From: an uncultured Pseudomonadota bacterium
GTDB taxonomy: Bacteria > Pseudomonadota > Gammaproteobacteria > Steroidobacterales > Steroidobacteraceae
NCBI GenBank assembly: GCA_903879335.1
Contig: CAIRLC010000004.1
Coordinates: 1 to 51,097 of the forward strand
Direction of reading: 5' to 3'
Length of the DNA: 51,097 bases
Positions 1-51,097 of the stretch are shown here, piece by piece; position 1 is the first letter of the stretch, and every line of letters starts with the position of its first letter. A program made the translations under genes and the position numbers. The notes under the pieces are model-generated. The model was given only the letters and a program-made list of their open reading frames with translations. It had not been told where the DNA came from and did not search any database.

Positions 1-618
1 GAAGTGTTGATCGCCACGGACGATGATCGTATCGCTTCAGTCGCTCGGGCTTTTGGTGCTGACGTGGTCATGACGTCCGCGGATCACCCTTCAGGGACGG
101 ACCGGCTGGCTGAAGTCGCTCGATTGCGGCATTGGGCTGACGATACAGTGATCGTGAACGTGCAGGGCGATGAACCACTGCTGCCACCCGCCAATGTGAT
201 CCAAGTGGCGGAGTTGCTCGCGGCTCACCCACAGGCGGCGATCGCAACCTTGAAAACGCCTATTAATGATGCGGACGATTTTCAGGATCCAAACGTTGTC
301 AAGGTCGTGAGCGATTTACACGAACGGGCGCTCTATTTCTCTCGTGCGCCGATACCGTGGCCGCGCGATGCAGAGCGGATCAGTTCTCGTGCGCAGGCTT
401 GGCGTCATATCGGGCTTTACGCCTATCGGGTCGGCCCATTGAAACAGTTGGCCAATCTTGCGCCGAGCGCGCTTGAGATGACGGAGCGTCTCGAGCAACT
501 GCGCGCCTTGGAGAATGGTTTACTGATTATGATTGCGACCGCGAGGGAAGTCCCCGGACCTGGGGTCGACACACCCGATGATCTGGTGCGGGTTGCGGCT
601 TTAGTACTGGACAGATAA
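1..618 (+). CDS. kdsB: 3-deoxy-manno-octulosonate cytidylyltransferase (CMP-Kdo synthetase), 5'-truncated by the window edge
   Basis: The enzyme activates Kdo with CTP to give CMP-Kdo in the cytoplasm, the donor for lipopolysaccharide inner-core synthesis. The frame is open from base 1, so the N-terminus lies outside the window; about 205 of the usual roughly 250 residues are present. The N-terminal nucleotide-binding loop is missing, but the NVQGDEPLL segment, the HPSGTDR segment and the YFSRAPIPWPRD segment typical of KdsB are all visible, as is the ALEMTERLEQLRALENG stretch and the C-terminal GVDTPDDL. The GTG in codon 2 of the window is an internal codon, not a start. The gene ends 222 bases before the giant oxidase. 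In related genomes kdsB is commonly followed by the low-molecular-weight phosphatase and rne, both of which occur here after the oxidase block. Identification is firm; only the start is unknown. Confidence 0.95.
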   Translation, partial: EVLIATDDDRIASVARAFGADVVMTSADHPSGTDRLAEVARLRHWADDTVIVNVQGDEPLLPPANVIQVAELLAAHPQAAIATLKTPINDADDFQDPNVVKVVSDLHERALYFSRAPIPWPRDAERISSRAQAWRHIGLYAYRVGPLKQLANLAPSALEMTERLEQLRALENGLLIMIATAREVPGPGVDTPDDLVRVAALVLDR

Positions 619-670
619 GCGCGCGACTGCGCTGTGCATTTTTCACAAATGTTTCACAGTTTCATTTTGA

Positions 671-711
671 GTATCAAATAGTTGGATCATTTTTTGATAC
701 CCAGTTTTTTT
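671..711 (+). terminator. Candidate weak intrinsic terminator after kdsB
   Basis: Perfect 8-base arms GTATCAAA (671-678) and TTTGATAC (693-700) enclose a 14-base loop, and a run of seven T follows at 705-711. The stem is AT-rich, so termination would be weak. The dyad could instead be an operator, because it lies directly upstream of the oxidase promoter and the T-run touches its -35 element. Confidence 0.4.
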
Positions 712-738
712 AACAGATTCTGTCAAATCGGATACTAT
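710..738 (+). promoter_or_regulatory. Sigma70-type promoter of the multicopper oxidase gene
   Basis: TTAACA (710-715) and TACTAT (733-738) are separated by exactly 17 bases, in a stretch clearly more AT-rich than the flanking genes. Transcription would start near 745 and give a leader of about 95 bases. The leader contains a small stem CACAGC (750-755)/GCTGTG (763-768). A purine-rich GGAAAGG at 821-827 is the likely ribosome binding site, though 13 bases from the ATG is long. Confidence 0.6.
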
Positions 739-840
739 GTTAACGTGCACACAGCACAATTCGCTGTGGCGCGAGCTGCGCTAGTTCACAGTTTTAGCGG
801 CAGCGTTTGATTCGTTACATGGAAAGGATTTCCCAAGTCA

Positions 841-3800
841 ATGAACACTCTCAAGCGAACTATGCGCGAGGCCCGTGCGGCTGCAATTATCGCGACGACA
901 ATACTATTTGGGTCGTCAGCGCTCGCTGGTCCCGGATTCGTCCCTGGCTATAGTCGCGGCGCCAATCCTGCCGGCGCTCCGGACGTCATCGAGCAAACCT
1001 TTTACGCCAACAGTCCACTTGGACTGCGGCCGGATCCCATCATCGGGGCCGCCGGTGCGCCGATCGATACGGGCGCTGCGCTGCGTAAGTTCATCGACGT
1101 GTTGCCGAGTGTTCCAGGCCTTGCGCCGACGACGAACGCCGGTAGCGGTTCGATGGCGCTGACGGGTTCGAAGTACATTCCACTCGCGGTGCCTAAAGTC
1201 TGGCCGACGGATTCTGCGGATTACTACCACCTTGCGATGGTGGAGTATCAGGAGCAAATGCACTCGGATTTGCCTAAAGCGTCGGTGTTGCGCGGCTATG
1301 TGCAGATCGAAGAGCCGGGTGAGTCACCGGCCCCTGCGGGCTCGCATCACGTCGCCTTGTTCTATCCGAACGGGACCGCCATGCAGTTGCCGGATGCTAA
1401 CGGTGTACTGCAGCCGGTCTATGCCTACGATCGCCCGCACTATCTCGGACCCATGATCGTCGCCACCAAAAATCATCCCACTCGAATCAAGTACTCCAAC
1501 CTGTTGCCGGTGGGTGATGCGACCGGCCTCGACCAAGATGGTCACCCGCTCGGCAATGGTGTTGCCGGTCGTAACGGTGATTTGCCGTTGCCGGTCGATA
1601 AGACCTTGGCTAGCGCCAACCTGCAGCAAAATCGGGTTGACGTGCATTTGCACGGTGGTCTGACGCCGTGGATCTCGGACGGCAGTCCGCACCAGTGGAC
1701 GATTCCCGTGGGTGATAGCCGTTACGGGTATTTGTCCGACATCGCGGTCACCACCGCTGGCTCTGGCTACAGTCCACATCCCACCATCACCATCGATCCG
1801 CCGCAGAGCGTCGCGACGGCGACGGCGGTCATCGATCCGGCGACCACCGGCGTCTCATACCTCAAACTCACGAACCCAGGCGCATTTTTCAGCGCCAGCG
1901 CGCCGCCGGCGGTGACGATCACGCCGCCGACCTTGCCTGCCAGCGCGCAGGCGACGGCGACGGGTACCGCGGCCGCCTTGAAGGTGGCGAGCCTCACCGT
2001 CACGAATGGCGGTTCCTCCTATGGCGTTGCCCCACCGGTGACCATTTCAGCGCCCACCGGTGTGGCCGCGACTGCGACCGCTACCTCTGCATTGAAGACG
2101 ACCGGAACCGCTGCGCAGAGAACCCAGTTGGCCGGTTTGACGCTCACGGCCGCCGGTAGCCTCTATGACCCTGCGCTGCCACCGGTGGTGACGATCCCAG
2201 CGCCGCAGGCCGCCGTCGATGCGACGGCAACCTTGGGTGTTGTGAATGGTTCCTTGTCTTCGGTGACCGTCAATCGGAACTTTGGTTATTACGGCACGGC
2301 GCCGACGTTGACCGTGAGCACGCCACCGGCGGCCTCTAATGCGACGGCAAGTGCGGCCATTACGCCGACGGGCACAGTCTCAGGCGTGACCCTCACCAAC
2401 ACCTCGAACTGGGGTTACTGGGCGCAACCCACCGTGACGCTCTCAGCGCCGCCTGCGGCGGTCTCGGCAGGTGCGGTCACGGCGACGATGTCAGGCGGCT
2501 CGTTGAGCGCATTGTCGATGGCGACTCCAGCGAACTTTGGTTACTTCACCGCGCCAACTGTGAACATTCCCGCGCCGCCACCGGCCGTGTCGGCGGGCAC
2601 GGTGACCGCCACGCTGACGGGGGCTGCCGTGAGCGCGCTGACCATGAGCACCCCGGCCAACTTCGGCTATTTGACGCCTCCAACGGTCACCATCTCGCCG
2701 CCCTCGTTGGCAGTGACCGCCACGGCCAGCGCAGCTGGCGTCAACGCCGCCTCGGGTACGTTGACCGGCGTGACCCTGGGCGCGAGCGGAGCCGCTTACA
2801 CGGCCGCTCCAACCGTAAGCATTGCAGCCCCGCCAGCGGCTGTGCCCGCTTCAGCCACGGCCGTGGTCACGGGGGGCGTGGTCACCGGTCTTACGTTGAC
2901 CAACGGCGGTTACGGTTATTGGAGTCCTGCTACAGTCACCATTGGTGCAGCGCCAGCGGCAGGTGCACGTGCCACGGTCAACACGACCGTGGCGACTGCG
3001 ACCGGAGCCCTGACGACTACCGTCTCAAACGGCGGCTCGGGCTACACGGCGGCGCAGAGTGCTACGGCGTTGACGATCTCCGCGCCACCGGCAGCGGTCA
3101 ACGCCGGTCTCACGTCAGCGACGACGACAACGTCGACATTGAATGCGTCGGGCGGTGTGGCCTCTATCGGATTCAACGCGTCGAACTTCGGCTATTGGAC
3201 CGCACCGACCGTGACGATCGCGGTCCCTTCGGGTACGTTTACGCGCGCTACGGCGACGGTCACCACCTTAAGAGCCGTGACCATCACCAACGCCGGTGCG
3301 GGCTACACCACGGCGCCAGCCGTGACTTTCACCGGCACACCGACGTCAGGAACGGCCTGGACCGCGACCGCGACGATCTCCGCGGGCAAGGTGACAGCCA
3401 TCACCATTTCCGGCACCGGCGTTTACGCAACGGCGCCGACCTTGGCGATTGCGGCACCGGCTAACGTCCGTGCAACCGCTGTGGCTACGATTTCCCAAGG
3501 CAAGCTCACGGGCTTCATGATTACGAACGCCGGCGCCGGATACACCACGGCCCCGGTGGTGACGCTGAGCGCGGGTCCCGTGGCCGGTACCCAGGCCGCA
3601 GGCACCATCACCGTGACCAACGGCGCGGTCAGCGGAATCACGCTGACGAATGCCGGTCGAGGCTATAGCCCGACGACCCCGCCCACGGTCACAGTGCCGG
3701 CGCCGTTGACGGGCGGCGGTACGCAGGCCACCGCGACGACTACGGTCGCAAATGGTCGTATCACCGGGCTCACGATCACTGCCGGTGGCAGTGGTTACAC

Positions 3801-6800
3801 CTCGACGCCTACGGTCACGTTCTCGGCGCCAACCGCCGGCACGCAGGCCACGGCGACGGCGACCTACAGCGCGGGTGCGGTGACTGCTGTGACGATGACC
3901 AGTGCAGGATCGGGTTACGATCCCACCGCTGCTGTCCCTGCGATCACCATCGCCGCGCCAACCGGTGGTGGCACGCCGGCCACCGCGATCGCGACGGTTG
4001 CGAATGGCGTGCTGACCGGCTTCACGATCACCAATCCGGGGTCTGGCTATGCGAGCCCGCCGACGGTCACCGTATCGGCGCCAACGCCGAGCGTGGCGGC
4101 AACGGCAGTGGCTAACGTCTCTGCAGGCGTGCTCACCGGATTTGCCATCACGAATGCAGGCAGCAATTATTTGTCTGCGCCTACGGTGACCCTGTCCTCG
4201 GGGCCGACCGCGAGCGCAACAGCCACGGCGACAGCGACACTGGATGGCAACGGTAAAGTCACCGGGTTCCGCCTGGTCAATGCCGGTGCTAACTACGTGA
4301 CCGCACCGACGGTCACCGTCTCGGCCGCAGCGCCATCGGTCCGCGCGACGGTTACAGCGACCATCGGAAACGGCGTCCTTGGCGTGTCAATCACCAACCG
4401 GGGATCCGGATATTCGGCGGTGAGCCCACCGACGATCTCCGGCTTGCCGCTCTCCACGCCGAGCATTGCAGCCACGGCAACGGCTACGGTCTCGGCCGCT
4501 GGTGCGATCAGCGGGGTTACACTCACGAATGCGGGGCAGGGCTACATTACAGCGCCCACCGTCACGATCGCGGATCCTCCACGGCCACGCACTGCAACAG
4601 CGACATCGGCATTCTTGAACGGCGTCGTCACGTCGTTGAGCATCGTCGACGCGGGTTGGGGCTATGTGGCTGCACCGACCGTGACGGTTGGACCGGCTTA
4701 CTCGCCCAACCCAGCCACGGCCACCGCCGTTGTGGCGTCCGATGGCACGATTGCGGGTTTCAATCTGACGTCACCGGGTGGTGGCTATGACGCGACTCAC
4801 CCACCCAGTGTCTCAATTGCCTGGCCCGCCCGTGCGAGGCAGGCGACCGCCGCGCTGACCGTGACCGCGGGTGCGCTGACCGGAGTCTCGCTCACTGATC
4901 ATGGCGGTGGCTACTTAGCCACGCCGAATGTGACGGTGACGGACGCCGGATCCGGCCGCAACGGGGTCGTGCACGCGCTGGCCGTGATGCCTACCGGACC
5001 CTCGTTCCGCCAAGTTCCGGATATGGTGGGTGCGGGTGATGCGGGCACGCGGCCCGCCTTCTATACCGCGCCGACGGTGGGTGAGGGCACGCTGTATTAC
5101 ACGAATAACCAGTCGTCACGTCTGATGTGGTACCACGACCATACGTCAGGGATCACGCGTCTGAACGTCTATGAGGGTATGGCGGCTCCGTACTTGCTGC
5201 GTGATCCTGCGGTAGACCCGGCCTTGCCGGCGTTGCACACGACTGCGGGTACCTTTGACGGGCTGATCCCGGAAGAAATCATTCCGCTGATCATTCAGGA
5301 CAAGACCTTCGTACCGAAGGACGTCGCCTTGCAGGACGCGCGTTGGGATACCAGCCACTGGGGCCAGTACGGCGACTTGTGGTTCCCGCACGTTTACGAG
5401 ACGAATCAGAACCCAGCGATGCTGGCCTCCGCGAGTGCCGCTGGTCGTTGGGACTGGGGCCCGTGGTTCGCGGTCGTGTATCCGTCGATGTATGCGCTGC
5501 CCTCTGGTCGTTACGGTGATGAAACCACGACGCCGGAAGCGTACGAGGACTCAGCGCTCGTCAACGGTGTCGCGTTTCCAACGGTCAGCGTTGAACCGCG
5601 GGCTTACCGCTTCTATATCCTCAACGCGGCGAACGATCGCTTCTTGAATCTCGGGATTTACAAAGCGGATGCGCTGCAGGTTCGTCATGGCGATCCACGG
5701 GACGCAGGCGACGTCGTGGGTGTCGAAATCAAGGCGGGGCCTGCGGGTGGTGATCAGCCGGGCAACTACACCGGCAATCCGTTCTCCAATCTGCCTGGTC
5801 TCACGCCTTGGCCGACGGATTTGAATTGGAAGCCACTGCCGTCCGAAATGGGCCCGTCGATGATTCAGACCGGGAATGAAGGCGGTCTGCTGCCATTCTG
5901 GGTCGAGCAACCAGCAGTACCGGTGAGTTTCGATTACAACCGTCGCAGCATCACGGTGCTGAACGTCTCGCAAGACAATGACGTGACGCAGGCCTGCTAT
6001 CCGAAGTGCCACGGTCTGTATGTGGGCCCGGCTATGCGTGCGGATGTGGTGATCGACTTCGCGCCCTACGCGGGTCAAACGCTCATTCTGTACAACGACA
6101 ATCCCGCACCGAACCCCGGCTTCGATCCGCGTATCGATTACTTCACGGATAATGATCCGGGTAATGCCGGTAATTATGCGACGGGCGGCGCGCCGAGCAC
6201 GATCGCGGGTTATGGCCCGAATACGCGCACCGTCATGCAAATCAAGGTGGCGGCTCAAACCAGCACGCCGATCGACTATGTCACCGCGCTGAATGCGGGC
6301 GCCTACAATCCAACGGCATTGGGCTTTGGTCATTCCATCGGCAATCCGAAAGGCACGCCAGGCGTGATGCAGAAGGTGTATGCCGATACCCAAGACGCCC
6401 CGATCGTTGGTGCCGAGGCATACAACGTGGTTGGCATGATGGATCAGAAACCCATCGCAACCTTCGCGACGAACTACATCGACCAATATGCCGATAAGTT
6501 CTTGGCATCAGCGAATGAACCGGCGTTCTTCGTCACCAACCCGGGTCCATTGACCTTGGTCGGCGTGCTCTTATCAGGCAACACCACGTCGACGGGCGGT
6601 GCAAGCGGCATCGGTACCGGCACGGCGCCCGTTAATGGCGGCGCAGGAACGGGCTACTTGACTGATCCGACGGTGCGTATTGACCCACCGGGATGTGATC
6701 CGGTCACCAGTGGCCGCGTGGCCTGCCACCAAGCCGTGGCCGTCGCTCACGCCCAAAAAGGCCAGGTGATGTCCATCGACTTGATTGATCCGGGCGCCGG

Positions 6801-8802
6801 CTACACCGAAGTGCCGAAGGTGGCGATCATTTCGAACGGTCAAGTCGTGACCCTATCCACGACCAACGTTGGTGCGGGATACACGGTTGGATCGACGGTG
6901 CCGGTCACCATTGATCCACCGACGCCCTGTGTAGCGCCTGCAGTGTGCGTACAAGCCACAGCCTCGGCCACGGTCAACGCAGACGGCAGCTTGGCGCTCT
7001 TGCTCGGCACCGGCGGTACGGGTTACACGACAGCGCCGAACGTGACGATCGCGCCACCACCGCAGGTGTCGGCGACGGGCACCAGCACCGTGGCCGCAGG
7101 CTCGGTGTCTGCGATTACCGTGTCGACGCCGGGTAGTTATGCCCCGAGTAGTCCGGTGACGGTCAGTGTCGCTGCACCGCCTGCGGCGCAGACGGCAGGC
7201 ATCACTGCCGCGGTCGTTCCGTTGGCCGGTGGGGGCTTCTGCTGCACGCTCTCGATCACGAATCCTGGGCGTGGCTATACCGCAGGTTTCACGGCGACGA
7301 TTACCGACCCGACAAATCCTGCCAATACCTCGGCCCAAGTGACTGCGACGGTCACGAATGGCCAGGTGACGAGCGTGCTGTTGACGGGTTACGGGCTGAC
7401 CTACGGTGGCGCGCAGTTGACGGTGCCTGCGCCGCCAGCGGCGGTACCGGCGACGGCCACAGCGCTTGCTGATGGCACGGGTTCCCTGACATCGGCGAAT
7501 GTGACAATCACGAATCCAGGCACGGGCTACACGACGGCGCCGGCGGTAACATTCAGCGGCGGTACGCCTGCGGTTGCACAGGCCGGTATCGGTGGCGGCG
7601 GTGGCTCCGGCGCCTTTGCCGTCGCGATCGGCTCAACGACGCGGGCCTTTGCGGTTGCCGCGGCCGTGCCGAACTCCGGTGTACCGTTGGTGTCGGGCTC
7701 GACGCTCGCCAACCAAACCATCACCTTGCCGCAGTTCAGTTGCTCGGCCGGTAGCACGACGTGTCCGACGATCGATTGGACGAACGTGTCGGTGGGCCGA
7801 CTGATGAATCCGGCCATCCAGGAATTGTTCGAGCCGTTCTACGGTCGAATGAATGCAACGCTGGGCATCGAAATGCCGAATTCGTCGCTGCAAGTGCAGA
7901 CCACGCTGCCGCTCAACTATGTGGATCCGGCAACCGAGAAAATGGAAGCGGGTACGGTTCAGATGTGGAAGGTCACGCATAACGGCGTCGACACCCATCC
8001 GGTCCATTTCCACCTCGTGAATGTGCAAGTGATCAACCGCGTGGGTTGGGATGGCACGGTTAAGCCGCCCGAGGATAACGAGTACGGCTGGCGCGAGACG
8101 GTGACGATGAATCCGCTCGAGGATATCTTTGTGGTCATGCGGGCGGCGATGCCGGTGTCTCCATTCGGTATCGACCACAGCTATCGTGCGGAGGATCCCT
8201 CGCAGCCACTGGGTGTGAACCTTGGCTTCACGCAGTTCTCAGTGGAAGGCCTGAACGGTACGCCGACGAATGGCTTCCCGGTCGCTGCGTCGGCCTACGG
8301 CGCCAATGCGCCGGGGTTGGCGGGTCCGACGACCGTCGTGAACGGAATGGAAGAGTACGACAACGAGTACGTCTGGCACTGTCACATCCTCGGTCACGAG
8401 GAGAATGACTTCATGCGGGCAATCTCGGTGGCCGTACAGACCCAAGCCCCGCCGGCACCGACGGGCTTTACGGCCAGCCAGGCGAGCGCCAATGGTCCGG
8501 TGAGCTTCACATGGGTCGACCCGACGCCTTACAGCGCGCAGACGAGTTACGGCAACCCCCAGAATGAGCTGGGCTTCAAGGTCGAGCGATCACTGGATAG
8601 CGGCACGACGTGGGTTTTGGCGGCCTCGGCGCCAGCCAATGCCACGACGGCAGTCGACATCGCGCCGAGCGGTCGCAGCGGCCAGGTCGTCCAATACCGC
8701 GTCTATGGCTACAACGTCGCGAGTGCGAACCGCTTGTTGAATGCGGATCCGAACTCGACTGGCATGGGCGCGACAGCCACCACCAGTGTGACGCTGAAGT
8801 AA
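841..8802 (+). CDS. Giant secreted multicopper oxidase (bilirubin oxidase/CotA-like) with two internal repeat arrays
   Basis: A 2,653-residue exported protein. Residues 1-29 form a signal peptide with SPase I site ALA before G30. All four copper motifs of a three-domain multicopper oxidase are present: HLHGG (H269, H271), WYHDH (H1432, H1434), HPVHFH (H2386, H2389, H2391) and HCHILGHEENDFM (H2513, C2514, H2515, H2519). The family couples one-electron oxidation of a substrate (phenols, bilirubin, metal ions) to reduction of O2 to water. Normally the first two motifs lie a few tens of residues apart; here about 1,160 residues separate them because a 26-unit repeat array is inserted after the HQWTIP segment and before the VPDM segment. 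A second array separates domain 2 (about 1440-1900) from domain 3. The position homologous to the type-1 axial Met is F2524. An FN3-like stretch ends the protein (about 2538-2653). The frame is uninterrupted. Substrate is unknown; metal oxidation is possible but unproven. Confidence 0.9.
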   Translation: MNTLKRTMREARAAAIIATTILFGSSALAGPGFVPGYSRGANPAGAPDVIEQTFYANSPLGLRPDPIIGAAGAPIDTGAALRKFIDVLPSVPGLAPTTNAGSGSMALTGSKYIPLAVPKVWPTDSADYYHLAMVEYQEQMHSDLPKASVLRGYVQIEEPGESPAPAGSHHVALFYPNGTAMQLPDANGVLQPVYAYDRPHYLGPMIVATKNHPTRIKYSNLLPVGDATGLDQDGHPLGNGVAGRNGDLPLPVDKTLASANLQQNRVDVHLHGGLTPWISDGSPHQWTIPVGDSRYGYLSDIAVTTAGSGYSPHPTITIDPPQSVATATAVIDPATTGVSYLKLTNPGAFFSASAPPAVTITPPTLPASAQATATGTAAALKVASLTVTNGGSSYGVAPPVTISAPTGVAATATATSALKTTGTAAQRTQLAGLTLTAAGSLYDPALPPVVTIPAPQAAVDATATLGVVNGSLSSVTVNRNFGYYGTAPTLTVSTPPAASNATASAAITPTGTVSGVTLTNTSNWGYWAQPTVTLSAPPAAVSAGAVTATMSGGSLSALSMATPANFGYFTAPTVNIPAPPPAVSAGTVTATLTGAAVSALTMSTPANFGYLTPPTVTISPPSLAVTATASAAGVNAASGTLTGVTLGASGAAYTAAPTVSIAAPPAAVPASATAVVTGGVVTGLTLTNGGYGYWSPATVTIGAAPAAGARATVNTTVATATGALTTTVSNGGSGYTAAQSATALTISAPPAAVNAGLTSATTTTSTLNASGGVASIGFNASNFGYWTAPTVTIAVPSGTFTRATATVTTLRAVTITNAGAGYTTAPAVTFTGTPTSGTAWTATATISAGKVTAITISGTGVYATAPTLAIAAPANVRATAVATISQGKLTGFMITNAGAGYTTAPVVTLSAGPVAGTQAAGTITVTNGAVSGITLTNAGRGYSPTTPPTVTVPAPLTGGGTQATATTTVANGRITGLTITAGGSGYTSTPTVTFSAPTAGTQATATATYSAGAVTAVTMTSAGSGYDPTAAVPAITIAAPTGGGTPATAIATVANGVLTGFTITNPGSGYASPPTVTVSAPTPSVAATAVANVSAGVLTGFAITNAGSNYLSAPTVTLSSGPTASATATATATLDGNGKVTGFRLVNAGANYVTAPTVTVSAAAPSVRATVTATIGNGVLGVSITNRGSGYSAVSPPTISGLPLSTPSIAATATATVSAAGAISGVTLTNAGQGYITAPTVTIADPPRPRTATATSAFLNGVVTSLSIVDAGWGYVAAPTVTVGPAYSPNPATATAVVASDGTIAGFNLTSPGGGYDATHPPSVSIAWPARARQATAALTVTAGALTGVSLTDHGGGYLATPNVTVTDAGSGRNGVVHALAVMPTGPSFRQVPDMVGAGDAGTRPAFYTAPTVGEGTLYYTNNQSSRLMWYHDHTSGITRLNVYEGMAAPYLLRDPAVDPALPALHTTAGTFDGLIPEEIIPLIIQDKTFVPKDVALQDARWDTSHWGQYGDLWFPHVYETNQNPAMLASASAAGRWDWGPWFAVVYPSMYALPSGRYGDETTTPEAYEDSALVNGVAFPTVSVEPRAYRFYILNAANDRFLNLGIYKADALQVRHGDPRDAGDVVGVEIKAGPAGGDQPGNYTGNPFSNLPGLTPWPTDLNWKPLPSEMGPSMIQTGNEGGLLPFWVEQPAVPVSFDYNRRSITVLNVSQDNDVTQACYPKCHGLYVGPAMRADVVIDFAPYAGQTLILYNDNPAPNPGFDPRIDYFTDNDPGNAGNYATGGAPSTIAGYGPNTRTVMQIKVAAQTSTPIDYVTALNAGAYNPTALGFGHSIGNPKGTPGVMQKVYADTQDAPIVGAEAYNVVGMMDQKPIATFATNYIDQYADKFLASANEPAFFVTNPGPLTLVGVLLSGNTTSTGGASGIGTGTAPVNGGAGTGYLTDPTVRIDPPGCDPVTSGRVACHQAVAVAHAQKGQVMSIDLIDPGAGYTEVPKVAIISNGQVVTLSTTNVGAGYTVGSTVPVTIDPPTPCVAPAVCVQATASATVNADGSLALLLGTGGTGYTTAPNVTIAPPPQVSATGTSTVAAGSVSAITVSTPGSYAPSSPVTVSVAAPPAAQTAGITAAVVPLAGGGFCCTLSITNPGRGYTAGFTATITDPTNPANTSAQVTATVTNGQVTSVLLTGYGLTYGGAQLTVPAPPAAVPATATALADGTGSLTSANVTITNPGTGYTTAPAVTFSGGTPAVAQAGIGGGGGSGAFAVAIGSTTRAFAVAAAVPNSGVPLVSGSTLANQTITLPQFSCSAGSTTCPTIDWTNVSVGRLMNPAIQELFEPFYGRMNATLGIEMPNSSLQVQTTLPLNYVDPATEKMEAGTVQMWKVTHNGVDTHPVHFHLVNVQVINRVGWDGTVKPPEDNEYGWRETVTMNPLEDIFVVMRAAMPVSPFGIDHSYRAEDPSQPLGVNLGFTQFSVEGLNGTPTNGFPVAASAYGANAPGLAGPTTVVNGMEEYDNEYVWHCHILGHEENDFMRAISVAVQTQAPPAPTGFTASQASANGPVSFTWVDPTPYSAQTSYGNPQNELGFKVERSLDSGTTWVLAASAPANATTAVDIAPSGRSGQVVQYRVYGYNVASANRLLNADPNSTGMGATATTSVTLK
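1732..4998 (+). repeat. Array of 26 degenerate protein repeats (about 41 residues each) inside cupredoxin domain 1
   Basis: Translated residues about 298-1386 fall into 26 units. Each unit has a strand like VTLTNAG, a turn G-x-GY, then xxAPTVTI, a Pro/Ala-rich link, and an ATATATV-x(n)-G-x-VTG strand. The composition is Ala, Thr, Val, Gly and Pro with no Cys. Units differ at most positions, so this is an old, diverged protein array rather than a recent DNA expansion. A subfamily of neighbouring units (about 6, 7, 8 and 12) carries NFGYW/NFGYF in place of GSGYT. The periodicity suggests a beta-rich, possibly solenoid-like or beads-on-string fold; that is an inference. Confidence 0.9.
6601..7569 (+). 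repeat. Second array of about 8 related repeats between cupredoxin domains 2 and 3
   Basis: Residues about 1921-2243 show the same G-x-GYTxxPxVTI pattern (AGTGYLTDPTV, GAGYTEVPKV, GAGYTVGSTV, GTGYTTAPNV, GRGYTAGFTA, GTGYTTAPAV and two weaker units). Unlike the first array it contains Cys residues: two near the start, two in the CVAPAVC segment, and an adjacent CC pair in unit 5. It is followed by a Gly-rich linker and then the domain 3 sequence. Confidence 0.85.
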
Positions 8803-8814
8803 ATCGAGGGGCGA

Positions 8815-8836
8815 GGGCGGCGCTGAGGCGCCGCCC
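8815..8836 (+). terminator. Strong GC hairpin after the oxidase stop codon, no T-run
   Basis: Nine-base perfect arms GGGCGGCGC (8815-8823) and GCGCCGCCC (8828-8836) enclose loop TGAG. There is no following T-run. It could be an attenuator, an mRNA 3'-end stabiliser or a partial terminator between the oxidase and the small downstream gene. Confidence 0.45.
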
Positions 8837-8866
8837 CAACTCCACCGACCCGATGGGAGAAACAAG

Positions 8867-9091
8867 ATGAAGTATTCAGTGTTAGCGTTGGTTTGCTGTG
8901 TGGGCTCGGCGATGGCGGCTCCGCCGCCGAGTGCTCCGGCACCGACCGTCGCGCAGACTCAGCCTCAGTCGCTCAAGCAAACCAGCCGGGCGCAGGCCAT
9001 GAAGCAAATGGTGGTTTGCCAAGGCCGAGCCTCGCAGTTGCATGGGGCGCAAAAACAGGACGTGATTGACGCCTGCATGAAGGGCCATTGA
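8867..9091 (+). CDS. Small exported PsiF-repeat-like protein
   Basis: A 74-residue protein. Residues 1-17 form a short signal peptide ending AMA before APPPS, followed by a Pro/Gln/Ser-rich linker. The mature C-terminal half reads MKQMVVCQGRA, then HGAQKQDVIDACMKGH. This spacing of two Cys with an intervening small-residue/basic segment resembles the PsiF repeat (phosphate-starvation-inducible family; function poorly known). A GGGAGA ribosome binding site lies just before the ATG. It starts 64 bases after the oxidase stop and may be read on the same transcript through the intervening hairpin. With only two Cys, a disulfide or a metal site is possible. The family call rests on one short motif, so it is tentative; that it is a real small secreted protein is more certain. 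Confidence 0.6.
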   Translation: MKYSVLALVCCVGSAMAAPPPSAPAPTVAQTQPQSLKQTSRAQAMKQMVVCQGRASQLHGAQKQDVIDACMKGH

Positions 9092-9192
9092 TCGCCCGAT
9101 CAATGAGCACAGGGCCTCGGCGCGCGAGCTGTTGCGTCGGGGTCGGCCTCAGGCCATGATCTAGGCGAATGCGTTGAATTTTGGAGATTGAC

Positions 9193-9783
9193 ATGCGCTC
9201 ACGTTCATCTTTACTACTCCTCGGTGTTGCTCTGCTTGGCCTTGGCGCTTGTGCGACGGGTCCGAACGTGCGCACGAACGTGGATGCTAGCGTGGACTTC
9301 GGCGGGTTCAGAACCTTCGGTTTTGTCGAACAGGCCGGGACCGATCGCGGTGAATACACCACCTTAGTGACTCGCGCCTTGCGGGCGGGCGTGGCTGCTG
9401 AGATGGAAAAGCGGGGCTACCACGCGGCTGAAAATCCGGATCTCCTGATTAACTTCCAGGGGCATGCGGAAGATAAGCAGTCCATTGAGGGGATGAATGT
9501 TGGCGCCAACTTCCATCACGGCTTTGGCTTTGGTGGGCGTTTCGGCGGCGGCGATCTGACGTGCTGGCGCGATGTGCGTGACGTCACTCAGGGTACGCTG
9601 AATATCGACATCATTGATCGGGCCAAGAAGGTGACCGTGTGGGAAGGCACCTTGGCGCGCGAACTGACGAATGACGAAAAGAAGGACATCGTGAAGTCCT
9701 TGCCGGCCATCGCTGGGACCGTGATGAGTGCCTATCCCTACGTGGCCGGTCAGACTGCGCCGGTCGTGCCGTCTAAGCACTGA
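9193..9783 (+). CDS. DUF4136-type outer-membrane lipoprotein
   Basis: A 196-residue lipoprotein. The signal peptide is followed by lipobox LGAC with the lipidated Cys at residue 20. The mature part begins with a segment of the form VDASVDFGGFRTFGFVE, the usual DUF4136 opening, and continues with a conserved DLLINFQG region and a C-terminal half with WEGTLARELTND. The residue after the lipid Cys is Ala, so outer-membrane sorting by Lol is expected. Start choice: ATG at 9193 has GGAG at 9183-9186 six bases upstream; the in-frame TTG at 9181 would add four residues and lies at the ribosome binding site, so it is rejected. Function of the family is unknown. It is the last gene of the block that separates kdsB from the phosphatase gene. 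Confidence 0.8.
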   Translation: MRSRSSLLLLGVALLGLGACATGPNVRTNVDASVDFGGFRTFGFVEQAGTDRGEYTTLVTRALRAGVAAEMEKRGYHAAENPDLLINFQGHAEDKQSIEGMNVGANFHHGFGFGGRFGGGDLTCWRDVRDVTQGTLNIDIIDRAKKVTVWEGTLARELTNDEKKDIVKSLPAIAGTVMSAYPYVAGQTAPVVPSKH

Positions 9784-9800
9784 TCGGCTTGATGGGCAGG

Positions 9801-9820
9801 GTCGGGGCCTGAGCCCCGAC
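9801..9820 (+). terminator. GC hairpin downstream of the DUF4136 gene
   Basis: Perfect arms GTCGGGGC (9801-9808) and GCCCCGAC (9813-9820) with loop CTGA lie 17 bases after the stop codon. No T-run follows, so it is a candidate transcript end rather than a textbook intrinsic terminator. Confidence 0.45.
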
Positions 9821-9915
9821 TCGATGACCGGTCGGCTTCTGAGTCTGCGCCGGCGTCGATTATCCCGCCTGATATGTCTGCTGAGCCGTCCTACCATTGC
9901 AGTCCAGCACAAGTT

Positions 9916-9983
9916 TAAATTGACTTTCGCGTCCGCGCGTTCAGTCTCCCATGCAATATGGGTATGCGTATAAATTGACTTTC
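9916..9983 (+). repeat. Pair of 13-bp direct repeats TAAATTGACTTTC upstream of the phosphatase gene
   Basis: Exact copies of TAAATTGACTTTC lie at 9916-9928 and 9971-9983, 55 bases apart, in a locally AT-rich non-coding stretch. Each contains TTGACT, which resembles a -35 element, but neither has a good -10 at 16-18 bases. They may be binding sites for a regulator or a duplicated promoter fragment. The rest of 9784-10054 shows only the hairpin after the DUF4136 gene. Confidence 0.5.
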
Positions 9984-10054
9984 TTGGCGTCATCATCAGA
10001 CGGCTCGACGCCGGCCATCAAGACAGAAAGCAAATTAATTTCAAGAGGTTGCCT

Positions 10055-10555
10055 GTGGTATCTCCACCCATTCGAGTGCTGATGCTCTGCATGGGCAATA
10101 TCTGTCGGTCACCGACGGCCGAGGGCGTTTTACGTGCGCGACTGCGCGAAGCTCCAGATCTGTCGGTGGTCGTGGACTCTGCGGGTACCCTTGGCTACCA
10201 CGTGGGTGATGCGCCGGATGCCCGCGCCATACACCATGCTCGGAGCCGGGGCATAGACTTGAGTGCGCTGCGCGCACGCCAATTACGGCCGGACGATTTT
10301 GAAATCTTCGATTGGATCCTGTGTATGGATGACGCCAATCGGACTGCGGCATTGCGCCTGTGCAGCGGCCACGGCGAGGATCGCCTACATCTACTGCTAG
10401 ACTTTGCTCAGATGGGCGAGCGAGAGGTGCCTGATCCCTACTACGGTGGCCCTCAGGACTTCGAGCGAGCCCTAGATCTGATTGAGCTCGGTGTTGCCGG
10501 GTTCATCAGGGAACTGCGCCGAGTCACCGGACGCAGTTCCCCAATCCGAACTTAG
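10055..10555 (+). CDS. Low-molecular-weight protein-tyrosine phosphatase
   Basis: Cytoplasmic cysteine phosphatase of about 166 residues, the usual family length. The P-loop C-x5-R-S is visible as CMGNICRS (C12, R18, S19) right after the first strand, and the general-acid loop appears as VPDPYYGG. In Gram-negative bacteria such enzymes dephosphorylate tyrosine kinases that control exopolysaccharide export or other targets; no kinase gene is next to it here. Start choice: GTG at 10055 has AGAGG at 10044-10048 six bases upstream, while TTG at 10049 abuts that site, so GTG is preferred. The stop codon overlaps the stop codon of rne on the other strand (shared TTAG). The pairing with rne matches the order found in xanthomonad-like genomes. 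Confidence 0.88.
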
Positions 10556-13542
10556 GCGGGTTGGTTCGGCTTATCGGTCGTCGGCGCTGGTGCGGCGGCG
10601 GCCTCGGCTTCAACAACGACCGTCTCAGCGACGGCTGCGGCAACCTCGACCTCAACCTGGGCCAGGGCAACCGATTCCTCGGCAGCGGCGACGACCGGGG
10701 CCGCAATCTCAGTCACCACCTCGGCCGCCGGGGCCGGTGCGATCGAGACCGCTTCGACGACGGGCGCCGCTGGTGTTTCAGCAACCGCTTCAACGGCATG
10801 CGCAGCCTGTGCTTCAACCAAGTTCTCAACCACTGGTGTTGCGACCACGGATTCGACGACCGCGGCAACGGCTGTTTCGATGACCACTGCAGTCACGGCC
10901 GGTGCAACCGACGGCACTGCGTCGGCTGGCGTAGGCGCCACGACGGTCTCTACGGCCACAGCCTGAACGGCTACCGGTGCTGGCGTGTCGATGTGCACAG
11001 GCGCTTCGACATGAGCGGGTGCTTCTGTCCTAACGTCCGCCAGCTGCTGCGTTTCGGCGGCGTCTGCCGGACGAATGCCTTGCTCACGCTCGTAGGCCTC
11101 GACGTTCAAGGCGGGGTATTCACCCGACTCACCAATTTCCGGGACATCGCTGCCGAACTCAGAGGCTTGTGGAGCGCCATCGGCGCCCGCACCGGTCGCC
11201 CCGTCACGGCCACGACCACCACGGCCACGGCGACGGCCACGACGACGGCCACGGCGTTCGCCTTGACGCTCATTGCCCTCGGTGCCTTCATTCATGGCAT
11301 CCGTGGCGGGTCCTTGCTGGGCGTTCTCAGTCGACGCCGCGACAACCGGTGCTACCGCAGCCGCCGGTGGTGTCGTAGGACGGTCACCGCTATCGCGCGG
11401 ACGACGATCGTTTCGTTCCGGGCGATCACCGCGCTCGTTGCGCTCCTGGTCACGCGGACGGCGTTCGTTACGCTCCCCGCCACGCTCGTTGTTGCGGTCT
11501 TGGCCACGATCCTGGCGTTCGCTGTTGCGCTCGTTCGAACGATCATTGGAACGTTCTGCACGTTCCGGCCGATCGCTTCTCTCGCTGCGTTCATTCGACT
11601 GCTGCCGGTCACGATCCTGGGGACCGCGCTCATTGCGCTCGCCCCGGTCTTGGCCACGGTCGCGGTTATTGCCGCGACCACGATCTCCGCGGCCACGATC
11701 CCGGTCGCCGCCACGGCCCCGATTGCGGTCACCATCACGACCGCCTCGGCCGCCACGGTCATTCCGGTTGCGATCATGACGGGAGTCATCCGATTTGGCG
11801 CTCTTCGGCTTGTAGCCAAAGAACCAGCGCCACAGGCGAGTGAAGATACCGACTTGCTCAACCGAGACCGCTGCAGCAGCGGCGACGGCTGCTGGTGCAG
11901 ACTCCGGTGTCGCTGTCCAGATGTTATCGGGCGCAGGTGCTGACGGCATGACCGGCTGCACCGCAGGGGCTTCTGGAGTCTTCTTCGGTTCCGTCGATGT
12001 GGTCTGAATATCAGCCGATGGCCGCTGCGCCATCTGATAGCTGATGGACGAGTTCTCGAGCAGGCCGAGTTCGTCTTCACGGACGCGACGGAGGTAGTAG
12101 TTCGGCGTCTGGATGTGCTCGTTCGGTACCAGCACAATTTCAGCGTGGTTGCGCTCTTCGACACTGCGCAGCCAATCCCGCTTCTCGTTGATGAGGAAGG
12201 TCGCCACGTCGACCGGCAGCTGTGCGATCACCTTGGCGGTGCGGTCCTTGCGGGCCTCTTCGCCGATCAGGCGCAGGACGGCCAGCGACAGCGACTCAAC
12301 GCTGCGGATATCGCCCAAGCCTTCGCAGCGTGGGCAGACGAGGTGGGTGGATTCGCCGAGTGATGGACGCAGACGTTGCCGCGACATCTCGAGCAAGCCA
12401 AAACGGGAGATCTTGCCGATCTGGATGCGAGCGCGGTCCATCTTCACGGCATCGCGCAGGCGGTCTTCGACGGCGCGCTGATTTTTCGCCGACTCCATGT
12501 CGATGAAGTCGATGACGACCAGGCCGCCCAAGTCACGAATACGCAACTGACGCGCGATCTCTTCAGCGGCTTCCAAGTTCGTGTTGGTGGCCGTGGTTTC
12601 GATATCGCCGCCACGGGTGGCGCGTGCCGAGTTGATGTCGACCGCCACCAGTGCTTCGGTGTGATCGATAACGATGCTGCCGCCCGAGGGCAGGTTCACC
12701 TTGTGCGAATACGCCGATTCGATCTGGCTCTCGATCTGGAAACGGGTGAAGAGGGGAACCTCATCCGTATAGAACTTCAGCTTGCGCCGGTATTCCGGTG
12801 GCATGAAGCGCGCCATGTAATCGTGACCACGCTGATAGGTGGCCTCGTCATCGCACAACACTTCGCCGATATCGTCCGATAGGTAATCACGCAGGGCGCG
12901 GGCCACCGGATCGCTGTCTTGGTAAATCAGGAACGGTGCCGGACGCTCACGCGAGGCCGCTTCGATCGCGTCCCAGTTGGCCTTCAGGTTCTGCAGGTCC
13001 CACTGGAGCTCTTCGGTGGAGCGACCGACGCCCGCGGTACGGACGATCGCGCCCATGCCCTCCGGGATGTCTAACCCTTCCATGGCTTCACGGGTCAGAT
13101 CGCGGTCTTCGCCTTCGATCCGGCGCGAGACACCACCCGCGCGCGGGTTGTTCGGCATGATCACGAGGAAGCGACCAGCGAGGCTGATAAAGGTTGTCAG
13201 CGCGGCGCCTTTGTTGCCACGCTCTTCCTTCTCGACCTGAACAACGATGTCCTGGCCTTCGGTCAGCAGATCCCGAATGTTGGTCTTGCTGCCTTGGGGC
13301 TGGGTGCGGAAATATTCCTTGGCCACTTCTTTGAGTGGCAGGAAACCGTGGCGCTGAGCGCCGTAATCGACAAAAGCGGCTTCGAGGCTGGGTTCTACTC
13401 GGGTAATACGACCCTTATAGATATTGGCTTTCTTCTGTTCCTTGGAGGGAATTTCGAGTGAAAGGTCGTAGAGCTTCTGTCCGTCAACAAGAGCGACGCG
13501 CAGCTCTTCTTGCTGCGTCGCATTGATCAACATTCTCTTCAT
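10552..13542 (-). CDS. rne: Ribonuclease E
   Basis: Endoribonuclease that initiates mRNA decay and processes rRNA and tRNA, and scaffolds the degradosome at the inner membrane. The 996-residue protein opens with [17 protein letters not shown], near-identical to the well-known enterobacterial start, followed by the S1 domain. Catalytic aspartates lie in [14 protein letters not shown] and VVIDFIDM, and the zinc-link is CPRCEGLG. From about residue 590 the C-terminal half is low complexity: an Arg/Asp/Gly/Asn-rich RNA-binding stretch with many RDR and NER motifs, an [14 protein letters not shown] segment, then an Ala/Val/Pro/Glu-rich tail. The tail should be disordered and is where degradosome partners bind in other species. 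It is convergent with the phosphatase gene and is preceded by a long non-coding leader, as expected for an autoregulated rne. Confidence 0.97.
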
Positions 13543-14013
13543 GGGCCCCTACTTGGGATTGTGCGGGGGCCGAGGCTCTGGAATTGCGGTCCACGGGGGT
13601 GGGCGTCTCGAACGATGCGAGGCGTAGGCGGGTCGACGCTAGGGGGTCAGTGGCCATCTACTTCTTGTCTTAGAGCCCCGAGGCCTCTTCGCGGTGACGC
13701 GAATTGAACCGGCGCTCTGCCTGCATTCCTTCTGGCGCCCTCCGACCGGTCGTCGCCCTGCCGGTCCCATCGCTAGTGGTGGGGGAAGCGGGGCGGGCGG
13801 CAACAGCGCCGCGTAATCCGAGTCATCGGCCGTCAACGATGGTTCGGGTCTCATCAAGAGGCGCGAACCAACTAAAATGCGAAACGAGGTCAACACGCAA
13901 CCCGAGGCCGGGGACCTTCTGGAGGTGCTGCCGGCGGGGGTACGATGAGGTCATCGGTCCGCTGCTTGAGTGGAGGCCTAGAAACGCTTCGCGTATTCCT
14001 GCGCCGAACACCC
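13543..14013 (-). other. Non-coding region upstream of rne (probable long 5' leader)
   Basis: Roughly 510 bases between the divergent starts of rne and rluC contain no convincing gene; open frames on either strand lack family resemblance and ribosome binding sites. In enterobacteria rne has a leader of several hundred bases that RNase E itself cleaves for autoregulation, and this gap is long enough for the same arrangement. No confident rne promoter was found on the minus strand. Confidence 0.4.
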
Positions 14014-14019
14014 TATACT
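14014..14019 (+). promoter_or_regulatory. Candidate -10 element for rluC
   Basis: TATACT matches the sigma70 -10 consensus at five of six positions and would place the transcript start near 14026, leaving a leader of about 27 bases with AGGAC as ribosome binding site before the ATG at 14053. The -35 region is poor. Confidence 0.4.
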
Positions 14020-14052
14020 TCCAGAATGTAACAGGACGGTATCGCTGAATCA

Positions 14053-15060
14053 ATGTCTTACGAGCAAAAACCAGAGACCAGTTCACCCTTTTCGAAGGTC
14101 TCCCACGTCACTGTGGATCCCAATGAAGACGGGCAACGCCTCGACAATTGGCTGATTCGCGTGCTGAAGGGCGTGCCCAAGACGCGCATCTACCGGATCC
14201 TGCGCAAGGGCGAAATTCGGGTGAACGGCAAGCGTGCGAAGCCGGAGCAGCGGGTCCAGGGGGGCGACGACATCCGCTTGCCACCGATCCGAGCCGCCGA
14301 GCCTGATGCGGAAAGCCAATTCAATAGCCGCGTACCGACGGGCATTATCGAAGCGATTGAGTCCACGATCGTGCATCAAGACGACAATATGCTGGTGATC
14401 GGCAAGCCGTCGGGCATGGCCGTGCACGGCGGCAGCGGACTCAGCTTCGGCGTCATTGAAGCCTTGCGCGCGTCGCGACCGAACGAGACCTTAGAGCTGG
14501 CCCACCGTTTGGACCGGGACACCAGTGGTTTGCTGTTGGTCGCGCGTAATCGCTCGGCCCTGCGCATCCTGCACGAGTTGCTGCGTGACGGTCAGGTTGA
14601 GAAGCGCTACCTGACCTTGGTGAAGGGGTCGTGGGATCTAGGCACCAAACTCATTGATGCGCCGTTATTGACCCACACCCGCGTCGGCGGTGAGCGCACG
14701 GTCCGCGTCGCTCCGAATGGTAAGCCCTCCACCACGACCTTTGCGCCGGTGGACTTCTTCGGCGCGCGTGCCACCTTGCTTGACGTCACCCTCGGCACGG
14801 GCCGTACCCATCAAATCCGTGTGCACGCCGCCTATACGAACCATCCGGTGTCGGGTGATGACAAGTACGGTGATCGTGAGCACAACGCCGCGATGCAGGA
14901 GATGGGGCTCGGGCGCATCTTTTTGCATTCCCAGTCACTGTCCTTCGAATGGCCGGGATCGCAAAAAAACTACGCCTTCAGTCTGCCACTGCCGCCGGAT
15001 CTCTCCCAGGTGCTTGAGAAACTCGCGGCCACTCGTCGCAAAAGGAGCCGCCGTCGATGA
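14053..15060 (+). CDS. rluC: 23S rRNA pseudouridine synthase RluC family
   Basis: Converts specific uridines of 23S rRNA to pseudouridine (positions 955, 2504 and 2580 in Escherichia coli). The 335-residue protein has an N-terminal S4 RNA-binding domain (about 20-85; GQRLDNWLIRVLKGVPKTRIYRILRKGEIRVNG region) and the RluA-type catalytic core with the motif HRLDRDTSG that carries the catalytic Asp, then GRTHQIRVH near the C-terminus. It is transcribed away from rne, the normal neighbour arrangement in gammaproteobacteria, and its stop overlaps the start of the carbonic anhydrase gene by four bases (ATGA), which implies translational coupling. RluD and RluA share the fold, but the S4 sequence and the rne neighbourhood favour RluC. 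Confidence 0.92.
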   Translation: MSYEQKPETSSPFSKVSHVTVDPNEDGQRLDNWLIRVLKGVPKTRIYRILRKGEIRVNGKRAKPEQRVQGGDDIRLPPIRAAEPDAESQFNSRVPTGIIEAIESTIVHQDDNMLVIGKPSGMAVHGGSGLSFGVIEALRASRPNETLELAHRLDRDTSGLLLVARNRSALRILHELLRDGQVEKRYLTLVKGSWDLGTKLIDAPLLTHTRVGGERTVRVAPNGKPSTTTFAPVDFFGARATLLDVTLGTGRTHQIRVHAAYTNHPVSGDDKYGDREHNAAMQEMGLGRIFLHSQSLSFEWPGSQKNYAFSLPLPPDLSQVLEKLAATRRKRSRRR

Positions 15061-15716
15061 CCGTGCAGCGCGATCTCTTCGCCAGTAATCGTGCGTGGGC
15101 GAAGAACATTTCGACCCAAGATCCTGAATTTTTTGAGAAGTTATCGCGACAACAGCGACCGGAATACCTGTGGATCGGGTGTGCGGACAGCCGCGTGCCG
15201 GCCAACGAGATCGTCGGGCTGTTGCCGGGAGAACTTTTTGTGCACCGCAACGTGGCCAACGTGGTCGTGCACACGGATCTCAATTGCTTGTCCGTGATCC
15301 AGTACGCCGTTGAGGTGTTGGGGATCAACGAGATCATCGTGACCGGCCATTACGGCTGCGGTGGCGTCATCGCGGCGCTCGAACAGCGTCCCTTGGGCCT
15401 CATTGATAATTGGCTGCGGCACATCCAAGACGTGCATCGGCGGCATGCGCCCATGTTCTTGCCCCTGCCCGACGGCGCGGACCGCGCCAATTTGCTCTGT
15501 GAGCTGAACGTCATCGAACAGGTCGATAACGTCTGCCAAACGACGATGGTGCGCGATGCTTGGGCGCAAGGACGCCCGCTGACCGTGCGCGGTTGGATCT
15601 ACGGTCTCGCCGACGGTCTATTGCACGACCTCGAAATGGAAGTGGGATTGGGGGATGACCCGGCTGAGGTCTACCGCCACGCCGTGGAGGCCGCGGCGCT
15701 CAGGTACTCACGCTGA
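15057..15716 (+). CDS. can: Beta-class carbonic anhydrase
   Basis: Zinc enzyme that interconverts CO2 and bicarbonate in the cytoplasm and supplies bicarbonate for carboxylations. The 219-residue protein has the zinc ligands and catalytic dyad at C42, D44-R46, H98 and C101 (motifs CADSRVP and HYGCGG), the same numbering as Can of Escherichia coli. The remaining sequence (FVHRNVANVV, GWIYGLADGLL) is typical. It overlaps the rluC stop by ATGA, so the two are probably one transcript. Its 3' end overlaps the convergent maf gene by 17 bases. No regulatory element of its own is apparent. Confidence 0.95.
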   Translation: MTVQRDLFASNRAWAKNISTQDPEFFEKLSRQQRPEYLWIGCADSRVPANEIVGLLPGELFVHRNVANVVVHTDLNCLSVIQYAVEVLGINEIIVTGHYGCGGVIAALEQRPLGLIDNWLRHIQDVHRRHAPMFLPLPDGADRANLLCELNVIEQVDNVCQTTMVRDAWAQGRPLTVRGWIYGLADGLLHDLEMEVGLGDDPAEVYRHAVEAAALRYSR

Positions 15717-16302
15717 GTGGATCAAGGCCGGCCCGGCGCAGCGCGCCGGCCAACCACACCAGTGGCAGGCCAATGAGGCCCGTGGGGTCCTGATTTTCGA
15801 CACGCTCCAGCAAGGCCGCGCCCAGCGCCTCCGAGCGGAAACTGCCGGCGCAATCGAGCGGCCGATCCAAGTCGATATACCGGCGGACCTCAGCCTCGCT
15901 GAGGGTGCGAAAAACCGCTGTCGTGCGATCGGTATGGGTCTCGATCGAGCCGTCGGCGCGCACCACCGCCACGGCGGTTAAAAACACCACCGCACGGCCA
16001 CTCGCTGCTAACAGTTGCTCAACGGCGCGTTCCACCGAGCCGGGCTTGCCTAAAATCCGGCCTTCAGGGGTCGTGGCTACTTGATCGGAGCCGATGACCA
16101 CCGCACCGCGGTGACGTGCAGCCACGGCAGCTGCCTTGGCCGCGGCGAGACGGGTGGCGAGTGCCGCCGAATCTTCGTCGGCGAGGCGTTCTTCATCGAC
16201 CCCCGGGGCGACCGCACTGAACGGGATCGCGAGTCGTTCCAGCAGTTGGCGCCGGTACGGGGAGGTGGAGGCGAGGTACAGTGTGGGTCTTGGGGCGCTC
16301 AT
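15700..16302 (-). CDS. Maf-family nucleotide pyrophosphatase (YceF-type, 7-methyl-GTP pyrophosphatase)
   Basis: House-cleaning pyrophosphatase of about 200 residues that hydrolyses modified nucleoside triphosphates. The opening LYLASTSPYRRQLLERL matches the YceF subgroup (7-methyl-GTP), and the conserved SDQV and GKPGS segments follow. Start choice: ATG at 16302 precedes the family N-terminus exactly; a longer frame reaching 16371 would add 23 residues unlike any Maf protein. The gene is divergent from yceD, where it is co-directional in Escherichia coli, and convergent with can. Substrate assignment within the family is inferred from the N-terminal motif and from the yceD-rpmF neighbourhood. 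Confidence 0.88.
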   Translation of the reverse strand: MSAPRPTLYLASTSPYRRQLLERLAIPFSAVAPGVDEERLADEDSAALATRLAAAKAAAVAARHRGAVVIGSDQVATTPEGRILGKPGSVERAVEQLLAASGRAVVFLTAVAVVRADGSIETHTDRTTAVFRTLSEAEVRRYIDLDRPLDCAGSFRSEALGAALLERVENQDPTGLIGLPLVWLAGALRRAGLDPLSVST

Positions 16303-16361
16303 CGGGTGGCTCGGTGTCGTCTCGGGTACTTTGCAAATCAACGCTTTGCAGCGGGTTTTCT

Positions 16362-16390
16362 TTGACACCACGCGGGTGCATCTCTATCAT
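16362..16390 (+). promoter_or_regulatory. Sigma70 promoter of yceD-rpmF with almost no leader
   Basis: Consensus TTGACA (16362-16367) and TATCAT (16385-16390) are 17 bases apart. The predicted start of transcription (about 16396-16398) is only 3-5 bases before the yceD ATG at 16401, and no ribosome binding site fits in between. Confidence 0.7.
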
Positions 16391-16400
16391 ACGCGACCCT

Positions 16401-16922
16401 ATGACGAGCCCCTATGCAGACTTGATCGACGTGGGGGTGCTCACAGCGCAATCGGCACACTTGCAACGCGAGTTTGCGGTGGCGAGTTTCGAGCGCCTTG
16501 CCGATCGCTTAGAACGGTCAGACGGTCGCGTCCAGGTGGAGTTGTGGGTCACCGAGGCCGGCGAGTTTCCGGGTCTCGAAGGGACCGTGCACGCGCAGCC
16601 GTGGCTGGTGTGTCAGCGCTGCTTAGAGGCGTTTGAGGCGAACGTTGAGTCGCAGGTACGCGTAGCCTTAGTGGCGAGCGATGCCGAGGCGGATCGCGTG
16701 CCTGATGATTTTGAGCCGGTGGAGATCGACGCAGGTCGCTTCGATTTACACGCGGTGGTTGAGGATGAATTGTTACTGGCGTTGCCGCTCGTGCCTATGC
16801 ACGCCTCGGCAGCGGAATGCGCAAATGCGCGCGCAGTGACACCGCAGAGCGAAGTGGTCGAGCCGACAAAGAGCCCGACGCATCGCCCCTTCGGTGATCT
16901 GCGTACGTTGTTAAAGCGCTGA
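16401..16922 (+). CDS. yceD: YceD/DUF177 protein, large-subunit rRNA accumulation protein
   Basis: A 173-residue DUF177 protein. The family is required for normal 23S rRNA levels and is nearly always next to rpmF. The signature CQRCLEAF (C-x2-C) is present, as is the [18 protein letters not shown] segment containing the conserved Pro, His and Cys. The C-terminus ends [10 protein letters not shown], close to the usual F..L..LK ending. Start choice: ATG at 16401 gives the normal length; the upstream in-frame extension to 16281 runs antisense through maf and has no family resemblance. It is separated from rpmF by 25 bases and is certainly co-transcribed with it. The promoter places the transcript 5' end almost at the start codon. 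Confidence 0.9.
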
Positions 16923-16947
16923 AGAATTTGGTTTAAGGAGTACTTCG

Positions 16948-17139
16948 ATGCCTGTACAGAAGAGCAGAAAGACGCCGTCCAAGCGCGGCATGCACCGTTC
17001 CCATGATCACCTGACCGCGCCGACCCTCTCGAAGGATCCGACGTCGGGTGAGACGCACGTGCGTCACCGTGTGAGCCGCGACGGCTTCTATCGCGGTAAG
17101 AAGGTGATCGACACGCCAGTCGTCACGGTCGACGAATAA
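16948..17139 (+). CDS. rpmF: 50S ribosomal protein L32
   Basis: A 63-residue basic ribosomal protein. It begins [20 protein letters not shown] and contains [14 protein letters not shown], both diagnostic for bacterial L32. It is the zinc-free form without the four Cys found in other lineages. A strong ribosome binding site TAAGGAG lies shortly upstream. In most gammaproteobacteria plsX follows directly; here a 280-base non-coding gap follows and then fabH. Confidence 0.97.
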
Positions 17140-17222
17140 GTCGATCGCGTCTGGCATGGCAACGTTCCGGTCAGCGTTGACCGACTGCGTTTGCGATGCT
17201 GTCGACACCTTGAGCGTTGATC

Positions 17223-17253
17223 ACGGCCTCGGCACTGTGGTGTCCGGGGCCGT
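17223..17253 (+). terminator. Candidate terminator after rpmF
   Basis: Arms ACGGCCTCGG (17223-17232) and CCGGGGCCGT (17244-17253) pair over ten bases with one G-T wobble, and TGTCATTT follows. The T-run is poor. The rest of 17140-17419 shows no gene and no remnant of plsX. Confidence 0.45.
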
Positions 17254-17419
17254 TGTCATTTGGGTGGGCGCTCGCCCCGTTGCCGGTCTGAGGTCACTGC
17301 GCTGACACTGGCGGTTGTGCGAGTGCAGTGGTGACCCCGTCGTGGGGACGACAGGACCGAAGTGCGCATACATCTGCTGAGTCAGATCGGCGCTGAACTA
17401 GACGTAAAGGCAGACTGAT

Positions 17420-18388
17420 ATGTATGCACGCATCACGGGTACGGGTAGTTATCTGCCGCCGCGGGTGGTGACGAACGCGGATTTGGAAAAGATTGTCGAT
17501 ACCAGCGACGAGTGGATCCGTACTCGCAGCGGCATTGAACGTCGCCATCACGTGGACCCGGGCGAGACGACCTCGACGATGTGCGTCAAAGCGGCGCGCC
17601 AGGCCATCGAGATGGCCGGCATCGAGGCCTCGGACATCGATTTCGTCGTGGTGGGTACGTGTACGCCGGATCAGGTGTTCCCGAACGTGGGCACCATGGT
17701 CCAGGCTGAACTCGGCATCATCAACACCCCCGCACTGAGTGTCGAAGCGGCCTGCAGCGGCTTTGTCTACGCGCTGTCGATTGCCGATAAGTACATCCGT
17801 TTGGGTGAAGCCAAGTGTGCGTTGGTGATCGGCGCTGACGCGTTGAGCAAGCTGTTGAATTGGAGCGATCGCTCGACCTGCGTCTTGTTCGGTGACGGCG
17901 CCGGTGCGGTGATCTTGCGGGCATCCGAAGAGCCTGGAATTTTGACGACGGTCATTTCGGCGGATGGTCGCTACCGTGACCTCTTGCAGTGCCAGTACGG
18001 TCCCTCACGCGGCTACGACGCACTGATTGCCGGTCAAGCGGTGGGTGTCGAGATGAAAGGCGCGGAAGTCTTCAAAGTAGCGGTCAATACGCTCTCATCC
18101 TTGGTCGATGTGACGCTTGAAAAGGCCGGCGTTGATCGTGCCGCTGTGGATTGGTTGGTGCCGCACCAAGCGAATTTGCGCATTATTCAGGCGGCCGCCA
18201 AGAAACTCGGTCTGCCGATGGAACAAGTGGTCGTGACCGTTCAGGATCACGGCAACACCTCGTCGGCGTCGATCCCTCTGGCATTGGATCGCGCGGTGCG
18301 TGATGGCCGTATTCAGAAGGGCCAGATGCTATTGCTCGAAGCCTTTGGTGGTGGTTTCACCTGGGGTTCGGCGCTACTGCGCTTCTAG
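17420..18388 (+). CDS. fabH: 3-oxoacyl-ACP synthase III (FabH)
   Basis: Condenses acetyl-CoA with malonyl-ACP to start type II fatty acid synthesis in the cytoplasm. The 322-residue protein has the catalytic triad in place: C112 (AACSGF), H249 (VPHQANLRI) and N279 (HGNTSSAS). Length and numbering match the family closely. AAAGG just upstream of the ATG serves as ribosome binding site. The usual neighbours plsX (before) and fabD-fabG-acpP (after) are missing; the gene is instead followed after 11 bases by an L,D-transpeptidase gene, with which it probably shares a transcript. Paralogues that prime other pathways exist, but the sequence and the rpmF neighbour favour the housekeeping enzyme. Confidence 0.94.
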   Translation: MYARITGTGSYLPPRVVTNADLEKIVDTSDEWIRTRSGIERRHHVDPGETTSTMCVKAARQAIEMAGIEASDIDFVVVGTCTPDQVFPNVGTMVQAELGIINTPALSVEAACSGFVYALSIADKYIRLGEAKCALVIGADALSKLLNWSDRSTCVLFGDGAGAVILRASEEPGILTTVISADGRYRDLLQCQYGPSRGYDALIAGQAVGVEMKGAEVFKVAVNTLSSLVDVTLEKAGVDRAAVDWLVPHQANLRIIQAAAKKLGLPMEQVVVTVQDHGNTSSASIPLALDRAVRDGRIQKGQMLLLEAFGGGFTWGSALLRF

Positions 18389-18399
18389 GATTCAAAGCG

Positions 18400-19335
18400 A
18401 TGACACGATTGGTCCGCGTACTGCTTTCGTTGTCGATGATGCTCGCGAGTGTGGCTTCGCAGGCTTCGGTGTTTGCGTTGCCGACCGATGGTGATCTGGT
18501 GGGCGAAACGATTGATGTCACGGCCAGTCATGACGACACGCTGATTGATTTGGCACGACGTTACAGCTTGGGTTACGAAGAAGTCGTGAACGCCAATCCC
18601 GGTGTGGATCCTTGGCTGCCGGGCGAGGGGACCGTGGTGCGGATGCCGCTCAAGCGCATCCTGCCCGATACGCCGCACGAAGGGATCGTCGTTAACCTGC
18701 CGGAACATCGGCTCTACTACTACCCGCCGGTGAAGCCCGGCGAAGCACGGGTCGTCGTGACCTATCCGGTCAGTGTCGGCAAGATGGATTGGTCGACGCC
18801 GATTGGGCTCACCAAGATACAGGCGAAGATTAAGGATCCGACCTGGACGCCGCCCGAATCCGTGCGCCGCGAGCATGCTGAGCACGGCGATATCCTGCCT
18901 AAAGTGGTGCCTGCCGGCCCGGATAATCCGCTCGGTCTGTATGCGATGCGGCTGGCGATTCCAGGCGGCTCCTACATGATTCACGGCACCAACCGGCCCG
19001 CCGGTGTGGGCATGCAAGTGACTCACGGTTGCATGCGCCTTTATCCCGAACACATCGAAGAATTGTTCAAGATGGTTGCCGTGGATACGCCCGTGCGATT
19101 GGTGAATCAACCACAGAAGGTTGGCGTGTCTGACGGGCATCTCTACGTCGAGGTGCATCCGGCCATGGAGACGACCAGTGGTGCGGTGGTGCGACCGGAT
19201 CGCACCACGCTCGCGCGCTTGGTGGCGAACACCGCGCGAGCAAAGACGGGTACAGGTCCCGTGATCTGGGAAACCGTCGAGGCGGCTTTTGGCGAACGCC
19301 GCGGCATGCCAGTCAGTGTGGCGACCACGAACTGA
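18400..19335 (+). CDS. Periplasmic L,D-transpeptidase (YkuD domain, ErfK/YbiS type)
   Basis: Exported enzyme of 311 residues. A signal peptide (residues 1 to about 23) is followed by a LysM-like segment (about 35-75; TLIDLARRYSLGYEEVVNANPGVDPW region) for peptidoglycan binding, then the YkuD catalytic domain (about 95-235). The active-site motif is HGTNRP followed by THGCMRL, with the catalytic Cys at residue 211. Members form 3-3 cross-links in peptidoglycan or attach Braun-type lipoprotein to it. An Lpp/OprI-like lipoprotein with a C-terminal Lys is encoded about 2 kb away (21194-21526), so tethering that lipoprotein is a reasonable inference. The roughly 75-residue C-terminal tail has no motif that I recognise. 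Confidence 0.92.
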   Translation: MTRLVRVLLSLSMMLASVASQASVFALPTDGDLVGETIDVTASHDDTLIDLARRYSLGYEEVVNANPGVDPWLPGEGTVVRMPLKRILPDTPHEGIVVNLPEHRLYYYPPVKPGEARVVVTYPVSVGKMDWSTPIGLTKIQAKIKDPTWTPPESVRREHAEHGDILPKVVPAGPDNPLGLYAMRLAIPGGSYMIHGTNRPAGVGMQVTHGCMRLYPEHIEELFKMVAVDTPVRLVNQPQKVGVSDGHLYVEVHPAMETTSGAVVRPDRTTLARLVANTARAKTGTGPVIWETVEAAFGERRGMPVSVATTN

Positions 19336-19337
19336 CG

Positions 19338-19367
19338 GCTGCGGGATGAGTGCCCCCATCCCGCAGC
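19338..19367. terminator. Bidirectional terminator hairpin between convergent genes
   Basis: Perfect 11-base arms GCTGCGGGATG (19338-19348) and CATCCCGCAGC (19357-19367) with an 8-base loop lie three bases after the transpeptidase stop and ten bases before the end of the opposing membrane-protein gene. It can serve both convergent transcripts. Confidence 0.65.
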
Positions 19368-19376
19368 GTGTGCAGC

Positions 19377-19802
19377 TTACAGCGATGGCGGATGGTGTTC
19401 GCCCGTCTTGCGCGTGATGGCGTAGTACAACAGATTAGCCACACCAATCGCCGCGGGCACGAGGCCCCAAGCCCAATGATCTTTGTCCTCGAGGTACAAC
19501 GCTGACGCGACAGCGATACCCACTAAGGTCCAGACCAATCCACGCTTGAGCGGATCTTGATTCTTGCGCTGCATGTCAGTGGGGCCAGCCAAGAGTTCGA
19601 CCGGTAATGCGGGCACTTCCATACCTTTTTCGATGGCCGCCATGCGTTCGCGATGATGCAGCTCAAAGACTTCCTTTTTCTTCTTGTAATCAAGCCATGA
19701 GCGCTGCATGGCCAAGGACAGGCCGAGTACAACGGCGATGATTGGGATGCACAGGGCGATAATGCCTTCGACGTCGACGTGGTTCATATCGGTAGGGTCC
19801 AT
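19377..19802 (-). CDS. DUF6249-like small membrane protein
   Basis: A 141-residue protein with an N-terminal hydrophobic helix (about 14-31, IIALCIPIIAVVLGLSLA), a charged cytoplasmic stretch rich in Lys, Glu, His and Arg (LDYKKKKEVFELHHRERMAAIEKG), and two further short hydrophobic segments near the C-terminus (about 86-100 and 111-127). This layout matches the DUF6249 proteins commonly found beside ECF sigma factor genes; function unknown. The ATG at 19802 has CGGAG eight bases upstream, so it is kept over the internal Met at 19787. The gene overlaps the 3' end of the upstream small membrane protein gene by 19 bases. Its first helix resembles that of its neighbour. Both lie downstream of a promoter-like element shared with the divergent sigma gene. 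Confidence 0.75.
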   Translation of the reverse strand: MDPTDMNHVDVEGIIALCIPIIAVVLGLSLAMQRSWLDYKKKKEVFELHHRERMAAIEKGMEVPALPVELLAGPTDMQRKNQDPLKRGLVWTLVGIAVASALYLEDKDHWAWGLVPAAIGVANLLYYAITRKTGEHHPPSL

Positions 19803-19987
19803 GCTGAATACTCCGGTTTGAGAGATGCGGGTGCGATGTAAGACCCGTGGGTGACGGATCTGGTTTCAACGGTTGTCGATGGTCGTGCGGATCGGCTGAC
19901 ATAGAGGGCATACGCCGTCGTGGTGAGACCGAGCATGAGCGGTAGCGTGAGAGCGATCAGTGCCTCAAAGTGCAGCATGAGTTCCAT
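19784..19987 (-). CDS. Small single-pass membrane protein, divergent from the sigma factor gene
   Basis: A protein of 67 residues (73 if the upstream ATG at 20005 is used). It starts MELMLHFEALIALTLPLMLG, has one transmembrane helix and a polar C-terminal tail. I do not recognise a family. The N-terminal FEALIALTLPLMLGLTTTAYA aligns with VEGIIALCIPIIAVVLGLSLA of the next gene, which suggests the two arose by duplication. Start choice: the ATG at 19987 has GTGAGA eight bases upstream and leaves a leader of about 28 bases after the predicted promoter; the ATG at 20005 would leave only about 10 bases and no ribosome binding site. The overlap with the DUF6249-like gene indicates translational coupling. 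Confidence 0.6.
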   Translation of the reverse strand: MELMLHFEALIALTLPLMLGLTTTAYALYVSRSARPSTTVETRSVTHGSYIAPASLKPEYSAWTLPI

Positions 19988-20023
19988 AGCTTCGATCTCA
20001 CTCATTGACCATGTCAGGATGTG

Positions 20024-20050
20024 AGACCCGATCTGGGTAGGGTCGGTTTC
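20024..20050 (-). promoter_or_regulatory. ECF-type promoter-like element driving the two membrane-protein genes
   Basis: On the minus strand GAAACC (20050-20045) is followed after exactly 17 bases by GTCT (20027-20024). The AAC core at -35 and GTC at -10 have the form of ECF sigma promoters. It mirrors the element on the plus strand at 20062-20088. Confidence 0.6.
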
Positions 20051-20061
20051 GAATTAAATCT

Positions 20062-20088
20062 GAAACCGGATCTCGGGCAGCGGGGTCT
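20062..20088 (+). promoter_or_regulatory. ECF-type promoter-like element for autoregulation of the sigma factor gene
   Basis: GAAACC (20062-20067), 17 bases, then GTCT (20085-20088). Transcription would begin near 20095, about 33 bases before the sigma gene ATG. The -35 motif forms one arm of a 7-base inverted repeat, CGGTTTC (20044-20050)/GAAACCG (20062-20068), whose other arm is the -35 of the divergent promoter. Confidence 0.6.
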
Positions 20089-20127
20089 TAACCGGTAAGG
20101 CCAGTTTTTGGCAGGACGTGGCAACGA

Positions 20128-20697
20128 ATGACGGTGGAGTCACTAAGCGCGGATGAGTCGATCTTAGCGCTGCGGGCGCAGGATCGGCTGGATGACGCTC
20201 TGGTGCGTTTGCTGGATAGCTATGAAGCCCGTGTGTATCGTTTATGCCGAGCATTTTTGCGCGATCCGACGTGGGCTGAGGATGTGGCTCAGCAGTCGCT
20301 GATCCGCATCTGGAAGGGTTTGCCCGGCTTTGATGGTCGCTCGGCCTTATCGACTTGGATTTATACGATCGTCCGCAATCGCTGCAACACGGCATTGCGA
20401 TCTCGTCGCGAGGGCGATGCCGCGGACGATGTGTTGGCTGAATTGGCGGATGAGCAGTCGCTCGATCCGGCAAGCTCCGATACCGCACAACACATGGCTC
20501 GTCTCGTGGATGGGTTGCCGGAGAAGTATCGACTGCCGGTGGTGCTGTATTACTTCGAGGACGAATCAGTGAGTGCCGTGGCCGAACGTTTAGGCTGGCC
20601 GGAGGGTACGGTGAAGACGAATCTGTCGCGGGCCCGCGCGGAGTTACACGCGCGGTTGAAGGCCATGGGGCTCGGAGAGTGGACGTTATGGAACTGA
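20128..20697 (+). CDS. ECF-family RNA polymerase sigma factor
   Basis: A 189-residue group IV sigma factor. Region 2 (about 25-95) shows YEARVYRLCRAFLRDPTWAEDVAQQSLIRIWKGLPGFDGRSALSTWIYTIVRN-type sequence, and region 4 (about 130-180) shows LPEKYRLPVVLYYFEDESVSAVAERLGWPEGTVKTNLSRAR, the usual helix-turn-helix. There is no region 1.1 or 3. AGGA at 20113-20116 lies 11 bases from the ATG. The gene overlaps the next gene, a two-helix membrane protein, by ten bases, the normal arrangement for a sigma/anti-sigma pair. The upstream region carries twin promoter-like elements facing both ways, so the factor probably activates itself and the divergent membrane-protein genes. The inducing signal cannot be read from sequence. 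Confidence 0.93.
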   Translation: MTVESLSADESILALRAQDRLDDALVRLLDSYEARVYRLCRAFLRDPTWAEDVAQQSLIRIWKGLPGFDGRSALSTWIYTIVRNRCNTALRSRREGDAADDVLAELADEQSLDPASSDTAQHMARLVDGLPEKYRLPVVLYYFEDESVSAVAERLGWPEGTVKTNLSRARAELHARLKAMGLGEWTLWN

Positions 20698-21101
20698 ACA
20701 ACGGAGCCGATGAGACGACGTTGTCGACGCAGTTGCGCGCAGCGCTACCGGCACCGACGCTGCCGGCAGGGTTTCGCTCACGCTTGTTGACCCGGATGGC
20801 GACGGCAGAGGACCCAGCGCAAGCGCGTATGGCGCTTGAGCAGGACTGGCAGAAGGCGCAAGCCGCCTTGCGTCGGCAGTCGGTGAACTTACGTTGGCAG
20901 ACGTTGTTGTGGCTGTTAGGGGGAGCCTTCGCGGCGGGTGCCCTCACCGTGGCGATCATGCCGTGGGTGGCTGAGCATTACGGGGCGCACTGGGCGCGCT
21001 GGGTGCCGATGGCGGTGGCCGGGTTTGGTCTGCTGGCCAGTTGGGTGGGTGACCCACGCCTGCGGCGGTATCTGGGCCATATCAATTTCTTTGGCGCATA
21101 A
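20688..21101 (+). CDS. Membrane protein, probable anti-sigma partner
   Basis: A 137-residue protein with a cytoplasmic N-terminal half of about 75 residues (LPAGFRSRLLTRMATAEDPAQARMALEQDWQKAQ region), then two hydrophobic helices (about 76-95 and 103-121), with the C-terminus inside. There is no HxxxCxxC zinc anti-sigma motif. The anti-sigma role is inferred from position: it overlaps the sigma gene by ten bases. ATG at 20688 is chosen because GGAGAG at 20674-20679 is eight bases upstream; the GTG at 20679 overlaps that site. The stop codon runs directly into the A-tract of a terminator that serves the opposing lipoprotein gene. Confidence 0.7.
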   Translation: MELNNGADETTLSTQLRAALPAPTLPAGFRSRLLTRMATAEDPAQARMALEQDWQKAQAALRRQSVNLRWQTLLWLLGGAFAAGALTVAIMPWVAEHYGAHWARWVPMAVAGFGLLASWVGDPRLRRYLGHINFFGA

Positions 21102-21131
21102 AAAAACCCCGGGACTGGAGGTCACGGGGTT
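21099..21131 (-). terminator. Intrinsic terminator of the lipoprotein gene (minus strand)
   Basis: Read on the minus strand, AACCCCG (21131-21125) pairs with CGGGGTT (21111-21105) and is followed by a T-run made by the plus-strand A-tract at 21100-21106. This is a textbook intrinsic terminator. On the plus strand the same hairpin may weakly end the sigma/anti-sigma transcript. Confidence 0.8.
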
Positions 21132-21193
21132 CTGCGGCGTACCGCGTCGGGACCGGGGACGTCAAAGACGTCACCCGGGCACCGGAAGGGTCC

Positions 21194-21526
21194 TTACTTC
21201 TGGACCGACTTCTTGAACATGCGATCGATCTTCTCGTTCGTCGCATCGCAGCACTCTTTGTTCGCCTGCGCAGCGGCCAGTGCGGCGTCCGCACGGCTCT
21301 GGGCAGCCTGAGCAGCCGTCGAAGCAGCCTGGGCAGCGCGGGCGGCGCTGTCAGCAGCAGCCTTGGCAGCGTCAGCCGAAGCCTGGGCCTTAGCAACGCC
21401 CGAAGCGTTAGCCGAAACCTGGGTCTTGAGGTCGTCGATCTGAGCCTGGAGTGGCTTGAGATCCGTGCAACCAGCCGCGAAAACAACACAGAGGGCTGCA
21501 GCGCCAACCTTGATGAACTTGTTCAT
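21194..21526 (-). CDS. Lpp/OprI-like major outer-membrane lipoprotein (alanine zipper)
   Basis: A 110-residue lipoprotein. Signal peptide with lipobox FAAGC, lipidated Cys at residue 20, followed by Thr-Asp, then about 65 residues of Ala-rich heptads (DDLKTQVSANASGVAKAQASADAAKAAADSAARA pattern) expected to form a trimeric coiled coil. The C-terminus ends KKSVQK; a terminal Lys is the residue that L,D-transpeptidases attach to peptidoglycan in Lpp-type proteins. Two adjacent Cys (ECCDAT) near the C-terminal end are unusual for the family. GAGGAG upstream serves as ribosome binding site. It has its own strong terminator, so it is a single-gene, probably abundant transcript. It faces the sigma/anti-sigma pair and may or may not belong to that regulon. 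Confidence 0.82.
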   Translation of the reverse strand: MNKFIKVGAAALCVVFAAGCTDLKPLQAQIDDLKTQVSANASGVAKAQASADAAKAAADSAARAAQAASTAAQAAQSRADAALAAAQANKECCDATNEKIDRMFKKSVQK

Positions 21527-21741
21527 GAAATGAGACTCCTCAGTCTTGATACAAAAAAACTGTTAACCGCACCGCCCTGTATTCAGGCCGATGGGGACGC
21601 GACAAACACGTCACTGACGGAGGCGTATTCTGCATGAATATGTCATGGGTTACTACACCGGCTTAGTCGTTCGGCCGCGACACTCGACTTGGCCTGATGG
21701 GACCTGTCCATCGACCTTAATCGGGCGAGTGAGGCAAAGGC

Positions 21742-21769
21742 TTGCCAAGACCCAAGGACTGTATATACT
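21742..21769 (+). promoter_or_regulatory. lexA promoter
   Basis: TTGCCA (21742-21747) and TATACT (21764-21769) are 16 bases apart. The -10 element lies inside the first LexA box, so LexA binding would block polymerase directly. Confidence 0.65.
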
Positions 21770-21793
21770 CACAGCAGCTGTATATTCATACAG
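21759..21793 (+). promoter_or_regulatory. Two tandem LexA (SOS) boxes
   Basis: CTGTATATACTCACAG (21759-21774) and CTGTATATTCATACAG (21778-21793) both fit CTGT-N8-ACAG, the gammaproteobacterial SOS box. The second overlaps the lexA ribosome binding site CAGGAG (21791-21796). They should control the whole lexA-imuA-imuB-dnaE2 unit. Confidence 0.92.
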
Positions 21794-21804
21794 GAGTTGT
21801 CATC

Positions 21805-22425
21805 ATGAGCGATCTTACCCCCCGTCAACGCCAAATTCTGGATTTCATCCGCGAACAGGTTGAAGAATCCGGCATGCCACCGACCCGCGCCGAGATCGCC
21901 TTGGCGCTCGGTTTTAAATCAGCCAACGCGGCTGAGGACCACCTGAAAGCCCTGAAGCGTAAGGGTGTCATCGACTTAGTGCCCGGAACTTCCCGTGGCA
22001 TCCAGCTGAAAGACACGATGCGTGAGCAAGTGGGCTTGCCGCTGATTGGCCGCGTAGCGGCGGGTCGGCCGATTCTGGCTGAGGAGCACATTGAAGCCCG
22101 CTACCAGGTTGATCCCAGCCTGTTTCACCCGCAGCCGCACTACTTACTGCGGGTCCAGGGCATGTCCATGAAGGACATCGGCATCATGGATGGCGATCTG
22201 GTCGCCGTGCATCGCACCCCAGAAGTCCGTAACCGGCAGATCGTGGTGGCGCGTCTTGAGAACGAAGTCACCGTCAAGCGCTACCGGCAGGAAGGTCCTG
22301 TGGCGTGGTTGCTGCCTGAGAACGCCGATTTCGAGCCGATCCGCGTCGACCTGCGTGAGCAGTCCATGCTCATTGAGGGGATTGTCGTCGGCGTGCTGCG
22401 GCGTGGGGATCGAGTCCTCCAGTAA
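21805..22425 (+). CDS. lexA: LexA repressor
   Basis: Repressor of the SOS regulon that cleaves itself when RecA is activated by DNA damage. The 206-residue protein has an N-terminal winged helix ([15 protein letters not shown] start; [11 protein letters not shown] recognition region), the cleavage site A86-G87 (VAAGRPI), and the Ser-Lys dyad S121 (GMSMKD) and K158 (VTVKRY), 37 residues apart as in the Escherichia coli protein. ATG at 21805 follows CAGGAG; the upstream in-frame start at 21742 would extend through the operator and is rejected. Two LexA boxes precede it, and imuA follows after 29 bases, so the repressor and the mutasome are induced together. Whether the genome has another lexA cannot be seen here. 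Confidence 0.96.
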
Positions 22426-22454
22426 TCGGTTGAGCCGGGTGAGCGTGAGCCGTC

Positions 22455-23090
22455 ATGAAGGGATCTTTGGACGCGATCCTGCAGGACGCTGGGGTCTGGC
22501 GGGGTCTTGATCCCGCACTGACGGCTCGCACGCCACGCTGCCCGAGTGGGTGGCCCCGCCTAGATGCCGTGTTGGCGGGCGGGGGATGGCCGCTTGGGAC
22601 GCTGATTGAGTTGCTGCTGCCTGCACATGGTCTTGGTGAATTGCGGCTGTTGGTGCCGGCATTGCGGCGCTTAGCCGTGGCCACCCCCGGTGAGACGCCC
22701 CGTTGGTTGGTTTGGGTCTCACCTCCGCATGAGCCCTATCCGCCAGCGCTGGCTCAATCGGGTCTGCATCCTGCAGGCATGCTCCGCATCGATGCGCCAC
22801 AAGCGGCAGATCGTCTCTGGGCGGTTGAGCAGGTGCTGCGTTCCGGGAGTGCGGCCGTCGTGCTGTGTTGGCTTGATGCGGTGGATGATCGTTGGCTGCG
22901 GCGCTTGAAGCTGGCCGCAGAGGGGCAGTCTGTGTTGTTGGTCGCTCTACGCCCTAGCGCTCGCCGCGGTACGCACTCGCCAGCCGCATTGCGAATTGAA
23001 TTTGTACCCGCGACACAGGGGCTCGACCTGGTGTTATTGAAAGAGCGGGGGCGCGCGCCCACGCGTATCTGCGACGTGTTCGGCGAGTAA
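22455..23090 (+). CDS. imuA: ImuA, translesion synthesis accessory protein
   Basis: A 211-residue RecA/SulA-like protein of the DNA-damage mutagenesis cassette. The core GWPRLDAVLAGGGWPLGTLIELLLP corresponds to the start of the RecA-like fold, but a clear Walker A GxxxxGKT is missing: the corresponding segment reads PAHGLGELRLL. The C-terminal half carries LRPSARRGTHSPAALRIEF and LVLLKERGRAP, typical of ImuA. It works with ImuB and DnaE2 and is thought to assist assembly of the error-prone polymerase. It lies 29 bases after lexA and 3 bases before imuB. No promoter of its own was seen, so it depends on the SOS-controlled lexA promoter. Confidence 0.88.
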   Translation: MKGSLDAILQDAGVWRGLDPALTARTPRCPSGWPRLDAVLAGGGWPLGTLIELLLPAHGLGELRLLVPALRRLAVATPGETPRWLVWVSPPHEPYPPALAQSGLHPAGMLRIDAPQAADRLWAVEQVLRSGSAAVVLCWLDAVDDRWLRRLKLAAEGQSVLLVALRPSARRGTHSPAALRIEFVPATQGLDLVLLKERGRAPTRICDVFGE

Positions 23091-23093
23091 TGC

Positions 23094-24698
23094 ATGGCTG
23101 TACGTCCACGCTTACGTCGGTTGGTTGCTCCGCAACGCGGTCAGCATCAGACCCTTGACCTGTTTGCGCCGGCGCAGAGCAACCCGGTTGGCGTACAGAC
23201 TCAACGGCAGCCATCCACTGAGCTGCGTTCACGCTTACAGCCCGCTCAGCTATGGCTCGCGCTGCGTTTTCCGACCTTGCCGCTGTTGGCAGTGCCGGAT
23301 CCTGATGGGATACAGGCGGTGGTGGAGGGCGCGGCGGGCCGACAGTCGGTGTTGTCGGTCACCCCGGCCGCTCAACAACTCGGTGTACAGGTGGGTCTTG
23401 CGAGAGCAGCGGCAGAGATCCGCGTGCCGCAGCTCATCGTCTATGAGCGGCGTACGGATCTCGAGCAACAGGCGCTGCGCGCTCGAGCCCGCGCGGCTTT
23501 TGCCTTCACGCCGTTTGTCAGCATCGAAGCCCCCGACATGCTATTGCTCGAAATTCAGGGCAGCTTGCAGCTCTTTGGTGGCCTTGAGGCCCTGTTAGCG
23601 CGCGCGCAGCAGACGCTGAGCACATCACTCATTCCCGCGCTGTATGCCGTTGCGCCAACGGTGCGTGCCGCAGTGTGGTTGGCGCGAGGTCGTGCCGGAT
23701 CCTGTGTCACCTCGGTCGCCGAACTGCCAAGTATGTTGGCGCGACTACCCCTCGCCGTGACCGGTTTTGATGCCACTGTGCAAGCCACCTGCGAACGCCT
23801 AGGGGTGACGACGCTGGGTGAACTCATGCGCTTACCCCGGGATGGCGTCGCGCGCCGACTGACCCCTGAGGTGCCACAGCGATTAGATGAGGCGCTCGGG
23901 CGAGTCTCCCAACCGCGCCGGCGTCATGTATTGCCCGAACGATTTATGGACAGCGTGGATTTGCCAGCGGATGGGGTCTCTACCGCGGCGTTGCAGCCGT
24001 GGTGTGAGCGCTTGCTGGCGGCGCAGGAGCGATTTCTGGTGCAACGTGATTCGGCGGTGGCTCAGTGTCGCTTTCGTTTCAAACATCGCGCCGGGCATCC
24101 GCCTTCCCTGTTGGTGCTCGAACGCTCGTGGCCGAGCGGCCGCGCTGGCGAATGGCAGTTGCTCTTGGCAGAGCGGTTAGCGCGTTTTGTCTTGCCGGCG
24201 GCGGTCATTGCGATCAGCCTGCGCTCAGGTCCAGTCCTGCCAGCCGTACCCTTGGATGAGGGACTCGTGGGCGGTGGCCGCGAGGGGCGAGCGGCCGCTG
24301 CGCGCTTGCTAGATCGATTGCGCGCGCGCTTAGGTGAGGATGCCGTACACGGCGTATGTCTGGTGCCGGAACACCGGCCTGAGTCTGCCTTTCGGCGGGT
24401 GCGGCCGACCTTGCCTGCAGCAACGCTGAATGACGAGACCTGGCCCGGTGCCCCGCGACCCCTGTGGTTGATGACGCAACCTGAAGCCTTGCGTTGCCGA
24501 GGTGACGCGCCGTGGTATGGCGGACCCCTGAAGTTGTTGTCCGGGCCGGAACGTATCGAAAGCGGCTGGTGGAGCGGGCAGTCCGTGACCCGCGATTACT
24601 ACGTGGTGCGGGCGGCGAGCGGTGCGCGCCTGTGGGTTTACCGTGAACGCGGTGCTGACACGCAGAGCGGCTGGTTTTTACATGGCGTGTTTGCCTGA
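23094..24698 (+). CDS. imuB: ImuB, Y-family polymerase-like mutasome hub
   Basis: A 534-residue catalytically inactive Y-family homologue that links DnaE2 to the beta clamp. The fold begins near residue 50 (LWLALRFPTLPLLAV), followed by the regions QLGVQVGLARAAA and AFTPFVSIEAPDMLLLEIQGSLQLFGG; the acidic residues that bind catalytic metal in active Y-family enzymes are not conserved. An N-terminal extension of about 48 residues precedes the fold and contains QTLDLF (residues 19-24), which fits the sliding-clamp-binding hexapeptide. In other ImuB proteins the clamp motif lies after the polymerase-like core. The ATG is three bases after the imuA stop and no later start has a better ribosome binding site. 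The C-terminus (GPLKLLSGPERIESGWW) matches the conserved ImuB end. Confidence 0.92.
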   Translation: MAVRPRLRRLVAPQRGQHQTLDLFAPAQSNPVGVQTQRQPSTELRSRLQPAQLWLALRFPTLPLLAVPDPDGIQAVVEGAAGRQSVLSVTPAAQQLGVQVGLARAAAEIRVPQLIVYERRTDLEQQALRARARAAFAFTPFVSIEAPDMLLLEIQGSLQLFGGLEALLARAQQTLSTSLIPALYAVAPTVRAAVWLARGRAGSCVTSVAELPSMLARLPLAVTGFDATVQATCERLGVTTLGELMRLPRDGVARRLTPEVPQRLDEALGRVSQPRRRHVLPERFMDSVDLPADGVSTAALQPWCERLLAAQERFLVQRDSAVAQCRFRFKHRAGHPPSLLVLERSWPSGRAGEWQLLLAERLARFVLPAAVIAISLRSGPVLPAVPLDEGLVGGGREGRAAAARLLDRLRARLGEDAVHGVCLVPEHRPESAFRRVRPTLPAATLNDETWPGAPRPLWLMTQPEALRCRGDAPWYGGPLKLLSGPERIESGWWSGQSVTRDYYVVRAASGARLWVYRERGADTQSGWFLHGVFA

Positions 24699-24704
24699 GC
24701 AGTC

Positions 24705-27700
24705 ATGACGGTTGCCTACGCAGAGTTGCATGCGGTGTCGAACTTTACGTTTCTGCGCGGGGCCTCGCATCCGGATGAGCTGATCGAACAGGCCGATACG
24801 CTCGGCTATCGGGCACTCGCGCTGACGGATGAGTGCAGTTTTGCCGGCATTGTGCGCGCTCATGTCGCCGCCCGCGGGCGTGCGGTGCGATTGGTGGTGG
24901 GTACCGAACTGCAGCCCACGGATGGCCCGAAACTGGTGCTGCTGGCGACCGATCGTGCCGCCTATGGACGGTTGTGTGCGCTGATCACGGCGGCACGTCG
25001 AGCGGCCCCCAAAGGCAGCTATCGACTGACTCGAGCGATGTTGAACACCACCGACCTCACCGGCTGTCTTGCGCTGTGGCCGGCGCCCTTAGAGGCGAGC
25101 GATACAGACGCGGCGTGGTTCAAGGAGCGTTTTGACCGTGACGCCGTGGTCGGCATCGAATTGCTGGCCGATGGTCGCGATCGGGAACGCCTCACGCGCC
25201 TGCAGGCGCTGGCGCAGCGTTTTGGGCTTGCCGTCACAGCCAGTGGCGACGTGCATTTACACGTGCGCGAGCGACAACGATTACAGGATGTGCTGACCGC
25301 GATCCGGATCGGGGCACCGCTTGAGGTCGCCGGTCATGCGCTACTGCCGAACGCGGAACGCTGCCTGCGTGACCTCGCGACCTTGGCGCGCCGTTATCCG
25401 CGCGCCTTGCTCGATCAATCCGTGCAACTGGCCGAGCGCTGCACATTCTCATTGGAAGAGCTGCGCTATGAGTATCCCGAAGAGTTAGTGCCCGCAGGGC
25501 ATACGCCTTCGACTTGGCTGGCGGCACTGACCCAGCAGGGACTGCAGGTGCGTTGGCCGTCGGGGGCTCCAGCCTCCGTGCGTGCCTTGGTTCAGCGCGA
25601 GTTACAGCTCATCGCCGAACTGCGTTACGAGCCCTTTTTTTTGACGGTTGAGGATCTCGTGCGCTTTGCCCGAAGTCGCGGCATTTTGTGTCAAGGTCGT
25701 GGTTCAGCGGCCAATTCAGCGGTCTGCTATTGCCTCGGCATTACCGAAGTTGATCCGATGCGGATGGCGCTCCTGTTCGAACGCTTCGTCTCTAAAGAGC
25801 GGGACGAGCCACCCGATATTGATGTCGACTTTGAACATGAGCGGCGTGAAGAGGTTATTCAATACCTCTACGAGAAGTATGGTCGCCATCGAGCCGCATT
25901 GGCGGCCACTGTGATTTCCTATCGACCCAAAAGCGCCTTACGTGATGTGGGTCGTGCGCTTGGGATTGATCCGACCACGATTGAGCGACTGTCTAAAGGC
26001 GTGCGGTGGTGGCATGGCAGCACGATTGAAGAAGCGCCGCTACAAGAGCGAGGCCTCGATCCGCGCTCGCCACGGTTGGCGCTCTTGCTCGAATTGGCGC
26101 GCGAGTTGATGGGCTTTCCGCGTCATCTATCGCAGCACGTGGGCGGCTTTGTGATTGCGCGCGATACCTTGGCGACGCTGGTGCCGGTGGAAAACGCGGC
26201 CATGGAAGGTCGTACCGTCATCCAATGGGATAAGGATGATCTGGAGGATTTAGGACTGCTCAAAGTCGATGTGCTGGCGCTCGGCATGTTGACCGCGATC
26301 CGCAAAGCCTTGGCGATGGTGGCCCATAAGCGCGGTGAGCCTTTTGGTATGGCGGATGTGCCGGCCGAGGATCGCACCACCTACGACATGATTTGTCGCG
26401 CAGATACCTTGGGCGTGTTCCAGATTGAGTCGCGCGCCCAGATGGCGATGTTGCCGCGATTGCGGCCGCGTAATTTCTATGACCTCGTGATTGAAGTGGC
26501 CATTATTCGGCCAGGGCCCATTCAAGGCGGCATGGTGCATCCTTATTTGCGCAGACGGGCGGGCTTAGAGCCGGTGGTGTATCCGAGTGACGCCGTACGC
26601 TCGGTGCTGGAGCGCACGCTGGGTGTGCCGATTTTCCAGGAGCAGGTGATGCAGTTGGCGGTGGTCGCTGCTGGATTTACACCGGGCGAGTCGGATCAGT
26701 TGCGCCGCGCGATGGCGGCCTGGAAGCGCAAGGGTGGGCTTGGGCACTTTGAGGCCAGACTGATCGGCGGCATGCGAGAGCGCGGCTATAGCGACGACTT
26801 TGCGCAAGCGATCTACCGGCAAATGTTGGGCTTTGGTGAGTATGGATTTCCGCAGTCGCATGCCGCGAGTTTCGCGCTGTTGGTGTATGTCTCGGCGTGG
26901 TTGAAATGTCATGAGCCTGCCGCGTTCACCGCTGCATTGCTGAACAGTCAGCCGATGGGGTTCTATGCGCCGGCACAACTGGTGCGTGATGCGCGCGAAC
27001 ATGGAGTCACCGTTTTGCCGGCTGATGTGAACGCGAGCGACGCGGACGCCACACTTGAGGGGGCTCATGGCTCAGCATTACGCCTCGGCTTGCGGGGGAT
27101 ACGCGGTCTCAAGGCGGAGGTGATGGAACGTGTCGTCGCGATGCGTGCGCAGGGGTCGTACACCTCGGTTCAGGAGTTGGCTGAGCGGGCCACCTTGACT
27201 CAGTCAGACTTGGCGACACTGGCGGCCGGCGGTGCCTTGGCGTCCTTGGCCGGACACCGTCACCGCGCAGTCTGGCAGGCGAGCGGCGTGATGGCACCGA
27301 CGCCCTTGTTCCCCTCGCCACGGGTCGCGGAAGGCGTGCCCTTGCTGCGGGCGCCCACCGAGGGCGAAGACATCGTCGCCGACTATCGCGAACTCGGCCT
27401 GACCCTGGGGCGCCATCCGCTGGCCTTGCTGCGGGGCCGCTTAGAGGCCCGTGGCTTGCTCACGGCCGCTGAGTTGCGAGCGTTGCCGGCAGGGATGCGC
27501 GCCCGCACGGCGGGTCTCGTGCTGGTGCGGCAGCGTCCGGGCACCGCATCGGGCGTGACCTTCGTGACGGTTGAGGATGAAACCGGGGTCACCAACCTGA
27601 TCATCTGGCGCAAGCTGGCGGAGCGTCACCGACAGGTGGTGTATGAGTCGCAGCTCTTGGCCGTGGAGGGCATTGTGCAGCGTGAGGGTGAGGTGTTGCA

Positions 27701-27776
27701 CCTCGTCGCCGAGCGCTTAGCCGATCGCAGCGCTTGGTTGGGCCGATTGGTGACCCGCTCACGTGACTTCCATTGA
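24705..27776 (+). CDS. dnaE2: Error-prone DNA polymerase III alpha subunit DnaE2 (ImuC)
   Basis: A 1,023-residue C-family polymerase that performs mutagenic translesion synthesis with ImuA and ImuB. The N-terminal PHP domain starts YAELHAVSNFTFLRGASHPDELIEQA; the polymerase active site has PPDIDVDFEHERREEVIQY (D371, D373 as catalytic residues), with the QGRGSAANS and FPQSHAASFA motifs also present. The C-terminus has the OB-fold region (GVTFVTVEDETGVTNLIIW) but lacks the clamp motif and tau-binding tail of DnaE1, and the length is that of DnaE2. Six bases separate it from imuB. It is the last gene of the SOS unit: the next ORF is 78 bases away and unrelated. Confidence 0.96.
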   Translation: MTVAYAELHAVSNFTFLRGASHPDELIEQADTLGYRALALTDECSFAGIVRAHVAARGRAVRLVVGTELQPTDGPKLVLLATDRAAYGRLCALITAARRAAPKGSYRLTRAMLNTTDLTGCLALWPAPLEASDTDAAWFKERFDRDAVVGIELLADGRDRERLTRLQALAQRFGLAVTASGDVHLHVRERQRLQDVLTAIRIGAPLEVAGHALLPNAERCLRDLATLARRYPRALLDQSVQLAERCTFSLEELRYEYPEELVPAGHTPSTWLAALTQQGLQVRWPSGAPASVRALVQRELQLIAELRYEPFFLTVEDLVRFARSRGILCQGRGSAANSAVCYCLGITEVDPMRMALLFERFVSKERDEPPDIDVDFEHERREEVIQYLYEKYGRHRAALAATVISYRPKSALRDVGRALGIDPTTIERLSKGVRWWHGSTIEEAPLQERGLDPRSPRLALLLELARELMGFPRHLSQHVGGFVIARDTLATLVPVENAAMEGRTVIQWDKDDLEDLGLLKVDVLALGMLTAIRKALAMVAHKRGEPFGMADVPAEDRTTYDMICRADTLGVFQIESRAQMAMLPRLRPRNFYDLVIEVAIIRPGPIQGGMVHPYLRRRAGLEPVVYPSDAVRSVLERTLGVPIFQEQVMQLAVVAAGFTPGESDQLRRAMAAWKRKGGLGHFEARLIGGMRERGYSDDFAQAIYRQMLGFGEYGFPQSHAASFALLVYVSAWLKCHEPAAFTAALLNSQPMGFYAPAQLVRDAREHGVTVLPADVNASDADATLEGAHGSALRLGLRGIRGLKAEVMERVVAMRAQGSYTSVQELAERATLTQSDLATLAAGGALASLAGHRHRAVWQASGVMAPTPLFPSPRVAEGVPLLRAPTEGEDIVADYRELGLTLGRHPLALLRGRLEARGLLTAAELRALPAGMRARTAGLVLVRQRPGTASGVTFVTVEDETGVTNLIIWRKLAERHRQVVYESQLLAVEGIVQREGEVLHLVAERLADRSAWLGRLVTRSRDFH

Positions 27777-27854
27777 CCGTTCATCGCATCTGAATTGACG
27801 CCGCTTCGGTAGAGTGTGACGCTCACGGACTTACTGTTTCCTCGGGGTGTCTTC

Positions 27855-28649
27855 ATGCCTAGATTGCTGTTCACGGCCTTGCCGGTCGCGCTCATGAGCC
27901 TCTGTGCCGGCGCGGCCGATGCGCTCATGCTTAATCCACCCGTCATCGTGAATCCGGTCGATACGCTCATCGCGCGTCATGTGGAGGCCCGGGGCGGCTC
28001 GGAGCGACTGCGTGCGATCCAAAGTCTGCAGCGTAAAGGTCACCTGGTCATCCCGGGCATGGGTATGCGTCTGGAGCTGTCGGAGTGGCAGGCTCGAGGC
28101 TGTCACTACCGTCAGGATGTGACCCTGCAAGGGCTGACGGCCATCGAGGCCACCGATGGCCGTGATGGCTGGCAGGTGTCACCTTTTGAAGGCCGTAAGG
28201 ATGCCGCCCATTTGTCTGAGGATGAGATCAAGGATCTGATCTTGAAGTCGGATTTTGAGTTCCCCTTCGTGAACTACAAAACCAAAGGACACCACGTCAC
28301 GCTGGGCGCCCGTGAGGATATCGACGGCACACCGGCGGATGCTTTGAACGTGCATCTGGCGGATGGTAACGAGGCCACGTATTGGATCGATCCGGATACC
28401 CACATGGTGATCCGCGCCCTGATCCGCGAGACGGTGCGCGGTGCCGAGGATGTCACCGAAATCGATTACGGCGAATATCAACAAGTCGGCGGTGTCTGGA
28501 TGCCCATGACCGAGGAAATCGGCGGCAAGGGCAGCGATCCGGCGCGTCGGCAAAAACTGGTCTTTGAGTCGGCGCTCGTCAATCCGGCCGTTGCCGCAAC
28601 GCTGTACGCCTTCCCCACGACTGCCCCTGCCGCTGGGAGCCACCCATGA
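27855..28649 (+). CDS. Secreted LolA-like/outer-membrane lipoprotein-sorting-type protein
   Basis: A 264-residue exported protein. Signal peptide of about 22 residues (LLFTALPVALMSLCAGAADA). The mature part opens with VDTLIARHVEARGGSERLRAIQSLQRKGHL, the usual start of periplasmic proteins with the LolA/LppX-like half-barrel, and contains the segment ATDGRDGWQVSPFEG. It is not the housekeeping LolA, which is at 46446-47069. Start choice: ATG at 27855 precedes the signal peptide; the frame is open to 27816 but that adds a non-signal stretch. It overlaps the next gene, a large BNR-repeat protein, by four bases (ATGA), so the two are translated together and probably act in one process. Function unknown. 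Confidence 0.75.
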   Translation: MPRLLFTALPVALMSLCAGAADALMLNPPVIVNPVDTLIARHVEARGGSERLRAIQSLQRKGHLVIPGMGMRLELSEWQARGCHYRQDVTLQGLTAIEATDGRDGWQVSPFEGRKDAAHLSEDEIKDLILKSDFEFPFVNYKTKGHHVTLGAREDIDGTPADALNVHLADGNEATYWIDPDTHMVIRALIRETVRGAEDVTEIDYGEYQQVGGVWMPMTEEIGGKGSDPARRQKLVFESALVNPAVAATLYAFPTTAPAAGSHP

Positions 28650-31600
28650 AGCGACTGTTCTTACTGACGGCCTTGGCCGTACACGCCGCCGCGGCCGCGC
28701 CCAAGACTCCGGCACCGGCGCCTGTCGCCTATGACAGCGCGACGATCTCAGGGCTCGGTGCCCGCAATATCGGTTCGGCGGCCATGAGTGGGCGTATTGC
28801 CGCACTGGCCGGTCGCGCTGAAACGGACGGGGCGATCACACTCTATGTCGGTACAGCCTCTGGTGGTGTGTGGCGTTCACGCGATGCCGGCACCACCTTC
28901 CAGCCCATCTTCGATAAAGCGAGCGCACAGTCGATCGGCGCGATTGCGCTGGACCCGAAAGACCCGAAGACCGTCTGGGTCGGGTCCGGCGAGAGCTGGA
29001 TGCGCAACTCGGTCTCCATCGGCGATGGTGTTTACGTCTCACATGACGGTGGTGATACCTGGCAGCACAAAGGCTTGCCGACCTCCGAGCACGTGGTGCG
29101 CTTGATCGTGAGCCCTGTGGATTCCAATACCGTATACGCCTGTGTGCCGGGTCGTTTGTGGTCGGATTCAGCCGACCGCGGTGTCTATCGGACGACGGAT
29201 GGCGGAACGACCTGGACGCAGATTTTGCAGGGCGGCAATCTGTCGACGGGCTGCTCGTCGCTGGCGCTCGATCCTAAAGATCCACAACGACTCTACGCCG
29301 GCACGTGGGATTTTAGACGCAAGGGCTGGACCTTCCGCTCCGGTGGCGAGGGTCCCGAGGCCGCGTCGGCATCGGCGCTCTGGGTGAGCGATGATGGCGG
29401 TGCGCACTGGCGCAGCTTGACCGCTGAAAACACCAAAGGTCTGCCTGCCAAGCCCTGGGGCCGGGTCGAGGTGGTGGTCGCGCCCTCAGATGCCAATATT
29501 GTCTACACCTTCATCGAGAGCCAGCGCTCCGCGCTGTTCCGCTCGGATGATCGTGGTGTCAGTTTCGATGAGCGTGATCGCTCGAGCAGCATGGTCTGGC
29601 GACCGTTCTATTTTGCGCATCTGATCGTTGATCCGACCAACCCCGATCGCATTTACAAGCCTGATATGCGTCTCATTGCCTCAGAAGACGGCGGCAAGAG
29701 TTTCTCGATGGTCTCAGCCGGCACGCACGCGGATCATCACGACGTGTGGATCAACCCGAAAAATCCGAAGTTCGTCGTGACCGGTGATGACGGCGGTCTC
29801 TGGATCAGTCATGACGGTGCGAACAAGTGGTCAAAGGTTGATTCTTTGCCGGTCTCCCAGTTCTACCACGTGACTGTAGATAACCAGGATCCCTATCAGG
29901 TGTACGGTGGCCTGCAGGACAACAGCTCCTGGGTCGGTGATTCCGCTTACCCCGGCGGGATCACTAATGGCCGCTGGGAAAACCTATACGGCGGCGACGG
30001 CTTTTGGGTTTACCCCGATCCGACCGATGCCAACTACACCTACGCCGAGTCGCAGGGTGGCGCGATCGGCCGTGTCAATCGCCATACGCTCGTGCAGCGT
30101 GACATCCAGCCGAAGGCGGGCTATCACGAGAAGTTGCGCTTTAACTGGAACGCGCCCGTGGCCTTGTCTGCGCACGATCCAGCTCGGCTGTATCTGGGTT
30201 CGCAGTTCTTGTTCATGACGCGCGACCATGGTCAAAGCTGGGCGCGGATCTCCCCGGATCTGACGACCAATGACCCGCAGAAGCAGCGCCAGGAAGAATC
30301 CGGTGGCATCACGGTCGACAACTCCGCCGCTGAGATGCACACGACCATCTACACGATTTCCGAGAGTCCAGCGGAAGCCGGTGTGATCTGGGCCGGTACC
30401 GATGACGGCAACGTGCAGATCACACGCGATGATGGCAAGACCTGGCAGAACGTGGTGGGCAACATTCACGGCCTGCCGGCGTCCAGCTGGGTGTCGACCC
30501 TTGAAGCGGGGCACGCGAAGGGCGTCGCCTATGCGACCTTTGACCGGCACACTTTCGGTGACTTCGCCCCTTACGTGTACGTCACGCGCGACTACGGCGC
30601 GACGTGGACGCGGCTCGCGGATGACGGCGCGGTGCGCGGCTATGCGCACGTGGTCCGTGAAGACCCGACCGACGCGCGCTTGCTGTATCTCGGCACGGAA
30701 TTTGGTTTATGGATCTCGGTGGATGCCGGCGTCCATTGGGCCGAGTTCAAGGGCGGTAACTTTCCGGCCGTTGCGGTTCGGGATTTGACGATTCAGCCGC
30801 GCGACCATGACCTCGTGATCGCCACCCATGGCCGTGGGATCTGGATTATTGATGATCTCGTCCCCTTGCGGGCCTTGGCGGCGGGCGCGTCGAATGAATT
30901 CCGCTTCCTGCCCACGCGCACGGTGCAGCAGCGCCTTGAGGGCAATGGTGGTTGGCCAGAAGGAGACGGGAAGTTCCGCGGTGCGAATCCGCCGAGCGGC
31001 GCCGAGATCGCGTACTACCAGCCCACCCGGCATGTGTTTGGCACGCTGCAGTTGCAGATTCTGAATGCAGCGGGTGAGGTGGTGGATACCTTGCCGGCCG
31101 GTAAACGCAAAGGCATCAACCGCGTGTATTGGTCCATGCAATCCAAGCCGCCGCGCGTACCGAGCGGTGCCCAAGCCTCCATGGCCGGGACGATCGCTGC
31201 GCGCGTGGTGCCGGGTCACTACACCGTGCGCATGACGAAGAATGGCACGGTGTACGAGCAGGGTCTGGAGATCGGTGTAGACCGACGCGCGGATTATACC
31301 GCCGAGGATCGCCGCGCCCACTTTGCGGCGGCGACCGCGGTGGCGGGGCTCTTTGAGCGCACCAGCGAGGTCGTTGATCGGATCAATGCAGCACGCAGCG
31401 TGCTCGCGGAGCGTGCGCATGCGGTGCAGCGCCCGGCGACGCGCGCCTTGATCACCGCCGTGGACGGCGAGTTGGATGACGCCCGCAAGCTGGTGGTGGC
31501 GACGAAGGAGGGTGGCGCGATTACCGGTGAAGAGCGCTTACGCGAGCACCTCGATCAGGTGTACGGCGCGCTGCTCAGCTACGAAGGTCGGCCAGCCGCC

Positions 31601-31855
31601 TATCTCGTGGAGCGCACGGCCGTGCTGGATCGCGAGATTGCGGAGGTCGAGGCCACCGTGTCGCGGATCTTGAATGGCCGCCTCTCGCAGCTGAATGACG
31701 CGCTCGCCAATGAAGGTCTGGCGCGAATTTCGCAGGTGGATCTGGAGTCTGAGCAGCAAGAGGCGACGGCCGAGACGCTGCTTGCGCAAGCCCTGTCCGC
31801 GCGCGACGGCGACGAGGACGAGGTGGCGTCTGCGACGCGGGTCGAGCGGGACTGA
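28646..31855 (+). CDS. Large secreted BNR/Asp-box beta-propeller protein (VPS10/sortilin-like)
   Basis: A 1,069-residue exported protein with a signal peptide (about residues 1-18). At least eleven Asp-box motifs of the form SxDxGxTW/F are visible (SRDAGTTF, SHDGGDTW, TTDGGTTW, SDDGGAHW, SEDGGKSF, TRDHGQSW, TRDDGKTW, TRDYGATW among them), spread over residues about 70-730, enough for one or two beta-propellers like those of VPS10/xyloglucanase-type proteins. From about 750 a beta-rich domain follows ([23 protein letters not shown]), and the last 200 residues are helical and charged (ERTSEVVDRINAARSVLAERAHAVQ), probably a coiled coil. Proteins of this build are often annotated as glycosyl hydrolases, but I see no catalytic residues that prove it. 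Its start overlaps the LolA-like gene. Confidence 0.8.
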   Translation: MKRLFLLTALAVHAAAAAPKTPAPAPVAYDSATISGLGARNIGSAAMSGRIAALAGRAETDGAITLYVGTASGGVWRSRDAGTTFQPIFDKASAQSIGAIALDPKDPKTVWVGSGESWMRNSVSIGDGVYVSHDGGDTWQHKGLPTSEHVVRLIVSPVDSNTVYACVPGRLWSDSADRGVYRTTDGGTTWTQILQGGNLSTGCSSLALDPKDPQRLYAGTWDFRRKGWTFRSGGEGPEAASASALWVSDDGGAHWRSLTAENTKGLPAKPWGRVEVVVAPSDANIVYTFIESQRSALFRSDDRGVSFDERDRSSSMVWRPFYFAHLIVDPTNPDRIYKPDMRLIASEDGGKSFSMVSAGTHADHHDVWINPKNPKFVVTGDDGGLWISHDGANKWSKVDSLPVSQFYHVTVDNQDPYQVYGGLQDNSSWVGDSAYPGGITNGRWENLYGGDGFWVYPDPTDANYTYAESQGGAIGRVNRHTLVQRDIQPKAGYHEKLRFNWNAPVALSAHDPARLYLGSQFLFMTRDHGQSWARISPDLTTNDPQKQRQEESGGITVDNSAAEMHTTIYTISESPAEAGVIWAGTDDGNVQITRDDGKTWQNVVGNIHGLPASSWVSTLEAGHAKGVAYATFDRHTFGDFAPYVYVTRDYGATWTRLADDGAVRGYAHVVREDPTDARLLYLGTEFGLWISVDAGVHWAEFKGGNFPAVAVRDLTIQPRDHDLVIATHGRGIWIIDDLVPLRALAAGASNEFRFLPTRTVQQRLEGNGGWPEGDGKFRGANPPSGAEIAYYQPTRHVFGTLQLQILNAAGEVVDTLPAGKRKGINRVYWSMQSKPPRVPSGAQASMAGTIAARVVPGHYTVRMTKNGTVYEQGLEIGVDRRADYTAEDRRAHFAAATAVAGLFERTSEVVDRINAARSVLAERAHAVQRPATRALITAVDGELDDARKLVVATKEGGAITGEERLREHLDQVYGALLSYEGRPAAYLVERTAVLDREIAEVEATVSRILNGRLSQLNDALANEGLARISQVDLESEQQEATAETLLAQALSARDGDEDEVASATRVERD

Positions 31856-31868
31856 GCACTGCACCCAG

Positions 31869-31903
31869 TCCTTCGCGGCGGGTGTCATGCCTGCCGCGAG
31901 GGA
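31869..31903. terminator. Bidirectional hairpin between convergent genes
   Basis: Arms TCCTTCGCGGC (31869-31879) and GCCGCGAGGGA (31893-31903) pair over 11 bases with one wobble, with a 13-base loop. It lies between the BNR protein gene and the convergent small acidic protein gene. No T-run on either side. Confidence 0.5.
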
Positions 31904-31918
31904 CCGTCGCTGTGCGGG

Positions 31919-32140
31919 TCAGTCGTCGAGGTCGTAGTCTTCAAAATCCTCGACGAGGCTTTTCATTCGCTGTTGTGCGAAGTGTTCCTCAATGCGCCGC
32001 CAGGCCGGCTCTTCACCGGGTTTGGTCTTGCGGCGCTTCTGCGCATCCAATGAGCGCAGCACCCGATCGACGTTCACAGACTCGCCGTCGGTCGGATCAT
32101 CCAGTTCTTCGAAATCGTCGTCTTCGGGCTTCTCGCTCAT
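31919..32140 (-). CDS. Small acidic conserved-looking protein
   Basis: A 73-residue soluble protein with an acidic N-terminus (EDDDFEELDDP), a basic middle (DAQKRRKTKPGEE), and a C-terminal segment PAWRRIEEHFAQQRMKSLVEDFEDYDLDD. The RRIEE...R...L..DFxDYDL pattern recalls short hypothetical proteins found across gammaproteobacteria (PA3496-like), but the resemblance is too brief for a firm call. It lies 69 bases downstream of gspF on the same strand, so it may be the last gene of that transcript, though nothing links it to secretion. No membrane segment and no signal peptide. Confidence 0.6.
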   Translation of the reverse strand: MSEKPEDDDFEELDDPTDGESVNVDRVLRSLDAQKRRKTKPGEEPAWRRIEEHFAQQRMKSLVEDFEDYDLDD

Positions 32141-32209
32141 GGCGCTGGACCGCTAAGCCAAGGACAGCGGCGACGTTATAAAACAGCGCCGCGCCCGCTG
32201 GCAAGAGGG

Positions 32210-33427
32210 TCAATGGACGAGTTGATTGAGCTCGAAGATCGGCAGTAGGAGCGCCAACACAATCAACAGGACGATGCCGCCCATGACCAAAATCATGGCC
32301 GGTCCCAAGATATTGACGGCGGTATTCACAATGCCGTCCATATCGCGTTCCTGGTTCGTGGCGGCTCGCTCCAACATGTTTTCGAGCTCGCCACTCGATT
32401 CGCCGCTGGCGATCAAATGGATCAGCATCGGCGGAAATAGTTTCGAGGCGCCCAAGGAGCGGGCGATGGGTGCGCCCTCGCGGACTTTGACGGCGGCCTC
32501 GGCGACGGCCTCGCGCATCGGCAGGTTCGCCACCACTTCGCCGGAGATCCGCAGAGCGTCCAAGACCGGCACGGTGCTGGCCGTGAGGATGGACAGCGTG
32601 CGCGCGAAGCGTGCGGCATTCACGCCCCGCGCCACGCGGCCGATGATCGCTAATTTAAGCACCCCATGATCCCACCGGCGCCGGTTATTGGGGTTCAGCA
32701 GCCATTGTTTCGTGCCCCAATAAGCACCGCCAAGGCCGATGGCGATGAGCCACCACCACTGCCTAAAGCCGTCGCTGGCCGCAATTAAGGCGCGGGTCAG
32801 CAGGGGCAATTGGTGCTTGCCGGCTTTAAAGACGTTGACGACTTCGGGGACCACGTAGCCAAGTAGCAAGGAAACGATCACGACGCAGACGATGGTCAGC
32901 AGGATCGGGTAGACCAGCGCATTGCGTACACGCGACTGCAAAATCTCGCGGTTCTCGGTGTAGTCGGCGAGGCGCTCTAAGACGCCATCGAGTCGGCCGG
33001 CTTGTTCACCAGCCGCGACGGTCGCGCGATAAATTTCGGGGAATACCTGCGGGAAGACGCCTAAACCGTCAGCGAGCGTGCGGCCTTCAAGGACGCGGGC
33101 GCGCACCCCTGAGACGATCGCGGCTACGCGGGGCTTCTCGGTCTGCTGCGAGGTGGCGAGGAGTGCTTCCTCCAGCGGTAAGCCGGCGCGTGAGAGCGTC
33201 GCCAATTGACGGGTCAGGAGCGCCAGGTCCGTGGCCGAAATGCCGCGCCGTATCGTGAAGCGACCACCCGCCCGGTTTTGTTCGGTGCGCTCCACTTCGC
33301 TGATCGACACGGGCAGCAGCGACTGCTCGCGCAGCTGCTGACGCACTTGCCGGGCGTTATCGCCTTCGAGCAGGCCGCGCTTTTCGCGACCGGCGGCATC
33401 CAAGGCCACGTATTGATAGGCCGGCAC
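32210..33427 (-). CDS. gspF: Type II secretion inner-membrane protein GspF
   Basis: Polytopic platform protein of the type II secretion system that contacts the ATPase and the pseudopilus. The 405-residue protein opens MPAYQYVALDAAGREKRGLLEGDNARQVRQQLREQ, the classic GspF start, and carries two homologous T2SF helical bundles (about 70-195 and 270-400) with three membrane helices (about 165-190, 220-240 and 375-395). Conserved GxPLxxAL (AGLPLEEALLAT) and SGExSGxLxxML (ASGESSGELENML) segments are present. It starts six bases after gspE on the same strand. Length is normal. No gspG follows; the next gene is a small acidic protein. Confidence 0.95.
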   Translation of the reverse strand: MPAYQYVALDAAGREKRGLLEGDNARQVRQQLREQSLLPVSISEVERTEQNRAGGRFTIRRGISATDLALLTRQLATLSRAGLPLEEALLATSQQTEKPRVAAIVSGVRARVLEGRTLADGLGVFPQVFPEIYRATVAAGEQAGRLDGVLERLADYTENREILQSRVRNALVYPILLTIVCVVIVSLLLGYVVPEVVNVFKAGKHQLPLLTRALIAASDGFRQWWWLIAIGLGGAYWGTKQWLLNPNNRRRWDHGVLKLAIIGRVARGVNAARFARTLSILTASTVPVLDALRISGEVVANLPMREAVAEAAVKVREGAPIARSLGASKLFPPMLIHLIASGESSGELENMLERAATNQERDMDGIVNTAVNILGPAMILVMGGIVLLIVLALLLPIFELNQLVH

Positions 33428-33433
33428 GGTGGC

Positions 33434-34906
33434 TTAGTCCTCGCGTGTGACGCGCAGGACTTCCTCCAGCGTCGTTTGACCGGCCAAGATACGGCGTCGT
33501 CCGTCATCGCGGATGCCGGCAGTCAACGCACGTGCGTGGCGTTCTAACTCGTGCTCACCGGCCCCGTCATGGATGAGTTGGCGCATGCCGTCATCGACCA
33601 AGGTCAGTTCGTAAATGCCGGTACGGCCACGATAGCCGCCGTGCGCACCGGCGCCCGCTTTATACAGCGTGGTCGGCGTACCGGGCGCGACGTTCAGCAG
33701 TTCCCGTTCGCGATCGCTGGCCTCGTAGGCCAGACGGGTCGTGGGCTCGAGCACCCGGACCAATCGTTGTGCCACGACGCCCAGCAGGGTCGAGGACAGC
33801 AGGAAGGGCTCAACGCCCATATCGCGTAAACGCGTGATGGCGCCGACGGCCGTGTTGGTGTGCAGCGTGGATAACACCAAGTGACCAGTGAGGGAGGCTT
33901 GAACGGCAATTTGTGCGGTTTCGATGTCGCGGATTTCACCGATCATCACGACGTCAGGATCCTGACGCAGGATGGCGCGCAGGCCGCGCGCGAAGGTCAT
34001 GTCGACCTTGGTATTGACCTGTGTTTGGCCGATGCCGTCGATGTAGTACTCGATGGGATCCTCGACCGTCATGATGTTGCGGGTTGCATCATTGAGACGT
34101 TCGAGCGCGGCATAGAGCGTGGTCGTTTTACCGGAGCCGGTGGGGCCGGTGACGAGGATGATGCCGTAGGGCTTATGGATCAGTTCATCGATCTGATCGC
34201 GGGTGGTGGGCTCCATGCCGAGATGGCCGAGATCCAAGCGACCCGCTTGTTTGTCGAGCAGACGCATCACCACGCGCTCGCCATGACCCGACGGTAAGGT
34301 CGAGACTCGGACGTCGACTGGGCGACCGGCGATGCGTAATGAAATGCGACCGTCTTGCGGCAAGCGCTTCTCAGCGATGTCCAATTTGGACATGACCTTG
34401 ATACGTGAGACCACGACGGCCGCCAGGGCGCGTTTGGACTGCAGCACTTCGCGCAGCACGCCGTGCACGCGGAAGCGGATGACGAGACGGTTCTCGAAGG
34501 GCTCGACGTGGATGTCGGACGCGTTCTCGCGCACCGCTTGCGTGAGCACGGCGTTGATCAGTTTGATGATCGGCGCATCGTCCTCACTCTCCATGAGATC
34601 CGACGGTTCGGGTAACTCATCCGCGAGGTGCGTCAGGTCCGTGTCTTCTTCGAGACCCTCGGCAGCTTCGGCGGCGGCGTTTTCCCCGGAGGCGTAACCG
34701 GCCTGGAGCAGCGCTTCAAAGCGCAGCTCATCGACCGTTTCAAGCACCACCGGGCGGCCGAGATGCCGTCGCGCTTCGGCGATTGTGCGCCGATCGACAC
34801 CAGGACGGACCACCAAACGCAGCGCAGCGCCCTCAGCGGACGCGACGAGCACGCCATGCTTTTTGGCGAAGGCGAAGGACAAGCGACGATCTATCACGGC
34901 GCTCAT
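33434..34906 (-). CDS. gspE: Type II secretion ATPase GspE, zinc motif absent
   Basis: Cytoplasmic hexameric ATPase that powers pseudopilus assembly. The 490-residue protein has Walker [10 protein letters not shown] (K260), Asp box [16 protein letters not shown], Walker B-like [15 protein letters not shown] and the His box LSTLHTNTA. An N-terminal domain of about 110 residues is followed by an acidic linker ([28 protein letters not shown]). Where GspE normally carries a tetracysteine zinc-binding insert (CxxC...CxxC), this protein has [12 protein letters not shown] and [16 protein letters not shown]: no Cys at any of the four positions. The start ATG shares its A with the gspD stop (TGATG), so translation is coupled. 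Confidence 0.95.
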
Positions 34907-37107
34907 CAGCCGGGCCCATCTTCCGCAGGACGCGGCAGGCTCGGCGGGCTCTGCGCCGGTACCGGCTTGGTCACGACCGGCGCAGGCGAAGACTCGATCG
35001 CGGTCGTGCCTTGGCGCGTTGCCCGTGCTTTAGGGGTCTCAGCCGGCGGCGCCGCAGAGGGCTGCAGATCTTTCAGATCCGGCATCGTCGGCTGGGGCAC
35101 ACCGGGCTGCATTTCAACGGTGAGTCCGCGCCGCAATTCGAGGCTACGCATGTAGTTGTACTTGGCCGACGTCTCGGTGGCCATCTGCGCGCCATCGATC
35201 AAGATCTTCGGTCGCAGGAAGACCATCAGGTTGGTCTTCTCCTTGCTCGACGAACGCGTCTTGAACAGGTTGCCGAGGCCTGGGATGGAGCCGAGGAGCG
35301 GGATGGACTGATCACTCGTGGACACGTTGTCCGAGATCAGGCCGCCCAGCACGATGATTTCACCGTCGTTGGCCAAGACGCGGGTGTTGATGACGCGCTT
35401 GGAGGTCTGCACGTCGACGGTCGCGATCGAGCTCTTGATCAGGTTCGAGACTTCCTGCTCGATCTTCATCAACACCGTGCCGTCGTCCGTGATTTGCGGC
35501 GTGATCTTTAAGATCGTACCGACTTCCTGACGCTGAATGGTCTGGAAGGGGTTCACGTAATTCGAGGTGCCGGCGGTCGTGCCGGTGCCGGTCGTGCCTG
35601 CAGCCATGCCGTAGCTTGAGGAGTACTGACCGGTCAAGAAGGGGACTTCGGTCGCGACCTTGATCTGCGCTTCTTGATTGTCCAGCGTCACGATCGAGGG
35701 CGTCGAGATGATGTTCGTGTTCGCCTTGCCCTGCAGCGCGTGCAGGATGGCGCCGAAGTTGATGCCGCTCTGATTCAAACGGCCAATGCCCATCGTAAAT
35801 CCGTTCGGAATCGACGAGGGACTTGCCGCCGCCGCGGTGGGGTTCAGCGCGGCCGCGGCAATGGTCGCGATGGACGGGCCGGAGGTGCCGATCGGGTTCA
35901 CGAAGCCACCGGCCGGCGCATTTTTATTAGACCCGTCGAAAAACCAGTTCACACCGAGGTCCACATTCGAGGAGCCGGTGATTTCGACGATGATGGCCTC
36001 AACCTGCACTTCCAAGCGGCGGATGTCGAGGTGATCGACGATATCCATCAGTTGCCGCATCTGCTTCGACGGCGCCGTGATTACGAGCGCGTTGGTCGCA
36101 GGATCCGCCCAGATGGACGTCGTTTTGTCGGCGCCGCCGGAGCCACCAGCCGCGGCTGCCGCAGCCTGTCCAGCCGAGGCCTGCAGTTGCTCTTTGAGCT
36201 TGGCCGCGATCTTCTCGGCATCGCCGTATTTCAAGTAACGCACACGCGTGCCGGAACCGGTTTCCAGCGGCGTATCCAGATGCGCGACCAAGGCGCGCAG
36301 TTTCAGGCGCTGGTTCTTGTCACCCGCGAGAAGCACGCTGTTGGTGCGGTCATCGGCGATGACTTTTGCGGCGGTGCCGCCGGCTTCACCATTCTGAGCG
36401 CCACCGGCCAATTGGTTGATGACGCGCGTGATTTCACCGGCCGTCGCATGCTCGAGACGAATCACGTCGATGTCATCATCGCCGCCTTGCTCGATGCGCT
36501 CCAGAATGCGCACCATGCGGTTCACGTTGTTGGCGTGGTCCGAGATGATCAGCATGTTGGTCGCGGGATAGGCGGCGAGGTGGCCGTTTTGCGGGATCAG
36601 GGGCCGCAGGATCGGAACCAATTGCGTCGCGTTGGCATTTTTCAGCTGCACCACTTGGGTGACCAATTCGTCTGAATTGGCGCTGACCGAATCCGGCAAG
36701 TCATTCGCTGGCACCTGCCGGGAATTCGCATCGGGAATGATCTTCCACAACTTGCCCGTCGGTACGGCCACAAAGCCGTGGACTTGCAGAATCGACAAGA
36801 ACGCTTCGTAGAAGGCATCCGGTGTCATCGGCGTGGCCGACAACATCGTGACCTGCGCCTTGACGCGTGGATCGATGATGAAGTTTTTGCCGGTGATCTG
36901 ACTGATCGCCTCGACGATCTGGGTCAGGTCGGCGTCCTTATAGTTCGGCGTGATGAGCGCCTGCGCTAAGGCCGCCGCTTGCGGCGCGGCCTGCGGGGCC
37001 ACCGGTGCCGGGGGCACGGGTTGCGCGCCGGCGCCGAGCGCCACGGTCAGGATGCCGGCAATGGCCGCCGTCAGGGTTCGGGAAGAGGTCATGAGATGCA
37101 TTCGCAT
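34906..37107 (-). CDS. gspD: Type II secretion outer-membrane secretin GspD
   Basis: Forms the outer-membrane channel of the type II system. The protein of about 733 residues has a signal peptide ([23 protein letters not shown] region), an N0 domain ([26 protein letters not shown]), N1-N3 domains, and the secretin core with VPFLTGQ and the [14 protein letters not shown]-type segment (here [17 protein letters not shown]), ending in a Pro-rich tail after an S-domain-like segment. No lipobox. Start choice: ATG at 37107 is 22 bases after the gspC stop with TTGGA before it; the longer frame to 37200 lies inside gspC and is rejected; ATG at 37092 is possible. A small Ala/Gly-rich insertion lies in the N3 region ([17 protein letters not shown]). 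Confidence 0.95.
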
Positions 37108-37129
37108 GGGTTTCCAAGCGCCAGGGGCG

Positions 37130-38026
37130 CTATTCGTTATTTGGGTTCGACTCGATCGGAGCCGGGACGTTGCCTGGAGCCGCTGCTGGGCGCGGCTCAT
37201 TCAGGCCGGACAATTGTGAGGAGTCGATGGTCACGGACTGGATCACGCCACCGCGCTCGACCGTGACCGAGGCGGAGGTGGAATTACCGAGGGACTGCAG
37301 CATCTCGAGGCCATGCTGCGCATCACTGATCGGTACGCCGTTCACCTGGGTCACCATATCCCCGGGTTGCAGGCCGAGTTGCGTGAAGCGACGGCGGTCT
37401 CGGCCAGGATAGAGTTTGAAGCCGCGCAATTGGCCGGCCACATAGGTCGGCATGGGTCGCATCAGATCGCCGATCACTTCCGGCGCCGCGGCCACTTGGC
37501 GCGCCACGTCGGCCAGCGCAGGCCCCGCGGCTGCCGTCGGTGGCAGGCCACCTCCCGCGTGCGGCAGGACGAGCGACTCGCGGACACCACCGCCGCGATC
37601 GATCACCACGTGATCGGCGTAGACCTCAACCAAGCGCACGCCCGGCACGACGTCACTGCCGGTGGCAAAGAGATGGGCGTCAGTCGGGGTTGGCCCCAAG
37701 ATCGCGAGGCCTGCGGCCGGATCGTGAACCGCGAGCGTCCCGACGAGCGACAGGGCAATCGTACTTTGCGGTGTCGGACCGTCCTGGGTCACAGGCGGTG
37801 GCTCGCCGAACACGCGGCTCGCGTTCTCCACACTGCTGGCGGCGAGCGTCGCGGGCACAACGACGGCCGGCGCTGACTTGGCCGGCACGAGTTTCCACGT
37901 CAGGTACGCCAGTTGGCTCGCGACGAGCGCCGTCCCGACCATGGCGGCCGCACGGGGCAGGGTGTCACTGGCCAAAAGGCGGGTGACGGCGGGTGGTAGC
38001 GCGTGAGTCAGCGACAATGCGTCCAC
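37130..38026 (-). CDS. gspC: Type II secretion inner-membrane protein GspC with PDZ domain
   Basis: Bitopic inner-membrane component that contacts the secretin and gives substrate specificity. The 298-residue protein has one membrane helix (about 27-50), a Pro/Ala linker, the HR domain (about 88-140; ALSLVGTLAVHDPAAGLAIL) and a C-terminal PDZ domain (about 185-275; GFKLYPGRDRRRFTQLGLQPGDMVTQVNGVPISD). Translation appears to start at GTG 38026; no strong ribosome binding site is visible, and ATG at 37942 would delete most of the cytoplasmic tail. It heads the gspC-D-E-F run, the transcription unit dividing from clpS. The presence of a PDZ rather than a coiled coil follows the common GspC type. 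Confidence 0.9.
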   Translation of the reverse strand: MDALSLTHALPPAVTRLLASDTLPRAAAMVGTALVASQLAYLTWKLVPAKSAPAVVVPATLAASSVENASRVFGEPPPVTQDGPTPQSTIALSLVGTLAVHDPAAGLAILGPTPTDAHLFATGSDVVPGVRLVEVYADHVVIDRGGGVRESLVLPHAGGGLPPTAAAGPALADVARQVAAAPEVIGDLMRPMPTYVAGQLRGFKLYPGRDRRRFTQLGLQPGDMVTQVNGVPISDAQHGLEMLQSLGNSTSASVTVERGGVIQSVTIDSSQLSGLNEPRPAAAPGNVPAPIESNPNNE

Positions 38027-38151
38027 CGTCGGTCGAAGGAGCTTAAAAAAATCAATGACCTGTCCATAGTCTGGCTAGAGTACCCCTGATCATACGGAGG
38101 GATTGAAGTCGCTCACAAGCGCGAATCCGGAAACGATTCACAAATCGTGTC

Positions 38152-38180
38152 TTGAGTTGCTCCCTCACCACCCCTATAAA
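38152..38180 (+). promoter_or_regulatory. Sigma70 promoter of clpS with start site at the initiation codon
   Basis: TTGAGT (38152-38157) and TATAAA (38175-38180) are 17 bases apart. The expected start of transcription is at or within two bases of the clpS ATG (38188). A GGGAG lies at 38181-38185, but only two bases from the ATG and probably upstream of the transcript start. Confidence 0.65.
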
Positions 38181-38187
38181 GGGAGCG

Positions 38188-38535
38188 ATGAGTGCCAACG
38201 ACCCCAGAGCCCCGAACGATCAGACCCCTCACGAACCCGGCCATGGCCTGGTGGTGGAGGAGGCGACGCCCAAACTGAAGCGCCCGCCGCTCTATCAAGT
38301 TGTGTTACTCAATGACGACTACACTCCCATGGAGTTCGTGGTCGAACTGCTCGAGCGCATTTTCGGTCTGGATCGGGTTCAAGCGACCCGAGTGATGCTT
38401 GAGGTGCACACCCACGGACGCGGCGTCTGTGGCGTGTACACCTACGAGATCGCCGAGACCAAAGTGGCCCAGGTGATGGCCTACGCCCGCCAACACCAGC
38501 ATCCGCTCCTGTGCACGATGGAGGAGACCGGCTAG
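38188..38535 (+). CDS. clpS: ClpS, N-degron adaptor of ClpAP
   Basis: Adaptor that binds proteins with N-terminal Leu, Phe, Tyr or Trp and hands them to ClpA. The 115-residue protein has a disordered N-terminal tail and the core [20 protein letters not shown], with the Asn-Asp-Asp of the binding pocket, followed by [21 protein letters not shown]. The ATG at 38188 fits the family; the upstream in-frame ATG at 38152 lies in the promoter. clpA begins 20 bases after the stop. The gene for Aat, which adds Leu/Phe to N-termini and so creates ClpS substrates, lies 2.6 kb downstream on the other strand. Confidence 0.95.
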
Positions 38536-38555
38536 ACCGGCCTCGGGAGGATTCC

Positions 38556-40829
38556 TTGCTCTCCAGTGAACTCGAATTTTGTTTAAACACCGCCTTTCAG
38601 GCGGCCCGTGACGCTCGGCATGAGTACATGACCGTGGAGCATTTGCTGCTCGCGATCATCGACACACCCTCGATCCACGAGATTCTGAAGGCCTGTGGCG
38701 CGGAGCCGCGCGCACTGCGCTCGGATCTGGAGGCTTTCATCGCCGAGTCGACTCCGCGCTTGACGGGGGATGATGAGCGCGAGGTGCAGCCCACCCTCGG
38801 CTTTCAGCGCGTCCTGCAGCGGGCGGTCTTTCACGTCCAGTCGGGCGGCAAGAAGGAAGTCGCGGTCTCGAATGTGCTGGTCGCGATCTTCAGTGAGAAA
38901 CAGTCTCACGCTGCTTACTTGCTTTCGAATCATGACGTTAGCCGACTCGACGTCATCAATTTCATCTCGCATGGACTGGCGAAAACCGACGATGCGGCGC
39001 CCTCGAAAGAGGCCTCGGGTGAGGGTGGTGAGCGCGCCGAGTCCGACTCGAGTGAAAATGCGCTCGAGAAGTACGCGACGAACCTCAATAAACTGGCCGA
39101 AGAGGGTCGGATCGATCCCTTGATCGGTCGCACGCTCGAGGTCGAGCGCACCATTGAGATCCTCTGCCGGCGCCGCAAGAACAACCCGCTCTATGTGGGT
39201 GAGGCGGGCGTCGGCAAAACGGCGATCGCGGAAGGTCTGGCGCGTCTGATCGTCGAGGGTCAGGTGCCGGACGTACTCAGCGATGCGACGATTTATTCGC
39301 TCGATCTGGGCTCACTCGTCGCCGGCACGAAGTACCGCGGTGACTTCGAGAAGCGGCTCAAGGGTGTGTTGACGGAATTGCGCAAGCGGCCAGGGGCCGT
39401 GCTGTTTATCGACGAGATCCACACGGTCATCGGCGCCGGAGCCGCGTCCGGCGGCGTCATGGATGCCTCGAATCTGATTAAGCCGGTGCTCGCGAACGGT
39501 GAGTTGCGTTGCATCGGCTCGACCACCTATCAAGAGTATCGCGGCATTTTCGAGAAAGATCATGCGCTTGCGCGACGTTTCCAGAAAATAGATGTCGTTG
39601 AGCCCTCGGTGGCCGAGACCGTTGAGATCCTGAAAGGCCTGCGCTCGCGCTTTGAAGAACATCATGGCGTCCGTTATGAGGACGGCGCCCTGCAGGCGGC
39701 GGCGGAGCTCGCCGCGCGCTACATCAATGACCGTCATTTGCCCGACAAGGCGATCGACGTCGTCGATGAGGCCGGCGCGAACCTGCGCCTGAAGCCGGTC
39801 GATCAGCGACCGGAGTCCGTCACCGTCGAGCACGTCGAAGCCGTCGTGGCGCGCATTGCGCGGATTCCACCGAAGCAAGTCTCGACCTCCGACCGCGAAG
39901 TGCTACGCCATCTTGAGCGCAACCTCAAGCTCGTGATTTATGGACAGGATCCGGCCATCGAAACCTTAGGAGCGGCGATCAAGATGGCCCGCTCGGGCCT
40001 CGGCGATAGCCGCAAACCCGTCGGATCCTTCCTCTTCGCAGGCCCCACGGGCGTCGGTAAGACCGAGGTGACCCGGCAACTGGCGCTGGCGCTCGGCGTG
40101 GAATTTATACGCTTTGATATGTCCGAATACATGGAGCGGCACACCGTCAGCCGCCTCATTGGCGCGCCGCCGGGCTATGTGGGCTTCGACCAGGGTGGCC
40201 TGTTGACGGAGGCCGTGAGCAAGCATCCACACGCGGTGCTGCTGCTCGATGAGATTGAAAAAGCGCATCCGGACGTCTTTAACCTGCTGTTACAGGTCAT
40301 GGATCACGGCACCTTGACCGACAACAACGGCCGCAAAGCGGATTTCCGCCACGTGATCATGGTCATGACCACCAACGCCGGCGCGGTGGACATGGCGCGC
40401 GCCGCGATCGGCTTTACGCCGAGTGACACGGCACTCGATGGCATGGACGCGATTAAGCGGCTGTTCTCGCCTGAATTCCGCAATCGCTTGGATGCGATCG
40501 TGCAATTCGGGCCCTTGGATGAGCGCACGATTGTGCGGGTGGTCGACAAGCTGATTCTGGAGGTCGAGGCGCAGTTGGAGCAGAAGGGCGTCGCGGTCAC
40601 CTTTGATGATGAGGCACGGCGCTGGATTGCCAAGCGCGGCTACGACCCGCGCATGGGCGCGCGCCCCATGGCTCGCTTAATTCAAGAAAAGGTGAAGCGT
40701 CCGCTCGCCGAGGAACTGCTGTTTGGGAGTCTCAAGGACGGCGGTTCTGTGACCGTACGGGTCGCCAAAGATGGCGAGTCACTCCATTTGGAGACGCGGC
40801 CCCTCGAGGAACCGCTCTTGCTGGCCTAA
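38556..40829 (+). CDS. clpA: ATP-dependent Clp protease ATPase subunit ClpA
   Basis: AAA+ unfoldase that feeds ClpP. The protein of about 757 residues has the N-terminal ClpN double repeat (LEFCLNTAFQAARDARHEYMTVEHLLLA start), two AAA+ modules with Walker A GEAGVGKT and GPTGVGKT, and the D2 tail ending with VKRPLAEELLFG. Start choice: TTG at 38556 has GGGAGG at 38545-38550 five bases upstream and gives an N-terminus that aligns with the known ClpA start; the frame's ATG at 38511 overlaps clpS and adds a non-homologous stretch. It follows clpS as in most proteobacteria and is convergent with infA, 13 bases away. The ClpP-binding IGL-type loop is not obvious from inspection and was not mapped. 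Confidence 0.95.
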   Translation: MLSSELEFCLNTAFQAARDARHEYMTVEHLLLAIIDTPSIHEILKACGAEPRALRSDLEAFIAESTPRLTGDDEREVQPTLGFQRVLQRAVFHVQSGGKKEVAVSNVLVAIFSEKQSHAAYLLSNHDVSRLDVINFISHGLAKTDDAAPSKEASGEGGERAESDSSENALEKYATNLNKLAEEGRIDPLIGRTLEVERTIEILCRRRKNNPLYVGEAGVGKTAIAEGLARLIVEGQVPDVLSDATIYSLDLGSLVAGTKYRGDFEKRLKGVLTELRKRPGAVLFIDEIHTVIGAGAASGGVMDASNLIKPVLANGELRCIGSTTYQEYRGIFEKDHALARRFQKIDVVEPSVAETVEILKGLRSRFEEHHGVRYEDGALQAAAELAARYINDRHLPDKAIDVVDEAGANLRLKPVDQRPESVTVEHVEAVVARIARIPPKQVSTSDREVLRHLERNLKLVIYGQDPAIETLGAAIKMARSGLGDSRKPVGSFLFAGPTGVGKTEVTRQLALALGVEFIRFDMSEYMERHTVSRLIGAPPGYVGFDQGGLLTEAVSKHPHAVLLLDEIEKAHPDVFNLLLQVMDHGTLTDNNGRKADFRHVIMVMTTNAGAVDMARAAIGFTPSDTALDGMDAIKRLFSPEFRNRLDAIVQFGPLDERTIVRVVDKLILEVEAQLEQKGVAVTFDDEARRWIAKRGYDPRMGARPMARLIQEKVKRPLAEELLFGSLKDGGSVTVRVAKDGESLHLETRPLEEPLLLA

Positions 40830-40842
40830 AGTCGCTGCGGTC

Positions 40843-41061
40843 TTAACGGCCGCGGTAGACGATCCGACCCTTCGACAGATCGTAAGGGGTCATTTCTACA
40901 GTGACAGCGTCACCGGTGAGAATTCGGATGTAGTTCTTCCGCATCTTGCCGGAAATGTGCGCGGTCACGATGTGGCCGTTCTTGAGCTTCACCCGAAACG
41001 TCGTGTTGGGGAGGGTATCAACCACCTCACCTTCCATCTGAATCGCATCTTCTTTCGACAT
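40843..41061 (-). CDS. infA: Translation initiation factor IF-1
   Basis: A 72-residue OB-fold factor that binds the ribosomal A site during initiation. It starts [19 protein letters not shown] and ends with [16 protein letters not shown], as in almost all bacteria. Full normal length. It is convergent with clpA and lies 49 bases downstream of the aat gene on the same strand. The clpA-infA-aat order is widely conserved in gammaproteobacteria. Confidence 0.98.
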
Positions 41062-41110
41062 TCTGGGTCCGATACAACCGTGTTAAGCCGGGCATTGTGC
41101 AGCACGGCGC

Positions 41111-41809
41111 CTATTCGCGCAAACTTCCGGCGAAATCGGTTTGCACGAGCGGTTCGAGGCGGCGCAGAAAATCAGCCCGGGGTAGCGTGAGGGCGCCGAG
41201 GCTTGCAAGGTGTGGGGTTGGCATCTGGCAGTCGACCAAGGCAATTCCCTGCTGTCGCGCGTCAGCCATCAGTCGGGCGAGCGCGACCTTCGACGCATCG
41301 CGGGCCTGGCTGAACATGGATTCACCAAAGAACACGCGGCCCACACGCACGCCGTAGAGGCCACCAACCAGCGTGTCGGCGGCCCAAGTCTCGTAGGAGT
41401 GCGCATGACCTAAGCGGTGCAAGGTCTCATAAGCGGCGATCATCTCCTCGGTAATCCACGTGCCGTCGGCATAAGCCCGCGGTGCCGCACAGGCGCGGAT
41501 GACCTCGCCAAACGCGGTGTTCTTGCGCGTCTCATAGCCGCGATTGCGCATCGATTGACCCAGGCTCTTCGACGGAGTGAAGGTCAGCGGATCAAAAACG
41601 GCGCGGGGATCCGGCGACCACCAGAGGATCGGGTCGCCATCGGAGTACCACGGAAAAATGCCGCGTCTATAGCCACCCAGCAGCCACTCCGGCGTCAATG
41701 CACCCCCGGCAGCCAGCAGGCCATTGGGGTAGCTCAGGGCAGCGGTCGGCTCTGGCAGTGCCGACGGACCCTCGTCAGCCTCGAGCCAAGGAACAACCCG
41801 TTCGGTCAC
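41111..41809 (-). CDS. aat: Leucyl/phenylalanyl-tRNA-protein transferase
   Basis: Transfers Leu or Phe from tRNA to proteins with N-terminal Lys or Arg, creating N-degrons for ClpS-ClpAP. The 232-residue protein shows the family hallmarks NGLLAAGGALTPEWLLGGYRRGIFPWY, WWSPDPRAVF, and GGLYGVRVGRVFFGESMFS, then LVDCQMPTPHLASLGA. Its ATG overlaps the TGA of the preceding acetyltransferase-like gene by four bases. The closeness to clpS-clpA joins the enzyme that makes the degron with the machine that reads it. In many relatives the adjacent gene is an arginyl-tRNA-protein transferase (bpt); that gene is not in this window. Confidence 0.97.
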   Translation of the reverse strand: MTERVVPWLEADEGPSALPEPTAALSYPNGLLAAGGALTPEWLLGGYRRGIFPWYSDGDPILWWSPDPRAVFDPLTFTPSKSLGQSMRNRGYETRKNTAFGEVIRACAAPRAYADGTWITEEMIAAYETLHRLGHAHSYETWAADTLVGGLYGVRVGRVFFGESMFSQARDASKVALARLMADARQQGIALVDCQMPTPHLASLGALTLPRADFLRRLEPLVQTDFAGSLRE

Positions 41810-42975
41810 GGCGCAAGATCTAGATCGCGGCGGAACGGCGTGTGCTCGCCGGCCTGATGGTAATACGCGTCGATGGACTCCCGTTCTGCCTGCAGATAGC
41901 GCCCGATCGCTTCGGCAAAGCGCGGATCGCGGATCGCATGGGCCGAGTGGGTCAGCGTCGGCGCGAAGCCGCGGGCGATTTTGTGCTCGCCCTGGGTCCC
42001 CGGTTCAAAGCGCTGCAGGCCTTCGCGGATGCAGTATTCGATGCCTTGGTGGTAGCAGGTCTCGAAATGCAGGGAGTGATACGCATCCACGCAGCCCCAA
42101 TAACGGCCATACAGCGTATGAGTCCCGCGGAAGAACAGCGCCGCCGCGACCACGCCGTCACCGAGGCACGCCAACAGCACGCGCGGTTCCGTGACCGGGT
42201 TCTGACTCACCTGAACAAAAAAATCGGCGGGCAAATAGGGCTCATGCCCGTGGCGGTGGAAGGTCGTGGCGAGCAGTGCATGAACCACTGCCCAGTCGCC
42301 CGCATCCAGGGTGTGCCCGTCGCGCCACTCATGACGGATGCCGGCTTCTTCGACCCGCCGTCGTTCCCGCTTGGCCTTCTTGCGCTTATCAGCGGTGAAG
42401 GTCGCGAGGAACTCATCAAAGTCGCGATAGCCGCGGTTTTCCCAGAGGAACTGACAATCGATACGCGGCCAGAAACCCGCGGGCTTCAGGGCGGCGACCT
42501 CGTCTGCCTGCGCAAACTGCACGTGCAGCGACGAGTAGCGGCCTTCGGTCACGATGGACTGTAAGGCCTCGCCGAGCGCCGTGCGCACGCGGGCGGCGTC
42601 TTCTGTGGGGGCGAGCAATAGGCGCGGCCCCGTCGCCGGCGTGAAGGGCGTGGCCGCCACCAACTTCGGGTAATAGCTGAGTCCGTGCTGGGCGTAGGCG
42701 TTCGCCCAGGCAAAGTCGAAGACGAACTCGCCGTAGGAATGATCCTTTTCGTAGAGCGGCACCGCGCCGATCAGTGCGCCGTGCCGGCGCAGGGTGAGCG
42801 GCCGTGGCCGCCATCCCGTTTGGCCGCCGAGGGCGCCAGTGTCTTCGAGCGCGGCCAAAAACTCATGGCGCACGAACGGGACGCCGCAGAGCTCAAGACC
42901 GTTCCACTCGGCCGCCGGGACCTCGTGGATCGACTTGAGCAGCGTCGCCTGAAACGGCGGCTCCGGGGCGTTCAT
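41806..42975 (-). CDS. GNAT/FemAB-like protein (COG3146 type)
   Basis: A 389-residue soluble protein built of two acetyltransferase-like folds, resembling the PF04339/COG3146 family often labelled peptidoglycan-biosynthesis or GNAT family. Recognisable parts are WNGLELCGVPFVRHEFLAALE, the FDFAWANAYAQHGLSYYPKL segment, the basic stretch TADKRKKAKRERRRVEEAG and the C-terminal FETCYHQGIEYCIREGLQRFEPGTQGEHKIARGF with the conserved PGTQGEHK. Biochemical function is not established for the family to my knowledge. It directly abuts trxB (TAA then ATG, no gap) and overlaps aat by four bases, so trxB, this gene and aat form a tight unit. Confidence 0.82.
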   Translation of the reverse strand: MNAPEPPFQATLLKSIHEVPAAEWNGLELCGVPFVRHEFLAALEDTGALGGQTGWRPRPLTLRRHGALIGAVPLYEKDHSYGEFVFDFAWANAYAQHGLSYYPKLVAATPFTPATGPRLLLAPTEDAARVRTALGEALQSIVTEGRYSSLHVQFAQADEVAALKPAGFWPRIDCQFLWENRGYRDFDEFLATFTADKRKKAKRERRRVEEAGIRHEWRDGHTLDAGDWAVVHALLATTFHRHGHEPYLPADFFVQVSQNPVTEPRVLLACLGDGVVAAALFFRGTHTLYGRYWGCVDAYHSLHFETCYHQGIEYCIREGLQRFEPGTQGEHKIARGFAPTLTHSAHAIRDPRFAEAIGRYLQAERESIDAYYHQAGEHTPFRRDLDLAP

Positions 42976-44034
<1,059 letters not shown>

Positions 44035-44109
44035 TCAGACAGCGGTGGAATCACTTGAAATTGTGCCGTAACATGGGGTTAAGCACGGTTTTTGCATTGA
44101 GGTCTCAAC

Positions 44110-46446
44110 TTGGCGGAGTCAGCGGTCAGTGGTCGAGAAGGGGCTTCGCGGGTCTCCCAAGCGGTCGCACGAGGCGTTCGCGAGGGCGCCTTCCTGTTGT
44201 TGGCCATGGCAGCCCTGCTGCTGTTGCTCGCCTTGGCCACGCATGACCCAGACGATCCGGGCTTTACCAGCACCGGCGGCCCGGGTCGGATCATCAATTG
44301 GATTGGTCCTGTCGGCGCCTACGTGTCCGATATCTTCTTGATGCTGTTTGGTGCACCGTCGTTCCTATTCCCGGTGATGTGCGCGGCCAGCGCGTGGGGC
44401 TATTTTCGCGGTCGGGAACCACAGGCCTCGTCGGGCGTCGTCGTGCTCTGGCGCGGGCTCGGCTTTCTGGGGGCCCTCTCGACCAGTTGTGGTCTGGCGT
44501 CCCTGCATTACACGGCGCATCACTATCCAGGATCCGCCGGCGGGGCGTTGGGCGATGCGGTCGGCGGTGGCAGTTCGGTCGCGCTGGGGTTTTTGGGCGC
44601 CACGCTGCTGCTGCTGGCGGTCTGGTTTGCGGCGGTGTCGTTGTGGACGGGTGTGTCGTGGCTGACCGTGATGGATTGGTTAGGCCGTGCTGTGATCCGC
44701 TCGGATCGCTGGGTGCGTGCCATGATTGCGACGCGCCGCGATCGCGCCATAGGCGCTGAGAAAAAGGCGGCTCGCGAGGAGACGAAGCGCGAGGAGCGCA
44801 AGAAAGCCGAGCACAAAGTGCAGGTGCGGATTGAGCCGCCACCGCCCGTGATCGTGAAGAGCGAGCGCGTCCATAAAGAGAAACAAGTCGACGCGTTTGC
44901 GCGCGAATCGAACGGTGAGTTGCCCGCCTTGTCGTTGCTGAATGATCCGCCGCCGCGCGTGAAGGGCTATTCGACGGAGTCGCTGGAAGCCATTTCGCGC
45001 TTGGTCGAGATCAAATTGCGCGACTTCGGCGTGGAAGTGGAAGTGGTGGCCGTGCATCCAGGGCCCGTCGTGACGCGCTTTGAACTGCGTCCGGCGCCGG
45101 GCGTGAAGGTCAGTCAGATCACCAGCCTCGCCAAAGACATTGCGCGCGCCCTGTCAGCGGTCAGCGTCCGCGTCGTCGAAAACATACCCGGCAAGAGCGT
45201 CGTCGGTCTGGAGATTCCAAACGAGCAGCGCGAGATGGTCACGCTCGGGGAAATTTTGCGCTCCAAGGCCTATGACGAATTGGCCTCACCGTTGGCGATC
45301 GCGCTCGGTAAAGACATTGGCGGACTGCCGATCGTGACCGATTTGGGCAAGATGCCGCACTTGCTCATTGCCGGTACGACCGGTTCCGGTAAGAGTGTCG
45401 GCATCAATGCCATGATTCTGTCGTTGTTGTACAAATCGACCGCCGAGAACGTGCGCATGATCATGGTCGATCCCAAGATGCTCGAACTCTCGGTCTACGA
45501 GGGCATTCCGCATCTGTTGGCCCCGGTCGTCACGGACATGAAGCAAGCGGCCAATGCCTTGCGCTGGTGTGTGGCGGAGATGGAGCGGCGCTATCACCTC
45601 ATGGCCGCCCTTGGTGTGCGTAACATCGCCGGCTACAACAAGAAGGTGAAGGACGCGGCTGCGAGCGGCAAGCCGATACCCGATCCGGTGCTGATGCAGC
45701 GCCTGCAGGCGGGTGAGAAGCACCTGCTGGATCCGACCACCGGCAACGTCCCCGATTGTGTCCACTTGCCGTACATCGTGGTGGTGATCGACGAGTTGGC
45801 CGATTTGATGATGATCGTCGGTAAGAAGGTGGAAGAGCTGATTGCTCGCCTTGCGCAGAAGGCGCGTGCCTCCGGCATCCACCTCATTCTGGCCACGCAG
45901 CGTCCATCGGTCGACGTGATCACCGGTCTGATTAAGGCCAATATACCGACCCGTATCGCCTTCCAAGTCTCGGCCAAGGTCGATTCGCGCACGATTCTGG
46001 ATCAGAGCGGTGCCGAGTCGCTACTCGGTAATGGCGACATGTTGTATCTACAGCCGGGCACCTCGCTGCCGGTGCGTATCCACGGGGCCTTCGTCGATGA
46101 TCCCGAAGTGCATCGCGTCGTGGCGGCGCTGAAAACGCACGCACCGGTCTACGACGAGACCGTGCTGGATGGGCCGCGCGGGCCGATCCCGGGCTTGCCG
46201 GGCGAAGATACCGGCGAGGTTGGCGCTGGTGCGAGCGATCGCGACCCCCTGTATGACGAGGCGGTCCGTATCGTGGCGGAGACCCGCAAGGCCTCGGTCT
46301 CTGGCGTGCAGCGCCGGCTCAAGATTGGTTACAACCGCGCCGCACGCTTGGTCGAGCAGATGGAAGCGGAGGGCATGGTGGGCGCGTTGGAGTCCAACGG
46401 TAATCGTCAGGTCTTGATGCCGCCACCGGCCGGTGGAGAGCGTTGA
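44110..46446 (+). CDS. ftsK: DNA translocase FtsK
   Basis: Septal DNA pump that clears and resolves chromosomes at division. The 778-residue protein has four N-terminal membrane helices (about 30-185), a short charged linker ([21 protein letters not shown]), the alpha-beta motor with Walker A GTTGSGKS (K428) and a DELADLMM Walker B region, and the C-terminal gamma winged helix ([33 protein letters not shown]) for KOPS reading. The linker is short compared with Escherichia coli. Start: TTG at 44110 with GAGG at 44099-44102, seven bases upstream; no nearby ATG in frame fits. It overlaps lolA by one base (TGATG). Confidence 0.96.
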
Positions 46447-47069
46447 TGCGGCTGCGGGTCGTTGTCGCGCTCAGCGCGTGGCTCGTGGCCCTATCCGCTC
46501 AGGCGGATGATGCGTCCGTCGCGCAGCGCTTAGAGCAGGCCTTGTCGGCCCTGCACTCGGTCCGCGCGGATTTCGTGCAGGAATTGCGCCGATCAGAATC
46601 AGCCGCGCCGGAGATTGCGAAGGGCACGTTGACGGTCAAAAAACCGGGCCGGTTCCGCTGGGACTACACCAGTCCCAAGCAATTGATCATTTGTGATGGC
46701 GAGCGGCTGTGGTTATTCGATCCGGAGCTCGAACAGGCGACGGTTAAAAAAGTGCGCGATGCGCTGGCGCAATCGCCGGCGATGATTCTGTCGGGCGAAT
46801 CCAAAGTGGCTGATCATTATTCCGTGCATGACGGCGGCAGCGTGAATGGGCTGACCATCGCCGTGCTCACGCCCCGCAACGCGGAGGGCGATTTCCGCGA
46901 GGTCCGCATTGGCCTTGCGGGTGATGATGTGCGCCAACTGGAGTTCATGGATCGGCTGAACCAGCGCACGACCGTGACCCTGACGCGGGTGGATCGTAAT
47001 CCGGCCCTGAAGGATGCGTTGTTCACCTTTACGCCACCGCCGGGGGTGGACGTGATTGGCGCGCATTGA
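46446..47069 (+). CDS. lolA: Outer-membrane lipoprotein carrier protein LolA
   Basis: Periplasmic chaperone that carries lipoproteins from LolCDE to LolB. The 207-residue protein has a signal peptide ending around AQA, then SVAQRLEQALSALHSVRADFVQ, the region GTLTVKKPGRFRWDYTSPKQLIICDGERLWLFDPELEQ that is diagnostic for LolA, and a C-terminus FTFTPPPGVDVI. ATG at 46446 overlaps the ftsK stop; the TTG one codon earlier is not needed. ftsK-lolA-rarA-serS is a classic gammaproteobacterial string and is preserved here with one inserted gene. Confidence 0.95.
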   Translation: MRLRVVVALSAWLVALSAQADDASVAQRLEQALSALHSVRADFVQELRRSESAAPEIAKGTLTVKKPGRFRWDYTSPKQLIICDGERLWLFDPELEQATVKKVRDALAQSPAMILSGESKVADHYSVHDGGSVNGLTIAVLTPRNAEGDFREVRIGLAGDDVRQLEFMDRLNQRTTVTLTRVDRNPALKDALFTFTPPPGVDVIGAH

Positions 47070-47458
47070 TGCTGAAGCTGCGCGCTCGGCGTGTCTGGCT
47101 TGCGCTGGGCGCTTTGGGCATCGCGCTCGCCTTTATCCTCAGTTTATGGCCGCACGGCGCGCCGGGGCTGGAGTCGGTACCCGACAAGATCCAACACAGC
47201 GTGGGCTACGCCCTGGTCGTGCTGTGGTTCGTGGGTCTCGTGCACGCGCGGTGGTACTGGCGGGTGTTCCTCGCCGCCGTCTTGCTCGGCGGCCTCATTG
47301 AGATCCTGCAGTCCTTCACGGACACGCGCACGGGTGATTGGGCGGATGAGGGGGCTGATGCCTTCGGCGCCCTGCTAGGCCTCATCGGCGCTTACCTCGG
47401 CGTCGGTGGATGGGCCGCGCGACTTGAGCGATGGCTTGGTCTTGCAGCGCCGCGCTGA
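47069..47458 (+). CDS. VanZ-like small membrane protein
   Basis: A 129-residue protein with four hydrophobic segments (about 9-25, 45-60, 62-80 and 98-112). The core PDKIQHSVGYALVVLWF and the conserved IEILQSFTDTRTGDWADEGADAFGALLG match the VanZ-like family (Pfam VanZ). Most members have no known role; the glycopeptide-resistance member is a distant case and resistance should not be inferred here. The ATG overlaps the lolA stop by one base, continuing the coupled string ftsK-lolA-vanZ-like. It sits between lolA and rarA, which are adjacent in many relatives. Confidence 0.8.
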   Translation: MLKLRARRVWLALGALGIALAFILSLWPHGAPGLESVPDKIQHSVGYALVVLWFVGLVHARWYWRVFLAAVLLGGLIEILQSFTDTRTGDWADEGADAFGALLGLIGAYLGVGGWAARLERWLGLAAPR

Positions 47459-47480
47459 TCCGCTCGGCTACACTGTCCCC

Positions 47481-48770
47481 ATGAGTGCTCCGCCTTATCG
47501 TCCGCTGGCTGATCGCATGCGCCCCATGGGCGTGGACGACTTCGTCGGGCAGGCGCACGTGCTGGGATCGGGTAAGCCCTTGCGACGTCTGCTGGAGGGG
47601 CACTCGCTGCACTCCATCATCCTGTGGGGGCCACCGGGGACTGGCAAAACAACGCTTGCCCGACTGGTGGCAGGCGCGGCGGGCGCCGCCTATGAATCGC
47701 TCTCCGCCGTGTTAGCGGGCGTGAAAGACATCCGCGAAGTCGTCGAGCGCGCTAAACAGACTCGAGCCGGTTCCGGACGTCCCACGGTGTTGTTTTTAGA
47801 CGAGGTCCATCGCTTCAATAAGGCGCAGCAAGATACCTTTTTGCCCTTTGTGGAAGACGGCACCATCATTTTTGTCGGTGCCACGACTGAAAATCCCTCC
47901 TTCGAGGTCAACGGGGCGTTGCTGTCGCGCGCGCGGGTCTATGTGCTTAAAGGCTTGACCGCCGCCGACCTGGAAGTCCTCGTTGACCGTGCGCTGAGCG
48001 ATCAGGCGCGTGGCCTTGGGCACCTGGAATTGGCGATTGAGCCGAGTGCGCGTCGATTAATCGCGACTGCCGCCGACGGCGATGGGCGGCGCTTGCTGAA
48101 CCTTCTGGAGGTGGCCGCCGATCTGGCGCGCGCGGACGGTGCGAGCACGATCACCGAGGCGATGGCCGATGAATTGGCGCAGGGCGGGGTGCGCCGCTTT
48201 GACAAGGGCGGCGACGCCTTTTACGACCAGATTTCGGCCTTGCATAAAGCGGTGCGCGGCTCGGATCCCGATGCAGCCTTGTATTGGTTTTGCCGGATGC
48301 TCGATGGCGGCTGCGACCCCCTCTATGTCGGACGCCGGGTCTTGCGGATGGCCAGCGAAGATATCGGCAACGCCGACCCGCGTGGACTGTCGATCGTGAC
48401 CGATGCGCTGGCGGCCTTTGAGCGTTTGGGTAGCCCCGAAGGTGAGCTCGCGCTGGCGCAGGCGGTGATTTATCTGGCCGTTGCGCCAAAGAGTAACGCG
48501 GTCTATGTCGCGTATAAGGCAGCACGTGCGGATGCTGAATCGCTGGGCTCCCTAGCAGTCCCGATGGCCATCCGTAATGCGCCGACGCGGCTCATGAAAG
48601 AGCTGGGCCACGGCGAGGGATACCGGTACGACCACGACGAAGGCGGTCATGCCGCGGGTCAGCGGTATTTCCCGGACGAGATGGAGCCCAGAACCTATTA
48701 CAATCCCGTCCCGCGCGGACTGGAAATCAAGATCCGTGAAGCCGTCCTCCGTCGCCGCGGCGGGGGTTGA
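47481..48770 (+). CDS. rarA: Replication-associated recombination protein A (RarA/MgsA)
   Basis: AAA+ ATPase of the clamp-loader/RuvB-like group that acts at stalled forks. The 429-residue protein has RPLADRMRPMGVDDFVGQAHVLG, Walker A GPPGTGKTT, Walker B LFLDEVHRFNKAQQD, and sensor segment GATTENPSFEVNGALLSRARVY; the C-terminal tetramerisation domain includes YWFCRMLDGGCDPLYVGRR and ends with the YYNPVPRGLEIKI region. ATG at 47481 fits the family N-terminus; the upstream in-frame start at 47406 lies inside the VanZ-like gene. No ribosome binding site is visible; a TACACT seven bases from the ATG resembles a -10 element but lacks a matching -35. Confidence 0.95.
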   Translation: MSAPPYRPLADRMRPMGVDDFVGQAHVLGSGKPLRRLLEGHSLHSIILWGPPGTGKTTLARLVAGAAGAAYESLSAVLAGVKDIREVVERAKQTRAGSGRPTVLFLDEVHRFNKAQQDTFLPFVEDGTIIFVGATTENPSFEVNGALLSRARVYVLKGLTAADLEVLVDRALSDQARGLGHLELAIEPSARRLIATAADGDGRRLLNLLEVAADLARADGASTITEAMADELAQGGVRRFDKGGDAFYDQISALHKAVRGSDPDAALYWFCRMLDGGCDPLYVGRRVLRMASEDIGNADPRGLSIVTDALAAFERLGSPEGELALAQAVIYLAVAPKSNAVYVAYKAARADAESLGSLAVPMAIRNAPTRLMKELGHGEGYRYDHDEGGHAAGQRYFPDEMEPRTYYNPVPRGLEIKIREAVLRRRGGG

Positions 48771-48786
48771 GGCGTTGCTGTTGTAG

Positions 48787-50076
<1,290 letters not shown>

Positions 50077-50129
50077 CCGCGACTGCTGAGCGCTGGCCGG
50101 CAGTTTGATGCTCACTGATGCGCAGACAG

Positions 50130-50161
50130 AGGCCTGAGTCGGATAACCCCGACTCAGGCCT
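50130..50161. terminator. Perfect 13-bp hairpin between serS and the convergent membrane protein gene
   Basis: AGGCCTGAGTCGG (50130-50142) and CCGACTCAGGCCT (50149-50161) pair perfectly around loop ATAACC. It ends seven bases before the stop codon of the opposing gene (50169). It is almost certainly a bidirectional transcription terminator, although T-runs are weak. Confidence 0.75.
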
Positions 50162-50168
50162 CGTCGTT

Positions 50169-50852
50169 TCAGCGACGGTCGCTGGCGCCCAAGATGCGCA
50201 GCAGACTCAGGAACAAATTGTAGATGGACACGTAGAGCGAGACCGTGGCGAGCACGTAATTGCGTTCGCCGCCGTTCACGATCTCACCGGTCTGCCACAG
50301 GATCATGCCGCTCGAGACGAGCGCAAACATGCCGGATACGGCCAACGACAGCGCTTCCATATGGAAGAAAATCGCCACGAGTCCGAGCAGGAAGGCGATC
50401 ATCGAGCCGACGAACAGAAAGCTCGCCATGAATTCGAAGCGTTTCTTGGAGAAGACCGCATAGGCGGATAAGGACAGGAAAGTCGCACCGGTGATCCCGA
50501 GGGATGTCATCACGATCGACGAGCCGTGCGGCAGCACACGGATATACATCGAAAGGATCGGGCCCAGCGTTAGGCCCATGAAGCCGGTCAAGGCAAAGAC
50601 GAGCGCTACGCTCCACGCGCTGTTGCGCATCTTCTCGATCGCAAACAGCAGGCCATAGAACATCACCAGCGTCACGAGAATGCCGGGGTAGGGCCAGCCA
50701 TAGGTCATGGAGGCGCCGGCGGTGGCGGCGCTGAACAGCAACGATGCCGACAGCAGCAGGTAGGTGTTCTTAAGGACGCGCTGGGAGTCCGTTTCGGCGC
50801 GGGTGCCGAGGCGGGTGGCGGTCGACTCAATAATGATTGGGTTACGGTCCAT
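50169..50852 (-). CDS. Bax inhibitor-1/YccA family membrane protein
   Basis: A 227-residue protein with seven predicted membrane helices starting around residue 28 (VLKNTYLLLSASLLFSAATAG) and ending with the family signature LYVSIYNLFLSLLRILGAS. The segment FALTGFMGLTLGPILSMYI is typical of BI-1/YccA proteins. Members act as pH-sensitive calcium leak channels or modulate FtsH protease (YccA). Membership is clear, exact role is not. GGAGG is about six bases upstream of the ATG on the minus strand. Transcribed convergently with serS and divergently from the tRNA gene. Confidence 0.93.
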   Translation of the reverse strand: MDRNPIIIESTATRLGTRAETDSQRVLKNTYLLLSASLLFSAATAGASMTYGWPYPGILVTLVMFYGLLFAIEKMRNSAWSVALVFALTGFMGLTLGPILSMYIRVLPHGSSIVMTSLGITGATFLSLSAYAVFSKKRFEFMASFLFVGSMIAFLLGLVAIFFHMEALSLAVSGMFALVSSGMILWQTGEIVNGGERNYVLATVSLYVSIYNLFLSLLRILGASDRR

Positions 50853-50883
50853 CGAAGTCCTCCGGAAACGGGTCGAGACACAG

Positions 50884-50889
50884 TATAAT
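50884..50889 (+). promoter_or_regulatory. Consensus -10 element of the tRNA-Ser gene
   Basis: TATAAT exactly matches the sigma70 -10 consensus and is followed by a GC-rich discriminator (GGGGTTGCC), common at stringently controlled stable-RNA promoters. No good -35 was found. The leader to the tRNA is about 47 bases and includes a small hairpin GGTCG (50899-50903)/CGACC (50910-50914). Confidence 0.6.
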
Positions 50890-50942
50890 GGGGTTGCCGG
50901 TCGTTTTTTCGACCCCCCGTCGCACGGGGAGTTCCATTCAGC

Positions 50943-51032
50943 GGTGGGGTGGCCGAGCGGTTTATGGCTCTAGTCTTGAAAACTAGCGAAGGTTAACGCC
51001 TTCCGTGGGTTCGAATCCCACCCCCACCGCCA
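50943..51032 (+). tRNA. tRNA-Ser, anticodon UGA
   Basis: A 90-base cloverleaf. Acceptor GGTGGGG (50943-50949) pairs with CCCCACC (51022-51028), discriminator G at 51029, CCA encoded at 51030-51032. Anticodon stem CTAGT/ACTAG encloses loop CTTGAAA with anticodon TGA, which reads UCA and related Ser codons. The long class II variable arm (CGAAGG...CCTTCCG region) confirms Ser. T-arm GTGGG-TTCGAAT-CCCAC at 51005-51021. Confidence 0.97.
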
Positions 51033-51041
51033 GTACAAAGA

Positions 51042-51097
51042 CCTCAAACCTGCTCAGCAGGCCTTGAGGCAGCCTCAGGCCCCGCACCACGCGGGGC
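51042..51097 (+). terminator. Two consecutive hairpins after tRNA-Ser
   Basis: First, a nested stem: CCTCAA (51042-51047)/TTGAGG (51064-51069) enclosing CCTGC (51049-51053)/GCAGG (51057-51061). Second, GCCCCGC (51079-51085)/GCGGGGC (51091-51097), cut by the window end so that a following T-run would lie outside. One or both probably end the tRNA transcript. Confidence 0.5.

Follow-up and report, generated by a model that had tools for sequence, protein, structure and literature searches.

The window analysed here, a stretch of 51,097 nucleotides from an uncultured bacterium of the Steroidobacteraceae, encodes a multicopper oxidase of 2,653 residues whose first copper-binding domain is divided by 1,094 residues of tandem repeats, with every copper ligand kept. 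In a three-domain oxidase of this kind, domain 1 gives four of the eight histidines of the trinuclear copper site. The protein is related to the OmpB/MofA family, putative redox enzymes of Mn(II) and iron at the cell exterior; MofA and OmpB have long been regarded as possible agents of manganese and iron redox reactions outside the cell, and their large non-catalytic parts are little explained. On balance we favour the reading that this is an exported OmpB/MofA oxidase with a full set of copper ligands, in which a block of repeats was gained within domain 1 as an arm that holds the enzyme. The most likely role of such a beta-rich, almost uncharged arm would be to position a MofA-type oxidase outside the cell.

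Results

The divided copper domain

The frame at 841-8802 of the forward strand runs without an internal stop across 2,653 amino acids and, as the first-pass annotation of this DNA had said, carries both HLHGG and WYHDH uninterrupted. Motif positions recomputed in this frame agree with those given earlier for the divided domain (1645-5142), which are therefore exact. The parts of the gene are as follows, with the basis of each in brackets.

841..8802, + strand: whole gene, encoding an OmpB/MofA-type multicopper oxidase of 2,653 aa that carries two repeat arrays (ORF, homology, tree)
841..927, + strand: Sec-type signal peptide, residues 1-29, ending SSALA (translation read by eye)
928..1719, + strand: cupredoxin domain 1, first part, with N-terminal extension, residues 30-293, ending HQWTIPVGDS (homology to CotA and array-free relatives)
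1645..1659, + strand: HLHGG, residues 269-273, two trinuclear copper histidines (motif position)
1720..5001, + strand: insertion 1, residues 294-1387, 1,094 aa (profile, alignment with the relative L051)
1762-4965, + strand: repeat units of insertion 1, residues 308-1375 (hand-set anchors)
5002..5220, + strand: cupredoxin domain 1, second part, from SFRQVPDM to about residue 1460 (homology to CotA and array-free relatives)
5128..5142, + strand: WYHDH, residues 1430-1434, two trinuclear copper histidines (motif position)
5221..6240, + strand: cupredoxin domain 2, ends approximate (CotA alignment, NCBIfam matches below cut-off)
6649..7599, + strand: insertion 2, second array, between domains 2 and 3, residues 1937-2253 (7 profile hits)
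7738..8460, + strand: cupredoxin domain 3, ends approximate, axial position Phe (Pfam, motifs)
7996-8013, + strand: HPVHFH, in cupredoxin domain 3 (motif position)
8377-8400, + strand: HCHILGHE, in cupredoxin domain 3 (motif position)
8461..8799, + strand: C-terminal extension, FN3-like by eye (translation)

The four copper motifs occur in order (HxH, HxH, HxxHxH and HCHxxxH), and all ten ligand histidines and the cysteine were found, bearing out the earlier view of a multicopper oxidase with intact ligands; the same residues are present in each of the four proteins that carry an array at this site (site 1). Pfam placed Cu-oxidase_2 above its cut-off and Cu-oxidase_3 below, and returned no FN3 match in the protein, C-terminus included, at E 0.1. 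Homology search aligned domains 1, 2 and 3 with the solved structures of CotA and bilirubin oxidases, and in the CotA alignment six stretches of positive score (a seventh was negative) flank both arrays and span all three domains. The enzyme would be expected to oxidise a substrate and reduce O2 as other family members do, and we know of no activity for any member of the clade with the site-1 array.

Insertion 1 lies between HQWTIP (residues 284-289) and VPDM (1392-1395), where the first-pass annotation had placed about 1,090 residues and 26 repeats splitting the first copper domain; cut at hand-set anchors, the 1,094 residues indeed yield 26 units, each about 41 aa long apart from a partial final one. 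The repeat profile scores 24 of the 26, its counts being approximate because the rebuilt profile has 53 positions against a unit of about 41. From the start of HLHGG to that of YHDH there are 1,162 residues, compared with 62-92 in those array-free frames where the two motifs could both be located, in keeping with the expectation that these motifs ordinarily stand a few tens of residues apart. The sister protein L051 has the site empty (HQWTVPVGDT-GAHYKKGQ-SFQNVPDM), an 8-residue loop in place of 1,094 residues. Across the four site-1 array proteins the distance takes the values 731, 866, 1160 and 1162, and copy B in genome G209 has nine or ten units fewer than copy A, so the exact length is evidently not needed. 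The array contains only 1.2% D+E and 2.0% K+R, a composition that disfavours binding of a metal or mineral through acidic groups; a mineral had been among the targets suggested previously for the arm.

Distribution of the repeat in the family

The same repeat forms a second array, insertion 2 (about residues 1937-2253), which the earlier reading had missed. For comparison we assembled 82 distinct frames, the homology search having supplied the best 80 of 475 relatives. Two or more repeat hits were found in 35 of these frames. Counted by position at the same threshold, four frames, which come from three MAGs, carry the repeat in the site-1 loop, 32 carry it between the copper motifs of D1 and D3, and eight ahead of D1. 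Apart from the window protein, those with the site-1 array are three proteins from two other MAGs; in the remaining 78 frames domain 1 is free of repeats. L051 carries four hits between domains and no site-1 array, and L066, from Sphaerotilus, has six between domains 2 and 3.

When the profile was run against 97 genomes of the order, one matched, the window's own, with all 22 matches in the window gene; the sample excluded the repeat-bearing G209, the profile was built from the window gene's units, and the candidates of some genomes were partly scored. This indicates that the repeat is probably rare among genomes of the order and disfavours the idea of a module common to its bacteria.

Family placement and gene neighbours

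In a tree of the 82 cores the four site-1 array proteins form one clade (100/100), with L051 as its sister (98/94), and both fall within a group of 30 rows (99/90) to which the Ferriphaselus R-1 and Sphaerotilus proteins also belong. Judged by these sequences, the closest multicopper oxidase kin of the window protein appear to be OmpB/MofA homologues, a placement that rests on homologues such as those from Ferriphaselus R-1 and Sphaerotilus rather than on Leptothrix MofA or Geobacter sulfurreducens OmpB themselves. Ferriphaselus R-1, the source of L055, is named as an OmpB/MofA carrier in PMC5566968. The genes mofB (FKBP) and mofC (cytochrome c) are clustered with the array-bearing oxidases in L050 and in G209, a setting shared by all three such enzymes other than the window protein, and a mofC frame was located in L042 by tblastn; the same search found neither gene in the window's 51 kb. 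Together, the tree and these neighbours justify the comparison with MofA that the first-pass annotation had proposed.

Selection on core and arrays

Between the window protein and G209 A, omega was 0.34 for array 1, 0.34 for array 2 and 0.11-0.18 for the core, at dS of 1.0-1.7, which is near saturation. Between the paralogues G209 A and B the values were higher (array 1, 0.54; array 2, 0.71; C-terminus, 0.87; core, 0.37-0.45), and we conclude that the arrays are only loosely constrained; eight array comparisons gave 0.32-0.71 overall. In line with the selection expected earlier, both halves of domain 1 are under purifying selection, and the array shows it in weaker form. Eighteen of the 26 units match best in register between the window protein and G209 A, unit identity being 0.56 for in-register pairs and 0.44 for pairs out of register, and the cores of these two species, which share the in-register 26-unit array, are 69-81% identical. 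Within the limits set by saturation, the alignments show that the register of the array is conserved from one species to the other and that purifying selection acts on it.

Kinship with phage virion proteins

Profile search matched the repeat to phage virion families with a best E of 4e-76, and a 401-aa piece of the array matched 20 PHROG families at E <= 0.1, its reversed and shuffled versions none. Foldseek against predicted viral structures gave 30 matches at E <= 1e-3 for the repeat model; TM-scores by query length were 0.17-0.37 and many rmsd values large among the 50 matches listed, and since sequence is also scored these matches support kinship more than shape. Identity was 33-43% to viral contigs and 15-43% in the structure matches listed. 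A tblastn search of a phage collection with 251 aa of repeats, run with low-complexity filtering at a threshold of 1e-5, gave no hit; in our view this counts against a phage link but is outweighed by the profile, contig-identity and Foldseek matches. Matches of one repeat profile to BURRH (two PDB chains, E 8e-4) did not recur with a single-unit profile and are attributed to chance. We know of no tested function for the phage repeat, and a literature search by titles and abstract openings returned no paper on such an insertion or repeat in an oxidase.

The gene itself does not appear to be borne by a phage, no multicopper oxidase relative having been found in the scan of viral contigs, or by a plasmid, since the 29 records from a plasmid collection were all below 60% identity (best 34.5%). 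A Pfam scan of the 20 other frames in the window detected no phage genes.

Structure predictions

The AlphaFold2 model of the array protein L050 was confident in the first half of domain 1 (10-residue blocks of 81-96 for residues 81-200) and in the second-half strands before YHDH (80-89), with 61 in the YHDH block; pLDDT was mostly under 50 in the array and pTM was 0.45. The model was perhaps weakened by its alignment, A3, which seems to misplace the array-free VPDM stretch at the start of the array, and Foldseek aligned only about 172 of its columns with CotA. A six-repeat model reached a mean pLDDT of 63.2 and a pTM of 0.43, and had no convincing match in the PDB (best E 1.8). Because this model is weak and no solved structure resembles it, the term 'arm' is a guess.

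Discussion

Origin and role of the arrays

Comparison of relatives shows that a block of beta-rich repeats of about 41 residues, as found in tailed-phage virion proteins, was gained once in a domain-1 loop, where it separates the two pairs of histidines supplied by domain 1 to the trinuclear copper site. On a parsimonious reading of the order of events, the ancestor would already have borne the repeat between domains 2 and 3. We propose that both halves of domain 1 would form one fold with the insertion projecting from it, perhaps leaving and re-entering the domain at nearly one point as the first-pass annotation suggested, and that the array, with its near lack of charge, may act as a long arm by which the oxidase is held in the extracellular matrix or off the cell surface.

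The arrays could instead be near-neutral passengers, grown by duplication and tolerated in exposed loops of an exported protein, an alternative that we regard as possible but doubtful. The three positions of the repeat in the family, the missing units of G209 B, and an array omega that exceeds the core value 1.5- to 3-fold are what it would predict, whereas the omega of 0.32-0.71 in all eight array comparisons, the 26 units held in register at the core divergence reported above, and the cost of about 1,400 extra residues per molecule argue against it. Somewhat less probable again is an adhesin-enzyme fusion, in which the arrays bind a specific target, whether polysaccharide, mineral or another cell, in the way that phage surface repeats may. 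Phage protein families of the head, neck, baseplate and tail contain this repeat as well, and Geobacter OmpB is proposed in PMC5566968 to attach to Fe(III) oxides, possibly via its FN3 domain; the scarcity of charged residues, however, speaks against direct contact with an oxide or metal, variation in unit number is what would be allowed in a spacer, and the phage repeat brings with it no tested function that we know of. That the gene is dead or mis-assembled is very improbable: the insertion does fall between catalytic motifs, and activity loss seems to occur in the family, since four short-loop relatives (L060, L072, L081 and L088) have lost domain-1 copper histidines, but here all ligands are kept with a core omega of 0.11-0.18, and an assembly artefact is refuted by relatives filling the same site in proteins from three MAGs, as well as by a longest exact direct repeat of 15 bp in 3,282 nt of array DNA and the failure of Tandem Repeats Finder to report an array inside the gene.

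Returning to the positioning arm, a wider suggestion, which we offer tentatively and think less likely to hold, is that one repeat module, graftable into loops, is common to tailed phages and to metal oxidases of the cell exterior. Such a module would enter folds as different as those of neck and baseplate proteins and, here, of a catalytic copper domain, without breaking them. Oxidases of iron- and manganese-cycling microbes would have used it at three positions to build arms, and the arm at site 1, emerging directly from the trinuclear copper domain, could also influence active-site access. The window clade offers a natural experiment: a domain giving four of the eight trinuclear histidines is split by more than 1,000 residues yet conserved, and the role of the repeat is therefore testable by deletion. 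The extra mass of 35 of the 82 frames is in part a repeat that phage virions contain too, so that virus particles and a bacterial surface enzyme have a module in common.

Comparison with known systems

CotA laccase and fungal bilirubin oxidase share the order of copper motifs with the window protein and can be aligned with it in all three domains, but at 513 and 534-538 residues respectively both are array-free. Read from the alignment, the loop filled in the window protein corresponds to about residues 123-129 of CotA, and the axial position is Met in CotA and Phe in the window protein, as it is in L055 and L066. OmpB bears a fibronectin type III domain. With the OmpB/MofA family (Leptothrix MofA, Geobacter OmpB and the Ferriphaselus R-1 homologue) the window protein shares its core sequence, large size and export signal (by eye), and several of these relatives likewise bear repeats between domains 2 and 3. 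It differs from the array-bearing relatives in L050 and G209 in having no mof genes nearby, and its clade differs from the other MofA/OmpB homologues in being alone among the 82 frames in bearing repeats within domain 1. Among phage virion proteins, the repeats matched belong to virion structural proteins (phrog_701, phrog_19630), head closure (phrog_460), baseplate wedge (phrog_708, phrog_719) and tail fibre (phrog_5342); the profile matches run along many stretches of both arrays, and the phage repeat too is embedded in larger structural proteins, whereas that of the window is part of a cellular oxidase, and none of the neighbouring genes was recognised as belonging to a phage.

Architecture of the oxidase and its insertion

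The window is the complete contig C4 of its assembly (3.14 Mb in 46 contigs, 96.8% complete), and encodes a multicopper oxidase of the OmpB/MofA type.

Features of the oxidase gene and protein
841-8802, + strand: multicopper oxidase gene, 2,653 residues
Residues 1418-1456: Cu-oxidase_3, Pfam match under its cut-off
Residues 2365-2436: Cu-oxidase_2, Pfam match

The N-terminus was recognized by eye as a signal peptide. The NCBIfam models PhsA, CueO and FtsP match in part, each far under cut-off, and among solved structures the CotA-type laccases and bilirubin oxidases are nearest in sequence; they align at approximately residues 250-286, 1409-1458, 1545-1608, 1722-1767, 2360-2425 and 2497-2531. 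Two large gaps interrupt this alignment, both flanked by aligned stretches; the first is an array of ~41-residue repeats (array 1) in the domain 1 loop, and the second lies between domains 2 and 3. The starts of HLHGG and YHDH are separated by 1,162 residues. Judged against the sister protein L051, which lacks array 1, the insertion spans residues 294-1387 and replaces 8 residues (L051 loop: HQWTVPVGDT GAHYKKGQ SFQNVPDM). The first-pass annotation had described 26 repeats splitting the first copper domain; we find 26 units, the last one partial, together with a second array, between domains 2 and 3, that it had missed. The units of array 1 are strongly diverged at the DNA level, the longest exact repeat being 15 bp.

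The copper ligands are intact, as had been claimed, with the cysteine and ten histidines kept in all four proteins that carry an array at this site. Phe takes the axial type 1 position, a residue shared by 45 of the 82 frames examined; 28 of the 82 have Met, three Leu and six no recognizable motif. Leu occupies this position in the paralogues on contigs C34 and C36 of the same genome (L009, L010), and Phe in the window protein; redox potential may vary among this genome's three MofA-type oxidases.

Distribution and origin of the array

A 399-aa core query found relatives in 17 of 296 genomes of the order, its own genome counted. The best matches elsewhere came from G209, a genome of the same genus, which has two array-free genes besides a tandem pair with arrays (G209 A with a frame of 2,654 codons, G209 B with one of 2,241). 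Across 15 genomes of the genus, five had any core match and two (the window's own and G209) an array-type core. Two further paralogues in the window's own genome, ~1,460 residues each, lack repeats. The tandem G209 pair (L042 and L049, contig C51) lies in a single mof cluster, with 16 and 25 site-1 repeat matches; we took L049 (MAG Umea3_bin-2771) as the same record as G209 C51.

From the genome_contigs scan the best 80 of 475 relatives were kept, representing 77 distinct loci; 85 tabulated frames, less one truncated copy and two duplicates, left 82. Six loci had no frame in the table: L049 (G209 A again), L092, whose sequence ends before the loop, and L060, L072, L081 and L088, where the loop is short and ordinary. 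Among the 82 frames, at least two repeat matches fall in the domain 1 loop in four (window, G209 A, G209 B and L050); 32 frames have them in the stretch from YHDH to HCH and eight N-terminal of domain 1, and 47 have fewer than two overall. Homologues with and without the site-1 array, the search for which had been proposed, both exist in this set. In a tree of these 82 cores the four site-1 proteins group together with support of 100/100, their sister being L051 (98/94), and the simplest reading is that the site-1 array was gained once.

Several relatives are unusual in other respects. L107:4445-16615, from a Dehalococcoidia MAG, is an open frame of 4,057 codons with 39 repeat-profile matches N-terminal of oxidase domain 1, and the archaeal (Methanoperedens) oxidases L098 and L100 carry window-type repeats both ahead of domain 1 and between the domain 1 and domain 3 motifs. 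L060, L072, L081 and L088, from betaproteobacterial, Gallionellaceae and other proteobacterial MAGs, are large MofA-like frames (1,179 codons, cut by a contig end, to 2,514) that have lost the domain 1 copper histidines, with RLVGG, HLVGG or HLIGG for HLHGG and YQDR or IQDR for YHDH. Since L081 and the intact L058 come from one MAG, a genome may carry active MofA paralogues alongside dead ones.

Resemblance of the repeats to phage virion proteins

At E <= 0.1 array 1 matched 17 PHROG families, most strongly phrog_701 (virion structural protein, 3.8e-76) and phrog_460 (head closure, 1.7e-75); baseplate wedge and tail fibre families were also among them. For array 2 the number was 11. A 401-residue array piece matched 20 families, and its reversed and shuffled controls none; the repeats of the L107 and L108 oxidases matched mostly the same families as this piece. 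AlphaFold2 predicted a short strand and a 7/9-residue hairpin in most of six window units (pLDDT 63.2, pTM 0.43). At E <= 1e-3 Foldseek matched this model to 30 predicted viral proteins, the best a structural protein of Synechococcus phage S-ShM2 (5.2e-11), and a cyanophage neck protein at 43% identity over 86 columns; TM-scores by query length were low among the 50 viral matches listed (0.17-0.37), and none of the solved structures matched (best E 1.8). The repeats also found seven loci in viral_contigs (33-43% identity). Counting against a phage link, tblastn of the annotated phage collection, run with low-complexity filtering, gave no match at 1e-5. In a 97-genome sample of the order, which excluded G209 and in which candidates were partly scored in some genomes, a profile of the window gene's units matched its own genome alone.

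Possible closure of domain 1

AlphaFold2 was applied to 1,130 residues of L050 with a 68-row alignment. Confidence was high in the first half of domain 1 (pLDDT 81-96, residues 81-200), the strands before YHDH (80-89) and the final block (85), and lower in the YHDH block (61) and the array (mostly < 50), with a pTM of 0.45. Such scores for strands 870 residues apart hint that they may have found their partners, but Foldseek aligned only ~172 columns to CotA.

Selection and proposed function

The oxidase core is conserved with its ligands and the array is maintained. In the window and G209 A, 26 units stand in register, the best match being in register for 18 of 26, and unit identity is 0.56 in register against 0.44 out of register.

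Omega (Nei-Gojobori) by region: window vs G209 A (dS 1.0-1.7, near saturation); G209 A vs G209 B (dS 0.4-0.8)
Domain 1, first part: 0.11; 0.37
Domain 1, second part, and domain 2: 0.18; 0.37
Domain 3: 0.14; 0.45
Array 1: 0.34; 0.54
Array 2: 0.34; 0.71
C-terminus: 0.23; 0.87

By analogy with its family, the oxidase would be exported and copper-loaded, its type 1 site oxidizing a metal or phenol and its trinuclear site reducing O2. More tentatively than these catalytic steps, the array could form a beta-rich arm, serving as a spacer or tether for the enzyme within the extracellular matrix. The first-pass annotation had offered mineral binding by the arm; array 1 is 77% alanine, threonine, valine, glycine, serine and proline and 3.2% charged (D, E, K, R), and this low charge speaks against direct contact. 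Alternatively, the array might be a specific adhesin, or the repeats might have grown near-neutrally. By the omega values of both comparisons the arrays are constrained, though less than the core (0.34 between the window and G209 A, with dS near saturation).

Gene context and comparison with mof clusters

A kdsB-like cytidylyltransferase gene lies upstream of the oxidase gene, and downstream is:
9364-9996, - strand: frame with no Pfam match

RNase E and further housekeeping genes follow (Pfam, 20 window frames scanned). Elsewhere, consecutive family matches at 21742-27776 (LexA, SulA-like, ImuB-like IMS and DNA polymerase III alpha) form a row that we take to resemble SOS mutasome cassettes, and the segments 28646-31855 and 33434-37200 hold a gene for a large Sortilin-Vps10/BNR-repeat protein and, fairly near it, gspE- and gspD-like genes of type II secretion.

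Queries for mofB (FKBP-type isomerase), mofC (cytochrome c) and sco had zero matches within the window. The sole mofC match of its genome adjoins the C34 paralogue, and fragments of a mofB-like FKBP gene, its middle part missing, occupy the facing ends of C19 (end) and C22 (start) (L128, L130). In G209, mofB and mofC lie upstream of the array pair, with a second mofB downstream of it. Downstream of the L050 array gene are a mofB-type FKBP isomerase gene and one whose product shares 41% identity with the cytochrome c protein encoded near the Ferriphaselus R-1 homologue (L055). He et al. 2017 (PMC5566968) describe mofA-mofB-mofC clusters, with Ferriphaselus R-1 among the carriers, and L055 is taken to be the R-1 gene of that study.
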